Shown: positions 1-64,000 of the stretch, piece after piece
Numbering within the stretch: the first letter of the stretch is position 1
Layout: each line of letters opens with the position of its first letter
NCBI RefSeq assembly: GCF_003086295.3
Contig: NC_092044.1
Coordinates: 72,654,528-72,718,527 of the forward strand
Reading direction: 5' to 3'
Source of the DNA: Arachis hypogaea
Taxonomy: Eukaryota; Streptophyta; Magnoliopsida; Fabales; Fabaceae
Length of the DNA: 64,000 nucleotides
The notes under the pieces: model-generated
The model's database searches: none
What the model was told of the DNA's origin: nothing
Seen by the model: the letters and a program-made list of their open reading frames with translations, nothing else
Made by a program: the position numbers and the translations under genes

Positions 1-843
1 GCAATTACTATTGTTCTTCTATTCAATTCAGCCTATTCTTGTTCTATGATATCACTTGTTCCTCAACTTGATGAATGTGATGATCCATGACACTCATCAT
101 CATTCTCACCTATGAACGTGTGCCTGACAACCACCTCCGTTCTACCTTAGATTGAGTGGATATCTCTTGGGTTTCTTAACCAGAATCTTCGTGGTATAAG
201 CTAGAATTGATGGCGGTATTCAAGAGAATCCGGAAGGTCTAAACCTTGTCTGTGGTATTCTGAGTAGGATTCAAGGATTGAATGAATGTGACGAGCTTCA
301 AACTCGCAATTGTGGGGCGTTAGTGACAGACGCAAAAGAATCACTGGATTCTATTCCGACATGATTGAGAACCGACAGCTGAATGCCGTGCTGTGACAAA
401 GCGCGTTGAACATTTTCACTGAGAGGACCGGACTGTAGCCATTGACAATAGTGATGCCCAACATACAGCTTGCCATGGAAAGGAGTAAGAAGGATTGGAT
501 GAAGACAGTAGGAAAGCAGAGAGACGGAAGGGACAAAGCATCTCCATACGCTTATCTGAAATTCTCATCAATGAATTACATAAGTATCTCTATCTTTATT
601 TTATGCTTCATTCATAAATCATTCATAACCATTTAAATCTGCCTGATTGAGATTTACAAGATGACCATAGCTTGCTTCATACCAACAATCTCCGTGGGAT
701 CGACCCTTACTCGTGTAAGGTTTATTACTTGGACGACCCAGTGCACTTGCTGGTTAGTTGTGCAAAGTTGTGATAAAGAGTTGAGATTGCAATTGAGCGT
801 ACCATGTTGATGGCACCATTGATGATCACAATTTCGTGCACTA
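1..843 (+). mobile_element. 3' part of a TGATGAGCGG-family LTR (truncated by window edge)
   Basis: This stretch matches, block by block, the 3' halves of the LTRs ending at 18553, 40915 and 55523. Shared blocks include the GTGATGATC...ACACTCATCATC segment, the GACCGACAG-like block near 365, the GTGGGATCGACCC motif near 695 and the terminal ATTTCGTGCACTA. The LTR ends at 843, where sequence changes abruptly to the truncated antisense ORF of the Tat element. No primer-binding site follows, so this is either a solo LTR or the 3' LTR of an element lying off the window. The left end and one target-site copy are not visible. The base after the LTR begins GTGGC, the expected right-hand target duplication. 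Confidence 0.85.
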
Positions 844-1377
844 GTGGCCAAGTTGGAATTGGATGTAGAGAGGGTGAAATCCCGAGCTACTAATGCGGAG
901 GTTGCTGCGAACCTGGCTGAGGAGATGGCCAAGAAGTCGAAAGAGAGATACACCCGTACTTATGCCGAGTTATTAGAGACCAGGGAGAGGCTTGAGTCTG
1001 TCCATGCTGATTATGCTGAGCTCCAGGGTCACCTGGTGGGTAGTGTGTCCGATGCTTACGAGAACCTAAATGCTTAAGTCTAGGTTCTTGCTCCTAAGCT
1101 CGACCTAACTCTCTTTAGTCTAGAAAATGTTGTGGAAGACGGCAAGATTGTACCTGCCCCAGACGATGAAGATGATGATCCTCCCCGTGCGTCTCCGGGA
1201 AAGGCCTCAGCAGCTTCAGCTTCTGCCATCCCTTCTGAAGTTGTCCATCAAGAGCCCGAGCCTGATGTGCAGATCCTGAACTGGGCGAATGGAACTGTTG
1301 ATGCTGTCCCGATCTCGTCCATTCCACTTACTCCGACAAAGAATGCTGATGTTGAAGAGGACTTGAATCCTTTGTGA
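844..1377 (+). pseudogene. C-terminal part of the antisense ORF of a Tat-lineage retrotransposon
   Basis: A plus-strand reading frame of 178 codons lies downstream of the integrase of the minus-strand Tat element, so it is antisense to gag-pol. The first ~75 residues are charged and heptad-like (a likely coiled coil, rich in E, K, R, A and L). The C-terminal half is acidic and proline-rich, including a run of Asp/Glu around codons 110-118. The frame is continuous but broken by TAA at 1075 and TAG at 1084, both explicable as C-to-T changes in Gln codons. The N-terminus is removed by the LTR ending at 843. Tat elements of the Retand/Grande type are known to carry an ORF on the opposite strand between pol and the 3' LTR. 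The position fits that; the family assignment is an inference. Function unknown. Confidence 0.55.
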
Positions 1378-2549
1378 CTTTTGTGTATTTGTATAGTCTG
1401 GTTTGTGGACTTTGAACTTGCTTTATGTAACTTTCTTTCTGACATTCGGTTGCTTTTCTTAGCAACTTTATTTTGGGAAAAACAAAACACTTTGAACTCT
1501 TGAGGCTGAGTTTCAGGTGGCCTTTTGAGTCCTTTATGTTTTTATTATGATAGCTGTGTTTTTCTGATGTGTTTATCATGCCTTTGCAGCTTTTGCAAAT
1601 CTTTATAGAGAGTTGGTAATTTTCTGTCCGACCTCTTTTTGATCGTTTCTTGTTTTGTCTATTTTTTGTTTCGGCGAGGTGATTCTTGGGGCTAACTTGT
1701 CTGACAACTTTTTAGTGTTCTCGCAGAATGTTTTTAGTTATTCCGAACAATTTTGATAGCCTTGTCATGGAGTCGTGGCTATTTGGGCAAAGTTGTGTCC
1801 CTTTATCACACGTTTTTTGGGCCTCAGGTTGTTTTTCTACATTCTTTGGCCTTCTCCTTTCTTTGAGGTTGTCCGTGGGCTTTTTGATTGCGCCACCTCT
1901 TTGTCTATACTTTTTAGTCATGTTCCAACAACTTTTTAGGTAGTGTTCCCAGGGGAACCTTTCCTTTATAGTTTAGTTTGGACGACTTTTTTAGCTTTTC
2001 CTTTGGCTTTTTGCGTTTGCTTTTTGAGTAGTTTCTTTTTTCAAGACTTTGTACCTTTCAGCAAAGCACTTCTGGCCTTTCTCTAGTCATTGCGAGAAGT
2101 CTTTGTCCTTTTTTAGTGATCCTTTAAGAAGGTCCGACTTCTCTTGTCGGTCCTTCTAAAGTTATTTTTAGTAGCCCATTTTTAGTCAGACCTCGTTAGG
2201 CCATTTTTTTATGGATTACTTTTTATAACTTCTTGCATTAATCCGTTTTATCGCTTTCACCTTGCCGACCTTTTTGTAATCGGGCGATGAATTTGGTTTT
2301 CACCTTGCCAACCTCTTTGTAATCAGGCGATGAATTTTTGTGCTTAGATTAATGCATCTTGGTAGGGATACTTTTTAGGGAATCTGAAAAAACTTTATTC
2401 AAATAGAAAATAGGAATATAGACAAGACTATATACATATGAGTGCTTACCCTTCTAGGTCGGGCAATTTTGTAGATCTTGGCCTGGCGCCTCATTAAAAA
2501 ATCCTTTCGGGAAAAAGAGTGCACCTTGACCTAAGATCTTTATTACTTT
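1378..2549. other. Non-coding 3' region of the Tat element
   Basis: This T-rich stretch between the antisense ORF and the integrase stop has no coding region I recognise. It contains a two-copy tandem duplication with a 43-bp period (about 2255-2340; units begin TTTCACCTTGCC and contain TTTGTAATC.GGCGATGAA). Both gag-pol transcripts (minus) and antisense-ORF transcripts (plus) would cross it. Confidence 0.5.
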
Positions 2550-3843
2550 CTAACTATAGTACCTTCTTAGGCTACAGGCATGCCATGACCTTGGCAGCTC
2601 TTGACCCTCAAGGTCGGCCACCTTGTAGTAGCCTTTTCCAAGTACCTCTACAACTCGGTAAGGTCCTTTCCAGTTGGCTGCTAGCTTCCCTTCTCTTGAT
2701 CGACCTGCTCCGATGTTATTTCGGATTAGAATAAGATGGTTGTTGGCAAAACTTTGCTGGACTACTTTCTGATTATACCATGAAGTCATTCGACATTTTA
2801 ACGCTTCCTCTCTAATCCGAGCTCTTTCTTGGACTTCTAGAAGTAGGTCGAGCTCTTTCCTTTGTATTTGGGAGTTGGCATCTTCATTTTAGAGGATCAT
2901 TCTAGGGGATCATTCTTCTATCTCTACCGGGATCATTGCCTCTACTCCATAAGTAAGTCGGAAGGGTGATTCTCCTGTTGTGGAGTGTGGAGTTATCTGA
3001 TATGCCCGTAGGACTTGTGGGAGCTCCCCAAGATCCCTTTGCATCCTGTAGTCTTCTTTTTATCCCAGCCAGTATGACTTTATTGGCAGCATCTGCCTGT
3101 CCATTGGCTTGCGGGTGTTCTACGGATGTGAATTAGTGCTTTATTTTCAAGTTAGCTACCAAATTCCTGAAACCTGTATCAGTGAACTGAACGTCATTAT
3201 CTGTGGTGATGGAGTAAGGAACCCCAAACCTTGTGATAATGTTTCTATATAGAAACTTTCGACTTCTTTGGGCGGTGGCAATAGCTAGGGGATCTGCCTC
3301 AATCCACTTTGTGAAATAGTCTACCCCTAGAATGAGGAACTTGACTTGTCACGACCCCTGGGGGAAGGGTCCAAGGAGGTTGAGCCCCCACTTTGCAAAT
3401 GGCCAGGGCGATGTTATACTGATGAGCTCTTCTGGTGGAGCGATGTGGAAGTTATCATGCTTCTGACATGGTGGGCATGTTTTGATGAACTCTGTTGCTT
3501 CTTTTCCTAAGGTCGGCCAGAAAAAACCAGCTCAGAATACCTTTTTAGAAAGAGCTCGTGCCCACAGGTGGTTGCCACACATACCACTGTGTACTTCTTC
3601 CAAGACTTCCCTTGTATTGGAGGTTGGCACACATTTTAGGAAGGGTGTTGAGATCGCTCTCCTATATAAGATGTCGCCCACTATAGTGTAGTACTCTGCC
3701 TCTCGTATTAGCCTTTTCGCCTCCTTCTTATCTGTGGGAATTATCTCTGACTTGAGGTAGTTGATTATGGGAGTCATCCATCCTTGATCCTGTCCTGATA
3801 TGGTTAAGACCTTTTCTTCCTCTGAGATCGATGGACTTTGCAA
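2550..3843 (-). pseudogene. Integrase of the Tat element, catalytically dead
   Basis: The HHCC zinc-binding region (EVHSGMCGNH, later CPPCQKH) lies at the upstream end, about 3600 down to 3465. The catalytic core and a C-terminal tail with WKGPYRVVEVLG follow at 2550-2789. The core carries damage at two of three catalytic positions. The first acidic residue reads WGLNLLGPF, so Asp has become Asn near 3380. The third reads GQADAAN, so Glu has become Asp near 3092. The second region reads TDNDVQF, with its Asp kept. At least four in-frame stops and one frameshift separate the pieces. The enzyme would normally insert the cDNA into chromosomes; this copy cannot. Confidence 0.88.
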
Positions 3844-3939
3844 TGTTTCTTGGATGAGGCTTCTATTATTTCCCCCCGGTTTGGTGTTGGCTAGTTTTGA
3901 GAGCGCACAAGCTTGGGCATTCTGTTCGTAAGGGATGTG

Positions 3940-4692
3940 TTAGACCTCGTATTTCCTGAACTGTCCAAGCTGTTCTTTGGTCTTGTCCAAATATTTCTTC
4001 ATGGTAGGATCCTTAGCTTGGTAGTTCCCTTCTATTTGTGAGGTAACTACTTGCGAATCCCTGAAGATGGTAAGCTTTTGAACTCCTACCTCCTTAGCCA
4101 ACCTCAAACTAGCCAGTAGTGCCTCATATTCAGCTTGATTATTTGAGGCAGGGAATTTGAACTTTAGTGATAGCTCGATTTGGATTCCGTGATCACTTTC
4201 TATAATTACACCTGCGCCAGTCCCGGTTTTTTTTGAAGAGCCGTCCACATAGAGATTCCATTTTGTGGGTGTTCCCGGGGTGTCAGTGTATTCCGCGATG
4301 AAGTCGGCCAGGTACTGTGATTTGATAGTTGTCCAAGCTTCATATCGAAGGTCGAATTCGGATAAGTTGACTGCCCACTGTAGGATTCTTCCTGTTAAGT
4401 CTGTTTTCTGTAGGATGCTTTTTATGGGTTGGTTGGTCCGAACCCTGATTGTGTGAGCTTGAAAGTACGGGCGAAGTCGTCGAGAAGTGAGTATGAGAGC
4501 ATAGGCAAACTTTTCTATCTTTTGATAGTTTAGTTCGGCCTCTTGTAGGGCCTTGCTAATGAAGTAGATGGGTTGTTGCCCACTTTTGTCTTCTCTGACT
4601 AGTGCGGAGGCTATTGTGCGACTTTCAACTGCGAGGTATAGGATGAGTTCTTTATTTTCCTGGGGTTGGGTAAGAATGGGTGGTTGTCCCAA
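3940..4692 (-). pseudogene. RT-linked RNase H plus second (archaeal-type) RNase H of the Tat element
   Basis: The open 250-residue stretch begins with the RT-attached RNase H region (the YFISKALQEAELNYQKIEK block) and passes into a second RNase H domain that starts LYVDGSSKKTGTGAG near residue 147. The second domain keeps Asp in DGSS and Glu in NQAEYEAL. Its third acidic site reads FRDSQVV, where SDSQLV is usual. The first acidic residue of the RT-linked domain appears lost (YLAVES where a Asp-containing motif is expected). A doubled RNase H is typical of the Tat/Ogre lineage. It is in frame with the RT segment upstream. Confidence 0.85.
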
Positions 4693-5868
4693 GAATTTCT
4701 TGAAATCTTAGAAGGCTTGTTCGCACTATGGAGTCCATTCAAACCTCTTTCCCTTCCTTAGTGTTTCATAAAAGGGGAGAGATCTTATGGCTGATCCGGC
4801 AAGAAACCTGGACAGGGCTGCAAGTCTTCCATTGAGTTCTTGTACCTCTTTGACACAACTCGGGCTTTACATGTTAAGTATAGCCCGATATTTATCTGGA
4901 TTTTCCTCGATTCCTCTTTGTGTGAGGATGAAGCCCAAGAATTTGCCAACCTCTACCACGAATGTGCACTTTGCGGGATTAAGTCGCATACCATGCTTTC
5001 TTATGGTGTCCAACAATTTGGTAAGGTCGGACAACAATAATTCTTCACTTTGTATTTTTACCAGCATGTCGTCTACATAAACCTCCATTAGGTTCCCAAT
5101 ATGGTCTTCAAAGATTTTGTTCATCAGTCTTTGGTAGGTTGCTCCTGTGCTTTTGAGCCCAAATGGCATGACAATATAGCATTAATTCGCCTTTGGAGTT
5201 AGGAATGAGGTCTTTTCTTAATCTGGTGGATACATTGGGATTTGGTTGTATCTTGAATAAGCATCCATGAAGGAGAGGTACTTGTATCCGAAAGAGGCAT
5301 CCACTAGAGTGTGTATATTTGGGAGTGGGTAGGGATCTTTCGTGCAAGCCTTTGACTTTTTTACCAAGGCAATGTTGGCTAGCCATAATGGGTACTTGAC
5401 CTCCCTTATGAACCATGCCTCTAGTAAGGCTTGCATTTGTTCCTCCATAGCTTGGGACCTTTCTGGGCCAAGCGTCCTGCATTTCTGTTGCACTGGCCGA
5501 GCTCCTGGGTAAACCGCCAGTTTATGGCACATTAGTTGGGGATCTATCCCGGGCATGTCCACGGCCTTCCATGCAAAGAGATCGGCATTGTTCTTTAGGA
5601 ACTGTATCAATGGCTCCTTTAAGTCTCCCTTCAAGGTTGCCCCAATGTTTGTTGTCTGATCCAGGACATCACCGATCTGGACTTCTTGAGTTTCACATTC
5701 ATGCTGTATACGAAGCTCTTCACGAGCTCGAACTCCCCCGAGTTCGATGGTGTTGATCTCTTCTCCTTTGGGATTGCCTTTAAGGTTCAGGCTTTCGTTG
5801 TAATAGCGTCGCGCGAGTTTTTGGTCTCCTTTTATTGTGGCGATCCCCTCTGGGGTTGGGAACTTCAT
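4693..5868 (-). pseudogene. Reverse transcriptase of the Tat element
   Basis: Two same-frame segments (5868-5218 and 5169-4867) contain the RT fingers/palm motifs: EAWFIREVKYPLWLANIALV, then DAYSRYNQIPM, MPFGLKSTGATYQRLMN and the catalytic YVDDMLVK at about residues 29-36 of the second segment. The two catalytic Asp residues are kept. Two TAA stops separate the segments, and further stops lie between 4866 and 4693. The reading frame is shared with the RNase H segment, so the damage here is mostly substitutions. Confidence 0.88.
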
Positions 5869-6203
5869 GACAGGTGTGGAGTGGAGACCACTGCGGCGAG
5901 CTGGTTTAGCGTCGTCCGACCTATTAAGGCGTTATAAGCTGAGCTCACGTCGACTACAATGTAGTCTATGTTTAATGTCCTTGACCAGGTTCCTTTTCCA
6001 AAGGTCGTATGCAGTGAGATATATCCTAATGGTTGAATTAGAGTATCTCCAAGTCTGAATAAACTATTCGAATATGCTCTGAGCTGTTTATCTTGCAATC
6101 CGAGCTTGTCGAAGGTGGATTTAAACAAGATGTCTGCGGAGCTTCCTTGATCTACCAACGTTCGGTGAAGATTAGCAATGGCGAGTATGATGGTAATGAC
6201 CAT
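5865..6203 (-). pseudogene. Retroelement aspartic protease of the Tat element
   Basis: The 112-residue segment carries LVDQGSSADILF near residues 16-27, the active-site form usual for Tat/Ogre proteases (D-Q-G-S-S in place of D-T/S-G-A). It also has the downstream hydrophobic block YNALIGRTTLN. It overlaps the RT segment by a few bases in a different frame, so a frameshift lies between them. The protease would process the gag-pol polyprotein. Confidence 0.82.
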
Positions 6204-7110
6204 GGGATCATCGGGTTCTGGGATGATGCCTGTGGCGTCTTTTCGAGTAAAGGTAATAGGGGGGAGGTCGGCAACCTGTCCCCTTCTCCAACATGATATA
6301 CCTCTTTGAGGTGTCTTTTGCGGGATGATTTAGAGATCCCTCCCCCTGCGAATCCTCCATTTATCATATGAATGTGTCTCTCAGGGGTGTGTGGTGGACG
6401 TTTGGCTCGTCTGACCTCTTCGTCTCTTCTTCTTTTTCTTGGTTCATCGGCTTTATCAGCTAAGTACCGGTCTAGTCGCCCTTCTCTTGCCAATTTCTCT
6501 TTAGATCGAAGCATTCGTTGGTAGGATGTCCATAGATTCAGTGGTATTTGCAGTACTCTGTCCGATTTCCCCTTCCTCTTTTATTTTTGATTGGGCGAGG
6601 TGGTGGGATCTTCTCAGTGTTGCATATTTCTCGGTAAACATCCACAAGAGACACCCGAAGAGGGGGTGTAGTTGTGGTATTTTCTAGGCTTCTCAGTGGG
6701 TTGATCTTATTTTTTCCCGGACTCTTTATCTTTGTCTCGATATGAGTAAGTTGATCCGGCCTTTGAGCCATCTCTTAATCGGGAGTTTTCCTCCATGTTG
6801 ATGTATTTTTAAGCCCTTTGTTGGACCTCGTTTAAAGACGTTGGGTGCCTTTTAGATATGGAGTTACTAAAGGGTCGTTCTCGTAATCCATTGATGAGAC
6901 CCATGATCGCTGCTTCTGTTGAAAAACTTTGTATGTCCAGACACGCTTTGTTGAATCTTTCCATGTAATTGCGGAGGCTTTCCCGATCTCCTTGCTTAAT
7001 CCCTAGCAAACTTGGAGCATGCTTGGCTTTGTCTTTTTGGATGGAGAATCCTGCTAGGAATTTCTTGGCAAGGTCATTGAAGATTGCTATTGATCTTGGT
7101 GGCAAACTGT
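6204..7110 (-). pseudogene. C-terminal gag of the Tat element
   Basis: Three pieces in different frames cover 7105-6809, 6771-6538 and 6514-6152. The first has the conserved retrotransposon gag signature (FNDLAKKFLAGF, then IKQGDRESLRNYMERFNKACLD and the GLINGLRERPF block). The last is Arg/Lys-rich, as expected for a nucleic-acid-binding tail. The segment stops abruptly at about 7110 in the middle of the gag domain, where another element is inserted; the N-terminal gag half resumes near 10405-10840. Confidence 0.82.
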
Positions 7111-9130
7111 TGATGACAAGTCATCATATGCTAGCTTTTCAAGCATTTTTCACTTGTTTCATTAGGTTTTATGCACTTTCTTGCATTGTAAGTAAGTGAT
7201 TTGGAGTGGATTTGCATGATTTGGTTAAATCAATCAACCACCCTTTAATTGACACAAAATCATGAGGTTTAAGCTATAATTAATTGAATTTTGAATGAAA
7301 TTTAAACCTTGTGAATTTGGTGATACTTTGATTGGTTGTTTTAATTACTTGTAGGTGAAGAAAAGGAAAAAATAAAGAAAGTGTGGCGCATCAAGAAATC
7401 AAGGAAGCTGAGTTGTGTGAGTAAATCGAGCTTCACAAGGAACCAAAAAGGAAGCAAGGCATAAAGGTACATTAACTTTGTTAACTGAGCATCAAAGAGA
7501 GCAAGGAAAAAGCATAAAGCTCGGTTCACTAAGTTAACTTTATCGGGGCTTCTCCAAAATCAATTCAAGGCACAATTCCAAGGAATGAAGCTACCAACTC
7601 TCGAACCCATGACCTAAGGAACCAAGATGAACGCTCCTTGCAAGGAAAAGAAGCCAAAATTGGACAAATTGCATCCCTCAAGATTCGAACAAGGGACCTC
7701 AGGCTACAAAACTTGCAAGGAAAATTGACCAAGATGGCCTCACAAGGGATCGAACCTGGGAGCTCCATGAAGAACAAGGGAGGAGTGCTACTCTTCTTGC
7801 AAAGAAAATGAGCCAAAATAGCTCCCCCAAGGTTCGAACTCAAGGCGTCACACTCAAAGGTGGAGCGCTACACAAAGCAAAAAAGGGAAGCTCAGTTCAC
7901 TCTCCCAACTGAGCGCTACTTTCCCCCTCCCCCACACTCTTTACATTTTGGCACGCCAAGAAGCTTGTCACGCGCACAAATTGGCACACCAAGTGCAAGA
8001 TGGAGAGCTCAGTTCACTTCTTCAACTGAGCGCAACAAAATTGGCACGGACAAGGGGCTGATGTGCACAAAATTGAAGGGCCGAGAGCAAGGGAGTGCTC
8101 GGTTGTCTTAATCAACTGAGCCGTTCCCTGGGAGTGCAACATGACTCAAAATTTGAGTCCAAAAATAAAATGAATTCCAATTGTTCACAAAATTTAAAAG
8201 CCCACTCCAGATTTTAAAAATAGGAAGTGTATAAATAGAAGTTAGTTTGAGTTAGAGAGGACCTTCTTGGACCCATTTTTTACTTTTTCTTCATTTTTTA
8301 CTTTTAGCTTTAATTTTGGGAATTGGGATAGAGAATTAAGTTCTTTTCCTCTGGGAATTTCTTTCTAGACTCTTCACTCTTTGCTTTGAATCTTGGATTG
8401 AGAATTGAAGGAGTTCTGTTTCAATCTTAATCTGAGACCTCTCTGTGTTCATTTTTCTGCATAATTCAGTGAATTGTGATTTTGATCTAAGTTTCTCTAC
8501 TGTTTTCATCTTTATATCTTCTGCAAGTTATTCTATATTGGATCAAGGAAGAAATTGAGATCTAGACTTGTTATCTAGTCTCTTTGATCCCCTGAGATCT
8601 TCAATCTCTCATTGAGAGTCTGAAATTGAGTTTGATTTACTTTATATTTGCTTCTTCAAGCGATTTTTCTTTTCTGTTTAAGATCTGCTGAAATTGAATT
8701 CATCTTTACTTTTCTGTTAATTATTGTTTACTTTTTCTTGCTTAAATTCTGAAGATCCCAGCTCCCAAAACCCTTTATGACTCAAGCAATTTACATTTCT
8801 TGCACTCTAAGCTTCAGCTATTTACGTTTCTTGCAATCTAAGCTTTTGTCATTTATATTACTTGCACTTTAAGATTCAGCTTCTTTATTTCCTCTGCCCT
8901 TTAATTTACAGTCAATTACCCCTCTCCCTTTAAATTTCAAGCAATTTAGCTTCTGTTGAATACAAGTCATTCAAATCAACACTTGTTTGCTTGACTAAAT
9001 CAACCACTTAACCAAAATTTCTCAATTCTTCAATCCCTGTGGGATCGACCTCACTCACGTGAGTAATTACTACTTGATGCGACCCGGTACACTTGCCGGT
9101 GAGTTTTGTGTTGGATTGTTCCACACATCA
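7111..9130 (+). mobile_element. 5' LTR of truncated Athila-like element M
   Basis: The block begins TGATGACAAGTCATCATATG and ends CCACACATCA at 9130. It is followed 6 bases later by a PBS, so it is a left LTR of about 2.0 kb. Near its 3' end it has the same arrangement as the other LTRs of the window: GTGGGATCGACC (about 9039), a short hairpin CTCAC...GTGAG (9050-9063) and GACCCGGTACACTTGCCGG. The left junction lies within gag codons of the Tat element. No matching right LTR is present, because the element is truncated at about 10405. Confidence 0.82.
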
Positions 9131-9136
9131 AATTTT

Positions 9137-9156
9137 TGACACCGTTGCCGGGGATT
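9137..9156 (+). other. PBS of element M, tRNA-Asp type
   Basis: TGACACCGTTGCCGGGGATT matches the complement of the plant tRNA-Asp(GUC) 3' end (TGGCGCCGTTGCCGGGGATC) except for early mismatches. It lies 6 bases after the LTR end. tRNA-Asp priming is usual for Athila-like Ty3/gypsy elements. Confidence 0.75.
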
Positions 9157-9292
9157 GAATTAGATTGACAATGATTAAGTAAGGTGGTGATCTAGATTAA
9201 GCACTTTTTCTTTATTTTTCTTTATTTTTGACTAACACACTAACTGTTTGAATTTTTGCCTAAGCTAACCAAAACTTCATTCTAGCAATAGA

Positions 9293-10404
9293 TTGAAGTG
9301 TTACTGGTTTTCTGGTTTTGTGTGTTCCTTCTTGTTTGTATCACAGAGGCAAGAAGAGAGACACCCACTTTCTGCTAACGAAAGAACTCTCAGGAGAATA
9401 AGAAGAGAAGCTAGAGGAAAGGGATTCATTGGTGAAGAAGTTTCTGAGGAAGAATACCAAGAAATAGAAGGGAACACTTCTAATGCTAATCAAGAGGGAG
9501 TGGCCAACAACAATGGTCAACCATAGAGGAGAGTTTTAGCTTCTTATACATTTGCAAATCCTAGACATTGTGAGAGTAGCATCCTTACCCAAAATGTCAA
9601 TGCAAATAACTTTGAATTGAAGCCACAACTCATCACCTTGGTCCAAAATAATTGCTTCTTTAGAGAAGGGCCACTTGAAGATCCAAACCAACACTTATCC
9701 ACTTTTCTGAGGATTTGTGATACTGTCAAAACCAATGATGTGCATCCTGACATTTACAAGCTGTTGCTATTTCCATTCTCCCTCGGATACAAAGCTACTC
9801 AATGGTTGGAGACATTTCCAAGAGAGAGCATCAACACGTGGGAAGATCTAGTGAGCAAATTCCTAGCCAAGTTCTATCCTCTCCAAAGGATCATCAGACT
9901 CAAAACAGAGGTTCAAACATTCACTCAGACAGATGGTTATATGAGGCATAGGAGAGATACAAGGCTTTGCTCAGGAAGTGTCCACCAGACATGTTCACTG
10001 AGTGGGATAAGCTTCAAAACTTCTATGAAGGACTCACTTTGAAGGCTCAAGAAGCACTCGACCACTCAGCTGGAGGCTCTTTGCAACTTATGAAGACAGC
10101 AGAGGAGGCCCAAAATCTCATTGATATGGTGGCTAACAACCAATATTTCTTTGCTCATCAAAGGCAACGCCAACCATTACAAAGGAAAGGAGTACTAGAG
10201 TTGGAAGGAGTGGACACAATCCTAGCTCAACACAAAGTGATGCAGCATTAAATTCAGCAACAATTTGAACAAATGGCTAAGAGGATTGATAGTTTACAAG
10301 TTACATCAGTGAATGCCACAAGCCAACCACCAATCACATGGGGGCAGAATGAAGAGAATCAAGAGGATCAACAGTAGGAACAAATTCAATATGTGCACAA
10401 CCGA
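9293..10404 (+). pseudogene. gag fragment of element M
   Basis: Coding begins with a basic N-terminus (RTLRRIRREARGKG) and is in one frame from 9293 to about 9950, broken by TAG at 9524. It then shifts frame and continues to 10251. It contains the gag signature NNFELKPQLITLVQNN, then DTVKTNDVHPDIYKLLLFPFSLG, a TWEDLVSKFLAKF block and ALDHSAGGSL. Beyond 10251 the frame continues with further stops to about 10405, where it runs straight into the N-terminal gag of the Tat element on the other strand. Protease, pol and the right LTR are absent. Confidence 0.82.
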
Positions 10405-10839
10405 GGCTCTGAGATGATGGCTTGGATCAGAGGTACCGTCGTATGGGGTCATGTCGGGAGCTTTAAAATCCTTTGGAAATTTATCTTTCATGATCTCTTT
10501 GGTGAAGGGATCATGGTCTTTGTGGGAGCTATCATCGTGACTGGACTGAATGGTTTTAGTTTTGAGATCAGCCTCGAGCCTTAGGAGCTTGTCCTCTAGC
10601 TCTCGGCGTCGCCTAGCTTCTCTCTGGAGGTCTCTCTCGGCTTTCCGTTGATGCTCGGCCTCTTTTTCGAGCTGTTTGAGACGATTCTGTTGAGCTCGTA
10701 GGGCATCTAAAATTTCTGTGTTTGGAGAATGCTTATCTCTATTTGGTTGAGATGTATCTTTTGTTGTGACCTCTGTGTTCTTATGCGGCGTCCTATTTTC
10801 AAGATCAGAATCGTGGTCATTGTCAAGGTTATCTGCCAT
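10405..10839 (-). pseudogene. N-terminal gag of the Tat element
   Basis: Starting from the ATG at 10839, the protein is acidic and Asn/Thr-rich for ~50 residues. A strongly predicted coiled coil follows (about residues 48-95, dense in E, R, K, L and Q), then a region ending TPYDGTSDPSHHL, where gag domains of this lineage begin. The remaining gag domain is on the far side of the inserted element M, at 7110 and below. The ATG lies about 20 bases after the PBS, so this start is well supported. Confidence 0.8.
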
Positions 10840-10861
10840 GATGATGGGATGACTTCCAGGT

Positions 10862-10879
10862 TCCCCGACAACGGTGCCA
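10862..10879 (-). other. PBS of the Tat element
   Basis: On the minus strand TGGCACCGTTGTCGGGGA follows the LTR end by one base. It differs at two positions from the complement of the tRNA-Asp 3' end. A different tRNA primer cannot be excluded. Confidence 0.65.
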
Positions 10880-10880
10880 A

Positions 10881-11381
10881 TGTTCTGAAAGTTACCTGAA
10901 ACTGAAGGTTGATCTCGGATGAGATCTGTTTTTGTGGCCGGAGCTGTCGTGTTCGACTTGTTAAATTTGGTGGTACTGCTGACCCTCGATCAGCGGAGGG
11001 TGGTGGTACCTGCAAGAGACTCTGATGCTTAAGTTAGCGCATGCTTTAGGCAGGATTTTGTGTAGAATTAGAGTATGAGTTATACATGGGTGCTCCAGTG
11101 TATTTATAGTAGTGTAGAGTGACCTTTCGTTAAGATAAGATAGTTATCTTATCTTATCCTTTGAGTGAAGTCATCTTATCTTTCTGGGGAATCGCCCTAT
11201 TTTTCTAGGCTTTTGCTGCCTTTAGATTGGGCTGTGTTCCTTCATTTGGGCCTACTTTGGGCTCCCATGGAGATTTGGCCGAACTCTTTGAGAAGAGGTC
11301 AGTGGTGACCTAACCTGAAGAGGTCGGTCACTCGTGTCTTTGGTCAACTCGAGTCGCATAGTTTGACCCAGGGTATGAACA
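10881..11381 (-). mobile_element. 5' LTR of the Tat element
   Basis: The 501-bp block is bounded by the inverted termini TGTTC (10881) and GAACA (11381) and is directly followed on the minus strand by the PBS at 10879. The outer flank begins GATAT, the expected target duplication; its partner lies off the window. On the minus strand this LTR would carry the promoter of the element. Confidence 0.78.
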
Positions 11382-11797
11382 GATATAAAATGGAAACGAT
11401 TCATATCCCAAGACGGAAGTTCGAAACAAAGAATTTCACTGCAAACAATTAAGAAAGAAATTCACAGTAGCATAATTAAGGATTATAAGTTAAAATGGAG
11501 CTAATCCCTAAAACTTAACTTCTAACGTTCCTAAAACCCATGATTCGTATCACCTACTACTTCTATTTAATCTATGACAACCCATTTGTTTTTTCACATA
11601 TTTAAGTCATTAGTATTAAGTTGGCCAGACTCAATACCATGAGGTATGGAATTGTATGCTAATAGCATTAATCAACAGATAGTCATGCATATAAAACTCA
11701 AACTCTTGTTATTAAGACAAGTCCTACTGTATGACAGACACTCAGAGAATGTAGTGAAGCATAGTCAGTCCATTTTCAAGGCTCTAACAGGAACAAA
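11382..11797 (-). mobile_element. Internal (leader) fragment of element B
   Basis: This sequence lies between the Tat LTR and the tRNA-iMet-like PBS of element B. On the minus strand it would be B's 5' untranslated leader. I see no ORF or known domain. The Tat element appears to have inserted here. Confidence 0.5.
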
Positions 11798-11811
11798 CTG
11801 CTCTGATATCA
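11798..11811 (-). other. PBS of element B, tRNA-iMet type (decayed)
   Basis: The minus-strand TGATATCAGAGCAG differs at two positions from TGGTATCAGAGCGG, the common complement of plant initiator tRNA-Met. It lies 3 bases after the LTR end at 11815. Confidence 0.65.
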
Positions 11812-11814
11812 TAA

Positions 11815-13554
11815 TGTAACACTCTAACTTTTAGAACCTCATGATCGTACAAAAAGCTCAGGTGTTACTTACCTCTAAAAGCTCACGTGTCAGTTATTTT
11901 ACCAGAACCCGACACATTCGATAGCTAACCCGGATATCGTCCTCTTGAAATCCAGTGGGCGGTACACCACCAGAACCCATCTGGTAGGCGGTACACCACC
12001 ACGAACCCCACCATTGCGAGCGGTACACCACCACGAATTTCGTAAGATCTTCAATTGGAAAAACAACACACACGTGGGAGGTAAACAACCACGATCCCCA
12101 CGAACACATTCACAACCGGTGGATGGTAAACAACCATGATCCCCACGTCCATCACGATACCGCATAAGGGGTACACCACCACGATCCTTGCCAGGTCATA
12201 GCTCAAATTCAAAACAACAATCTTTTAAAATCTTGACTTGGAGTAAGTGGGACTAAGCCACAACCCTTGCGTACTACCTAGATCTTTTTCAAATATCAAA
12301 ATCTCTCTTTTAAAAACAATTCAAATATATTTTTCTTTCATTAAACTCCTTTTCTTGATAAATCAAATTCAAACATAATACTTTTTTCGATAAAACTCAA
12401 AATGTAATAATTTCTTTAATAATTCAAAATTAGCTAATATAATTCTTAAAGCTTTTGAAAATCCATTTTGACTTCCAAAATAATCAATACACCCCAGCTG
12501 GCTGTTCCTATATAGCCAAACCAAAATCTCAAGCAAACAACAATAATCCAACAATAACTAACTTATACTTAATCAAACTCAAATAATAATCCATCAAACT
12601 AACATTCACTTATCAAATTCACATTTAATTGTTAAAAATTTACCAAATCCTACCTCCGTGTAGAAATCATAGCAACAGAAGCTTTAGGGAAGGTTCCAGA
12701 ATGAAAAATCGAAGGAGAAAACATCAAAATTGGCTACTCCACTTCCGGGCCTCCTTCGGCCAAACCTTGCATGGAGGAACAGTAACTCTGCCATCAATTT
12801 TTTCCGAACAAAAGTAACGTCAACGTGAAGAGGTGGAAGATATAAACACTTTTATCGGAGTTATGGATTTAAAGAAATTGGACTCAGAAGCTTTGAGTTC
12901 ATAGAGGTTTCTCGTTTCTCTCTCTCTTTTCTTTCTTTTTTATTCCTCAAATTCAATTCGGTGGTGGGAGCAAGAAAATGAAAATGATCAAGGCTGATGG
13001 AAATGAATTAAAAATTTGTGGTGGATTAGGTGTCATTGGTATCTAATGAAAGCAAACATGTGTCATTATTATATATATGTTTATACACATTTTAAGCCAC
13101 GTTTCTTTTCTTTTCCTTCGCCTTTGGATCTCGGCCAAGTGAATGGAAGTAATCAAAGGATGATTCATGATTAAATGATTAAGTGGCATTAGTTATATAT
13201 ATGTGTATATATACATATAAGCCATGTTTCGCTTCCTCCCTTTTGCTCCTAAATGGCTTCGGCCAATTCTTTCTTTTTTTTTTTGAACTTTAAGAATAAT
13301 GTTATTATACAAATCTTTATTTTAATTAAAGTCGTTAAAAATAAAATAACAATAATAATAATAATAATAATAATTCTTTAATCTTTAGTAAAATATCTCA
13401 TTATAATAAAAATTATTTAAAAATCCTGATGAATTTTAAAGTTAAAGTATCATATGATTTAATTTAATTACTTTTAGAAAAATAATTTTATTTAAATAAA
13501 ATAATAAATCATGAATAACTTATTATTTAATTTTCAAAAAATCGGATTGTTATA
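11815..13554 (-). mobile_element. 5' LTR of element B (about 1.74 kb)
   Basis: The block starts TGTAACACTCTAAC and ends GGATTGTTATA, an imperfect inverted terminus (TGTAACA/TGTTATA, one G-to-A type change). A PBS sits on its left, so it is a left LTR of a minus-strand element. It contains a short (AAT)n run at about 13347-13371 and very AT-rich sequence over 13260-13554. It contains a repeated GGTACACCACCA-type segment at about 11960-12180. The right junction falls inside the protease active-site codons of element A. No coding region is seen. Confidence 0.75.
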
Positions 13555-14747
13555 TACTATCATACAAGGCAACCAATGTCTTATTACCAATTAAACATGT
13601 ACCTCTCATTAAAGGATCTGCCTTAGCAGCATCATTGGCGTTCACACCAAACACCCGACCTTGTTGTTGATTCCGACCCGCATTCGGGTTCCTCCCACGA
13701 GTGCAATCCCTCGCCATGTGACAAGGTAATCTGCAATTAAATCAACCACCTATACCCAGCATGGATGAGTCACAAGGATGAAAACGCCCACAACGATCAC
13801 AAGCTAAATCCGAAGAAGTCTTACTTTTATTACCTCTTCCTCTCACAGGGTGGTACTGATCATAAGTGGGTTTCCTAACGTTGCCTTGACCTTGAGGGTG
13901 TTGGGGTGCGTCACCGCCCCTCTTGAAGTTCTAATCTCTTGGTTGAAAATACTTTCCAAGTCCATGGTTGTTGTTTCCTCCGCGAGTTTCTCTTGCTAAC
14001 AACACCTTATTCGCACACTCATCCACAGCCCTCGCCTTATTCACAAGCTCGTAAATTATCCAAATCTCCAAACGAGCCACAGCAGTCATGGTGTTTTCTC
14101 TCAGACCTCCTTGATACTTGATGCACTTCCAATTTTTATAGGACTTTGGGGCACCCTGACACACTCCTAAGAACCTACAGAGTTCCTTGAACTAATTAGT
14201 GTAATCGGCCACGGACAATGAGCCTTGCTTTAGCTACATAAGCTCCAGCTCACTAGCTTCTCTTACTGACTCGGGAAAGTATTTCTTGTAGAAGGCCATT
14301 TGAAACACATCCCAAGAAATGTCGGTGTTCTAAAGTTGTAGTAGAAGGCTTCTCCTTGTCATCAGTATTGAGCCTCTCCTAGAAATTGGTATGCCACACA
14401 CTCCACAAATTGATAGTTTGTAACATGTTAAGCCTGTAGAGCAAACTCCATGGCCTGGAACCAATTATCTTGTCAGTAGGGTTGGTTGACCCCCCAAAAG
14501 TCGGTGGATGAACCTTTAGAAATGAATCCAAGGTCATCGAACCACCACCCAAGTTGTTACCGTCTCCTTCTCCATTCCTATTTCCATTTTCATTCCCGTT
14601 CCCAGCCGGTTGACCCATCCTTCCCATAGCTTGCATAGTCACAGCAGCATTCACTTCCATAGTATTAGCCAGGGTGGCCATTGCTGCCATAAACTCAGTA
14701 TGTTCATTAACGGGTTGATTACCCTCATTGCCTCTCTATGCACTCAT
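13555..14747 (-). pseudogene. gag and start of protease of chromovirus element A
   Basis: From the ATG at 14747 the minus-strand frame gives a Met/Ala-rich then Gly/Asn-rich N-terminus (QAMGRMGQPAGNGNENGNRN). The motif FLKVHPPTFGG is the usual start of a Tekay/Del-type gag domain. Far downstream, at about 13745-13700, is a decayed CCHC zinc knuckle (CRLPCHMARDC; first Cys codon read as TGA). It ends in LVALYDS, the first residues of the protease active site, where element B interrupts it. Several stops and frameshifts are present, including TAG four codons after the start. Confidence 0.78.
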
Positions 14748-14977
14748 ACAACCTCGTCCACAAGTAGCCACTAGGGTTCCTTTGTACACGAATCAGTCAA
14801 TATCAAGGTGATCAGTCCAAAAATCAAAAGCATAGTGCATCAATTATCACAAAAAGGCACTGACAAACAAGCATGCTATTTACATATCAAGCAGATAACC
14901 TAAATAGAATGAAAGAAAAAGGCATAGAGTATGCAATGAAGCACAATCGGTCTATCCCTTACGCTCACAAGGACGAA

Positions 14978-14991
14978 CCGCTCTGATACCA
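14978..14991 (-). other. PBS of element A, tRNA-iMet
   Basis: The minus-strand TGGTATCAGAGCGG is an exact match to the usual complement of the initiator tRNA-Met 3' end. It lies 5 bases after the LTR terminus at 14997. Confidence 0.85.
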
Positions 14992-14996
14992 CTAAA

Positions 14997-16065
14997 TGTA
15001 ACACCCTAATTACCTTAAACCTTACCTCATGCCGTAAAGCAAAGGATAACTAAGTTCCACGACAGTTCTAAGGCTTATACGATAGTATATATATATATAG
15101 AAAGGAATAATAATATGAGAAGCCCGATGAAGAATTACAGCTCAAAACAGAAACAGAAAAGCACGAAGCGTTCACATGATAACTAAAAGCATAAAGGATA
15201 AGATACAGGTTCAAGATAACAAAGTATATGTAGATATATAAGCATAATAGTCATAGAATACTAGCTGCAGCCCGCGGAGTTTAGGCCGACTAGTTACATA
15301 CAGACATAACAGAGTTTTTGAGTTAAAATAACTTATACAACTTATCTCTCAAAGTCAAGTCTCTAATGCAACAAGGATATAAAAGTGAGAGAGAGTCTAT
15401 AACAACATAATCCAAAATACAAAAGGTGATAAAAGATCATCTGCTCCATCACCATCTCGCAACTCACTGAGGTGGGTTATGACCTGTATCTGAAAAATAA
15501 CAACATAATATGGAATGAAAATTGAAGGTTCTCAGTGTGGTAGCAGTACCCAGTAATGTAAGATATAAGGTTTTGAGATGCTAAAGAAAATCGTAGAACT
15601 TCACACCAAGCATAAGATTCAAACTTATAAAACAATATAACAAAATCCTTAAACAGATAATCTAACTTAAGGAATTTCTAAACTATCAGTTCACTGCTAT
15701 CCCACAGCCTTCACCAGCCTAACCTCCATGTAATTCCAATGCCACTGCCTGCCGAGCCTCCTCAATCTCAGTAGAAAACACAAGTAATTTCATACAAATA
15801 AAGCACAAGTAGCTGTCATGTATAGCAAGTAAATCAAGAAGCATTTTAGCATGTTATACAATTAGGCATATTATGCAAATAAACAAAGCAAGCAAACATA
15901 TAAAAAATGCACATGATGAATGCCTATTCGATTGGCTGTGATATCGCATTGTCGTTTCAACTGCCAACCTGACACATTCCTATGGGAATGTTGCCTTTCA
16001 GTCACGAATATAAATGGGAACACCCAGAGATATCGTGCCCAGCACATGGTCCAGGGATATAGTCT
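14997..16065 (-). mobile_element. Left part of the chromovirus LTR shared by elements A and D
   Basis: This piece begins TGTAACACCCTAATTACC and continues, across the insertion of element C, at 28157-30340. The joined LTR of about 3.25 kb has inverted ends (TGTAACA here, TTCTTACA at 30340). It contains a (TA)n run near 15090. Its inner side carries the PBS and gag of A. No coding region is seen. Confidence 0.75.
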
Positions 16066-19000
16066 TGATGCGCAAAAATATATATCACTACAAGAGTAGG
16101 GAAGCTCATTGGGCTCAGGAGATGTTGCATTCTCCGGATCAAGTTCATTCTCATCTCTTCCTCAATCCATGCAACTCATTGATCTCGCGGCAATCTTAAG
16201 TGATTGAATCCCAATTCCTTGGCAATTCAATCTCTCTAAGCTTGAACAATTGCCTAATTCCTTGATCTAATGGCTCATGGGAAGAGATGAAGTACGATCA
16301 CTGATTATACCACATGTTTTTCTAGATCAAAGTATTGGGAGGATTATATGTCACTATATCCATCCAACCCCCAACCCGGTCCAACATGAGAAAGCATTTC
16401 TACCATGATTTCCTCATTCCTCTTCCAAGGTTAAGAGGAAATCCAAGTATGAGCAATTTCTCTTCCGAAACAATTGCTTAATTGGATGAAGAATGAAAGC
16501 TTTCAAGCAAATCGAAGAGAATAGAAAGAAGAAGAAGAATAAGAACTATTATTGATTCATTGAATTACAACAGAGCTCTCTAACCCAATGAAGTGGGGTT
16601 TAGTTGTTCATAGCTCTGGGAATGGAAATTGGAAATGTAAAGTGCATCGAAAGTAAAACTGAATACAGAGAAAAGTAATTTCAGAGTATTTACAATCCTG
16701 GATCCCTCAGGTCATGATCTCTCTTCTAGTTCAAAACTACTCCTATTTATACTCCTTCTCTGATTCTCAATTGAGTTTTCAAGTCTCTGGATGTAGGCCT
16801 TTGGCCTCAGTTGAAGCAGTTAACTAACTCATTGGGCTCTGGTCAGCTTGCTGGGAGGGTTGAAGTTGGGCAGCACTCACGTTAGTCCTCACGTTAGTGG
16901 CATTAACGCGGCTGATGAGCGGATAATTTATACGCTTTTTGGCATTGTTTTTAGGTAGTTTTTAGTATGATCTAGTTACTTTTAGGGATGTTTTCATTAG
17001 TTTTTATGCTAAATTCACATTTCTGGACTTTACTATAAGTTTGTGTGTTTTTCTATGATTTCAGGTATTTTCTGGCTGAAATTGAGGGACCTGAGCAAAA
17101 CTCTGATAAGAGGCTGACAAAGGACTGCTGATGTTGTTGGAATCTGAACTTCCTGTACTCAAAATGGATTTTACGGAGCTACACAACTCCAAATGGCACG
17201 CTCTCAACGGCGTTGGAAATTAGACATCCAAAGCTTTCCAGTAATATATAATAGTCCATACTTTATTCGTAATTAGACGACGTAAAATGGCGCTCAACAC
17301 CAGTTCCATGCTGCATTCTGGAGTTAAACGCCAGAAACACGTCACGAACCAGAGTTGAACGCCCAAAACATGTTACAACTTGGCGTTCAACTCCATAAGA
17401 AGCCTCAGCTCGTGGATAGATCAAGCTCAGCCCAAGCACACACCAAGTGGGCCCCGGAAATGGATTTATGCATCAATTACTTACTTTTGTAAACCCTAGT
17501 AGCTAGTCTAGTATAAATAGGATAGTTTACTATTGTATTAGACATCTTTGATCAGTTTATGCGATCTTAGACATTGGGGGCTAGCCATTCGGCCATGCCT
17601 GGACCTTCATCACTTATGTATTTTCAACGGTGGAGTTTCTACACACCATAGATTAAGGGTGTGGAGCTCTGTTGTTCCTCAAGTTTCAATGCAAGTACTA
17701 CTATTTTCTATTCAATTCGACTTATTCTTATTCTAAGATATTCGTTGCACTTCAATATGATGAATGTGATGATCCGTGACACTCATCATCATTCTCACCT
17801 ATGAACGTGTGACTGACAACCACTTTTATTCTACCTTAGACCGGGCGCATATCTCTTGGATTCCTTAATCAGAATCTTCGTGGTATAAGCTAGAATTGAT
17901 GGCGGCATTCATGGGAATCCGAAAAGTCTAACCTTGTCTGTGGTATTCCGAGTAGGATTCCGAAATTGAATGACTGTGATGAGCTTCAAACTCGTGATTG
18001 CTGGGCGTGATGACAAATGCAAAAGAATCAAGGGATTCTATTCCAACATGATCGAGAACAGACAGATGATTAGCCGTGCTGTGACAGAGTATTTGGACCA
18101 TTTTCACTGAGAGGATGGGATGTAGCCATTGACAATGGTGATGCCCTACATACAGCTTGCCATAGAAAGGAGTGACAAAGATTGGATAAAAGCAGTAGGA
18201 AAGCAGAGATTCGGAAGGAACACAGCACCTCCATACACTTATCTGAAATTCCCATCATTGAATTACATGAGTAACTCTATCTTTATTTTCTGTTTAAATT
18301 TATTATTATTATTATTCGAAAATCCAATAATCTCTTAATATAGTTGAATCCGCCTGACTGGGATTTACAAGATGACCATAGCTTGCTTCATACCAACAAT
18401 CTCTGTGGGATCGAACCTTACTCACGTAAGGTATTACTTGGACGACCCAGTACACTTGCTGGTTAGTTGTGCAGAGTTGTGACAAAGTGTGATATATGTT
18501 TGAGAGCACCAAGTCTTTGGAGCCATTGTTGATGATCACAATTTTGTCCACCAGTGGCCACTAGCGTGGGCTTTCTTAGCATATCAAAAGTTAATGGAAC
18601 TAACTTTTCCACTAACTTTTCATGCAGCTCCCATCTCCACAATAGTGGCATTAACGTGGGTCTCCTTGGCTTCAAACAAGTTAGTGGCACTAACTTTTGC
18701 ACTAACTTTTCATGCTGCCTACTCTCTTCCACGTTAATGCCCATGTTAGTGGCACTAACGTGGGTCTTCCTTGCTTCGAACAAGTTAATGGGACCAACTT
18801 TTGTACCAACTTTTGGAGTTTCCCTTCTCTTCTACGTTAGTGCCCACGTTAGTGCCATTAACGTGGGTCTCCTTGCCCTTCGCTGAAGTTAGTGGTGTTC
18901 ACTTTTGCATTAACTTTCCAAGCCTTCCTCTCTTCCATATTAGTGCCCACGTTAGTGGCACTAACGAGGCCACTAACGTGGGTCTCTGCTTCTTGCTACC

Positions 19001-19244
19001 TGAAATCAACCAAGTATGGTGCATCAAAGTCTTGCTCTAATCATGAGATGATGCATCATTCATTCTTTCATTCAATTCTTGTATTATTCTCATGAAAAAT
19101 GTATAGAACTCACAATGTTTGCTTGAATCAAGGTGTGAATGCATCTTCAACCAAATACTTGCTTATTTCCTAAGAAAATGCATGAAACTACCCTAAAACA
19201 TACTCAAAATGGCTTGTGAAACTAGCCAAGATGCCCTGGAATCA
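16066..19244 (-). mobile_element. 3' LTR of element C, interrupted by a solo LTR
   Basis: The LTR begins TGATGCGC (16066) and ends TGGAATCA (19244). It matches the 5' LTR at 26286-28156 over long stretches, for instance the block around the CTCATTGGGCTCAGGAG segment at 16105 and the repeated ACGTTAGTG words near 18640-18980. A solo LTR with its target copy occupies 16913-18558. Net length is about 1.53 kb, against 1.87 kb for the 5' LTR. The difference is a deletion near 16095 that removes the segment including the conserved terminal hairpin. Confidence 0.8.
16913..18553 (+). mobile_element. Solo LTR, TGATGAGCGG family
   Basis: The complete 1641-bp LTR begins TGATGAGCGG and ends TTGTCCACCA. 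The flanks are GCGGC on the left and GTGGC on the right, a 5-bp duplication with one mismatch. No internal sequence is attached. The matching position in the paralogous LTR of element C near 27426-27460 shows the unoccupied site. It resembles the LTRs at 53900 and 62489 more than those at 39394 and 50827 (shared GGCTAGCCATTCGG block). Confidence 0.88.
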
Positions 19245-20927
19245 CAACACCAAACTTAAATCTTGCTTGTCCTCAAGCAAGTAGTAGAACATAAAGAGAA
19301 TAAATGAGAATACAAGAGATACAAGTCCTTGTTCAGAGAATTCAAAACCTTGGTTCATGAAGTTTCATGCATAGAAATTTAGGTTCATGTTCTTGCTGGT
19401 TTCTAGGATATAACATGCTCTTGAATACTCACTCTATTGCCTTCTATGAGACCTTTATTCTTTGATCCTTATCTTAACTTTGTTTTTGTTTTCTTTCTCT
19501 ATAGAGCTTATTGCTTTCTTTAGATAAGTGCTCTCTTTCTTTATGATAAGCTTTCAGCCAACACTCCCGAACCAGTTGGTTCAAGGTGCTAGGTGTTAAA
19601 ACACTCTTAAGGACTTACTCACTCAAGCCTCTCTTCAGCACATACACACCACAGGCACATGGTTTGTTATTCATTCCTGAGACCTTGTTGTCCAGCACCT
19701 CTTTGGGTTACTAAATGTTTTGTGACAAGGTTGCTCTTGATAGTGGACTTTCAGTTGATAATCCCGGGTTAGTTAACCCAAGTTATCAAGTGATGAAGCA
19801 CTCCTCAGAACCTAATCATCCTAGCATATTCTTGCATAAAAATGCCACAGACATATGCCTCAGGGTTCAAACTATTGGTGCCTTGCTTTATTGCTTGCTC
19901 TTTTCTTTCTTTGTCATTCTCTTTTTCTTTCTAGGATCTTCTTAATTATCCAAGTCTCATAGAATGCACCTTAAGTTCATAAGTCAAGAGATATCTTAGC
20001 CTTGTGCCTTATTGATGAACCAACTTAGCTAGCAAATACCACCACAAACACTAAGACTTTATTCTACAACATTGGACTTCACTCTTCTTTTTCACAACAT
20101 TTTCTTTCATTTTCTTTTGTTGAACTCAAGAACACAGCATATGATTCAAGAATTGGTGCAGTAGCCTAAAAATCTAAGCTAGCAAGCCAAAGATAAACTA
20201 GAACTAAATGCAAATGACTTAAAGATTAAAGGGACATTGATTAATAGCAATACAAGTGCACTTTCAATTGACATCTTTAATTCAGAAACGGTCAAGAAGC
20301 AATACAACCTCTTGGTGCCCTCTTGTTTCTCTCCTTGTCATCATCTTCCTTGGTTTTTGTTTCTTTTTCTTGTCTCTCTAGATGATGGTGCATATTCCTT
20401 CCAAGAGATGAACTGACTGCTTGCAAAGATATTGAAAGTTTCTTGTTCCCTAAGCACTTGAGAGATGGTTAGCATGCATGTATGTTTGTGAGCTTCTAAA
20501 CTCACTTTGGTGTGTGAACATTAAACTTAATTCTTTGCTTAGTTTTGTGTGCAATGAATTATATGCATGCAACGCAACATCACGTGCTTTTATTTTTCCA
20601 AAACAAAGATAAAACTGGAAGAAAAATGCAAAGTCAAGTGACTTCTATGATTGTTTGGAGTTAGTGATTAATCATGCTACTGAGGATCATCATGTGGTTA
20701 ATTGAAATTTATGGTAGAACACCAAACTTAGTATCACACATTCACTCTTAAGTTGTTGACTCATGAACTAATCACCTTGGTGTGCAACACTAAACTTAAC
20801 TCCTTGCAATACAGGGAAATCTACTTAACTCTTTTATTGAAACAGATAAGAAAAGAGAGTTACCTCTGGTTAGGTTGCCTCCCAACAAGAGCTTCTTTAA
20901 CATCATTAGCTTGACAGTAGTTGTTTG
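19245..20927 (-). other. 3' untranslated region of element C
   Basis: No convincing coding region is present. On the minus strand it carries the post-pol motif TTGTTGGGAGGCAACC (about 20869-20889) 40 bases after the coding stop, several AAGTTTGGTG-like words (near 20520, 20705 and 20790), and a perfect stem-loop 18 bases before the 3' LTR. Two-strand low-complexity T-rich tracts near 19460-19560 explain spurious small ORFs. Confidence 0.6.
19262..19281 (-). promoter_or_regulatory. Stem-loop at the 3' LTR border of element C
   Basis: CTTGCTTG-AGGA-CAAGCAAG (minus strand) is a perfect 8-bp stem with a 4-nt purine loop. It is followed by ATTT and AAGTTTGGTGTTG, which abuts the LTR terminus at 19244. 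The same composite with compensating base changes borders the 3' LTRs of elements E and H. It occupies the place of a polypurine tract. Confidence 0.7.
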
Positions 20928-21284
20928 TTAGGTAGGAAGATAATTATAATGTCTCAGGTCTTCCCTTCTCATGTTGAATCTATCTCCACTTCCTTCCTTG
21001 AGAATTTTTACATGCTCCAATAAGAGGACTTTGTTGATTGTGTGCACTTGAGGTAATTGAGATGGTATCACAGGAAAATGAGGTGGTATTAGTGGTTGGT
21101 AGATCAATATCACTCTGTCCACTGGAGAAAAATCTTTAGTGGGGATTTTTTTGTTCCTCCAACCTCTTGGCATTTTCTTTCTTCCTTCTTCTGGTGGTGC
21201 CTTATTCCTTGTGATCTCTTTGTCATGAGGGATCTTGTTTCTTGTCTCATGTGGGGGTTGTGACCCTAGCTCCTCCTTAATTTT
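20928..21284 (-). pseudogene. Integrase-tail-like C-terminus of the element C polyprotein
   Basis: Basic linker residues are followed by MPRGWRNKKIPTKDFSP, VDRVIL and a tail ending MRREDLRHYN. This resembles the C-terminal end of Athila-type integrase, where FxxGxKVLL and a GQRxKHY-like ending are usual. It is in the same frame as the protease segment ending at 21285, separated from it only by a TGA at 21282. So the reading frame passes directly from protease to this tail without RT, RNase H or integrase core. The assignment as an integrase remnant is by motif resemblance only. Confidence 0.5.
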
Positions 21285-21790
21285 TCAGTCTGTAGCACCA
21301 CCTTTACTTCTTTCTTCTCTTTCAGGCATGACCTTGGATGCTTTGGTGGGTGATTCATTGGGTTCTTCTTTCAGGTTTGTATCTCCAGAATCAACCTTCA
21401 TGCAGTCCTTCTCTTGTTTTGGATCATGTGAAAGTTTGAAGATATGGAAGGTGAGTTGTTCAACATGTATTTTCAATATCAACTCCCCTTGCTCAACATC
21501 TATGAGTGCTCTGGCTGTGGCCAAGAATGGTCTCCCCAGAATGATTGGATAAAGATAGCTTTCTTCCATCTCAAGAACAACAAAGTCTGTAGGAAGGAAG
21601 TACCTCCCTACCTTCACCAATACATTTTCAACCACTCCTAGTGCTTGTTTCTGGGTCTTGCCAGCCAGTTGAAGGGTTATGTTTGTGGATTTCAACTCCT
21701 TGATTTGTATCTTCCTCATGAGAGACAGGGGCATTAAATTTATGCTCTCTCCAAAATCACAAAACCCTCAGTCAATCATTATATCCCCTA
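21285..21790 (-). pseudogene. Aspartic protease of element C
   Basis: The minus-strand frame contains GFCDFGESINLMPLSLM at about 21775-21725, an Athila-type protease active site (D-L-G-A-S in element H at the equivalent place; here D-F-G-E-S). Then come LQLAGKTQKQALGVVENVLVKVG, DFVVLEMEE and IILGRPFLATARALIDVEQGE, which align with the protease of element H. A TGA at 21768 lies six codons before the active-site Asp. Altered active-site residues make activity unlikely. Confidence 0.82.
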
Positions 21791-23109
21791 TTATACAAAG
21801 AATATGAAAGCTCCCTGGGTCCTTCCTCTTTATAGGTAAGTTCTTCTGGATAAGTGCACTGCACTCTTTAGTCATCACTACTGTTTGTCCACCCTTCAAG
21901 GGACTCTTCTTGGTTAGCAACTCCTTCATGCATTTGACGTATGAGGGCATCTATTGAAGGGCTTCAATAAAGGGAATGCTGATATAAAGAGACTTAAATG
22001 TGCTAGAATCTTAGAATACTTCTTCTCTTTCTCACCACCCCTGAGCTTCTGAGGGAAGGGTGCTTTTGGCACAAAAGGTTTCAGGATTTCCTTCTTCATT
22101 GGCTCCTTCCTTTGTGCAGAGTTAATTTCTTGTTCTGTCCCTTCCAATTTCTCCTTTTAGACCCCTTGATTATACTCTGTTGGTCTACTAATTTCTTCCT
22201 CCAAAGTCTCTTCACTTCTTAGAGTGATTGCTTTACACTCCTCCCATTTCACATTCTTTGTTTCTTCTCTTGGGTTTTTCTTAGTGTCACTTGGGAAGCT
22301 GTCAGTGGGTTTAGGAATTTGTTGAGAAAGACATCCTACTTGGGATTCAAGTTTCTTGATGGCATCTCCTTGGTTTTTCATATTAGACCTTATTTCTTCC
22401 TTGAATGCTTTGTTGTCTTAAAACTCCTTGCAAACACCTTCAAGCAAGGCTTAAATCCGGGGGATTCTATCCTTAGATGGTGATAGGTTAGGAATTGAAT
22501 GTTGAGGATGGCTATTTTGTGCTTGATATAGAGGATGGAAAGAAGTGTTTTGTGGGGCTTGATATGGTCTTTGGTTGGGGTGTTGGTAAGTGGAGTCGTT
22601 GTACTGGTTAGTGTTTTGAGACCTATTATCTTGGTTCTGGTTTTGCTAGTTTTCCCACCCAAAGTTTGGGTGGTTCTTCCAACCAAGATTGTAGGTTTTG
22701 GAGTGTGGATCATAGGGTTGTCTTGATGCGTTTCCAATATAATTGGCTTGTTCCCAGTCACCTTCTTCCTCTGTATTCACCCCTTCTTGAGCTAGTGGTT
22801 GAGTATTGACTGCTATAACTTGGTTCCATTCTATCTGCTTGGTGAGGTCTACCAACTGCCTAGTAATCAACTTGTTTTGAGCTAGCAATGCATCCATATG
22901 ACTCAACTCTATCACCCCTCTGTTGGTGCTCCAATCTCAGGCATAGAAGTACTCATTGTTAGCCACTGTTTCAATGATATCAATGGCCTCTTCTATGGTC
23001 TTTTTGGTATTAAGAGAGCCTCCTGAAGAGTGGTCCAGGGCCTTCTTTCCTTTTCTAGAAAGACCTTCATAGAATATGTGCAGCTGCACCTATTCATTGA
23101 ACATGTCAG
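21791..23109 (-). pseudogene. C-terminal gag of element C
   Basis: The minus-strand segment starts inside the gag domain (FYEGLSRKGKKALDHSSGG, then KKTIEEAIDIIETVANNEYF). It continues through a linker with MDALLAQNKLITRQL and a Gln/Asn-rich region (YDPHSKTYNLGWKNHPNFGW). It reaches a basic region with APFPQKLRGGEKEKKYSK and MKELLTKKSP just before protease. Several stops and frame changes are present. The upstream half of gag lies beyond the solo LTR, at 25354-26040. No CCHC zinc knuckle is visible. Confidence 0.78.
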
Positions 23110-23114
23110 GTGGA

Positions 23115-25353
23115 TGATGCGTGAAAACTTGTCTCTCAACAAATTTCCCTTCGGCAAGTATATTGAATTGTCGTCAAGTAAAACTCACAATAGAGTGAGG
23201 TCGAATCTCACAGAGATTGATTGGTCAAGCAACTTTAGTTAGAAGAATATGCTAGTTAAGCTAAACAGAATTGAGATTGAGATGCAGGAATTTAAATGAC
23301 TAGAAAGTAAATAACAGAAATTAAAGTGCAGAATCTTAAATGGGGAGTTGGGATAATGAGCAGGAATTTAAATGGCAGAAAGTAAATAGAATGGGTAAGA
23401 TCAGAAATGGGGAGATCATTGGGTTTAGGAGATGTTGCATTCTCCGGATCAAGTTCATTCTCATCTCTTCCTCAATCAATGCATTCATTAATCTCCTTGG
23501 CAATCTTAAGTGATTGGATCCCAATTCCTTGGCAATCCAATCTCTCTAAGCTTGAACAATTGCTCAATTCCTTGATTTAATTGCTCATGGGAAGAGATGA
23601 AAGTGTGGTCACTGATTATACCACATGTATTTACAAATCAAAGTGTTGGGAGGATTAAATGTCACAATATCCATCCAAACCCCAATTTGGTCCAACATGA
23701 GAAAGCATTTCTAGCATGATTTCCTAATCCCTTTTCCAAGGTTCAAAGGAGATCCAATTATGGAGAATTTCTTTTCCAAAACAACTAACCAATTGAATTA
23801 AGATCGAAAGCTTTCTAGTAATATCAAGAGAAAGGAAAGAAGAAGAAGAATGAAAACTATAATTGATCCATCAAATTACAACAGAGCTCTCTAACCCAAT
23901 GAAAGGGGTTTAGTTTTTCATAGCTCTAGGAATCAAAAATGGCAGAAAAGAAGAATCCATGCTAGAAGTACAGAAAAGTAAATATGCAGAGAGTAGTTCC
24001 CAAAAGTGCTCCGCTCTCTCTAGTTCAAAACTACTCCTATTTATACTACTCCTCATGATCTTCTAGCGAGTTCTTCAAGTCTTGGATGTGGGCTCTGGAC
24101 CTTGAGTTGAAGCAATTCTCATCTTTAGTGGGCCCAGCTTGCAGAGAAATAAGAATTAGGCTTGGGCATTTAGTGAGATTAACGTTAGGAATATTTTGAG
24201 TGCGAGAACGTTAATGGCATTCACTTTTTCCACTAACGTTCCACCCTTATATACCCATGTTAATTCCAACGTTAAAAATCTTAACATGACTTCTAACGTT
24301 TCTTACTCAATCCTTGGCCAACGTTAATGGGACTCACTTTTTCCATTAACATTGGCTTGTGCCCCTTTTCGCAAACGTTAATGGGAATCACTTTTCCCAT
24401 TAACGTTGCTTGCCTCTTGCCCCTACGTTAGATCTCATGTTAGCTTGGCTAACGTAGCTCTTAACGTGGGTCTCTATCACCTTTGAGAGCGTTAGTGACA
24501 CTCACCTTTGTCACTAACGCTCCAATTGCCTTAAGTCCCTACATTAGAACCCACGTTAACTAAGTTAACGTGGCTCTTAACGTAGTAATGAAGCCATCTC
24601 CCAACGTTAGTGACAAAAGTTAGTGTCACTAACGTTGGTTCTTTGAATTCAACTCCACGTTAACTCTCACGTTAACAATCTTAACGTGAGAGCTAACGTA
24701 GGCAATGCTAATGATCCAACGTTAGTGACAAAAGTGAGTGTCACTAACGTTGGTGTTGTTGATCCTCTTCCACGTTAGAGTTCACGTTAACTAAGTTAAC
24801 GTGACTCTTAACGTGGGGCATTGCCTAGTTTCCCAACGTTAGTGGTGTCCACTTTTACCACTAACGTTGAGGAGAAACGTTATTGGAGTTCATGTTTCTC
24901 GTTAACGTGGAGTCCTCTTTTTCTTCTACGTTAAGTACCACATTAACTTAGTTAATGTGGCTCTTAACGTAAGCTATGAATGGCTTCGTAGGCGTTATTG
25001 GTGATCACTTTTCTCATTAACGTTGCAAGCTCTTTGCCATCCCACGTTAGTAGTTACGTTAACTAAGTTAACGTGAATGCTAACGTGGTTCTTCCATGCT
25101 TCATTTGTCATGAAATCAAGCAATTAAAGTGCATCAAAGCTCTAGCTAAAGTCATGAAATTATGCATCATCAAATTCTCATGAAATTCTGGCAAAAATCT
25201 CATGAAATCATGCAAAATTCACAATAGTTGCTTAAATGAAGGTGTAAGTGTATTTTCACCCAAAACTTGCCTTATTCACTAGGAAAATGCATGAAACTAC
25301 CCTAAAACAGTAAATAAAAGGTCAGTGAAACTGGCCTAGATGCCCTGGCATCA
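23115..25353 (-). mobile_element. Solo LTR of the element C family, inserted in C's gag
   Basis: The 2239-bp LTR begins TGATGCGTGAAAAC and ends TGCCCTGGCATCA. It is flanked by the perfect 5-bp duplication GTGGA (23110-23114 and 25354-25358). It belongs to the same family as C's own LTRs but carries a longer array of ACGTTA/TAACGT palindromes (about 24220-25085). Gag coding resumes on both sides, which confirms the insertion. Confidence 0.92.
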
Positions 25354-25358
25354 GTGGA

Positions 25359-26040
25359 CAACTTCTTGTCAGCTCCTTATATCTTTCCCATGCTTTATAC
25401 AAGGTTTCTCCGTCCAGCTGCCTGAAGGTTTACACCTCAATTCTCATATTGATTATCCTCTGTGGAGGGAAAACTTTGTTAAAAACTTGTTAACAACATC
25501 CTCCGAGGTATTAAGGCTCTCCTTAGGAAAGGACTCTAGCCACTTTGATGCCTTATCCCTAAGAGAGAAGGGGAACAAAAGCAATCTATAGGTGTCAGGA
25601 TGAACACCATTGGCCTTTATAGTGTCACAACTTCTCAAGAATGTGGTTAGATGTTGATTGGGATCTTCCTGGGCACTTCCTCCAAATGAGCAATTGTTTT
25701 GAACAAGGGTGATAAGCTGTGGTTTTAGCTCGAAGTTGTTGGCATGAATAGTTGGTTTTAGGATGCTACTTCCATAATTCCCTGAGTTTGGGTTGATGAA
25801 AGAGCCTAGAACTCTTCTCTCCTGCCCAACATGGTTACCAGCACCTTTTCCAACATGATTGTGTACTTCTTCCTCCATAGTAACGTCTAGATCTTCTTCC
25901 AATGCTTCCTCTCTAGATATTCCTTTACCTATTGCTTTCCTCTTTAGTCTAAGGAAGGTCCTCTCAGGTTCACTATCAAAAGAAGTTCAAGTTCTTCCTC
26001 TTCTACCTGTCATACACACGGCAAAAGAAGCAAAGAAAAG
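25359..26040 (-). pseudogene. N-terminal gag of element C
   Basis: The minus-strand frame runs from a basic N-terminus (RLKRKAIGKGISREEAL) near 25950 into an open 149-residue stretch (25902-25453). That stretch carries the gag signature NNFELKPQLITLVQNN, DTIKANGVHPDTYRLLLFPF and KASKWLESFPKESLNT. It closely resembles gag of element M and belongs to the Athila-like type. A stop and frame change occur after LHRG at 25453; the rest continues past the solo LTR. Confidence 0.82.
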
Positions 26041-26260
26041 CAAGTGAAGGATTCACTCTTGTTAAGAATTGTGGTTAGTGTGAGTGGTGCAATTTATCAA
26101 ATAGTTAGTGGATTAGTATGTGAAATTGTAAATAAGTGATGGAAAACAAGTGAAATTGCTGAGAATGAAAGTAAACAAGATAAAATGAAACAAATCAACA
26201 AGGGAAAAAAAGTGTTCAATCTAGTTATCCTCCGATTTAATCATTGTCAATGCAAAATCA

Positions 26261-26279
26261 ATCCTCGGCAACGGCGCCA
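26261..26279 (-). other. PBS of element C, tRNA-Asp
   Basis: The minus-strand TGGCGCCGTTGCCGAGGAT matches the complement of the plant tRNA-Asp 3' end at 18 of 19 positions. It begins 7 bases from the LTR border. Confidence 0.85.
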
Positions 26280-26285
26280 TAAACT

Positions 26286-28156
26286 TGATGGCCGAAAATC
26301 TGTATCACTACAAATTTCCTTCGGCAAATATACCGAATTTCCATCAAGTAAAAACTCACAATAGAGTGAGGTCGAATCCCACAGGGATTGATTGGTTGAG
26401 CAATTTTAATCAGAGGAGTGTTCTAGTTGAACTAAGCAGAATTGAGTTGAGATTTGCAGAAATTTAAATGGCTGGAAATGAAAATAACAAGAATTGTAAA
26501 TGACAGAAAAGTAAATAGCAGAATGTAAATAGCAGAAAGTAAATTTGCAGTAAGGTAAATGGAAATGTGAATAATGAACATAAAAGTAAATAGCAGAATA
26601 TAAAGATTGGGAAGATCGGAAATGGGGAGTTCATTTGGTTCAGGAGATGATGCATCCTACGGATCAAGTTCCTTCTCATCTCTTCCTCAATCCATGCAAC
26701 TCATTGATCTCTTGGCAATCTTAAGTGATTGAATCCCAATTCCTTGGCAATTCAATCTCTCTAAGCATGAACAATTGCCTAATTCCTTGATCTAATTTCT
26801 CATGGGAAGAGATGAAGTACGATCACTGATTATACCACATGATTTTCTAGATCAAAGTATTGGGAGGATTATATATCACTATATCTATGCAACCCCCAAC
26901 CTAGTCCAACATGAGAAAGCATTTCTAGCATGATTTCTTCATTCCTCTTCCAAGGTTAAGAGGAAATCCAAGTATGAGCAATTTCTCTTCCGAGACAACT
27001 GCTCAATTGGATGAAGAGCGAAAGCTTTCAAGAAAATCAAAGAGAATAGAAAGAAAAAGAAGAATAAGAACTATTATTAATCTATTGAATCACAACAGAG
27101 CTCCCTAACCCAATGAAGTGGGGTTTAGTTGTTCATAGCTTTGGGAATGGAAATTGGAAATGTAAAGTGCATCAAAAGTAAAACTGAATACAAAGAAAAG
27201 TAATTTTAGAGTATTTACAATCCTGGATCCCCTAGGTCCCGATCTCTCTTCTAGTTCAAAACTACTCCTATTTATACTCCTTCTCTGATCCTCAGTTGAG
27301 TTTGCAAGTCTCTGGATGTGGGCCCTTGGCCTCAGTTGAAGCAGTTAACTAACTCATTGGGCTCTGCTCAGCTTGCTGGAAGGGTTGACATTGGGCAGCA
27401 CTCACGCTAGTCCCCACGTTAGTGGCATTAATGTGGCTATTAACGCGGGCTTTCTTGGCCTATCAAAAGTTATTGGAACTAACTTTTCCACTAACTTTTC
27501 ATGCAGCTCCCATCTCCACGTTAGTGGCACTAACATGGGTCTCCTTGGCTTCGAACAAGTTAGTGGCACTAACTTTTGCACTAACTTTTCATCTTTGGCT
27601 TCGAACAAGTTAGTGCCACTAACTTTTGCACTAACTTTTCATGCTGCCTACTCTCTTCCACCTTAATGCCCACGTTAGTGGCACTAATGTGGGTCTTCCT
27701 TGCTTCGAACAAGTTAATGGGACCAAATTTTGTACCAGCTTTTGAAGCTATCATTCTCTTCTAATTTAGTGCCCACGTTAGTGGCACTAACGTGGCCACT
27801 AACGTAGGTCTCCTTGCCCTTTGCTGAAGTGAGTGGCATTCACTTTTGCACTAACTTTCCAAGCCTTCCTCTCTTCTACGTTAGTGGCACTAACGTGGGT
27901 TTCTGCTTCTTGTTACCTGAAATCAACCAAGCAAGGTACATCAAAGTCTTACTCTAATCATAAGATGATGCATCATTCATTCTTTCATTCAATTCTTGTA
28001 TTATTCTCGTGAAAAATATATAGAATTCAAAATGTTTGCTTGAATCATGAATGCATCTTCAACCAAATACTTGCTTATTGCCTAACAAAATGCATGAAAC
28101 TACCCTAAAACATACTGAAAATGGCTTGTGAAACTAGCCAAGATGCCATGGCATCA
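26286..28156 (-). mobile_element. 5' LTR of element C
   Basis: The 1871-bp LTR runs from TGATGGCC (26286) to ATGGCATCA (28156) and has the PBS on its inner side. It contains the conserved terminal hairpin CTCAC...GTGAG (26355-26370) and the words TTAGTGGCACTAA repeated over 27405-27900. Short ORFs across this array, on both strands, are repeat artefacts. Confidence 0.86.
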
Positions 28157-30340
28157 AGTTCTCGGCACACTCTTGTGATTCCGAAAGGATACGAGAGAGA
28201 TTCTCAGCCCCAGACCTCACATATCAATGTAAGCAGAACTAACCACTGCCCTTACGCTGCCACTGTGACCTTGACATGTGGGATTAACCAACCGACCTTG
28301 CTAGGCGCATAGCATCTCAACAGGCTCAGTATACAACAATATATATCCATATTTCATTTAGTGATCACTTTCAATAGTCAATAATTCACCATTTCTCTTC
28401 GAGTCCCAAATTCATCATAACCATCATTAATCCTTGATTTCACAATTTGACCATCAACTCTTAAGTTCCCATAATCATCATCAGTATACTACTCCAACGG
28501 TCCACTCACAAATTCAGAAACCTAAGTCTCCGTCTTCTAAACTCATACAGAATTTCACCAATTTAAGTCACTAACTCTTCTCTATTAGTCTTAAGACCTA
28601 ACTGCTAGATAGTAATTTTAAATAGTAATTAAAGAAGTTTAGAAAGCTAGAGAACCCTGGAAAACGAATAAGAAACCATTTTTCAGCAAAAAAGGGTCTG
28701 TGCGTACGCACGCCCCTGTGTGCCGTGTACGCGGGAGGGCTGGACAGAGAAGAATGCCCGCGTACGCACCCAATGTGCCACGTACACATGTACCTCAGAT
28801 TGCAGAAAAATGTCAAGTTGCAGAAATTTCAATTTTAGATACTAAACTTCAAACGTCCATAACTTTTTCGTTTTAAAATATTTTTCATCCATTTTTTGAA
28901 CAGTGTAAACCTCTCAAACGCAATTTTTATTTAAAGATTTCATTTGAAATGGGGGTCTGAATTCCAAGTTATGACTCATTGAAGTTCATCAAAATTTTAG
29001 TTTTTTACAATATACATAAGTCCTTTAAATCAACAAAATTCTCTACTAAATCATTCCAAACTCAACCAATTCAATACCAAAACATACTAAATCCATACCA
29101 AATGTCCCTCATTCACTTTCCAACCATTTCACTCAATATTTCATCGTCTCCATTCAATTAATTCATACATTCAATAAATCTCAATATAAACATACAACTC
29201 CAACAACTTTCATAATTTTCATAATTTCAATCCAACACACATATATATCCTCCTCAATACTTATCAAACTCAACAATCATCAACAATTCTCAATAACATC
29301 ATTAATCAATATCAATCTTCAAAATCATCATACATCATCAAATCCATAATCATCAATAACTATTTCATTCCTATCCAAAGGTCCACTAGCCTATGTTTCA
29401 TGAAACATTATATATTACATAGAGAAAACTAAAATCATACCTTGGTTGATTACCCTCCACACATAAAACACCTAATTTGACTTCCAACAAGCTTTGTAAT
29501 CACTAACACCATTCCCAAATCACCAAATAATTAAGCTGTACATACTAATATCACTAATATCAATACCTGGAATTCACAATGTACTAAACCACAAGAATTT
29601 TTGGAAAATCTTACCTTAATCACAGAAATTACGGATAAAACCCAATGATTCCTCACTATTGGACGGCACCTAAACAACCAAATCACAAAAATTTACTCAA
29701 AAACCAAACCTTAAATTTAAAATTCACAGGGGCTGGGAATTGGGCAAAGATTTTCAAAAATCTTATCACTTTGGTTAGATGAAACTAATGGGCTCAGTGA
29801 GAGCTTTGTGTAGCTGCAGACGGGATGTGAATCGGAGTACCGTAGCTCGAGTTATGATCAAATGAAGATAGATGTGAATAATCTTTTGAAAGCCTTGCTC
29901 TCTTCCTCATTTCAACTGCATGCTTGTGTTTTAGTTTGAGTTATGTGCTGAATTTGGTTCATTAATTGTTATATATATGTTGGACTTGGGCGTAACTTAG
30001 GCCCGGTCCAACCAGTTTGCGTTTTTTGCCCAATTTTAGGCCAAACCTTTAGAATTAGTGCCTAATTTTCAACTTTAATTATTTTCCTAATTTTTTCTAT
30101 AGTATTTACTATTCCCACGCAGTATCAGATAGACTTAAGCCAGTACTACCAGCTAATTTATCGATACGCGTTTTATGCAACTCAAAAAATTTCATATATA
30201 AATTTCATTTTCCAACTCAGAAAAATCTATTGGGTCTAAATATCATATATAAATTTTCTAATTAAGATTTTAAATTTTTGAACCTATCCTGGACAATTAA
30301 ATCATTTTAATTAAGCGGTTAAATAATTACGATTCTTACA
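28157..30340 (-). mobile_element. Right part of the chromovirus LTR shared by elements A and D
   Basis: This continues the LTR interrupted at 16065 and ends at 30340 with GATTCTTACA. It includes a palindromic segment (GTGCGTACGCAC near 28691, GCGTACGC near 28760). On the minus strand it is immediately preceded by a purine tract and by the integrase of D, so it is D's 3' LTR as well as A's 5' LTR. It is mostly AT-rich and non-coding. Confidence 0.75.
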
Positions 30341-30352
30341 TTCTCCCCACCA
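30341..30352 (-). other. Polypurine tract of element D
   Basis: The minus-strand GGTGGGGAGAA lies directly against the LTR terminus TGTAAGAATC at 30340. This is the plus-strand priming position of a Ty3/gypsy element. Confidence 0.75.
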
Positions 30353-30380
30353 AATAAGAAATTTTGTCCCCAAAATTTAG

Positions 30381-31636
30381 TGATTACCTGAGAATAACTC
30401 CGGATAATCTTTCTGCATCTCGGACGCCAATTCCCAAGTGTGCTCTTCCATGCCAGCTCTTCTCCAAACTAGTTTGACCAACTAAACTTCCTTTCTACAC
30501 AATTTATTTACACTAGTGTCATCAATACGCACCGGTGTTACTTGAAACGTCAAGTTTTCCTTCAACTCAACTGACTCGGGCTCTAGCACATGAGCCGCTT
30601 CCGATGTGTACTTGCGGAGTTGTGACACATGAAATATGTTATGTAGCGTAGGCAAACGCGGCGACAAAGCTACTTAATATGCCACCGGCCCAACTTGCCT
30701 CGAGACCTCAAAAGGTCTAATGAATCTCGGATTCAACTTCTTTGTTTTAATTGCTCTTCCAATTCCTGTTGTCAGAGTAACCCTTAGAAATACATGCTCC
30801 CCCACTTCAAATTCCAATGGTTTCCTTATCTGATCTATATAACTCTTCTGCCAGCTCTGTGCAGTTAAGATTCTGGCCCTAATCTGTTTGATCTTTTTTT
30901 GTGGTCTCTGCTACCAAGTTTGATGCCAACATACTTGCTTCACTGGTTTCATACCAACACTATAGAGATGGGCACTTTCGTCCATAAAAAGAGCCGTTCC
31001 GATGCTCGCATGAAAGCTGTTGTTGTAAGAAAACTCTACCAACGACATGTAACAGTCCCAACTTTTTGGTTGATCCAACACACACACCTTTAACATATCC
31101 TCTAACCTCTGAATAGTCATTTCTGACTGTCCATCTATTTGGGGATGATATGCTGTCCTGAGACATAGTCTCGTACCGAAAGCTCTTTGGAAAACTCCCA
31201 AAAATCTTGAAGTGAAACAAGGATCACGATTCGATACTATACTTGATGACACTCCGTGAAACCTCACAATCTCCTTGATGTACAACCTTGCCAATTCCAC
31301 CAATGAATAGTTTACTCGGATGGGCAGAAAGTGAATAGATTTGGTTAAGTGATCTATTATTCCCCAAACCGCTTCAAATCCTGATCTAGTCCTTGGCAAA
31401 TGGGTCACAAAATCCATTGCAATTTCTTCCCACTTCCACTGAGGAATCTCAAGTGGCTGTAACATCCCCGATGATCTCTGGTGTTCTATCTTCACCTTCA
31501 AACACGTCAGACAGTTAGACACAAGTCTAGCTATATCACTCTTCATCCCAGGCCACCAGAACATCTTCCTCAAATCATGATACATCTTTGTTCTTCTCGG
31601 ATGAGTAAAAAATTTGTTGTTATGAGCTTCTGACAA
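30381..31636 (-). pseudogene. Integrase and chromodomain of chromovirus element D (Tekay/Del-like)
   Basis: The 241-residue open stretch (31636-30911) holds the zinc-binding end (NCLTCLKVK near residues 41-49) and the catalytic core. The first Asp is residue 75 (IAMDFVTHLP) and the Glu is residue 172 (GQSEMTIQ). The second catalytic position, residue 136, reads SNRDPCF, so Asp has become Asn, consistent with one G-to-A change. Further down the minus strand, LHNIFHVSQLRKY (about 30640) and LVKLVWRRAGMEEHTWELA (about 30465-30410) form a chromodomain-like C-terminus. Chromovirus integrases use such a domain to recognise marked chromatin. Stops and a frame change separate these parts. Confidence 0.85.
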
Positions 31637-32168
31637 TGGATTTTTGTCTCAAACTTCTAACATTCGGCACACAAATCTGCCCTTTATACCTCCAAATACC
31701 TTTACTATCCTTACTGAATTCTCCGTGCCTCACCTTACCAATTGGTTGGAACGTTTCCTGAAGTTCTTGCTCGTTCTGCTGAGCCCTCTGAATCTTTGTC
31801 TTGAAAGTACTTAAAATTTGCAACTAATTTAAACAAGCCTTTTCGTTAACTTCACCAATATCCAACTTAAGTTCCGCAAACTTATTTACTAGCTTCTCTT
31901 CCTTAATCGTCATCCAAGCAACAGTCAAAGACTTTCAGCTCAAAGCATCCGTTACAATGTTAGCCTACCCAGGGTGATAACTCAGTTCAAAATCATAGTC
32001 CTTTAGTAGCTCCATCCATCACCTCTGACGCATATTGAGCTCTTTCAGATCAAAGATATACATGAGACTCTTGTGATCAGAAAAGACTTTAAACCTCACT
32101 CCATACAAGTAGTGCCTCCAAATCTTCAACAGAAATACCACTGTCGCCAATTCCAAGTCATGAGTTGG
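31637..32168 (-). pseudogene. RNase H and RNase H-integrase linker of element D
   Basis: The minus-strand translation gives NYPTHDLELATVVFLLKIW, then FKVFSDHKSLMYIFDLKEL and MRQRWWMELLKDYDFELSYH, a chromovirus RNase H C-terminal half. A linker follows to the integrase. The frame stops abruptly at about 32168, where LTR I begins, so RT, protease and gag of D are not in this part of the window. An in-frame stop follows the DALS-like end. Confidence 0.78.
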
Positions 32169-32173
32169 GTAAT

Positions 32174-32431
32174 TGATACGTGAGCATCTTATACCCCTTT
32201 TCGTATAATTTTCTAGTTGTTTTTAGTTAGATTTTATTTGGTTTTACTTGATTTTAGAGCAAAAATCCTCTTTGAATACTACTTTGAGTTGTTTTAGTAT
32301 TTTTATGATTTCAGGTGAAATTCGGAACGATTTGGCAGAGTTTGGAGCAAAAAGGAAGAAAGCTATCAGCACCCTCCCTGGGTGCTAAACGCCCAACTAG
32401 CGTTTAGTACCAGCAGGGGACTCAGGGCAAG
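32174..32431 (+). mobile_element. 5' fragment of LTR I
   Basis: The block starts TGATACGTGAGCATC and carries TATGATTTCAGGTGAAATT, a segment also found in the TGATGAGCGG LTRs. It then has GGTGCTAAACGCCC words. The RNase H frame of D ends just before it; the flank GTAAT is the expected target copy. It is cut at 32431 by the 3' LTR of element E, so the rest lies off the window. Confidence 0.65.
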
Positions 32432-33399
32432 TGGTGCGCAAAACTGACTCCGCAAACTTTTGCACAGATGAACCGGTAAGTGCACCTGGTCGTCCAAGTA
32501 ATATCTCAGGTGAGTGAGGGTGGAATCTCACGAAGATTGTCAGATTGAGCAAGCAATGGCTATCTTGCGAATCTCAGTCAGGCAATTAGAAAAGATGGTT
32601 GTTTGGTTGAGAAACGCATAAAACAGAATAAGAAAAGAGTTACCAGATTGGTGTTAAATCAATTATAAAAGAGCAGTTGAGGCTGCGAAGATGCTTTCTC
32701 TTTCTGGATCAACTTTTCTCATAGTCTACTTCAATAATGGATGATTTATTACATGGCAAGGTGTAAGTGATTAATGACGGGGGCTAGTGGTCATTAATCT
32801 CCTCTGCTTTAGATCAAATGCCAATGCTAATGGTCTTCTAATCTGAACGAGGGTGAAGCTCTAGTAATTCAGTCCATTGAAGATCATACTCAAAACACCA
32901 CAGACAAGGTCGGATCTTCTGGATCAGAGAATGAAGCTTTATGATCCTAGCTTATACCACAAAGGCCCTAATCGCCCCGTACCTCGGCTGAACAGATATT
33001 CCCATGTACCTAATGAAGTCATGGATTAGCTTTCTAAGAGATGCATAATGAAGCTTTTAGTTCAATACTATCCTGCTAAGGACTCGCAAGAATGATGCAA
33101 GTGCATATTTGCTTTATTAGTTAGTTGGCTTAGTTAGTTTTAGTTTAATTTCACTCATTTTCTCTAAATAAACAAGTCCTTTTATGAGTTTTGTTTCCAT
33201 GCATGATGATATCAAGGAACATGTTAATTCTAGCCAAATTCATGCAAATGTTTTAAGGAATGCATATATGAATGAGTATGAATGAATCTCATGAAATCTA
33301 TTGCATGAATTGGTAAGACTTTGAAGCTATTTCCCTTGTTGATGATAGGTGATGAGACAAGGAAGCATGGAAGCAAGAATAATGCAAGCTGGGCAAGAA

Positions 33400-34420
33400 G
33401 TTGGCGTTGCCAACTTGGATACAATGGGCGTTATTCTTGCCAACGCCAGGAAGAGGAGTTGGCGTTGCCAACTTGGGAATGTGGTGCGTTTTTATGGATA
33501 ACGCAAGGCAAGCTTGGCCCTGGAAGAAGCAAAGTTGGCATTGCCAACTTGAAGCTGGCGTTGCCAACGCCACACACAAGCCACAAACAAGCAAGCTTGG
33601 CCTTGGAGGCAACCAAGGAGCAAAGTTGGCGTTGCCAACTTGAGGAGGGCGTTGCCAACGCCACACACAACCACACCAAGCAAGCTTGGCAACCCTGGAA
33701 GCAAAGTTGGCGTTGCCAACTCTAGAAGGGCGTTGCCAACGCCACACACAACCACACCAAGCAAGCTTGGCAACCCTGGAAGCAAAGTTGGCGTTGCCAA
33801 CTCTAGAAGGGCGTTGCCAACGCCACACACAAGCAAGTTTAGCCCTGGAGGAAGACAAGAAGCAAAGTTGGCGTTGCCAACTTGAGAGTGGCGTTGCCAA
33901 CGCCACACACAAGCAATTTTGGCACCAAAGAGGAGCTCGAGCACGTTGTTGAAGCTAGGAAGCATTGGAGTGTTTGGCAACAACGCCAGGAATGGTTGCT
34001 TGGCTAGGCACCAAGTCTTGGTGCCAACCAAGTTGCCAACGCCCAATGGCAGCACCAACCAGGTTGCCAACGCCCAATGGCGCACCAACCAGGTTGCCAA
34101 CGCCCAATGGCGCACCAACCAGGTTGCCAACGCCCATGAGTTGCACCATTCACGTTGCCAACGCCAAAATCAAGTTGCCAACGCCAAGCCTTGCCAACCA
34201 AGTTGCTAACGCCCACAAGCATGCCATGCACGTTGCCAACGCCCATTGGCCTTGCCATGCACGTTGCCAACGCCAGGAAGCAAGCATGGAGCCTTGAGAA
34301 AGGCTCGAGCACGTTGCCAACGTGCTAAAGAGAAGGAGTTATTCACAACAACGCCAGGAAATTGTGGTGCACGTTGCTAACTTGAAATGTATGGGCGTTA
34401 TTCACAACAACTCCAACAAG
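33400..34420 (+). repeat. Array of GTTGGCGTTGCCAAC palindromes in LTR J
   Basis: More than twenty copies of GGCGTTGCCAAC or ACGTTGCCAACG words occur in about 1 kb, many as perfect palindromes such as AGTTGGCGTTGCCAACT. Nested inside are an 81-bp tandem duplication (the block containing TCTAGAAGGGCG at 33721 recurs at 33802) and a 30-bp unit repeated about three times (34050-34130, GTTGCCAACGCCCAATGG). Confidence 0.85.
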
Positions 34421-34440
34421 GCAGCCTGACCATGTCCTCT

Positions 34441-34910
34441 TCAATGGAAGATATCTTGAGCTACAGAGATCCAAATTGAGTGCTTCCAGTTGCATTGGAA
34501 AGCTGACATTCAGAGCTTTCCAACCATATATAATAGTCTATGGTGGAGCACAAAATTGAAGCCAAACCAGAGTCATCTTTAGGCCCTAAAAACAAGAACA
34601 TGAAGTGAAATTCAAGGAGGCTAGAGACTAGCCTTGGAGTGTGGCTCGAGCACGTTGCCAACGTGCTGGATAGGGGGCGTGTTTTGCAACAACGCCAGCC
34701 CCAAGCCCCTGCCTTGGGAGGCTAGGCACGAGCACGTTGCCAACTTGGGGTTTAAGGTGCGTTTTTGGCAACAACTTGGCAACAACTTGGCAGCTTGACC
34801 TTACCTTCTTTGAGGAAGCATAACTTGAGCTAGGAAAGTCCAAATGAAGTGATTCCAGTGGCATTAGAAAATAGACATCAAGAGCTTTCCAATGATGTAT
34901 AATAGTCCAT
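34441..34910 (+). repeat. Two copies of a GGAAAG...CTTTCC LTR module
   Basis: Segments 34450-34540 and 34811-34910 each carry GAGCTA, then GCATT.GAAA, GACAT, GAGCTTTCCAA and TGTATAATAGTC or ATATAATAGTC. The same module occurs once in each TGATGAGCGG-family LTR (for example 39653-39745), although the LTRs are otherwise different. Confidence 0.7.
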
Positions 34911-37287
34911 ATTGAGGCTGAAGGTTGACACTCAAATTCTGGGCTACATTTAGCATGAAAGTAGAGCCAAGAAGAGGAAAAGCAAGTTGTTGGCAACAAC
35001 TTGGGCTAGCAACGCCCAAGTCTCATACTTCACTACCAGGAAAATGTCTTGCACGTTGCCAACGTGCATTTGGCCTGGAGTTAGTGCCAATAACGCCAAG
35101 CCAATGGGCCAGAAACATGATGAATGAACTCTTCCATTCCAAGTCTAGCAACACTTCCAATTGAGCCAAGAATTCAACAATGAGAAAGCCCACATTGCTA
35201 ACCCAAATTGAAGGTCTCTGAAGAGTTTTAGGAGTAGTATAAATAGAAGAGATTGATGTACTTGTAGGGGACTTTTGGACTTTTGAATATTTTTTTTAAC
35301 ACTTAGAATTTTTAGCACTTTTACTTAGCTTATTGTTAGAACTTCCGGGTATTCTCCCGGAAAGCTCATCTTTGGTTTTCTATTGGAATTTTTCTTCTTC
35401 ATCTTCAAGTTTTAAGCACTTCATTCTTCTTCTTCTTCTTCCTTTCCACTTAGTTTAATTTTTGTTAATGGCATTTGTTGTTGAGATTGGAGCTATGATT
35501 CACTAAACCCCACTTTCATTAGGGGGAGGAGCTCTGTTGGTTGGAATGAATTGGTGAACCCATCTTCTCTTTCTCAATTTTAGTGGTTGATCTAAAGAGG
35601 GAACTCTTGTTCTTCAAAGATTCAACCACCATCGAGAGAGGGGTTAATCTATATGAATTATGTGGTGAATTTGATGAATGAGCCACATAATTCAGTTTAG
35701 AGTTCATCCTCTCATGATTTCCTCAATCAATATACCTTGGTTAGTATGTGAGATGTAACTCTCCTTGGTTAAGATTTTGGAAATTGTGTGGCTGGATTAA
35801 AATTGATCTTCATCTCTTCTCATGAACAATTAGATCACGAGAGTGGCAATTGGCTATGTTAAGAGAGATTGAATCACCAAGAGATTGGGATTCAATCACC
35901 CATTTGCCATGGATCTATACCCATGATTGAGGAAGATTTGACTAACATCAATTCATGAAAACTAACATCTCTGATCCCTAATGATCCTCTCTATCATTAA
36001 TTCTTATTTCTTTTACTTCTAGTTGTTTGATTACCCATAACCCAATTCCCTTTTACATTCTGTCAATTTATTATTCTTGTCATCTACATTTTGTTCTCTC
36101 AATTCTTGCTATTTACTCTTATGTTCTTTAAATTTCTGCACCCTTTAGTTCCTTGCCATTTATCTTTGATGTTATTTAAGTTTCTTGCAATTTAAGTTTC
36201 AGTTATTTACTTCCATTTTATTTCTATATTCTTGTTCTTAATTGCCATTTAAATTCCTGTAATTATGTTCAAAAGTCACATTGCTCATAAAATCAAAGAT
36301 CATGTTCGCTTGACTAAGTTTACCATTTAACTAAAGTTGCTTAATCTACCAATCCTCGTGGGATCGACCTCACTCTTAGTGAGTCTTACTACTTGATACG
36401 ACCCGGTATACTTGCCGGTTGTACGTGAAATCAAATTTTTACGTATCAAAGAACCCATGTAGAAAATAGGTCATACACTCGTTCCACCCGGTTTCATTAG
36501 ATTGAAGAACAAAAATACATCTTAGAATGGAATCAAACATAGATTAAAATAGGAATAGTAATATTATTAATCCATGAGAATTGGCAGAGCTCCTAACCTT
36601 AACCTAGGAGGTTTAGTTGCTTATGATTTACAGAGAACAATGGTTAATTCAAAAATATGGCAAAAGTCTAGAACAAGGGTGATCCTTATTCTATATATAC
36701 TAATCTAGTAAATAGAGATTATAGAAATAAGATAGATTAGACTCTTGGCATGAAAATCCACTTCTTGGGCCCACTTGGTAGGTGTTTAGGCTGATCTTTG
36801 AGTGAATCCACGTGTTGAGACTTCCCTTGGGGCGTTGGACACCAGCCTTGCTCCCTTTTGGGCGTTTAACTCTAGATAGGGGGGTAAGATGGGCGTTCAA
36901 CACCCATTTTGGACCATCATTTCCAGAGTAAGTTATGGATTATTATATATTGCTAGAAAGCCCTTGAAGTTACTTTCCAATGCCGTTGATAATGCCCTAT
37001 TTGGACCTCTGTAGCTCCAGATATGCTCGTTTGAATGCATGGAGGTCAGAATCTGACAGCATCTACAATCCTTTCTAAACCTCTGAATCAGACTTCTCCA
37101 GAAATTGCCAGAATCACCCATAAATCACTTAAAATTATAGAAAACCCACAAAAGCTCAAAGTACCATCCAAAAAGTGATTTTTGCATTAAAACCTAATAA
37201 AACTTAACTAAACATACTGAAAACAATGAGAAAATGCTACTAAAAGGTGTATAAAATATCCGCTCATCAGAACACTAAACTTAAACT

Positions 37288-37307
37288 GTTGCTTGTCCCC
37301 AAGCAAC
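37288..37307 (-). promoter_or_regulatory. Stem-loop at the 3' LTR border of element E
   Basis: The minus-strand GTTGCTTG-GGGA-CAAGCAAC is a perfect 8-bp stem. It is followed by AGTTT and AAGTTTAGTGTTC, directly at the LTR terminus at 37269. It is equivalent to the stem-loops of elements C and H. Confidence 0.7.
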
Positions 37308-38957
37308 CAAAAACAAAAGAGGATAAAGAAGAGCATATTACAATGACTCTTAGAGCTCTCAATGAAGCTTAGATCTACTTATTTGGATGGGACAATTAGC
37401 TTCTTGATTTCTGAATAGGTTTGGCATCTCACTTTTCTTTGAAGGTCAGAAATATTGGCATCTCTTGGAATTAGAATTCGGATGATATTATTGATTCTCC
37501 TAGTTGAGTTTTTCTTGATTCTTGACCCACAGCTTCTTTTGGTGCTTTTCACCTTTGAGCATAGCTGTGACCCTAACCATTTCGTTTTCCAGTATTACCA
37601 CCGGATACATAAACGCCACAGGCACTTAACTGGGTAAACCCAATTGGATTGTAATTTAGCTTTGCTAGAATTCCTAGACAGTGGTACCCAGGGTTCTTAG
37701 GCATACTCTTTTCTTTCTTTTGCTTTGGTTCACAACTTTAACCGCTCAGTCTCAAGTTTTTCACTTGACACCTTCACGCCACAAGCATATAGTCAAGGAA
37801 AGTAGTTCATTTGAACTTTTAGGCCTTTTTATTGTGATGCCCTTCTAACCATTGATGCTCAAAGCCTTGGATCCGAGCTCTCCTTTTCCATCATTTTGAG
37901 CTTTATTGGATTTTTCTCTTGCTTTTTCTTTTGGTTGTTCTTTTTATTATCTCTCTTTGTTTTTGCCTTTTTCTGCTGTCTCTTTTTCACTAAGAATCAA
38001 TTGTTTTTTATTTTTTAGAGAATAAATAATACTTCTCTAAATCCACTATTCTTCAAGAGCCAATACACTTAACTTCACTATCAAATATGCACAGTTAATT
38101 CATACATTCAGAAAATCAATGCAAAGCCACCACATCAAAATAATTAGAATATAGTCATGATGTACTCGAAAATCATGCAATCACCACTTCTTAAAAAAAT
38201 TTTCTTTTAAATTTGGTAAGGGATACATCAGATATCTTATAACCATGAAGTACTTGAAAATAAACAACTAAAGCAGAATCCTAAGAGAGATCATGCAAAA
38301 GCTAGAATGGAAATCAGAATAAAAATGGAATGAAATACTGAAAAACAGAAAGAAAAGGGGGAATGAAACTTAACCACCTTAGTACTGATGGTTGCTCAGG
38401 CTGTGCTTCTGTGAAGATGATTCAGCTTCCCCTTGTGCCATTGATGATAATAAAAACCTAGAGCTCGCTCTGCAACACCAAACTTAAAAAGTATGCTTGT
38501 CCTCAAGCAAAGAAAACTAAAAACATAAGGTAAGAGTGTTAGAAAGGGATGAAGAATTCTGGCGTTTCAACGCCAAAAATGGGCGTTGAACGCCCAAAGG
38601 GGACCAAAAATTGGTCCAGAGTTCCTCCTGAATGGGCGTTAGACGCCCCAGTTGCTCCTATTCTGACGTTCAACGCCAGTAAGTACTCAATGCCCAGCTT
38701 CCTCCTTATCTAGCATTCAACGCCAGCAAGGGGCTCTCCTCAAGGTGTTTTGTTTTCCATCTCAAGCATTTCTGTCTCTATTCTAAGTGCTGCACATGAT
38801 CAGAAACTTTTAAAAAGCAAGTGAAAAACTATGAAAATAAACTAAAATGAACTCAATTGAAAAGAACAAAAGAAAGAGAAACAAAATTACTCTACTCATG
38901 GTTAGGTTGCCTCCCAACAAGTACTTCTTTAATGTCTTGAGCTGGACTTTACTGTAC
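37308..38957 (-). other. 3' region of element E between integrase and 3' LTR
   Basis: No ORF resembling the third ORF of element H remains. On the minus strand it holds the post-pol motif (38901-38920, TTGTTGGGAGGCAACC) about 40 bases after the integrase end. It also has a group of GGCGTT.AACGCC palindromes (38557-38735) and a second, shorter stem-loop TGCTTG-AGGA-CAAGCA (38494-38509) followed by AAGTTTGGTGTTGC. Confidence 0.65.
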
Positions 38958-39388
38958 TCATGTCAGCAGTAGGGTAGATCTCTCTTGCTCAACCTCACCA
39001 CCCAAGTAGTGTTTCACTCTCTGGCCATTAACTATGAATCTTTCATCGGAATGTCTACTTTGAAGTTCTATATGACCATAAGGTGACACTGTAGTGACCA
39101 CAAAAGGTCCTGTCCAACATGACTTGAGCTTCCCAGGGAAGAGCTTGAGTCTAGAATTGAAGAGTAAAACTTTCTCGCTAAGTTCAAAGACACTAGAAGA
39201 TATCTTCCTGTTATGCCACTTTTTGGCTCTTTCCTTATAGATTTTTGCATTCTCAAATGCAGCAAGCCGGAATTCAGCCAACTCATTCAGCTGGAGCAAT
39301 CTTTTTTCTCCTACTGCTTTAGCATCAAAGTTGAGAAATCTGGTTGCTCAGTAGGCCCTATGTTCCAGTTCCACTGGTAAATGACATG
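38958..39388 (-). pseudogene. Integrase C-terminus of element E (Athila-like), left of the H insertion
   Basis: The minus-strand frame encodes LLQLNELAEFRLAAFENAK, then [21 protein letters not shown] and IELQ...FIVNGQRVKHYLGG. This is the same C-terminal domain as in element H (46060-46380). It joins across the inserted element to YQLVYGK at 52355-52375: the codons for GKACHLP are split by the H target duplication. The end near 38958 is the natural stop region. Confidence 0.85.
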
Positions 39389-39393
39389 CTTTC

Positions 39394-40915
39394 TGATGAG
39401 CGGATAATTTATACGCTTTTTGGCATTGTTTTTAGTATGTTTTTAGTATATTTTAATTAGTTTTTAGTATACTTTTAGTAGTTTTTAGTTAAAATTCACT
39501 TTTCTAGATTTTACTATGAGTTTGTGTGTTTTTCTGTGATTTCAGGTATTTTCTGGCTGAAATTGAGGGTCCTGAGCAAAAATCTGATTCAGAGGCTAAA
39601 AAGGACTGCAGATGCTGTTGGATTCTGACCTCCCTGCACTCGAAGTGGATTTTCTGGAGCTACAGAAGTCCAATTGGCGCGCTCTCAACGGCGTTGGAAA
39701 GTAGACATTCTGGGCTTTCCAGCAATGTATAATAGTCCATACTTTGCCCGAGATTTGATGGCCCAAACTGGCGTTGCAAATCAGCTTCAGAATTCCCAGC
39801 GTTTAACGCTGGAACAGGCATAAAAATTGGAGTTAAACGCCCAAACTGGCATAAAAGCTGGCGTTTAACTCCAGAAAAAGTCTCTACACATGAAAGCTTC
39901 AATGTTCAACCCAAGCACACACTAAGTGGACCCAGAAGTGGATTTTTACGTTATTTACTCATTTCTGTATACCCTAGGTTACTAGTTCACTATTAATAGG
40001 ATCTTTTGACATTGTATCTGTACCTCATGACACTTTACACGTTTATTTGTGTACCTTCCACGGCATGAGTCTCTAAACCCCATGGTTGGGGGTGAGGAGC
40101 TCTGCTGTGTTTTGATGGATTAAGGCAATTACTACTGTTTTTCATTCAATCATGCTTGCTTCCATTCTAAGATATTACTTGTTCTTAAACCGGATGAATG
40201 TGATGATCCGTGACACTCATCATCATTCTCAACTATGAACGTGTGCCTGACAACCACCTCCGTTCTACCCTAGATTAAGTAGATATCTCTTGGATTCTTT
40301 AATCAGAATCTTCGTGGTATAAGCTAGAACTGATGGCGGCATTCAAGAGAATCCGGAAGGTCTAAACCTTGTCTGTGGTATTCTGAGTAGGATTCAATGA
40401 TTGAATGACTGTGACGAGCTTCAAACTCCTGAGGGCTGGGCGTTAATGACAGACGCAAAAGAATCACTGGATTCTATTCCAACCTGATTGAGAACCGACA
40501 GATGGATAGCCGTGCCGTGACAGGGTGCGTTGAACATTTCCACTGAGAGGATGGGAGGTAGCCACTGACAACGGTGAAACCCTTGCATACAGCTTGCCAT
40601 GGAAGGAGCCTTGCGTGCTTGAAGAAGAAGACAGTAGGAAAGCAGAGATTCAGAAGATGGAGCATCTCCAAAACCTCAACCTGTTCCCCATTACTGCAAA
40701 ACAAGTACTTATTTCATGTTCTTTTACTTTTCACAATCAATCTTGATAATTATTGATATCCTGACTAAGATTTACAAGATAACCATAGCTTGCTTCAAGC
40801 CGACAATCTCCGTGGGATCGACCCTTACTCGCGTAAGGTATTACTTGGACAACCCAGTGCACTTGCTGGTTAGTTGTGCGGGGTTGCAAAAGTGTGATTG
40901 CAATTTCGTGCACCA
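39394..40915 (+). mobile_element. 5' LTR of element H
   Basis: The LTR runs from TGATGAGCGG to CGTGCACCA. It contains the GGAAAG...CTTTCC module (39653-39745), GGCGTTTAACTCC-type words (39780-39875) and the terminal hairpin CCTTAC-TCGC-GTAAGG (40823-40838). The LTR should hold the promoter and polyadenylation signals; I could not place a TATA box with confidence, though TATAATAGTCC near 39728 and TATTAATAGG near 39990 are candidates. Confidence 0.93.
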
Positions 40916-40921
40916 AGTTTT

Positions 40922-40940
40922 TGGCGCCGTTGCCGGGGAT
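40922..40940 (+). other. PBS of element H, tRNA-Asp
   Basis: TGGCGCCGTTGCCGGGGAT is an exact 19-nt match to the complement of the 3' end of plant tRNA-Asp(GUC), six bases after the LTR. This is the primer of Athila-type elements. Confidence 0.92.
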
Positions 40941-40942
40941 TG

Positions 40943-41400
40943 TTCGAGTTTGGACAACTGACGGCTTATCTTGTTGCTTAGATTAGGACTGTTTTATTTT
41001 TGTTGGTTTAGAGTCATTTAGTTGTGTCTAGTTTCATATTTTAAGTTTGGTGTCAATTGCATGCTTTTGCTTTTCTTTTAATTTTCGAAAATTAGTGTTT
41101 GATTTTCTAAAAATTTTAAGTTTGGTGTCATTTTGTTGTTTTTCTCTTTCATCTTTTCAAAAATCAAATCTATTTCAAAATAATTTTTCAATCATATCTT
41201 TTTAGTTGCTGATTTCAAAATCTTTTTAATTGACTAATTGATTCAGTTTTCAATTTGCTTTGATCTTATTTTCTTTTAATTTTCGAAATTTTATTTTATT
41301 TTCCATTTATTTTATTTTATTTTATTATTTTCGGTCAAATATATATATATATATATATATACTTTGCTTGTGAATTCATATCATATTCCCTTTTTCCATC
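40943..41400 (+). other. 5' leader of element H
   Basis: This T-rich untranslated leader of about 460 bases has two copies of TTAAGTTTGGTGTC (41041 and 41117) and a (TA)n run at about 41339-41360. The gag ATG at 41401 follows TTTTTCCATC. Confidence 0.75.
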
Positions 41401-42171
41401 ATGGACCTAAGTGGAATTGAGCAGTCCAGAAGGACTCTGGGGTCATATGCTAACCCCATTACAGCTGCATATGGGAGTAGCATCTGTACACCTCCCATCA
41501 AAGCAAGCTGCTTTGAGCTAAATCCTCAACTCATTATCATAGTGCAGCAAAATTGCCAGTATTCCGGTCTTCCACAGGAAGAGCCTACTGAGTTTCTGGC
41601 ACAGTTCTTACAAATTGCTGACACAGTACGTGATAAAGAGGTGGATCAGGATGTCTACAGACTATTAATGTTTCCATTTGCTATAAAAGATCAAGCTAAG
41701 AGGTGGTTGAATAACCAACCTACAGCAAGCATAAAGACATGGAAACAGTTATCAAACAAATTCCTGAATCACTTCTACCCTCCAAAGAGGATGACACAGC
41801 TAAGGCTGGACATCCAAGGCTTTAAACAAGAGGATAATGAATCCCTTTATAATGCCTGGGAGAGGTATAGAGATATGCTAAGAAAATGCCCCTCTGAAAT
41901 GTTTTCAGAGTGGGTGCAGTTAGACATCTTCTACTATGGGCTTACAGAAAAAGCTCAGATGTCCTTAGATCACTCAGCCGGTGGATCTATACATATGAGG
42001 AAGACGATTGAAGAGGCTCAAGAGCTTATAGATACTGTTGCTAGAAATCAATATTTGTACTCTAGCAATGAGTTCTCTCCAAAAGAGGAAGTCATGGCAG
42101 TAGCCACTGATCCTAATCCTCAAGAACAGATGATTGAGCTTAATCAACAATTACACCTGATGACAAAATAG
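41401..42171 (+). pseudogene. gag: gag of element H
   Basis: The capsid-type retrotransposon gag domain spans about residues 40-215 (FELNPQLIIIVQQN, DQDVYRLLMFPFAIKDQAKRW, TWKQLSNKFLNHFYPP, FSEWVQLDIFYYGLT, LDHSAGGSIHMRKT). It assembles virus-like particles around the RNA. The frame is interrupted by TAG at 42169 and continues in the same frame from 42172. The stop could be a decayed Gln codon or a gag/pol boundary stop. Two decayed relatives here, C and F, do not show a stop at a clearly equivalent place, which favours decay. The ATG at 41401 is the first in frame after the leader. Confidence 0.88.
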
Positions 42172-44352
42172 TTAGCAGAATTTAAAGAGATGCTCCATGA
42201 AACTAAAATTGCTAACAAGAACATAGAACTGCAGTTAAATCAAGCAAAACAGCAGATATTTAAACAAATAACAGAAGAATGTCAAGCAGTTCAGCTGAGG
42301 AGTGGGAAGACATTAAATGGCACTGCTCAAAGTAGCAAAAAGCCGAATAAGGAACAATTGACAGAGGATAACCAAACCACTGTCCAAAATCCCTCTGAGG
42401 ACAGTAAGAGCCCGGAGAGGAGTACTTTTGGCGCTCAAACGCCAGAAAGGGGAGGAAAGCTGGCGTTAAACGCCCATTCCCTGCCCAGTTCTGGCGTTCA
42501 AACGCCAGAAAAGGGAGAGAAGTTGGCGTTAAACGCCCAATCTTCACCCATTCCTGGCGTTCAGACGTCAAGGGAAGATCAGACACCTGAGAGTGCTGAC
42601 AGTAATCCCTCTAAAAAGGCTTCTCCAACCACTTTTGTAAGGAATAAACCTGCAGCAACTAAGGTTGAAGAATATAAAGCCAAAATGCCTTATCCTCAGA
42701 AACTCCGCCAAGCGGAACAGGATAAGCAATTTGCCCGCTTTGCAGACTACCTAAGGACTCTTGAAATAAAGATTCCGTTTGCAGAGGCACTTGAGCAAAT
42801 ACCTTCTTATGCTAAGTTCATGAAAGAGATCTTAAGTCATAAGAAGGATTGGAGAGAAACTGAAAAAGTATTTCTCACTGAAGAATGCAGTGCAGTCATT
42901 CTAAAGAGCTTACCAGAAAAGCTTCAAGATCCAGAAAGCTTTATGATACCATGCACATTAGAAGGTGCTTGCACCAAGATAGCCCTATGTGATCTTGGAG
43001 CAAGCATCAATCTAATACCTGCATCCACTATCAGAAAGCTTGGGTTGACTAAAGAAGTCAAACCAACCCCGATATGCCTCCAACTTGCTGATGGCTCCAT
43101 TAAACATCCATCAGGCATAATAGAGGACATGATTGTCAAGGTTGGGCCATTCGCCTTTCCAACTGACTTTGTGGTGCTGGAAATGGAGGAGCACAAGAGT
43201 GCAACTCTCATTCTAGGAAGACCTTTCCTAGCAACTGGACGAACTCTCATTGATGTACAAAAAGGGGAAGTAACCCTGAGAGTCAATGAGGATGAGTTCA
43301 AGTTGAATGCTGTAAAAGCTATGCAGCATCCAGACACACCTAATGACTGCATGGGTGCTGACATTATTGACTCTTTGGTGGAAGAGATCAATATGACTGA
43401 GAGTCTAGAATCAGAGCTTGAGGACATCTTCAAGGATGCTCAGCCTGATCAAGAAGAAACAGAAGAAATAAAGGAATTTTCGAAAATTCCTCAGGAGGAG
43501 GATAAGCCTCCCAAACCTGAACTCAAACCACTACCACCATCCCCAAAGTATGCATTTCTGGGAGAGGGTGATACTTTTCCAGTGATTATAAGCTCTGCTT
43601 TAAATCCACAGGAAGAGGAAGCACTGATTCAAGTGCTAAGGACACACAAGACAGCTCTTGGGTGGTCCATAAGTGATCTTAAGGGCATTAGCCCAGCTAG
43701 ATGCATGCACAAGATCCTGTTGGAGGATAATGCCAAACCAGTGGTCCAACCACAGAGGAGGCTAAATCCAGCCATGAAGGAGGTGGTGCAGAAAGAGGTC
43801 ACTAAATTACTAGAGGCTGGGATTATTTATCCTATTTCTGATAGCCCCTGGGTGAGCCCTGTCCAAGTTGTCCCCAAAAAGGGAGGCATGACAGTGGTTC
43901 ATAATGAAAAAAATGAACTGGTTCCTACAACAGTCACAGGGTGGCGTATGTGCATTGACTACAGAAGGCTCAATACAGCCACCAGAAAGGATCATTTTCC
44001 TTTACCATTCATAGACCAAATGCTAGAAAGACTAGCTGGTCATGATTATTACTGCTTTTTGGATGGATATTCAGGTTACAACCAAATTGCAGTAGATCCT
44101 CAGGACCAAGAGAAAACAGCATTTACTTGCCCTTCTGGCGTGTTTGCCTACAGGAGGATGCCTTTTGGTCTGTGTAATGCTCCTGCAACCTTTCAGAGAT
44201 GCATGCTATCCATCTTCTCTGATATGGTGGAGAAATTCCTGGAAGTCTTCATGGATGACTTCTCAGTATATGGAGACTCATTCAGCTCCTGTCTTAACCA
44301 CCTAGCACTTGTCCTGAAAAGGTGCCAAGAGACTAACCTGGTTTTAAACTAG
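42172..44352 (+). pseudogene. pol: Gag linker, protease and reverse transcriptase of element H
   Basis: Numbered from Met at 42190, a low-complexity linker with the repeated words TPE.G.KLALNA lies at about residues 75-125, encoded by palindromic GGCGTTAAACGCC DNA. A basic region follows (MPYPQKLRQAEQDKQFARF). The protease active site CDLGASINLIPAS has its Asp at residue 268, with IILGRPFLATGRTLIDV-type sequence (LILGRPFLATGRTLID) downstream. The RT follows: WRMCIDYRRLN, FLDGYSGYNQI, YRRMPFGLCNAPATF and catalytic FMDD at 687-690 (YVDD in most relatives). All key residues are present. A TAG at 44350 replaces the Trp codon usual in the NLVLNWEKCHF-type motif. Confidence 0.9.
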
Positions 44353-45036
44353 GAGAAATGTCACTTTATGGTGACTGAGGGAATTGTCCTTGGGCACAAA
44401 ATTTCAAGCAGGGGAATAGAGGTGGATAAGGCAAAGGTAGAGGTAATTGAAAAATTACCACCACCTGCCAATGTTAAGGCAATCAGAAGCTTTCTGGGGC
44501 ATGCAGGATTCTATAGAAGGTTTATAAAGGATTTTTCGAAAATCGCAAAACCTTTGAGCAACCTGCTAGCTGCTGACACACCATTTGTGTTTGACACATA
44601 GTGTCTGCAGGCATTTGAGACCCTGAAAGCCAAGCTGGTCACAGCACCAGTCATCTCTGCACCAGACTGGACATTGCCATTTGAACTAATGTGTGATGCC
44701 AGTGACCATGCCATTGGTGCAGTGTTGGGACAGAGGCATAACAAGCTTCTGCATGTCATTTATTATGCCAGCCGTGTTCTAAATGATGCACAGAAGAATT
44801 ACACAACCACAGAAAAAGAGTTACTTGCAGTGGTCTATGCCATTGACAAGTTTAGATCCTATCTAGTGGGATCCAAGGTGATTGTGTACACTGACCATGC
44901 TGCTCTTAAATACTTACTCACAAAGCAGGATTCAAAACCCAGGCTTATAAGATGGGTGTTGCTTCTGCAAGAGTTTGATATAGAAATAAGAGACAGAAAA
45001 GGGACAGAGAACCAGGTAGCTGATCATCTGTCCTGA
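44353..45036 (+). pseudogene. pol: RT connection and RNase H of element H
   Basis: It is in the same frame as the RT. The connection block KAIRSFLGHAGFYRRFIKDF and PFVFDT precede a TAG at 44599. The RNase H stretch from 44674 has its acidic residues at D8 (MCDASDHA), E47 ([10 protein letters not shown]) and D74 (YTDHAAL). It removes the RNA strand during cDNA synthesis. The segment ends at TGA 45034, where CGA (Arg) is expected after ADHLS, a CpG transition. Confidence 0.9.
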
Positions 45037-46404
45037 ATAGAACCAGTAGTTGGGGCGTCCCTCCCTTCTACTGAGATTTCTGAGACTTTCCCAGATGAGC
45101 AACTCTTTGCCATCCAGGAAGCTCCATGGTTTGCAGATATTGCAAATTATAAAGCTGTGAGGTTCATACCACAGGAGTACAGCAGAGTGCAAAGAAAGAA
45201 ATTAATTTCAGATGCCAAGTACTACCTATGGGATGAGCCATATCTCTTTAAGAGATGTGCAGACGGAATGATCCGCAGATGTGTACCCAGAGAAGAAGCA
45301 CAGAGGATCTTATGGCATTGCCATGGATCACAGTATGGGGGACATTTTGGAAGTGAGCGAACAGCCACTAAGGTCCTCCAATGTGGGTTCTACTGGCCTA
45401 CTCTCTATAGAGATGCCCGAGAGTTTGTGCGTAACTGTGACAGCTGCCAAAGAGCTGGTAACTTACCTCATGGATACGCCATGCCTCAACAAGGGATCTT
45501 AGAGATTGAGTTGTTTGATGTATGGGGAATTGACTTTATGGGTCCATTCCCACCATCATACTCAAACACTTACATTCTGGTGGCAGTGGACTATGTATCT
45601 AAGTGGGTAGAAGCAATTGCCACACCCACTAATGATACTAAGACCGTGCTGAAATTCCTCCAGAAACACATCTTCAGCAGATTTGGTGTTCCCAGAGTCA
45701 TAATCAGTGATGGGGGCACTCATTTCTGCAATAAACAGCTGTACTCTGCTATGGTCCGATATGGAATTAGCCACAAAGTGGCTACCCCGTATCATCCACA
45801 GACAAATGGGCAAGCTGAAGTCTCTAACAGAGAGCTAAAAAGAATCCTAGAATGGACTGTGATGGCCCGAAGAAAGGATTGGGCAAGGAGCTTGGATGAT
45901 GCTCTGTGGGCATACAGAACAGCATTTAAGACCCCAATAGGAACCTCACCATACCAACTTGTGTATGGCAAGGCCTGTCATTTGCTCGAGGAACTGGAAC
46001 ATAAAGCCTACTGGGCAACCAGATTCCTAAACCTGGATGCTAAGTTAGCTGGTGAAAAGAGATTACTCCAGCTAAATGAGCTAGATGAATTTAGACTCAG
46101 TGCTTTTGAAAATGCAAAGATTTATAAGGAAAAGGCAAAGAAGTGGCATGACAAGAAGTTGTCATCCAGAGTCTTTGAGCCAGGACAAAAAGTTCTGCTC
46201 TTCAACTCTAGGCTCAGATTGTTCCCAGGAAAACTTAAATCCCGGTGGAGGGGTCTGTATGTGATTACAGGAGTGTCACCATATGGATATGTTGAGCTTC
46301 AGGATATTGATTCTGACAAAAAGTTCATTGTTAATGGACAGAGGATCAAGCATTATCTTGAAGGCAATCTTGAGCAGGAATGCTCAAAACTGAGGCTAGA
46401 ATGA
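45037..46404 (+). pseudogene. pol: Integrase of element H
   Basis: It is still in the gag-pol frame. Numbered from Met at 45157, HHCC zinc ligands are H56, H63, C94 and C97. The catalytic triad is D126 (GIDFMGPF), D185 (IISDGGTHF) and E221 (NGQAEVSN), with exactly 35 residues between the last two. The C-terminal domain has [21 protein letters not shown] and ends [11 protein letters not shown]. All catalytic residues are kept, so this is a potentially functional domain in a polyprotein broken upstream. The stop codon is TGA at 46402. Confidence 0.92.
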
Positions 46405-46421
46405 TCCTCAGTAAAGGTCCA

Positions 46422-46460
46422 GCTAAAGACAATAAAGAAGCGCTTGCTGGGAGGCAACTC
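46422..46460 (+). promoter_or_regulatory. Conserved post-pol motif of element H
   Basis: AGCTAAAGACAATAAAGAAG followed by CGCTTGCTGGGAGGCAACTC lies about 20-56 bases after the pol stop. Closely similar sequence follows the coding end at the same distance in element E (38901-38945, minus) and element C (20869-20910, minus). It is not translated in any of them. Confidence 0.6.
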
Positions 46461-46567
46461 AGTCATTAGCAGGTTATATGTTTTATTTCTACAGAGGCAA
46501 TTATCAAAATTGAAGGAATTCACAGAGTTACAGAAGGATTCAGTGCAAAAAGCAGAGAAAAAGAGCT

Positions 46568-46835
46568 TACTGGCGAAAAAACGCCAGTAAGGGGCATTTT
46601 GGGCGTTAAACGCCAGAATGGGGACCATTCTGGGCGTTTAACGCCAGTAAGGGTGCCATTTTGGGCGTTAAACGCCAGAATGGGCACCATTCTGGGCGTT
46701 TAACGCCAGGTGTGCAGCATCCTGGGCGTTTAGCAAAACGCCCAGTGACAAAGGGAATTCTGGCGTTTAACGCCAGCCAGGGCACCTGGCTGGGCGTTAA
46801 ACGCCCACAATGGCTAGCAATTGGGCGTTAAACGC
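46568..46835 (+). repeat. Array of GGCGTTTAACGCC palindromes in element H
   Basis: About nine palindromes occur in 270 bases, spaced roughly 25-35 bases apart: GGGCGTTAAACGCCAG, TGGGCGTTTAACGCCAG, TGGGCGTTAAACGCCCA and variants. Each can form a stem of 6-8 bp. Spacers are similar (for example AATGGG.ACCATTCTGGG), so the array is a degenerate minisatellite. Confidence 0.88.
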
Positions 46836-47172
46836 CAGAAAGGTGGGGGACTGAGATTTTGCTTTCCAATCAATTTTTTTCAAATTTTCCTTTTTTTTTT
46901 TGACCCATACTTTTCTACATAAACACATTTCAACCTTTCATCATTCATCTTCAAATCTTCAAAAATTAAAATCATTCTTCAAATCTCTCTCAAATCCTTC
47001 CCAAATCTTATTCAAAAACTCACCCTTCTCTCAATTTCTTTCCATATCTTCTCAAATCTCCTTCCAAATTTTCGAAATCTCTCCTTCCCCCCCTTAGAAA
47101 AACACGTTCAGCTTCCCTTTTCCCCCACACCATTCGAATTTGCTCTTCTCCTCTCTCTCTTCTTTCCTTTCT
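46836..47172 (+). other. Leader of the third ORF of element H
   Basis: This pyrimidine-rich (T and C) untranslated stretch includes a poly-T run at 46890-46901. It lacks a recognisable gene; the short open frame at 46900-47097 has Ser/Phe/His low complexity. Confidence 0.5.
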
Positions 47173-47192
47173 TTTGCTTGAGGACAAGCAAA
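47173..47192 (+). promoter_or_regulatory. Internal stem-loop of element H upstream of the third ORF
   Basis: TTTGCTTG-AGGA-CAAGCAAA forms a perfect 8-bp stem. It is followed five bases later by AAGTTTGGTGTGC. It repeats the composite at the 3' LTR border (50789-50826) and lies 54 bases before the ATG at 47247. Confidence 0.7.
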
Positions 47193-47246
47193 CCTCTAAG
47201 TTTGGTGTGCTTTTCCGTGATCACTAAGCCAAGATTCATCAAGATC

Positions 47247-48359
47247 ATGGCTCCTAAGGGAAAACAAACCAATTTAAGAGGAAAGAAAGAGAATAATCCA
47301 AAGAATCTTTGGAATCAAGAGAAGTTCTTAACCAAAGAACATGAAGACCATTATCACAAAATAATGGGTCTGAGGTCAGTGATCCCGAAAGTTAAATTTG
47401 ATCTGAAAGAAGATGAATATCCGGGGATCCAAGAGCAAATTCGAAACAGAGGATGGGAAGTTCTAACCAATCCTGAGATAAAGGTTGGAAGAAATATGGT
47501 TCAGGAATTCTACTCAAATCTGTAGCTAACAGATAAGCAGAGAATGATTGGAACTGCTTTCCATACTTACAGAACCATGGTCAGAGGGAAAGTTATCTAC
47601 TTTCATCTGGACAAAATAAGAGAAATCTTCAAATTGCCTCAACTGCAAGATGATCCTGAATCCTTTAATAGGAGAATGGTGAGAGCAGATAAAAGGTTGG
47701 ATCAAGTTCTAGAGGACATATGCCTCCCTGGAACTAAGTGGATAACCAATTCAAAGGGTATCCCAAACCAACTCAAGAGGGGAGACCTCAAACCAATTGC
47801 AAGAGGTTGGCTAGACTTTATTGGGCATTTCATATTGCCCACTAGCAACCGTTCTGAGGTCACTATCAAGAGAGCAGTGATGATTCATTGCATTATGCTT
47901 GGAAAAGAAGTGGAGGTTCATCATCTGATTTCTTGTGAGATCTACACAATTGCAAATAAGAATTCCACTGAAGCTAAACTGGCTTACCCAAGCTTGATCT
48001 CCTTGCTCTGTAAAGAGGCTGGGGTAAAGATGGGAGTAGATGAATTCATACCCATTGAACATCCAATCACCAAGAAGTCAATGGAAGGACAAATGCAAGA
48101 CAACTCTATCAAGAGGAAGGCGCAGGAATTCCTCCCTGAATTCCCTAAAATTGACTACTGGACCAGCCTAGAAGCATCTATCACCAAGTTACAAGAAACT
48201 ATGGAGCAACTGAAGGAAGAACAGCAGAATCAGAACTGCATGCTCTGCAAATTGCTGAAGGAACAAGGAAAGCAGGGGCGTGAACTCCAAGAGTTGAAAC
48301 ACCAAAAGCTCTCCTCTCAAGTTGAGGGAGCATCCACTTCTCAAAATCAAGGTTGTTGA
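47247..48359 (+). pseudogene. Third ORF of element H (plant-transposon-protein-like)
   Basis: ATG at 47247 (MAPKGKQTNLRGKK) opens a frame of 370 codons, broken once by TAG at 47523 and continuing in frame to TGA at 48357. The N-terminus is strongly basic. The middle (GLRSVIPKVKF, VLTNPEIKVGRNMVQEFY, then LPGTKWITNSKGIPNQL and GWLDFIGHFILPTSNRSEVT) resembles the domain I know as 'putative plant transposon protein'. The last ~90 residues form a likely coiled coil (EASITKLQETMEQLKEEQQN). Athila elements carry an extra ORF after pol, often called env-like. No signal peptide or membrane segment is visible here, so an envelope role is not supported. Function unknown. Confidence 0.72.
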
Positions 48360-48860
48360 GTCCTAACTCTGTGATAACCTCTATCATTAGGAGCCTATTT
48401 AAATTTTTGTTTTCTATTCCTACTAGTCTTATCTTATATCTATTTTTGAGTCTTGTTCTTAATTCATAATTAATAAAATTTAAAATTCATGTCTTAAAGC
48501 TATGAATGTCCTATGAATCCATCACCTCTCTTAAATGAAAAATGCTTTAATCACAAAAGAACAAGAAGTACAGGATTTCGAATTTATCCTTGAAACTAGT
48601 TGAATTAGTTTGATGTGGTGACAATACTTTTTGTTTTCCGAATGAATGCTTGAACAGTGCATATGTCTTTTGAATTTGTTGTTTTGAGAATGTTAAAATT
48701 GTTGGCTCTTGAAAGAATGAGGGAAAAAGAGAACTGTTATTGAGGATCTGAAAAATCATCAGATTGATTCTTGAAGCAAGAAAAAGCAGTGATTCAAAAA
48801 AAAAAACGAAAAAAAAGAGAGAAGAAATATAAAAAAAAAGAAAGAAATAAAGTTGTGACC
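48360..48860 (+). other. 3' region of element H up to solo LTR K
   Basis: This non-coding sequence has an A-rich tract at 48787-48852. It ends with TGACC, one copy of the target duplication of LTR K. Element sequence continues at 50386. Confidence 0.6.
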
Positions 48861-50385
48861 TGGTGCACGAATTTGTAATCCGTACAACTAACCAGCAAGT
48901 GCACTGGGTCGTCCAAGTAATACCTTACGTGAGTAAGGGTCGATCCCACGGAGATTATTGGTTTGAAGCAATCTATGTTTATTTTATTATTCTTAGTCAG
49001 GATATTAATTAAAGTTATCAGTTGGAATTATTAGATTGGAAAAATAAAAGAGAATAATAGCGTTACTTGTTGTGCAGTAATGAGAAATATGTTGGAGTTT
49101 TGGAGATGCTTTGTCCTCTGACTTCAACTCTTCCTTGAAATCCTTCTCCACACGCAAAGTCCCTTCCATGGCAAGCTCTATGTAGGGTGTCACCGTTGTC
49201 AATGGCTACTTCCCATCCTCTCAGTGAAAATGTTCCTATGCTCTGTCACAGCACGGCTAATCATCTGTCGGTTCTCAATCAGGTTGGAATAGAATCCATT
49301 GATTCTTTTGCGTCTGTCACTAACGCCCAGCCTTCAGGAGTTTGAAGCTCGTCACAGCCATTCAATCCCAGAATCCTACTCGGAATACCACAGACAAGGT
49401 TTAGACTTTCTGGATCCTCATGAATGCCGCCATCAATCCGGCTTATACCACGAAGATTCTGATTAAGGAATCTAAGAGATACTCATTCAATCTGATGTAG
49501 AATGGAGGTGGTTGTCAGGCACACGTTCATGGATTGAGAAAGGTGATGAGTGTCACGGATCATCACCTTCTCCATAATTAAGCGCGAATGAACATCTTAG
49601 ATAAGAACAAGCGTGTTTGAATGGAAAACAAATGAATTGTATTAAATCATCGAGAAGCCGCAGAGCTCCTCACCCCCAACAATGGAGTTTAGAGACTCAT
49701 GCCGTCAAAAAGTATGTAATTCAGATCTGAAAATGTCATGAGGTACAAGATAAGTCTCTAAAAGTTGTTTAAATAGTAAACTAGTAACCTAGGTTTACAG
49801 AAAATGAGTAAACTAAGATAATTGGTGCAGAAATCCACTTCTGGGGCCCACTTGGTGTGTGCTGGGGCTGGAACTAAAGCTATCCACGAGTTGAGGCCTT
49901 TCTTGGAGTTGAACTCCAAGTTATAACGTGTTTTGGGCGTTCAACTCCGGATTATGACGTTTTTCTGGCGTTTAACTCCAGACAGCAGCATGTACTTGGC
50001 GTTCAACGCCAAGTTACGTCGTCTTTCTTCGCGCAAAATATGGACTATTATATATTGCTGGAAAGCCCTGGATGTCTACTTTCCAACGCCGTTGAGAGCG
50101 CGCCAATGGGACTCCTATAGCTCCAGAAAATTCATTTCGAGTGAAGGGAGGTCAGGATCCAACAGCATCAGTAGTCCTTTTTCAGCCTAACTCAGATTTT
50201 TGCTCAGCTCCCTCAATTTCAGCCAGAAAATACCTAAAATCACAGAAAAACACACAAACTCATAGTAAAGTCCAGAAATATGATTTTTGCCTAAAAACTA
50301 ATATTATTCTACTAAAAACTAATTAAAACATGCTAAAATCTACATGAAATTACCCCCAAAAAGCGTATAAAATATCCGCTCATCA
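48861..50385 (-). mobile_element. Solo LTR K, TGATGAGCGG family, antisense to element H
   Basis: The complete 1525-bp LTR (TGGTGCACG at 48861 to CCGCTCATCA at 50385) is flanked by the perfect duplication TGACC (48856-48860 and 50386-50390). It carries the family hairpin CCTTAC-GTGA-GTAAGG near 48923 and the GGAAAG...CTTTCC module at about 50045-50130. It lies opposite in orientation to H's own 3' LTR, only 441 bp away. Confidence 0.94.
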
Positions 50386-50390
50386 TGACC

Positions 50391-50788
50391 CAAGGCAAAA
50401 AGAGTGTGCTTAAGAACCCTGGACACCTCTAATTGGGGACTCTAGCAAAGTTGGGTCCTAATCTGAAAAGGTTCACCCAAGTATGTGTCTGTGGCATGTA
50501 TGTATCCGGTGGTAATACTGGATGACAAAGTGCTTTGGGCCACAGCCAAGACTCATGGCATAGCTATGTTCAAGAATCATTATACTTAACTAGGAGAATC
50601 AATAACATTATCTGAGTTCTGAGTTCCTATAGATGCCAATCATTCTGAACTTCAAAGGATAAAGTGAGGTGCCAAAACTGTTCGGAAGCAAAAAGCTACT
50701 AGTCCCGCTCATCTAATTGGAGCTGAGTTTCCTTGATATTTTGGAGTCTATAGTATATTCTCTTCTTTTTATCCTATTTTGATTTTTA
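50391..50788 (+). other. 3' untranslated region of element H after LTR K
   Basis: No coding region is seen. It resembles, in opposite orientation, parts of the 3' region of element E near 37480-37800 (for example a TACATACATGCC-like and a GTGGTAATACTGG-like segment). Confidence 0.5.
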
Positions 50789-50826
50789 GTTGCTTGGGGA
50801 CAAGCAACAATTTAAGTTTGGTGTTG
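50789..50826 (+). promoter_or_regulatory. Stem-loop and border signal at the 3' LTR of element H
   Basis: GTTGCTTG-GGGA-CAAGCAAC forms a perfect 8-bp stem. It is followed by AATTT and AAGTTTGGTGTTG, which abuts the LTR terminus at 50827. No classical polypurine tract is present; the only purine-rich run is the loop GGGGA plus flanking bases. By position this composite should serve plus-strand DNA priming. Confidence 0.72.
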
Positions 50827-52348
50827 TGATGAGCGGATAATTTATACGCTTTTTGGCATTGTTTTTAGTATGTTTTTAGTATATTTTAATTAGTTTTTAG
50901 TATACTTTTAGTAGTTTTTAGTTAAAATTCACTTTTCTGGACTTTACTATGAGTTTGTGTGTTTTTCTGTGATTTCAGGTATTTTCTGGCTGAAATTGAG
51001 GGTCCTGAGCAAAAATCTAATTCAGAGGCTAAAAAGGACTGCAGATGCTGTTGGATTCTGACCTCCCTGCACTCGAAGTGAATTTTCTGGAGCTACAGAA
51101 GCTCAATTGGCGCGCTCTCAATGGCGTTGGAAACTAGACATCCTGGGGTTTCCAGCAATGTATAATAGTCCATACTTTGCCCGAGATTTGATGGCCCAAA
51201 CCGGCGTTGCAAATCAGCTTCAGAATTCCCAGCGTTTAACGCTGGAACTGGCATAAAAATTGGAGTTAAACGCCCAAACTCGCATAAAAGCTGGCGTTTA
51301 ACTCCAGAAAAAGTCTCTACACATGAAAGCTTCAATGCTCAGCCCAAGCACACACTAAGTGGACCCAGAAGTGGATTTTTACGTCATTTACTCATTTCTG
51401 TATACCCTAGGTTACTAGTTCACTATTAATAGGATCTTTTGACATTGTATCTGTACCTCATGACACTTTACACGTTTATTTGTGTACCTTCCACGGCATG
51501 AGTCTCTAAACCCCATGGTTGGGGTTGAGGAGCTCTGCTGTGTTTTGATGGATTAAGGCAATTACTACTGTTTTTCATTCAATCATGCTTGCTTCCATTC
51601 TAAGATATTACTTGTTCTTAAACCGGATGAATGTGATGATCCGTGACACTCATCATCATTCTCAACTATGAACGTGTGCCTGACAACCATCTCCGTTCTA
51701 CCCTAGATTAAGTAGATATCTCTTGGATTCTTTAATCAGAATCTTCGTGGTATAAGCTAGAACTGATGGCGGAATTCAAGAGAATCCGGAAGGTCTAAAC
51801 CTTGTCTGTGGTATTCTGAGTAGGATTCAATGATTGAATGACTGTGACGAGCTTCAAACTCCTGAGGGCTGGGCGTTAGTGACAGACGCAAAAGAATCAC
51901 TGGATTCTATTCCAATCTGATTGAGAACCGACAGATGGATAGCCGTGCCGTGACAGGGTGCGTTGAACATTTCCACTGAGAGGATGGGAGGTAGCCACTG
52001 ACAACGGTGAAACCCTTGCATACAGCTTGCCATGGAAGGAGCCTTGCGTGCTTGAAGAAGAAGACAGTAGAAAAGCAGAGATTCAGAAGATGGAGCATCT
52101 CCAAAACCTCAACCTGTTCCCCATTACTGCAAAACAAGTACTTATTTCATGTTCTTTTACTTTTCACAATCAATCTTGATAATTATTGATATCCTGACTA
52201 AGATTTACAAGATAACCATAGCTTGCTTCAAGCCGACAATCTCCGTGGGATCGACCCTTACTCGCGTAAGGTATTACTTGGACGACCCAGTGCACTTGCT
52301 GGTTAGTTGTGCGGGGTTGCAAAAGTGTGATTGCAATTTCGTGCACCA
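50827..52348 (+). mobile_element. 3' LTR of element H
   Basis: Its length equals that of the 5' LTR (1522 bp), with about 23 substitutions and no indels noticed by eye. It ends CGTGCACCA at 52348, followed by the CTTTC target copy and the integrase codons of element E. Confidence 0.93.
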
Positions 52349-52353
52349 CTTTC

Positions 52354-53899
52354 CCATAAACCAATTGGTATGGTGACATCCCTATAGGGGTCTTGAAAGT
52401 TGTCCTGTATGCCCATAGAGCATCATCAAGCTTCCTTGCCCAATCTTTTCTAGAGGTGCTCACTGTTCTTTGCGGGATTCTTTTCAGTTCCCTATTGGAG
52501 ACCTCAGCTTGCCTATTTGTCTATGGATGATATGGAGTTGCTACTCTGTGGTGAACACCATAACAGTATAGTAAGGAGTCAAGTTGTCTGTTACAGAAAT
52601 GACTGCCTCCATCACTAATCAGTCTCTTTGGGACACCAAACCTGCTAAAGATGTATTTCTGAAGAAACTTCATCACTACTCGAGTATCATTAATGGGTGA
52701 TGCGACTGCCTCAACCTATTTAGACACGTAATTCACTGCCACAAGGATGTTATCCTTTGAATATGAAGGTGGAGATGGTCCCATGAAGTCTATACCCCAT
52801 ACATCAAACAGCTCAACCTCTAGGATCCTTACTGAAGCATGTCATGACTATGAGGGAGATTGCCAGCCTTTTGGCAATTATCACAATTATATACAAACTG
52901 TCCGGCATCCTTGAAGAGTGTTGGCAAGTAGAAACCACTTTGAAGAACTTTTGTGGCTGTCTGCTCACCTCCGAAGTGTCCTCCACAGTCTGAGCCATGG
53001 CAATGTCATAAGATCTTCTATGCCTCTTCTTCAGATACACAACGGCAAATTATTCCATCTGAGCATCTCTTGAAAAGATATGGTTCATCCAACAAGTAGT
53101 GCTTTGAATCATACATAAGCTTCTGAGCTTGCTGTCTACTGTATTCTTCTGGGATGAATCTTATGGCCTTGTAATTTGTAATGTCTGCAAACCAAGGTGC
53201 TATCCTAATTGCAAAGAGTTGCTCATCAGAAAAGGTTTCGGATACCTTAATAGATGGAGGTGATGTCCCTGCTATTGGTTCAATCTGAGACAAGTGGTCA
53301 GCCACTTGATTTTATGATCCTTTTTTGTCTCTAATTTCTATGTCAATCTTTTATAGGAGTAACACCCATCTTATCAGCCTTGGCTTAGAATCCTGCTTGG
53401 TGAGAAGATATTTGAGAGCAGCATGGTTAGCATAGATAATGACCTTAGATCCTATCAAATAAGATCTGAACTTATCAATAGCATAAACCACTGCTAGTAA
53501 TTCCTTTTCTGTGGTGGTGTAATTCCTCTGTGCGTCATTTAGAACATGACTGGCATAAAAAATGACATGCAGGAGCTTATCATGTCTCTGTCCCAGGACT
53601 ACGCTAATGGCATGGTCACTCGCATCACACATCAATTCGAATGGCAAGTTCCAATTGGGTGTAGAAAAGATGGGTGCAGTGATAAGCTTGGCTTTCAGAG
53701 TTTCAAAGGCATGCAGGCACTCTTTGGTAAAGACAAAAGGAGTGTTAGTGGCTAGGAGATTGCACAGGGGCTTTGCAATTTTAGAAAAATCTTTTATAAA
53801 CCTCTTGTAAAATCCTACATGTCCCAGGAAACCTCTGATTGCCTTAACATTAGTTGGTGGTGGTAATCTTTCAATTGCTTCCACCTTAGCTTGATCCAC
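52354..53899 (-). pseudogene. RT end, RNase H and integrase of element E, right of the H insertion
   Basis: The minus strand begins at 53899 with [31 protein letters not shown] sequence (RT connection), then RNase H ([40 protein letters not shown], where Asp of the usual YTDHA has become Asn). The integrase follows with SDGGSHFCN and [11 protein letters not shown]; the segment ends in YQLVYGK at the H insertion. RT fingers/palm, protease and gag are missing because element F interrupts the frame at 53899. Stops and frameshifts are present (for example the TAG in the ATPYHP region near 52530). Confidence 0.87.
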
Positions 53900-55523
53900 T
53901 GATGAGCGGATAATTTATACGCTTTTTAGCTTTGTTCTTAGGTAGTTTTTAATAGGATATAGTTACTTTTAGGGATGTTTTCATTAGTTTTTATGCTAAA
54001 TTCACATTTCTATACTTTACTATGAGTTTGTGTGTTTTTCTATGATTTCAAGTATTTTCTGCCTGAAATTGAGGGACCTGAGCAAAACTCTGATAAAAGG
54101 CTGACAAAGGACTGCTGATGCTGTTGGATTCTGACCTCCCTGCACTCGAAATGGATTTTCTGGAGTTACAGAACTCCACTTAGCGCGCTCTCAACGGCAT
54201 TGGAAAGTAGACAACCAGAGCTTTCCAGCAATATATAATAGTTTATACTTTATTTGTGATTAGACGACGTAAACTGGCGCTCAACGCCAGTTCCATGCTG
54301 CAATCTGGAGTCAAACGCCAGAAACACGTCACGAACCAGAGTTGAACGCCAAAAACATGTTACAACTTGGCGTTCAACTCCAAAAGAAGCCTCTGCACAT
54401 GTAAAGCTTGAGCTCAGCCCAAGCACACACCAAGTGGGCCCCGGAAGTGGATTTCTGCATCAATTACTTACTTCTGTAAACCCTAGTAGCTAGTCTAGTA
54501 TAAATAGGACATTTTATTATTGTATTAGACATCCTGGATCCTGGATTGTATTTTTGATCCTGGGATCACGTTTTGGAGGCTAGCCATTCGGTCATGCCTG
54601 AACCTTCATCACTTATGTATTTTCAATGGTGGAGTTTCTACACACCATAGATTAAGGGTGTGGAGCTCTGTTGTACCTCGAGTTTCAATACAATTAGTAC
54701 TATCTTTTATTCAAATTCAATCTTATTTTTGTTCTAAGATATTACTCGTACTTCAATTTGATGGATGTGATGATCCGTGACACTCATCATCATCCGTCCC
54801 TATGAACGCGTGCCTGACAACCACTTCCGTTCTACAAGCGAAAGCTAGAGTGTGTATCTCTTGGATTCCTGATGTACGACGCATGGTTGCCCTCGAGCCT
54901 TCCATTCCATGAGATCAGAGTCTTTGTGGTATAAGCTAGAATTGATGGCGGCATTCATGAGAATCCGGAAAGTCTAAACCTTGTCTGTGGTATTCCGAGT
55001 AGGATTCCGGGATTGAATGACTGTGACGAGCTTCAAACTCGGGATTGTTGGGCGTGATGACAAACGCAAAAGAATCAAGGGATTCTATTCCGACATGATC
55101 GAGAACCGACAGATGATTAGTCGTGCCGTGACAGAGCATTTGGACCTTTTTCACTGAGAGGATGGGATGTAGACATTAACAACGGTGATGCCCTACATAC
55201 AGCTTGCCCTTCATATGCCTATCTGAAATTCCCATCGATGATCTACATAAGTATTTCTATCTTTATTTTCTGTTTATTTATTATTATTATTCGAAAACTC
55301 CATAACCATTTATTATCTGCCTGACTGAGATTTACAAGATGACCATAGCTTGCTTCATACCAACAATCTCCGTGGGATCGACCCTTACTCACGTAATGTT
55401 TATTACTTGGATGACCCAGTGCACTTGCTGGTTAGTTGTGCGAGGTTGTGAAGAAAGTGCTGAGTTAGTAAATGCGCACACCAAGTTGAATGCCATTATA
55501 AGAGATCACAATTTCGTGCACTA
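53900..55523 (+). mobile_element. 5' LTR of element F
   Basis: The 1624-bp LTR starts TGATGAGCGG and ends TTCGTGCACTA, and is followed by a decayed PBS. It belongs to the subgroup of the LTRs ending at 843 and 18553 (shared GGCTAGCCATTCGG at about 54578). Its hairpin has one mismatch (CCTTAC-TCAC-GTAATG, 55384-55399). The left flank TCCAC is the expected target copy, inside the RT gene of element E. Confidence 0.88.
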
Positions 55524-55529
55524 AGTTTT

Positions 55530-55550
55530 TGGCGCCATTGCCGAGATATG
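55530..55550 (+). other. PBS of element F, tRNA-Asp (decayed)
   Basis: TGGCGCCATTGCCGAGATATG lies six bases after the LTR. It matches the tRNA-Asp complement with about three changes, most of them G-to-A. Confidence 0.75.
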
Positions 55551-57375
55551 TTCGAGTTTGGACAACTAACGGTTCATCTTGTTGCTCAGATTAGGTAATT
55601 TTCTTTTATTTGCTTTTCAAAATGTTTTCAAAAAATTAAATATTTTTCAAAATATTTTTCAAAATGTTCTCACCTGTTTTCAAAAATTTTTCAAAATTTT
55701 TAAGAATGAATTCTAGAGTTTCATGAAGCATGTTGAAATTTGGCTGGCTGTAAAGCCATGTCTAATTCTTTTGGACTGAGGCTTCCAAACCATCAGCATA
55801 GAGGCAAGTTAATTGAAATATCAGCTGTTGTATGCCTGATTTATATCCTAAAGCTGGCTGGATATTAAGCCATGTTCAACCCTTTGATTGGAGCTTTAGG
55901 CCAACATTGAAAGATTCCCTGAATTCTTATTAAAAATTTTTGAATTTCTTATTTTCTTTTTCCTATATGTTTTTCGAAAAAAATAAAGAAAATACAAAAA
56001 AAATTAATAATAAAATAAAAAATAAAAAAAATATTGTGTTTCTTGTTTGAGTCTTGAGTCAATTTATAAGTTTGGTGTCAATTGCATATTCATCTTGTTC
56101 TTGCAATTTTCAAAAATTCATGCATTCATAGTGTTCTTCATGATCTTCAAGTTGTTCTTTGTAAGTCTTCTTTTTGATCTTGATGTTTTCTTGTTTTGTG
56201 TCTTTTATTGTTTTTCATGTGCATCTTTGCATTCATATTGTCTAAGCATTAAAGATTTCTAAGTTTGGTGTCTTGCATGTTTTCTTTGCATCAAAAATTT
56301 TTCAAAAATATGTTCTTGATGTTCATCATGATCTTCAAAGTGTTCTTGGTGTTCATCTTGACATTCATAGTGTTCTTGCATGCATCATGAGTTTTGATTC
56401 ATAATGTTCATGTTGTGAGTCATTTTTGTTGTTTTTCTCTCTCATCATTAAAAATTCAAAAAAATAAAAAATATCTTTTTCCTTATTTCTCTCAAAATTT
56501 CAAAAATTTGAGTTGACTTAGTCAAAAATTTTTAAAATTAGTTAAGTTCTTATAAGTGAAGTCAAATTTTCAATTTTAAAAATCTTATCTTTTCAAAATA
56601 TTTTTTAAAAATCAAATCTCTTTTACTTTTATCTTATGATTTTCGAAAATTTAAAACTATCTTTCAAAATCTTTTTCTTATTTTATTTCAAATTTTCGAA
56701 ACTTAACTTACAAGAAATGTGATTGATTCAAAAATTTGAAGTTTGTTACTTTATTGTTAAGAAAGGTTCAATTTAAAATCTAGAATCATATATTTTAGTT
56801 TCTCGTTAGTCAAGTAATTAATTTTAATTTTAAAAATTAAATCTTTTCCAACCATATCTTTTTAATCATATCTTTCTAAATTTTATCTTTTTCAAAAATT
56901 TGATTTCAAAATATCTTCTTATCTTCTTATCCTTTCAAATTTGATTTTCAAATCTTTTTCAAACTAACCAATTAACTGTTGTTTATTTTTTTATCTTTTT
57001 CAAAACCATCTAACAACTTTTCTCTCTCCAATTTTCGAAAATACCTCCCTCTTTTTCAAAAAAAAAAATCTTTTTAATTAATTAATTGTTTTAAGTTTTA
57101 ATTTTAATTCTATTTCCCCTTTAATTTTCGAAAATCATTAACTCCTTTTCAAAAATTATTTTCAAAATCTTCTCTCTCATCTTATTCTATTCATTCATTC
57201 ATTTACTAACACTTCTCTTCATCTCAAATCACTGCCCCTATCCTCACCCTTGTGTTTGGATTATTCATTCTTCTTCACTCTTATTCCCTTTCTTCTTCTA
57301 CTAACATAAAGGAATCTCTATACTGTGACATAGAGCATTCATTTTCTTTTCCTATTCTCTTCTCTTTCATATGAG
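55551..57375 (+). other. Long leader of element F
   Basis: About 1.8 kb of AT-rich, non-coding sequence with many TTTTCAAAA and TTTTCGAAAA words. AAGTTTGGTGTC occurs at 56068 and 56261, as in the leader of element H. A pair of imperfect copies (TGGCTGGCTGTAAAGCCATGT at about 55741 and AGCTGGCTGGATATTAAGCC at about 55851) indicates a local duplication. No gene is seen. Confidence 0.55.
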
Positions 57376-58590
57376 CAGGAACAAGGAAAAAAGGTATTCT
57401 TGTTGAAGCTGATCCTGAACCTGAAAGGAGACTGAAGAGGAAACTAAGAGAATCTAAATTACAACAATCTAGAGACAACCTTACTGAAATTTTCGAACAA
57501 GAAAAGGATATGGCAGCCGAACCCAGCAACAACAATGCAAAGAGGATGCTTGGTGATTATACTACACCTACTTCCAAGTTTGATGGAAGAAGCATCTCAA
57601 TTCCTGCCATTGGAGCAAACAATTTTGAGCTGAAACCTCAACTAGTTGCTCTAATGCAACAAAACTGCAAGTTTCATGGACTTCCATCAGAAGATCCCTA
57701 CTAGTTTTTAACTGAGTTCTTGCAGATCTGTGAGACTGTTAAGACTAATGGAGTAGATCCTGAAGTCTACAGGCTCATGCTTTTCCCTTTTGCTGTAAGA
57801 GACAGAGCTAGAACATGGTTGGACTTACAACCTAAAGATAGCCTGGACTCTTGGGATAAGCTGGTCACGGCCTTCTTGGTTAAATTCTTTCCTCCTTAAA
57901 AGCTGAGCAAACTTAGAGTGGATGTTCAGACCTTCAAGCAAAAAGATGGTGAATCCCTCTATGAAGCTTGGGAAAGATACAAGCAGATGACCAAAAAGTG
58001 TCCTTCTGACATATTTTCAGAATGGACCATGATAGATATATTCTATTATGGTCTGTCTGAGTTCTCTAAGATGTCACTGGACCACTCTGCAGGTGGATCC
58101 ATTCACCTAAAGAAAATGCCTACAGAAGCTCAGGAACTTATTGAAATGGTTGCAAATAACCAATTCATGTACACTTCTGAGAGGAATTTCGTGAATAATG
58201 GGATGCCTCAGAGGAAGGGAGTTCTTGAAATTGATGCTCTGAATGCCATATTGGCTCAGAACAAAATGTTGACTCAGCAAGTCAACATGATTTCTCAAAG
58301 TCTGAATGGATGGCAAAATGCATCCAACAGTACTAAAGAGGCATCTTCTGAAGAAAAAGCTTATGATCTTGAAAACCCTGCAATGGCAAAGGTAAATTAC
58401 ATGGGTGAACCTTATGGAAACACCTATAATTCTTCATGGAGAAATCATCTAAATTTCTCATGAAAAGATCAACAAAAGCCTCAACAAGGCTTTAATAATG
58501 GTGGAAGAAACAGGTTTAGCAATGGCAAGCCTTTTCCATCATCTTCTCAGCAACAGATAGAGAATTCTGATAGACTTGCAAGAAAAAAGC
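57376..58590 (+). pseudogene. gag: gag of element F (Athila-like), truncated
   Basis: The frame opens at about 57376 with a basic region (EPERRLKRKLRESKLQQSR). It includes Met at 57510 and the gag domain (NNFELKPQLVALMQQN, DPEVYRLMLFPFAVRDRARTW, YEAWERYKQMTKKCPSD, LDHSAGGSIHLKK). Three stops in the same frame break it: TAG at 57702, TAA at 57897 and TGA at 58461. All three can be explained by single C-to-T or G-to-A changes. After about 58590 the sequence switches to element G; protease and pol are absent. Confidence 0.87.
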
Positions 58591-61335
58591 TCATGAAAGC
58601 CGGGAACAAGGAATTGAGCATCGAATCTTCACCGGAAGTGTATCCGCTCTAGTCGCTCAAGTGTATAGGGTTGATCACTCGATTCTCCTGTAATCATGCT
58701 TTCCAAGATTTGTTTTTTTATCTAATAATCAACAATTATTCAATGCGTGCATACACTCATCATGAGGACTTATTCATAAGTTGTAATGGGGCTAGGGTAA
58801 AGGTAAGGATGCATATGGTCAAGTGAGCTTGAAATTTGAATCTTTGATTAACCTAAGCTCTCATCAAACACATATAACAACTTATACAATTCTAATACAA
58901 TACTTAGCTACCCATGATTCCCACTTTTTTCACATACTCATGCATTCTCTTTGATTCACATTCTATATGCATTGTTATTATTACTTTGCTTTGGGGTGTT
59001 TTTGTCCCCTTTTTATTGCTTTTCTTTTTCTCTTTTTTTTCTTATATATATATCTTTTCTTTTTATTTTTCTTTTTCTTTATCATCACTTTTTTTCACAT
59101 AAAGTATATACAAATGTATCAATGCGTATGGTTTACATTTAGTGCTTGAATATGTACCCAATTCCATGATTTCCTACAAAAATACAAAATACACTTTTAC
59201 CTCAACCAATGTCCCAAGTTTCCCAAAACTTGAATGATAAACACTCTCACTAGCCTAAGCTAATCAAAGATCCAAATTACAGACATTTATTGTTTTTTGC
59301 TTTAAGGCTTGTAATGTGCTAAAAGTAAGAACAAATAGGTTTAGCATAGGCTCAAAGTTGGCTAACAATGGAAGATAAAAGGTAAGGCTATTTGGGTAAG
59401 TGAGCTAATTAAAACAATGGCCTCAATGATATAGATGCATGTATACATAGAATAATGGACATATAGAATCAAACAAATCAAATATTACAATCATAGAAAG
59501 AGAATAATACACTCAAGAATGGAAATAAGTGGTTATATGATGTAACCACACAATTAGGCTCAAAACTCACATGCTTATGTGTTCTTATGTCAAAAACCAT
59601 GTTCTAAAATAAATTCTTTCAAGCAAGTTCAACAATTTTTTTTAATTGGTAGGGTGCCCTCAAATAACTTTCTTGAAAAAGAAATCATCACCCTAACCAA
59701 GTAGTCCTAACATAGAAAGAAGTAGTAGAATGTATACAAATTATAACTACAATGCAACCTATCATGCAATGCAACAACTAACTAACAAAGAAAATTAAAA
59801 ATTGGTGTTGAAAAAGGAAGTGGTTACCCACGGAAGTCGGTTGGACGACCAACCTACACTTGAAGATTGCAACGTCCTCGGTGCATGCAAAGAAGAGCAA
59901 GGTGGACGAGTTGCTACAACTTATGAGCTCCTTTGAGGGATTGTACGGGTGGACTTATTTGTTGCCCCATTTAAAAGTTTTTCCTTTTCTTCTTGGTGGC
60001 CAGCCTTAAAAGAAAGAAAAAGAAAGAAAATTAAGCCTATAACAAAGATATCAAAGCAAATAGAACATAGACGGGGGCTAATGCCAAATAAGAGTATGAT
60101 TCTCTACTACATGGTAGCTACAAAATGTAAGTGAGAAAGCAATATAAGCAAAGGCATGTCACTAATATTTGATGCAAGAATAAAATTAAAGCATAAGTAA
60201 ATGCCATGAAGAGCATCTTGAACATCAAGTTTAAATAGGAAAGAGTGGGTCATGAAAGACATGCAAGTTCATATCAATGCAAAAAGAACACAAGAGTCAT
60301 AAAAAATAAGCATTGATTTAAAAGTTTCATTACCCAACAATATCAAACAAGTCAAGAAGCACCAAGACAATCCAAGAAGTTCTCAAGAATTGAGTAAGAG
60401 AATTCAACGCCATTATTAAAATAAGAAACTTAGAAAAGAAAATAAGAACAAGCTATATAAACAAAATTAAAATAAGCAAATGCAACAAACAAAAGAAAAT
60501 GAAAAATGAGAAAAAAGAGAAATAGAAAATTGAAAAGATGCAAAAGAAGAAATAAAGGGAAGTAAGAAAGAAATGATGAGAAAGGTGAGAAGAAAAGGGA
60601 AGAGAAGAAAGGGAAGAAAAGAAATGGGAGAGGGGAAGAGATAAGAAGAAGAAAGGAAGGAGGAAAGAAGCGGGGAAAAACAGGGTGCGGGAATGATGCA
60701 CACGCTTCGGCGACACGTGCGCGCGAGGAGAAGGGTGGCGAAGCGACGCGTAAGCGTCGCCCACGCATACACGTGGGACACAGAAAGTACAGGTGACGCA
60801 TAAGCGTCGCCCACGCGTACGCATGGGGCCAAATTGTGCTATTCGCGCAAAGGCAGCACCACTCCAGCGTAACTCTCTGGTTTTTGTTCCAGGAGTCCCA
60901 AAATGCCAAATGACGCGTACACGTCGGCCACACATACGCGTGGCGCGCCATTTTTTTCCTTTTTTTTAAGAATATGGAAACAGAAACAGGGCACTCTCCT
61001 AATCTATAAGCATTCTAAAGCAACTAAAATTCAAATTTAACAACAACTCTTTTAGCTTTTGAAAATTTTCAAGTACAATATAAACACAACTTACACTTCA
61101 AGAAAAATACAATTCAACAACAACTATTCTAATCAAAACATGAATCTAACAAACAACCTATCAATCAAAAGTAATATAAAGAGTATAGCAATTAAGAAAA
61201 ACCACCTACAAGGGTAACTCAATTCATTCATTGATTATATCTACAAGAGAATGGAAAGAGGTTACCATGGTGGGGTGTCTCCCACCTAGCACTTTTATTT
61301 ATTGTCCTTAAGTTGGACAATTGGGAGGCTCCTTG
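58591..61335 (-). mobile_element. Non-coding part of element G
   Basis: AT-rich sequence without a convincing gene. On the minus strand it is downstream of the G coding region. It contains a purine-rich stretch (60541-60676), palindromic CpG-rich words ACGCGTAAGCGTCGC, CCACGCGTACGC and ACGCGTACACG (60690-60950), and low-complexity T-rich tracts (58985-59095). A GGTGGGAGACACCCC motif (61271-61285) follows the coding stop by about 50 bases. I could not find the LTR borders of G. Confidence 0.45.
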
Positions 61336-62444
61336 TCAAGGCGGTTTATGCTTGTACTCATCCTTGAACTTCCAAGGATGCTTGCTCCTTAAACGGTTGT
61401 CAGAATTTCCAACCGTCTTCACCAAGCTTGGGTGAAGTTCTTCCCAAGATATGAGCTCCCAAAATTGGTCTTTATGTTATGATCCGGGATCCCATATCTT
61501 ATTTTCACACCCGTCTTCTAATTGGTCATCATCATTCCATCCGGGTGCTAGGCACATAGAATTCTCCTTAGAGCACTAAATTCTCCTCCTAGACCAATAT
61601 AATTTGGCACTCTTCCAACCATAGGACCTATGACTTGAGGGTTCAACCTTAATGAGCCTAACATTATTTTTCCAACCACTACATAATTCTCTCCTACTCT
61701 TAACTTCACAAAGAGCTCTAAGTTGCCCATCCGTCTCAAGCAAACCATATTCAAGTGAGAAAGTAAAGCTTAGGGATAAGAATTTTACCCACTTGAATAT
61801 TGTGTTGGATGGTGACTTAGGAAGAGATGTCTCTAATGGTCTTGCAAGTTCCACTCCCTTGTGCTCTTCTTTGATTACCTCCACCTCTTTGCAAGCTTGT
61901 TCAATTTCAACCTCTTCCCTTTGTAGCTCTCTTTCAATTCAATCTCTACTTCACTGCTTACCAAGGGTATGGAAGGTGATGTATCTTCTTCTTTAATCTC
62001 TATGTCAAGCCCAATGGGAGAGGATTTAATTGTAGATAGGAACTCATCAATGATTGAATCTATCTCTTGATCAACCCCTTCAAAGTCTTCAACCATGATA
62101 TGCCTTGGAGGTTTTACACCCTCCTCAACATCAATATCAAGCTTCTTGGAAGAGGGCTTTCTAATTCTACATTCCCATGGACTTCCAACATCTCCTAGGT
62201 CTTCAACCACTTCTTCCAGCTCAATTGTCTCAACTTCCTCCCCTTGCGACAATCCTTGCTTCAACTCCTCTTCTCCACCTTGAAGCTTTAAGTTCACTCC
62301 CTCACTATGCTCCTTGATTTCTTCTCCACATTCAACAATGGGAGTGCCTTGATCGTACAGGCGTAGACGAGAGGAGACCATGCTGCTAATGGCTTCCGCC
62401 ATAATAGCAATCACGACTTCTAGCTTCTTGAACTCCTTTTGCAT
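61336..62444 (-). pseudogene. Coding region of element G, unrecognised retroelement protein
   Basis: On the minus strand, an open 189-residue piece (62444-61875) starts KKLEVVIAIMAEAISSMVSS, is very acidic in its middle (EEVETIELEEVVEDLGDVG) and ends basic. After a frame change it continues (FKWVKFLSLSFTFSLEYGLL, SRRELCSGWKNN, YGWKSAKLYWSRRR) and then, past stops, to ISWEELHPSLVKTVGN and FKDEYKHKPP at 61340. I see no gag, protease, RT or integrase motif. The arrangement resembles the gag-like ORF of non-autonomous Ty3/gypsy elements of legumes, which is my inference. The N-terminus is cut by LTR L. Confidence 0.5.
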
Positions 62445-62488
62445 CTCCTCTTGCCTTTGGATGTAAGAGCTAATATCTCTTTGTTGTT

Positions 62489-64000
62489 TGGTACACGAAA
62501 TTGTGAGTTCACACTTTTCTCACAACTCTGCGCAACTGACCAGCAAGTACACTAGGTCGTCCAAGTAATACCTTACGTGAGTAAGGGTCGATCCCACGGA
62601 GATTGTCGGCTTGAAGCAAGCTATGGTCATCTTGTAAATCTCAATCAGGCGGATTCAAATGGTTATGAGGTTTTGATGATTAAAAAAGAAATAAAACATA
62701 AAATAGGATAGAGATACTTATGCAATTCATTGGTAGGAATTTCAGATAAGCATATGGAGATGCTTTGTTCCCTCTGATCCTCTACTTTCCTATTGTCCTC
62801 ATCCAATCTTGTGTACTCCCTTCCATGGCAAGCTGTATGTTGGTAGATCACCGTTGTCAATGGCTACCATCAGTCCTCTTAGTGAAAACATGTCCGCTAC
62901 GGTTTCCCGCTTGGCTAATCAATTGTTGGTTCTCGATCGTGTCAGAATAAGATCCAATGATCCTTTTGCACACTGTCACTACCCCCAACAGTCACGGGTT
63001 TGAAGCGCGTCACAGTCATCCCAGCCCAGATCCTACTCGGAATACCACAAACAAGGTTTAGACTTTCTGGACCTCAAGAATGCTACCAATTGATTCTAGC
63101 TTATACCACGAAGACTCTGATCTCACAGAATGGAAGGCTCTGTTGTCAGGAGAGGCAACCATGCGTCGTGAACCAGGAGGCCAAGAGATACGCACTCAAG
63201 CTCTTGCAGATAGAATGAAAGTGGTTGTCAAGCATGCGTTCATAAGGGAGGATGATGATGATTGTCACAGATCATCACATCCATCAGGTTGAAGTATGAG
63301 TGAATATCTTAGAAAAAGAATAAGTGTGAATTGAATAGAGAAACAATAGTACTTTGCATTAATTCATAAGGAACAGTATAGCTCCACACCTTAATCTATG
63401 AGGTGTAGAAACTCCACCATTGAAAATACATAAGTGATGAAAGTCCAGGCATGGCTGAATGGCCAGCCCCCAAACGTGATCTAGAGATCCAAAGGTAGTC
63501 TCCAAAATGATCTAAAGATATGAATACAATAGTAAAAAGTGCTATTTATACTAAGCTAGTAAACTAGGTTTACAGAAAATAGGTAACTAAGTGTAGATAG
63601 TGCAGAAATCCACTTTCGAGATTCACTGTGTGTGTTTGGGCTGAGCATTGAAGCTTTCACGTGCATAGGCTCTTCTTAGAGTTTAAACGCCAGTTTTGGT
63701 GCCAGTTTGGGCATTTAACTTCAGCTTTGGTACCAGTTCTGGCATTTTACGCCAGAAAAGGGTCTCTGGTGAGCGTTTGGACGCCAGTTTGGGCCATCAA
63801 ATCTCGGGCAAAGTATGAACTATTATACATTTATGGAAATCCCAAGATGTGTACTTTCCAACGCAATTCAGACACGCCAATTGGGCTTCTGTAGCTCCAA
63901 AAAATCCACTTCGAGTTCAGGGAGGTCAGAATCCAACCGCATCTTCAGTCCTTTCTCAGCCTCTGGATCAGATTTTTGCTCAGGTCCCTCAATTTCAATA
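62489..64000 (-). mobile_element. LTR L, TGATGAGCGG family, reverse orientation, cut by window end
   Basis: The LTR starts TGGTACACG at 62489 and shows the family blocks in reverse: hairpin CCTTAC-GTGA-GTAAGG (62571-62586), GGGTCGATCCC, CTTGCCATGG-type segments at about 62820, and the CTTTCC...GGAAA module at about 63825-63905. By comparison with LTR K, about 180 bp of its end lies beyond the window. The left flank TTGTT is the expected target copy, and no PBS is attached on this side. It belongs to the subgroup of the LTRs at 16913 and 53900. Confidence 0.87.

Follow-up and report, generated by a model that had tools for sequence, protein, structure and literature searches.

What takes the place of the polypurine tract (PPT) in element H of Arachis hypogaea, and why a second copy of it lies inside the same element, is the question raised by the window analysed here (64,000 nt of contig NC_092044.1). 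The preliminary description reported a composite of hairpin, spacer and word directly before the 3′ LTR of elements H, C and E and again inside H before ORF3, and proposed that it replaces the PPT, the internal copy serving either for a second round of priming or to signal a subgenomic transcript. The parts of element H in the window are as follows.

39394..40915, plus strand: 5′ LTR, TG...CA, 1522 bp (alignment with the 3′ LTR, matching ends)
40922..40940, plus strand: PBS TGGCGCCGTTGCCGGGGAT, 6 nt past the 5′ LTR
41043..41052, plus strand: decamer word AAGTTTGGTG in the 5′ leader, hairpin absent
41118..41127, plus strand: decamer word AAGTTTGGTG in the 5′ leader, hairpin absent
41401..42171, plus strand: gag ORF (PF03732, E 3e-18)
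42190..44352, plus strand: protease / reverse transcriptase ORF, N-terminal part (PF13650, PF00078)
45157..46404, plus strand: integrase ORF (PF00665, PF17921)
47173..47192, plus strand: internal hairpin TTTGCTTG-AGGA-CAAGCAAA, in the predicted minimum-energy fold
47198..47210, plus strand: internal word AAGTTTGGTGTGC, 5 nt past the hairpin, upstream of ORF3
47247..48359, plus strand: ORF3, interrupted in this copy by an in-frame stop (listed open part 47544-48359)
50789..50808, plus strand: border hairpin GTTGCTTG-GGGA-CAAGCAAC (stem reading, predicted fold)
50814..50826, plus strand: border word AAGTTTGGTGTTG in the PPT position, adjoining the 3′ LTR (sequence, LTR end check)
50827..52348, plus strand: 3′ LTR (pairwise LTR alignment, end check)

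The two LTRs of H were 98.4% identical in the sequence alignment (39391-40915 versus 50824-52348) and had the same ends, and the target duplication CTTTC flanked the element on both sides. We take the PBS to be a match to tRNA-Asp, and PF20167 is presumably a marker of Athila ORF3. This family matched H ORF3 at 47544-48356 (E 6.3e-34), and an ORF3 relative, P0001 (370 aa), was 94% identical over the query, its N-terminal residues corresponding to the reading from the ORF3 ATG at 47247. The relatives of ORF3 sit on short ENA contigs (that of P0001, for example, is at most 1,957 bp), which could be transcripts. With a TGGCGCCGTTGCCGGGG-type PBS lying a few nt beyond the LTR and a PF20167-type extra ORF after the integrase, H appears to be an Athila-type element. 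The accessible part of PMC1142308 also assigns the Athila-type PBS to tRNA-Asp.

The composites and related words of elements C and E were located on the minus strand of the window.

19245..19281, minus strand: element C 3′ border composite, outer pair C-G, spacer 4 (hairpin 19281-19262)
20720..20797, minus strand: element C words AAGTTTGGTGTTC and AAGTTTAGTGTTG, upstream of its 3′ border, without a border-type hairpin
37270..37307, minus strand: element E 3′ border composite, word AAGTTTAGTGTTC
38476..38511, minus strand: element E internal composite, hairpin decayed (one broken pair)

The composite did precede the 3′ LTR in all three elements and recurred inside H before ORF3, with agreeing coordinates, and the stems described earlier for the H border, the H internal copy and C were confirmed from the letters. 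At the H border, the spacer AATTT separates hairpin and word. Some details were corrected: the E border carries the composite with the word AAGTTTAGTGTTC and not AAGTTTGGTGTTG, the H internal copy is present at 47173-47192 and continues with GTGTGC instead of GTGTTG, and the E internal copy exists with one stem pair broken, its hairpin being absent from its predicted minimum-energy fold. Searching the window for the hairpin pattern (at most 3 mismatches) returned 10 matches, representing 5 sites each found on both strands, against 1.35 expected, and none of 100 shuffles of the window reached this count. The hairpin formed in the predicted folds of 7 of 8 composites, with unremarkable energies (z −0.9 to −2.4). 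At the Rfam gathering score no composite was matched across the whole window, the sole match being snoR71 at 57909-58017.

Across the genome, the word followed by the LTR start had 66,293 occurrences versus 12 for the reversed control; 56 of the first 60 places of this list were LTR edges. A further 14 borders, taken from the window and from 24 other pieces of 10 kb, brought the sample to 70, the LTR ends of H being verified directly and the LTR of the others judged by its TGAT start. When a loop size of 3 or 4 was picked for each copy to maximise pairing, at least 7 of the 8 stem pairs were kept in 67 of the 70 borders, and in L020, L034 and L068 the 5′ arm was decayed or replaced. The hairpin-to-LTR distance in the 69 anchored borders was 18 nt (63 borders) or 17 nt (6 borders). 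Among 43 H-like borders, compared by columns without indel realignment, the mean majority frequency was 0.97 and 0.99 in the arms versus 0.74 and 0.89 in the upstream flank. In 55 copies, the 25 nt upstream of the border hairpin were rich in pyrimidines (76%). The sampled copies come mostly from a few families, and their abundance may reflect recent amplification; these families are probably the FIDEL / Feral elements of Arachis.

Like a classical PPT, the H word adjoins the 3′ LTR; unlike one, it is not purine-rich, AAGTTTGGTGTTG having 7 purines among its 13 nt. A distant plant sequence, found on a plant contaminant contig among bacterial genomes (L004), carried the same hairpin followed by AAGTTTGGGGGAG (10 purines of 13), 19 nt from hairpin to LTR with the LTR start inferred from TG, along with an LTR-like stretch and an H-type PBS core. 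Because the same hairpin precedes a purine-rich tract there, the peanut word has the appearance of a drifted PPT; the earlier view that the word replaces the PPT thus stands as regards its position, and gives way to drift as regards its origin. The other of the two bacterial-genome loci, L003, was judged a chance match, L004 being judged real. Scanning viral contigs for the pattern yielded 2 and 9 stretches: L001 and L002 lay inside a phage-like ORF, and none of L005-L013 had the hairpin in its 5′ flank. Of 11 stretches in an integrase search of viral contigs, none was confirmed. Reading the word as pairing with a tRNA was rejected, as the L004 word does not fit.

These sequence comparisons lead us to lean, tentatively and with the balance close to even, towards the composite being a plus-strand priming module of the Athila-type lineage, in which the hairpin upstream sets the primer end. 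The word at the LTR edge would be the drifted PPT, and the hairpin would define where the primer ends. During minus-strand copying, reverse transcriptase would run past the edge of the LTR, then through the word, and reach the stem 17-19 nt on; should it pause at the stem, its RNase H, trailing the polymerase site by about 18 bp, would sit over the word/LTR junction, where a cut would leave the primer for the plus strand. We infer such pausing, cutting and priming from the place of the composite, its near-universality in the sampled borders, its stem-preserving changes and its near-constant distance. The distance of about 18 bp between RNase H and the polymerase site is the HIV-1 value given in the accessible part of PMC5766924, which also describes several cuts around this register; as a retroviral value, it may differ for the enzyme of this element. 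The purine content of the peanut word and the unremarkable folding energies speak against the priming-module reading. If a purine tract has drifted, an exact plus-strand start is hard to explain by the tract alone, and a stem at a near-constant 17-19 nt would be a simple physical answer, predicting that the cut moves with the stem. Given the number of genome-wide occurrences and the hairpin in L004, the module could also aid the annotation of LTR borders.

In the internal copies, hairpin and word were spaced more loosely than at the borders (6 nt in 15, 5 in 5 and 4 in 1; n = 21), and therefore the ruler does not explain them. A TATAWAW motif lay 102-154 nt upstream of 17 of the 21 internal copies (9/11 and 8/10 in two sets), as compared with none of 14 border copies and with 9.9% among 5,000 randomly chosen windows, suggesting that ORF3 may have its own promoter. 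Of 10 internal copies listed, 9 had an ATG 34-39 nt past the decamer. An ORF3 RNA would more likely come from the upstream TATA box than from the hairpin, which had been proposed as the signal for a subgenomic transcript. Such a box leads to a definite prediction about expression of the extra gene; according to the accessible part of PMC2829016, splice acceptors were predicted in Athila, and for Sirevirus an internal promoter was hypothesised and not identified. Lying in the leader of the likely ORF3 transcript, the internal copy may serve either as a second site of priming or as a leader element. It is conceivable, though doubtful, that the internal hairpin and word act within the 5′ leader of an mRNA for ORF3 from the internal TATA promoter (in translation, packaging or stability), that the border composite repeats this signal in the 3′ region, and that priming is achieved by the word alone. 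The uneven distribution of TATAWAW, the placement of the ATG, the possible transcripts among the ENA contigs, and the words also present in the H gag leader and in similar stretches elsewhere are consistent with this explanation; the tighter-spaced border copies at the LTR edge point instead to reverse transcription, and the TATA box, seen mostly in one family, is absent upstream of the internal copies of H, E, L106 and L109.

The changes in the stem had been taken as compensatory and as a sign of a selected structure. Changes on both sides were found at stem pairs 1 and 7, and pair 5 added one from a hairpin with a 3-nt loop. In 23 distinct ungapped hairpins (26 distinct ones were available, of which 3 with a loop of 3 nt were excluded because the aligner misplaced their gap), 87.5% of the cells were paired versus 82.9% after shuffling, cells with both-side changes numbered 12 versus 5.8, and the covariation score was 0.178 versus 0.100, each value being reached by 0 of 500 shuffles in a test that ignores kinship among copies. 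The same hairpins showed no excess over shuffles in pairs with a both-side change (2 versus 2.0; 427/500) or in further pair types (7 versus 7.4; 429/500). We estimate that few compensating events, 4 or 5, are independent of each other. Selection on the structure thus gained modest support, carried by the cells and the score and not by the counts of pairs and pair types.

A genome-wide count covering three forms of pair 7 gave 13,122 C-G, 671 C.A and 683 T.G. Since the two single variants are equally frequent, wobble preference was rejected as proof of RNA, and nothing marks plus-strand RNA rather than DNA as the selected form. A DNA-level inverted repeat, serving as a protein site (integrase, host factor) on double- or single-stranded cDNA, would agree with this lack of wobble preference and with the near-invariance of the inner stem letters (each of pairs 2-8 has a single type in 65-69 of the 69 borders), beyond what pairing demands; the compensating changes at three positions and the clearly different stem CTTGATTG/CAATCAAG in L024 fit pairing better, and we regard such a site as distinctly unlikely. 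Cross-pairing of internal with border copies was also rejected: in the CTCG/CGAG family it would introduce one mismatch together with a wobble, and the stems therefore change within copies. That the internal copy is the functionless remnant of a former 3′ end, dating from before the ORF3 module joined downstream, is very improbable: it resembles the border composite and sits just upstream of ORF3, the E copy has decayed and none was found in the stretch read of L108 and L110 (2 of 12 elements sampled), but 10 of 12 TGATGAG-type elements chosen by border keep the internal composite (7 with perfect 8-bp stems, 3 with 7 pairs), each single variant of pair 7 amounts to about 5% of the C-G sites (recent amplification could give the same), and the internal copies are not recent duplicates of the border copies because their loops and outer pairs differ.

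The plan of gag-pol plus an extra ORF is shared with the Athila/Calypso lineage of plant Ty3-gypsy elements (Athila4, Calypso, Diaspora), although Diaspora is without the extra ORF. According to the accessible part of PMC1142308, the PBS of Diaspora and Calypso lies a few nt past the LTR, as in H, and that part of the Diaspora text mentions neither 'hairpin' nor 'stem'. An extra internal PPT is already published for Athila4 and Calypso, whose linkers hold one such tract like the internal copy here (cited in PMC2829016, accessible part). The same part of this source describes Sirevirus (Ty1-copia) elements in which the PPT word occurs in several identical copies, a structure spans the junction of PPT and 3′ LTR, and motifs are repeated both within the LTRs and ahead of the extra gene. 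In Sirevirus, however, the 3′ LTR contains the right arm, and the PPT is next to the loop, whereas here the two arms precede the word and the 3′ LTR holds no right arm; the upstream PPTs of Sirevirus are without a hairpin, whereas the internal copy here has one. No earlier report of this hairpin was found in a partial literature search that covered Athila4 and Calypso through citing text, and a text search for the sequence words returned unrelated titles. Foamy viruses have an internal promoter, and we know of no such hairpin in them. They also contain an internal priming tract (PMC5294762, accessible part), of unrelated sequence and with a function demonstrated there and deduced here. A fuller version of the priming reading, which we consider unlikely, is that a hairpin-gauged module is used twice, as an RNase H ruler at the LTR edge and as a central priming site in a TATA-driven ORF3 unit, in convergence with foamy viruses, the AAGTTTGGTGT words scattered over leaders and linkers being a family of extra, mostly hairpin-less sites.

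With at most 1 mismatch, AAGTTTGGTG matched the window 17 times versus 7.3 expected, a number reached by 0 of 100 shuffles, and exact copies without the hairpin were found at 41043, 41118, 56068, 56261 and 20720. A 264-kb sample (the window, the next 100 kb on C9 and 100 kb on C1) held 68 occurrences of the decamer versus 0.6 expected from base composition alone. The decamer is a repeated word of leaders and linkers, mostly without this hairpin, and is not confined to the composite. A nearby complement of at least 6 bases accompanied 25 of 28 non-hairpin word copies (linker, other) versus 20% of shuffled flanks, 4 of 21 gag-leader-type copies, 1 of 11 internal hairpin copies and 0 of 14 borders. 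The non-hairpin copies with such a complement come mostly from a few homologous families.

Re-examination of the sequence placed the composite, a hairpin (8-bp stem, 3-4 nt loop) followed by a short spacer and a AAGTTTGGTG-containing word, where the preliminary description had located it, namely abutting the 3′ LTRs of elements H, C and E and again inside H and E. Two of its readings needed correction, as the word at the border of E is AAGTTTAGTGTTC and that of the internal copy of H continues with GTGTGC; the composite inside E is present, though its hairpin is broken. The hairpin pattern gave 10 matches in the window, representing five sites, versus 1.35 expected, and is rare there by chance. 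Element H is bounded by TG...CA and a target duplication, CTTTC, and its two LTRs share 98.4% identity:

LTRs of element H in the window
39394-40915, plus strand, LTR of element H
50827-52348, plus strand, LTR of element H

The PBS of H (TGGCGCCGTTGCCGGGGAT) lies 6 nt inside from the LTR, and the coding region includes gag, protease-RT and integrase ORFs plus ORF3 with PF20167, for which many of the named matches were Arachis hypogaea proteins, in keeping with a peanut origin of the window. An LTR-like stretch on the minus strand (48884-50385), between ORF3 and the 3′ border, is probably a solo LTR inserted in H. Elsewhere in the window, a snoR71 match (57909-58017, minus strand) scored 41.4 bits against a gathering threshold of 40.

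A 16-mer joining the word to the LTR start was searched in the whole genome (2.557 Gb, 440 contigs), which revealed 66,293 occurrences versus 12 for the reversed control. Among the first 60 of 100 places listed from these 66,293, all on contig C1, 4 were tandem repeats of the word with a 33-nt period rather than LTR edges and 56 were LTR edges, 55 of which carried the hairpin. The remaining edge (L068) was rearranged, its 5′ arm being replaced by an apparent LTR end, and looks like a recombination junction. Adding 14 borders located in the window or in 24 fetched 10-kb pieces brought the total to 70, and 67 of these retained at least 7 of the 8 pairs; decayed stems included L020 with 4 pairs and L034 with 3. 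Several LTR-start types were seen, most commonly TGATGAG (43/55). For 12 TGATGAG borders hand-picked from fetched loci, scanning 1 kb at −2350 to −1350 yielded an internal copy in 10 elements (7 perfect stems, 3 with 7 pairs) and none in L108 and L110.

The hairpin was also present in a second plant-like sequence, L004 (contig LFMX01000071), from the assembled genome of Candidatus Burkholderia humilis, which lives as a symbiont in Psychotria leaves. The order there is TTTGCTTG-AGGA-CAAGCAAA, GTCTC, AAGTTTGGGGGAG and an LTR-like stretch, and the PBS core of element H recurs at 3668. Plant retroelement sequence spans ~2095-8000, with one LTR-like stretch between the element 3′ end and the PBS, an arrangement that may represent a tandem or circle-like junction. 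This retroelement-bearing sequence looks like host plant DNA, probably present through contamination or chimeric assembly. Because the hairpin precedes AAGTTTGGGGGAG, and AAGTTTGG occurs once within the 8 kb examined, the hairpin probably predates the form that the word takes in peanut, a reading drawn from a single sequence of one other plant; the peanut word itself looks like a drifted polypurine tract (PPT).

Covariation was analyzed in 91 anchored sites, comprising 69 borders and 22 others (21 internal copies from peanut plus the L004 border). A site was counted only if its 3′ arm began with one of eight specified starts, and an internal copy that had lost this arm would therefore escape the count. 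The outer pair was G-C in 57 borders, C-G in 5, T-A in 1, G.T in 2 and unpaired in 4, and at the other sites T-A in 16, C-G in 1 and unpaired in 5. Pair 7 was T-A in all 69 borders and C-G (16), T-A (5) or T.G (1) at the other 22 sites, while A-T appeared at pair 5 a single time, in L024. For 23 distinct ungapped hairpins, three covariation and pairing measures exceeded all 500 shuffles, and the two counting pairs and pair types did not. An earlier set drew on 35 composites out of 36 (L068 lacked the anchor) and comprised 23 distinct hairpins; of their 184 cells, 164 were paired, against 152.6 (sd 2.5) under whole-arm shuffling, and 0 of 20,000 shuffles reached this value. Genome-wide, with neighbours intact, pair 7 occurred as C-G 13,122, C.A 671 and T.G 683 times (controls 0); the near-equal single variants suggest decay of inserted copies and show no preference for RNA wobble. 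The paired stem, whose compensatory change was first proposed as a sign of a selected structure, is well supported; the independent events are few.

The distance from the 3′ arm to the LTR was 18 nt in 63 and 17 nt in 6 of the 69 anchored peanut borders, and 19 nt in L004. PMC5766924 places the HIV-1 RT RNase H cut ~18 bp from the polymerase site, with several cuts around that point. A pause of RT at the stem would set RNase H at the LTR edge; such a ruler would be less strict at internal copies, since the spacing there is 6, 5 or 4. PMC2829016 describes for Sireviruses several PPTs, repeated motifs and, where PPT and LTR meet, an inverted repeat, and it mentions one extra PPT for Athila4 and Calypso. 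The arrangement seen here differs in that both stem arms lie upstream of the word and in that a second hairpin stands internally.

The word is not confined to the border and internal hairpins. In a 264-kb sample (the window, the next 100 kb on contig C9 and 100 kb on C1; both strands), AAGTTTGGTG was the tenth-ranked 10-mer, with 68 copies versus 0.6 expected from base composition. It occurs twice in the 5′ leader of H, in comparable stretches elsewhere, and in linkers, where some copies supply one arm of a different perfect hairpin, TTTGGTGT-3 nt-ACACCAAA (L023 minus 6884, L035 minus 4613). At L016 (9537-9612) and similar loci three in-frame copies with a 33-nt period, encoding SKFGV repeats, lie close to where a gag-protease ORF ends, and no RT was seen by eye after it. 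A nearby complement to the word accompanied 0 of 14 borders, 1 of 11 internal hairpin copies and 25 of 28 other non-leader copies, the last largely from a few homologous families.

Of the internal copies, which stand before ORF3, 9 of 11 had TATAWAW 70-240 nt upstream, compared with none of the 14 borders and a rate of 9.9% among 5,000 random windows; in a second sample, 8 of 10 internal copies had it upstream. The copies with it belong mostly to one family, and the internal copy of H has none upstream. TATAWAW is followed by a pyrimidine-rich leader and then the composite, with an ATG 34-39 nt past the decamer in 9 of the 10 internal copies displayed. This arrangement is compatible with an internal promoter for ORF3; for Athila, PMC2829016 mentions predicted splice acceptors. 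Palindromes of the GGCGTTTAACGCC type form an array at 46602-46836 of the window, upstream of ORF3, with single ones at 42462, 42525, 38582 and 49998. This motif accounts for the top four 10-mer entries by frequency in the 264-kb sample, and its arrangement resembles the repeated motif boxes of Sireviruses.
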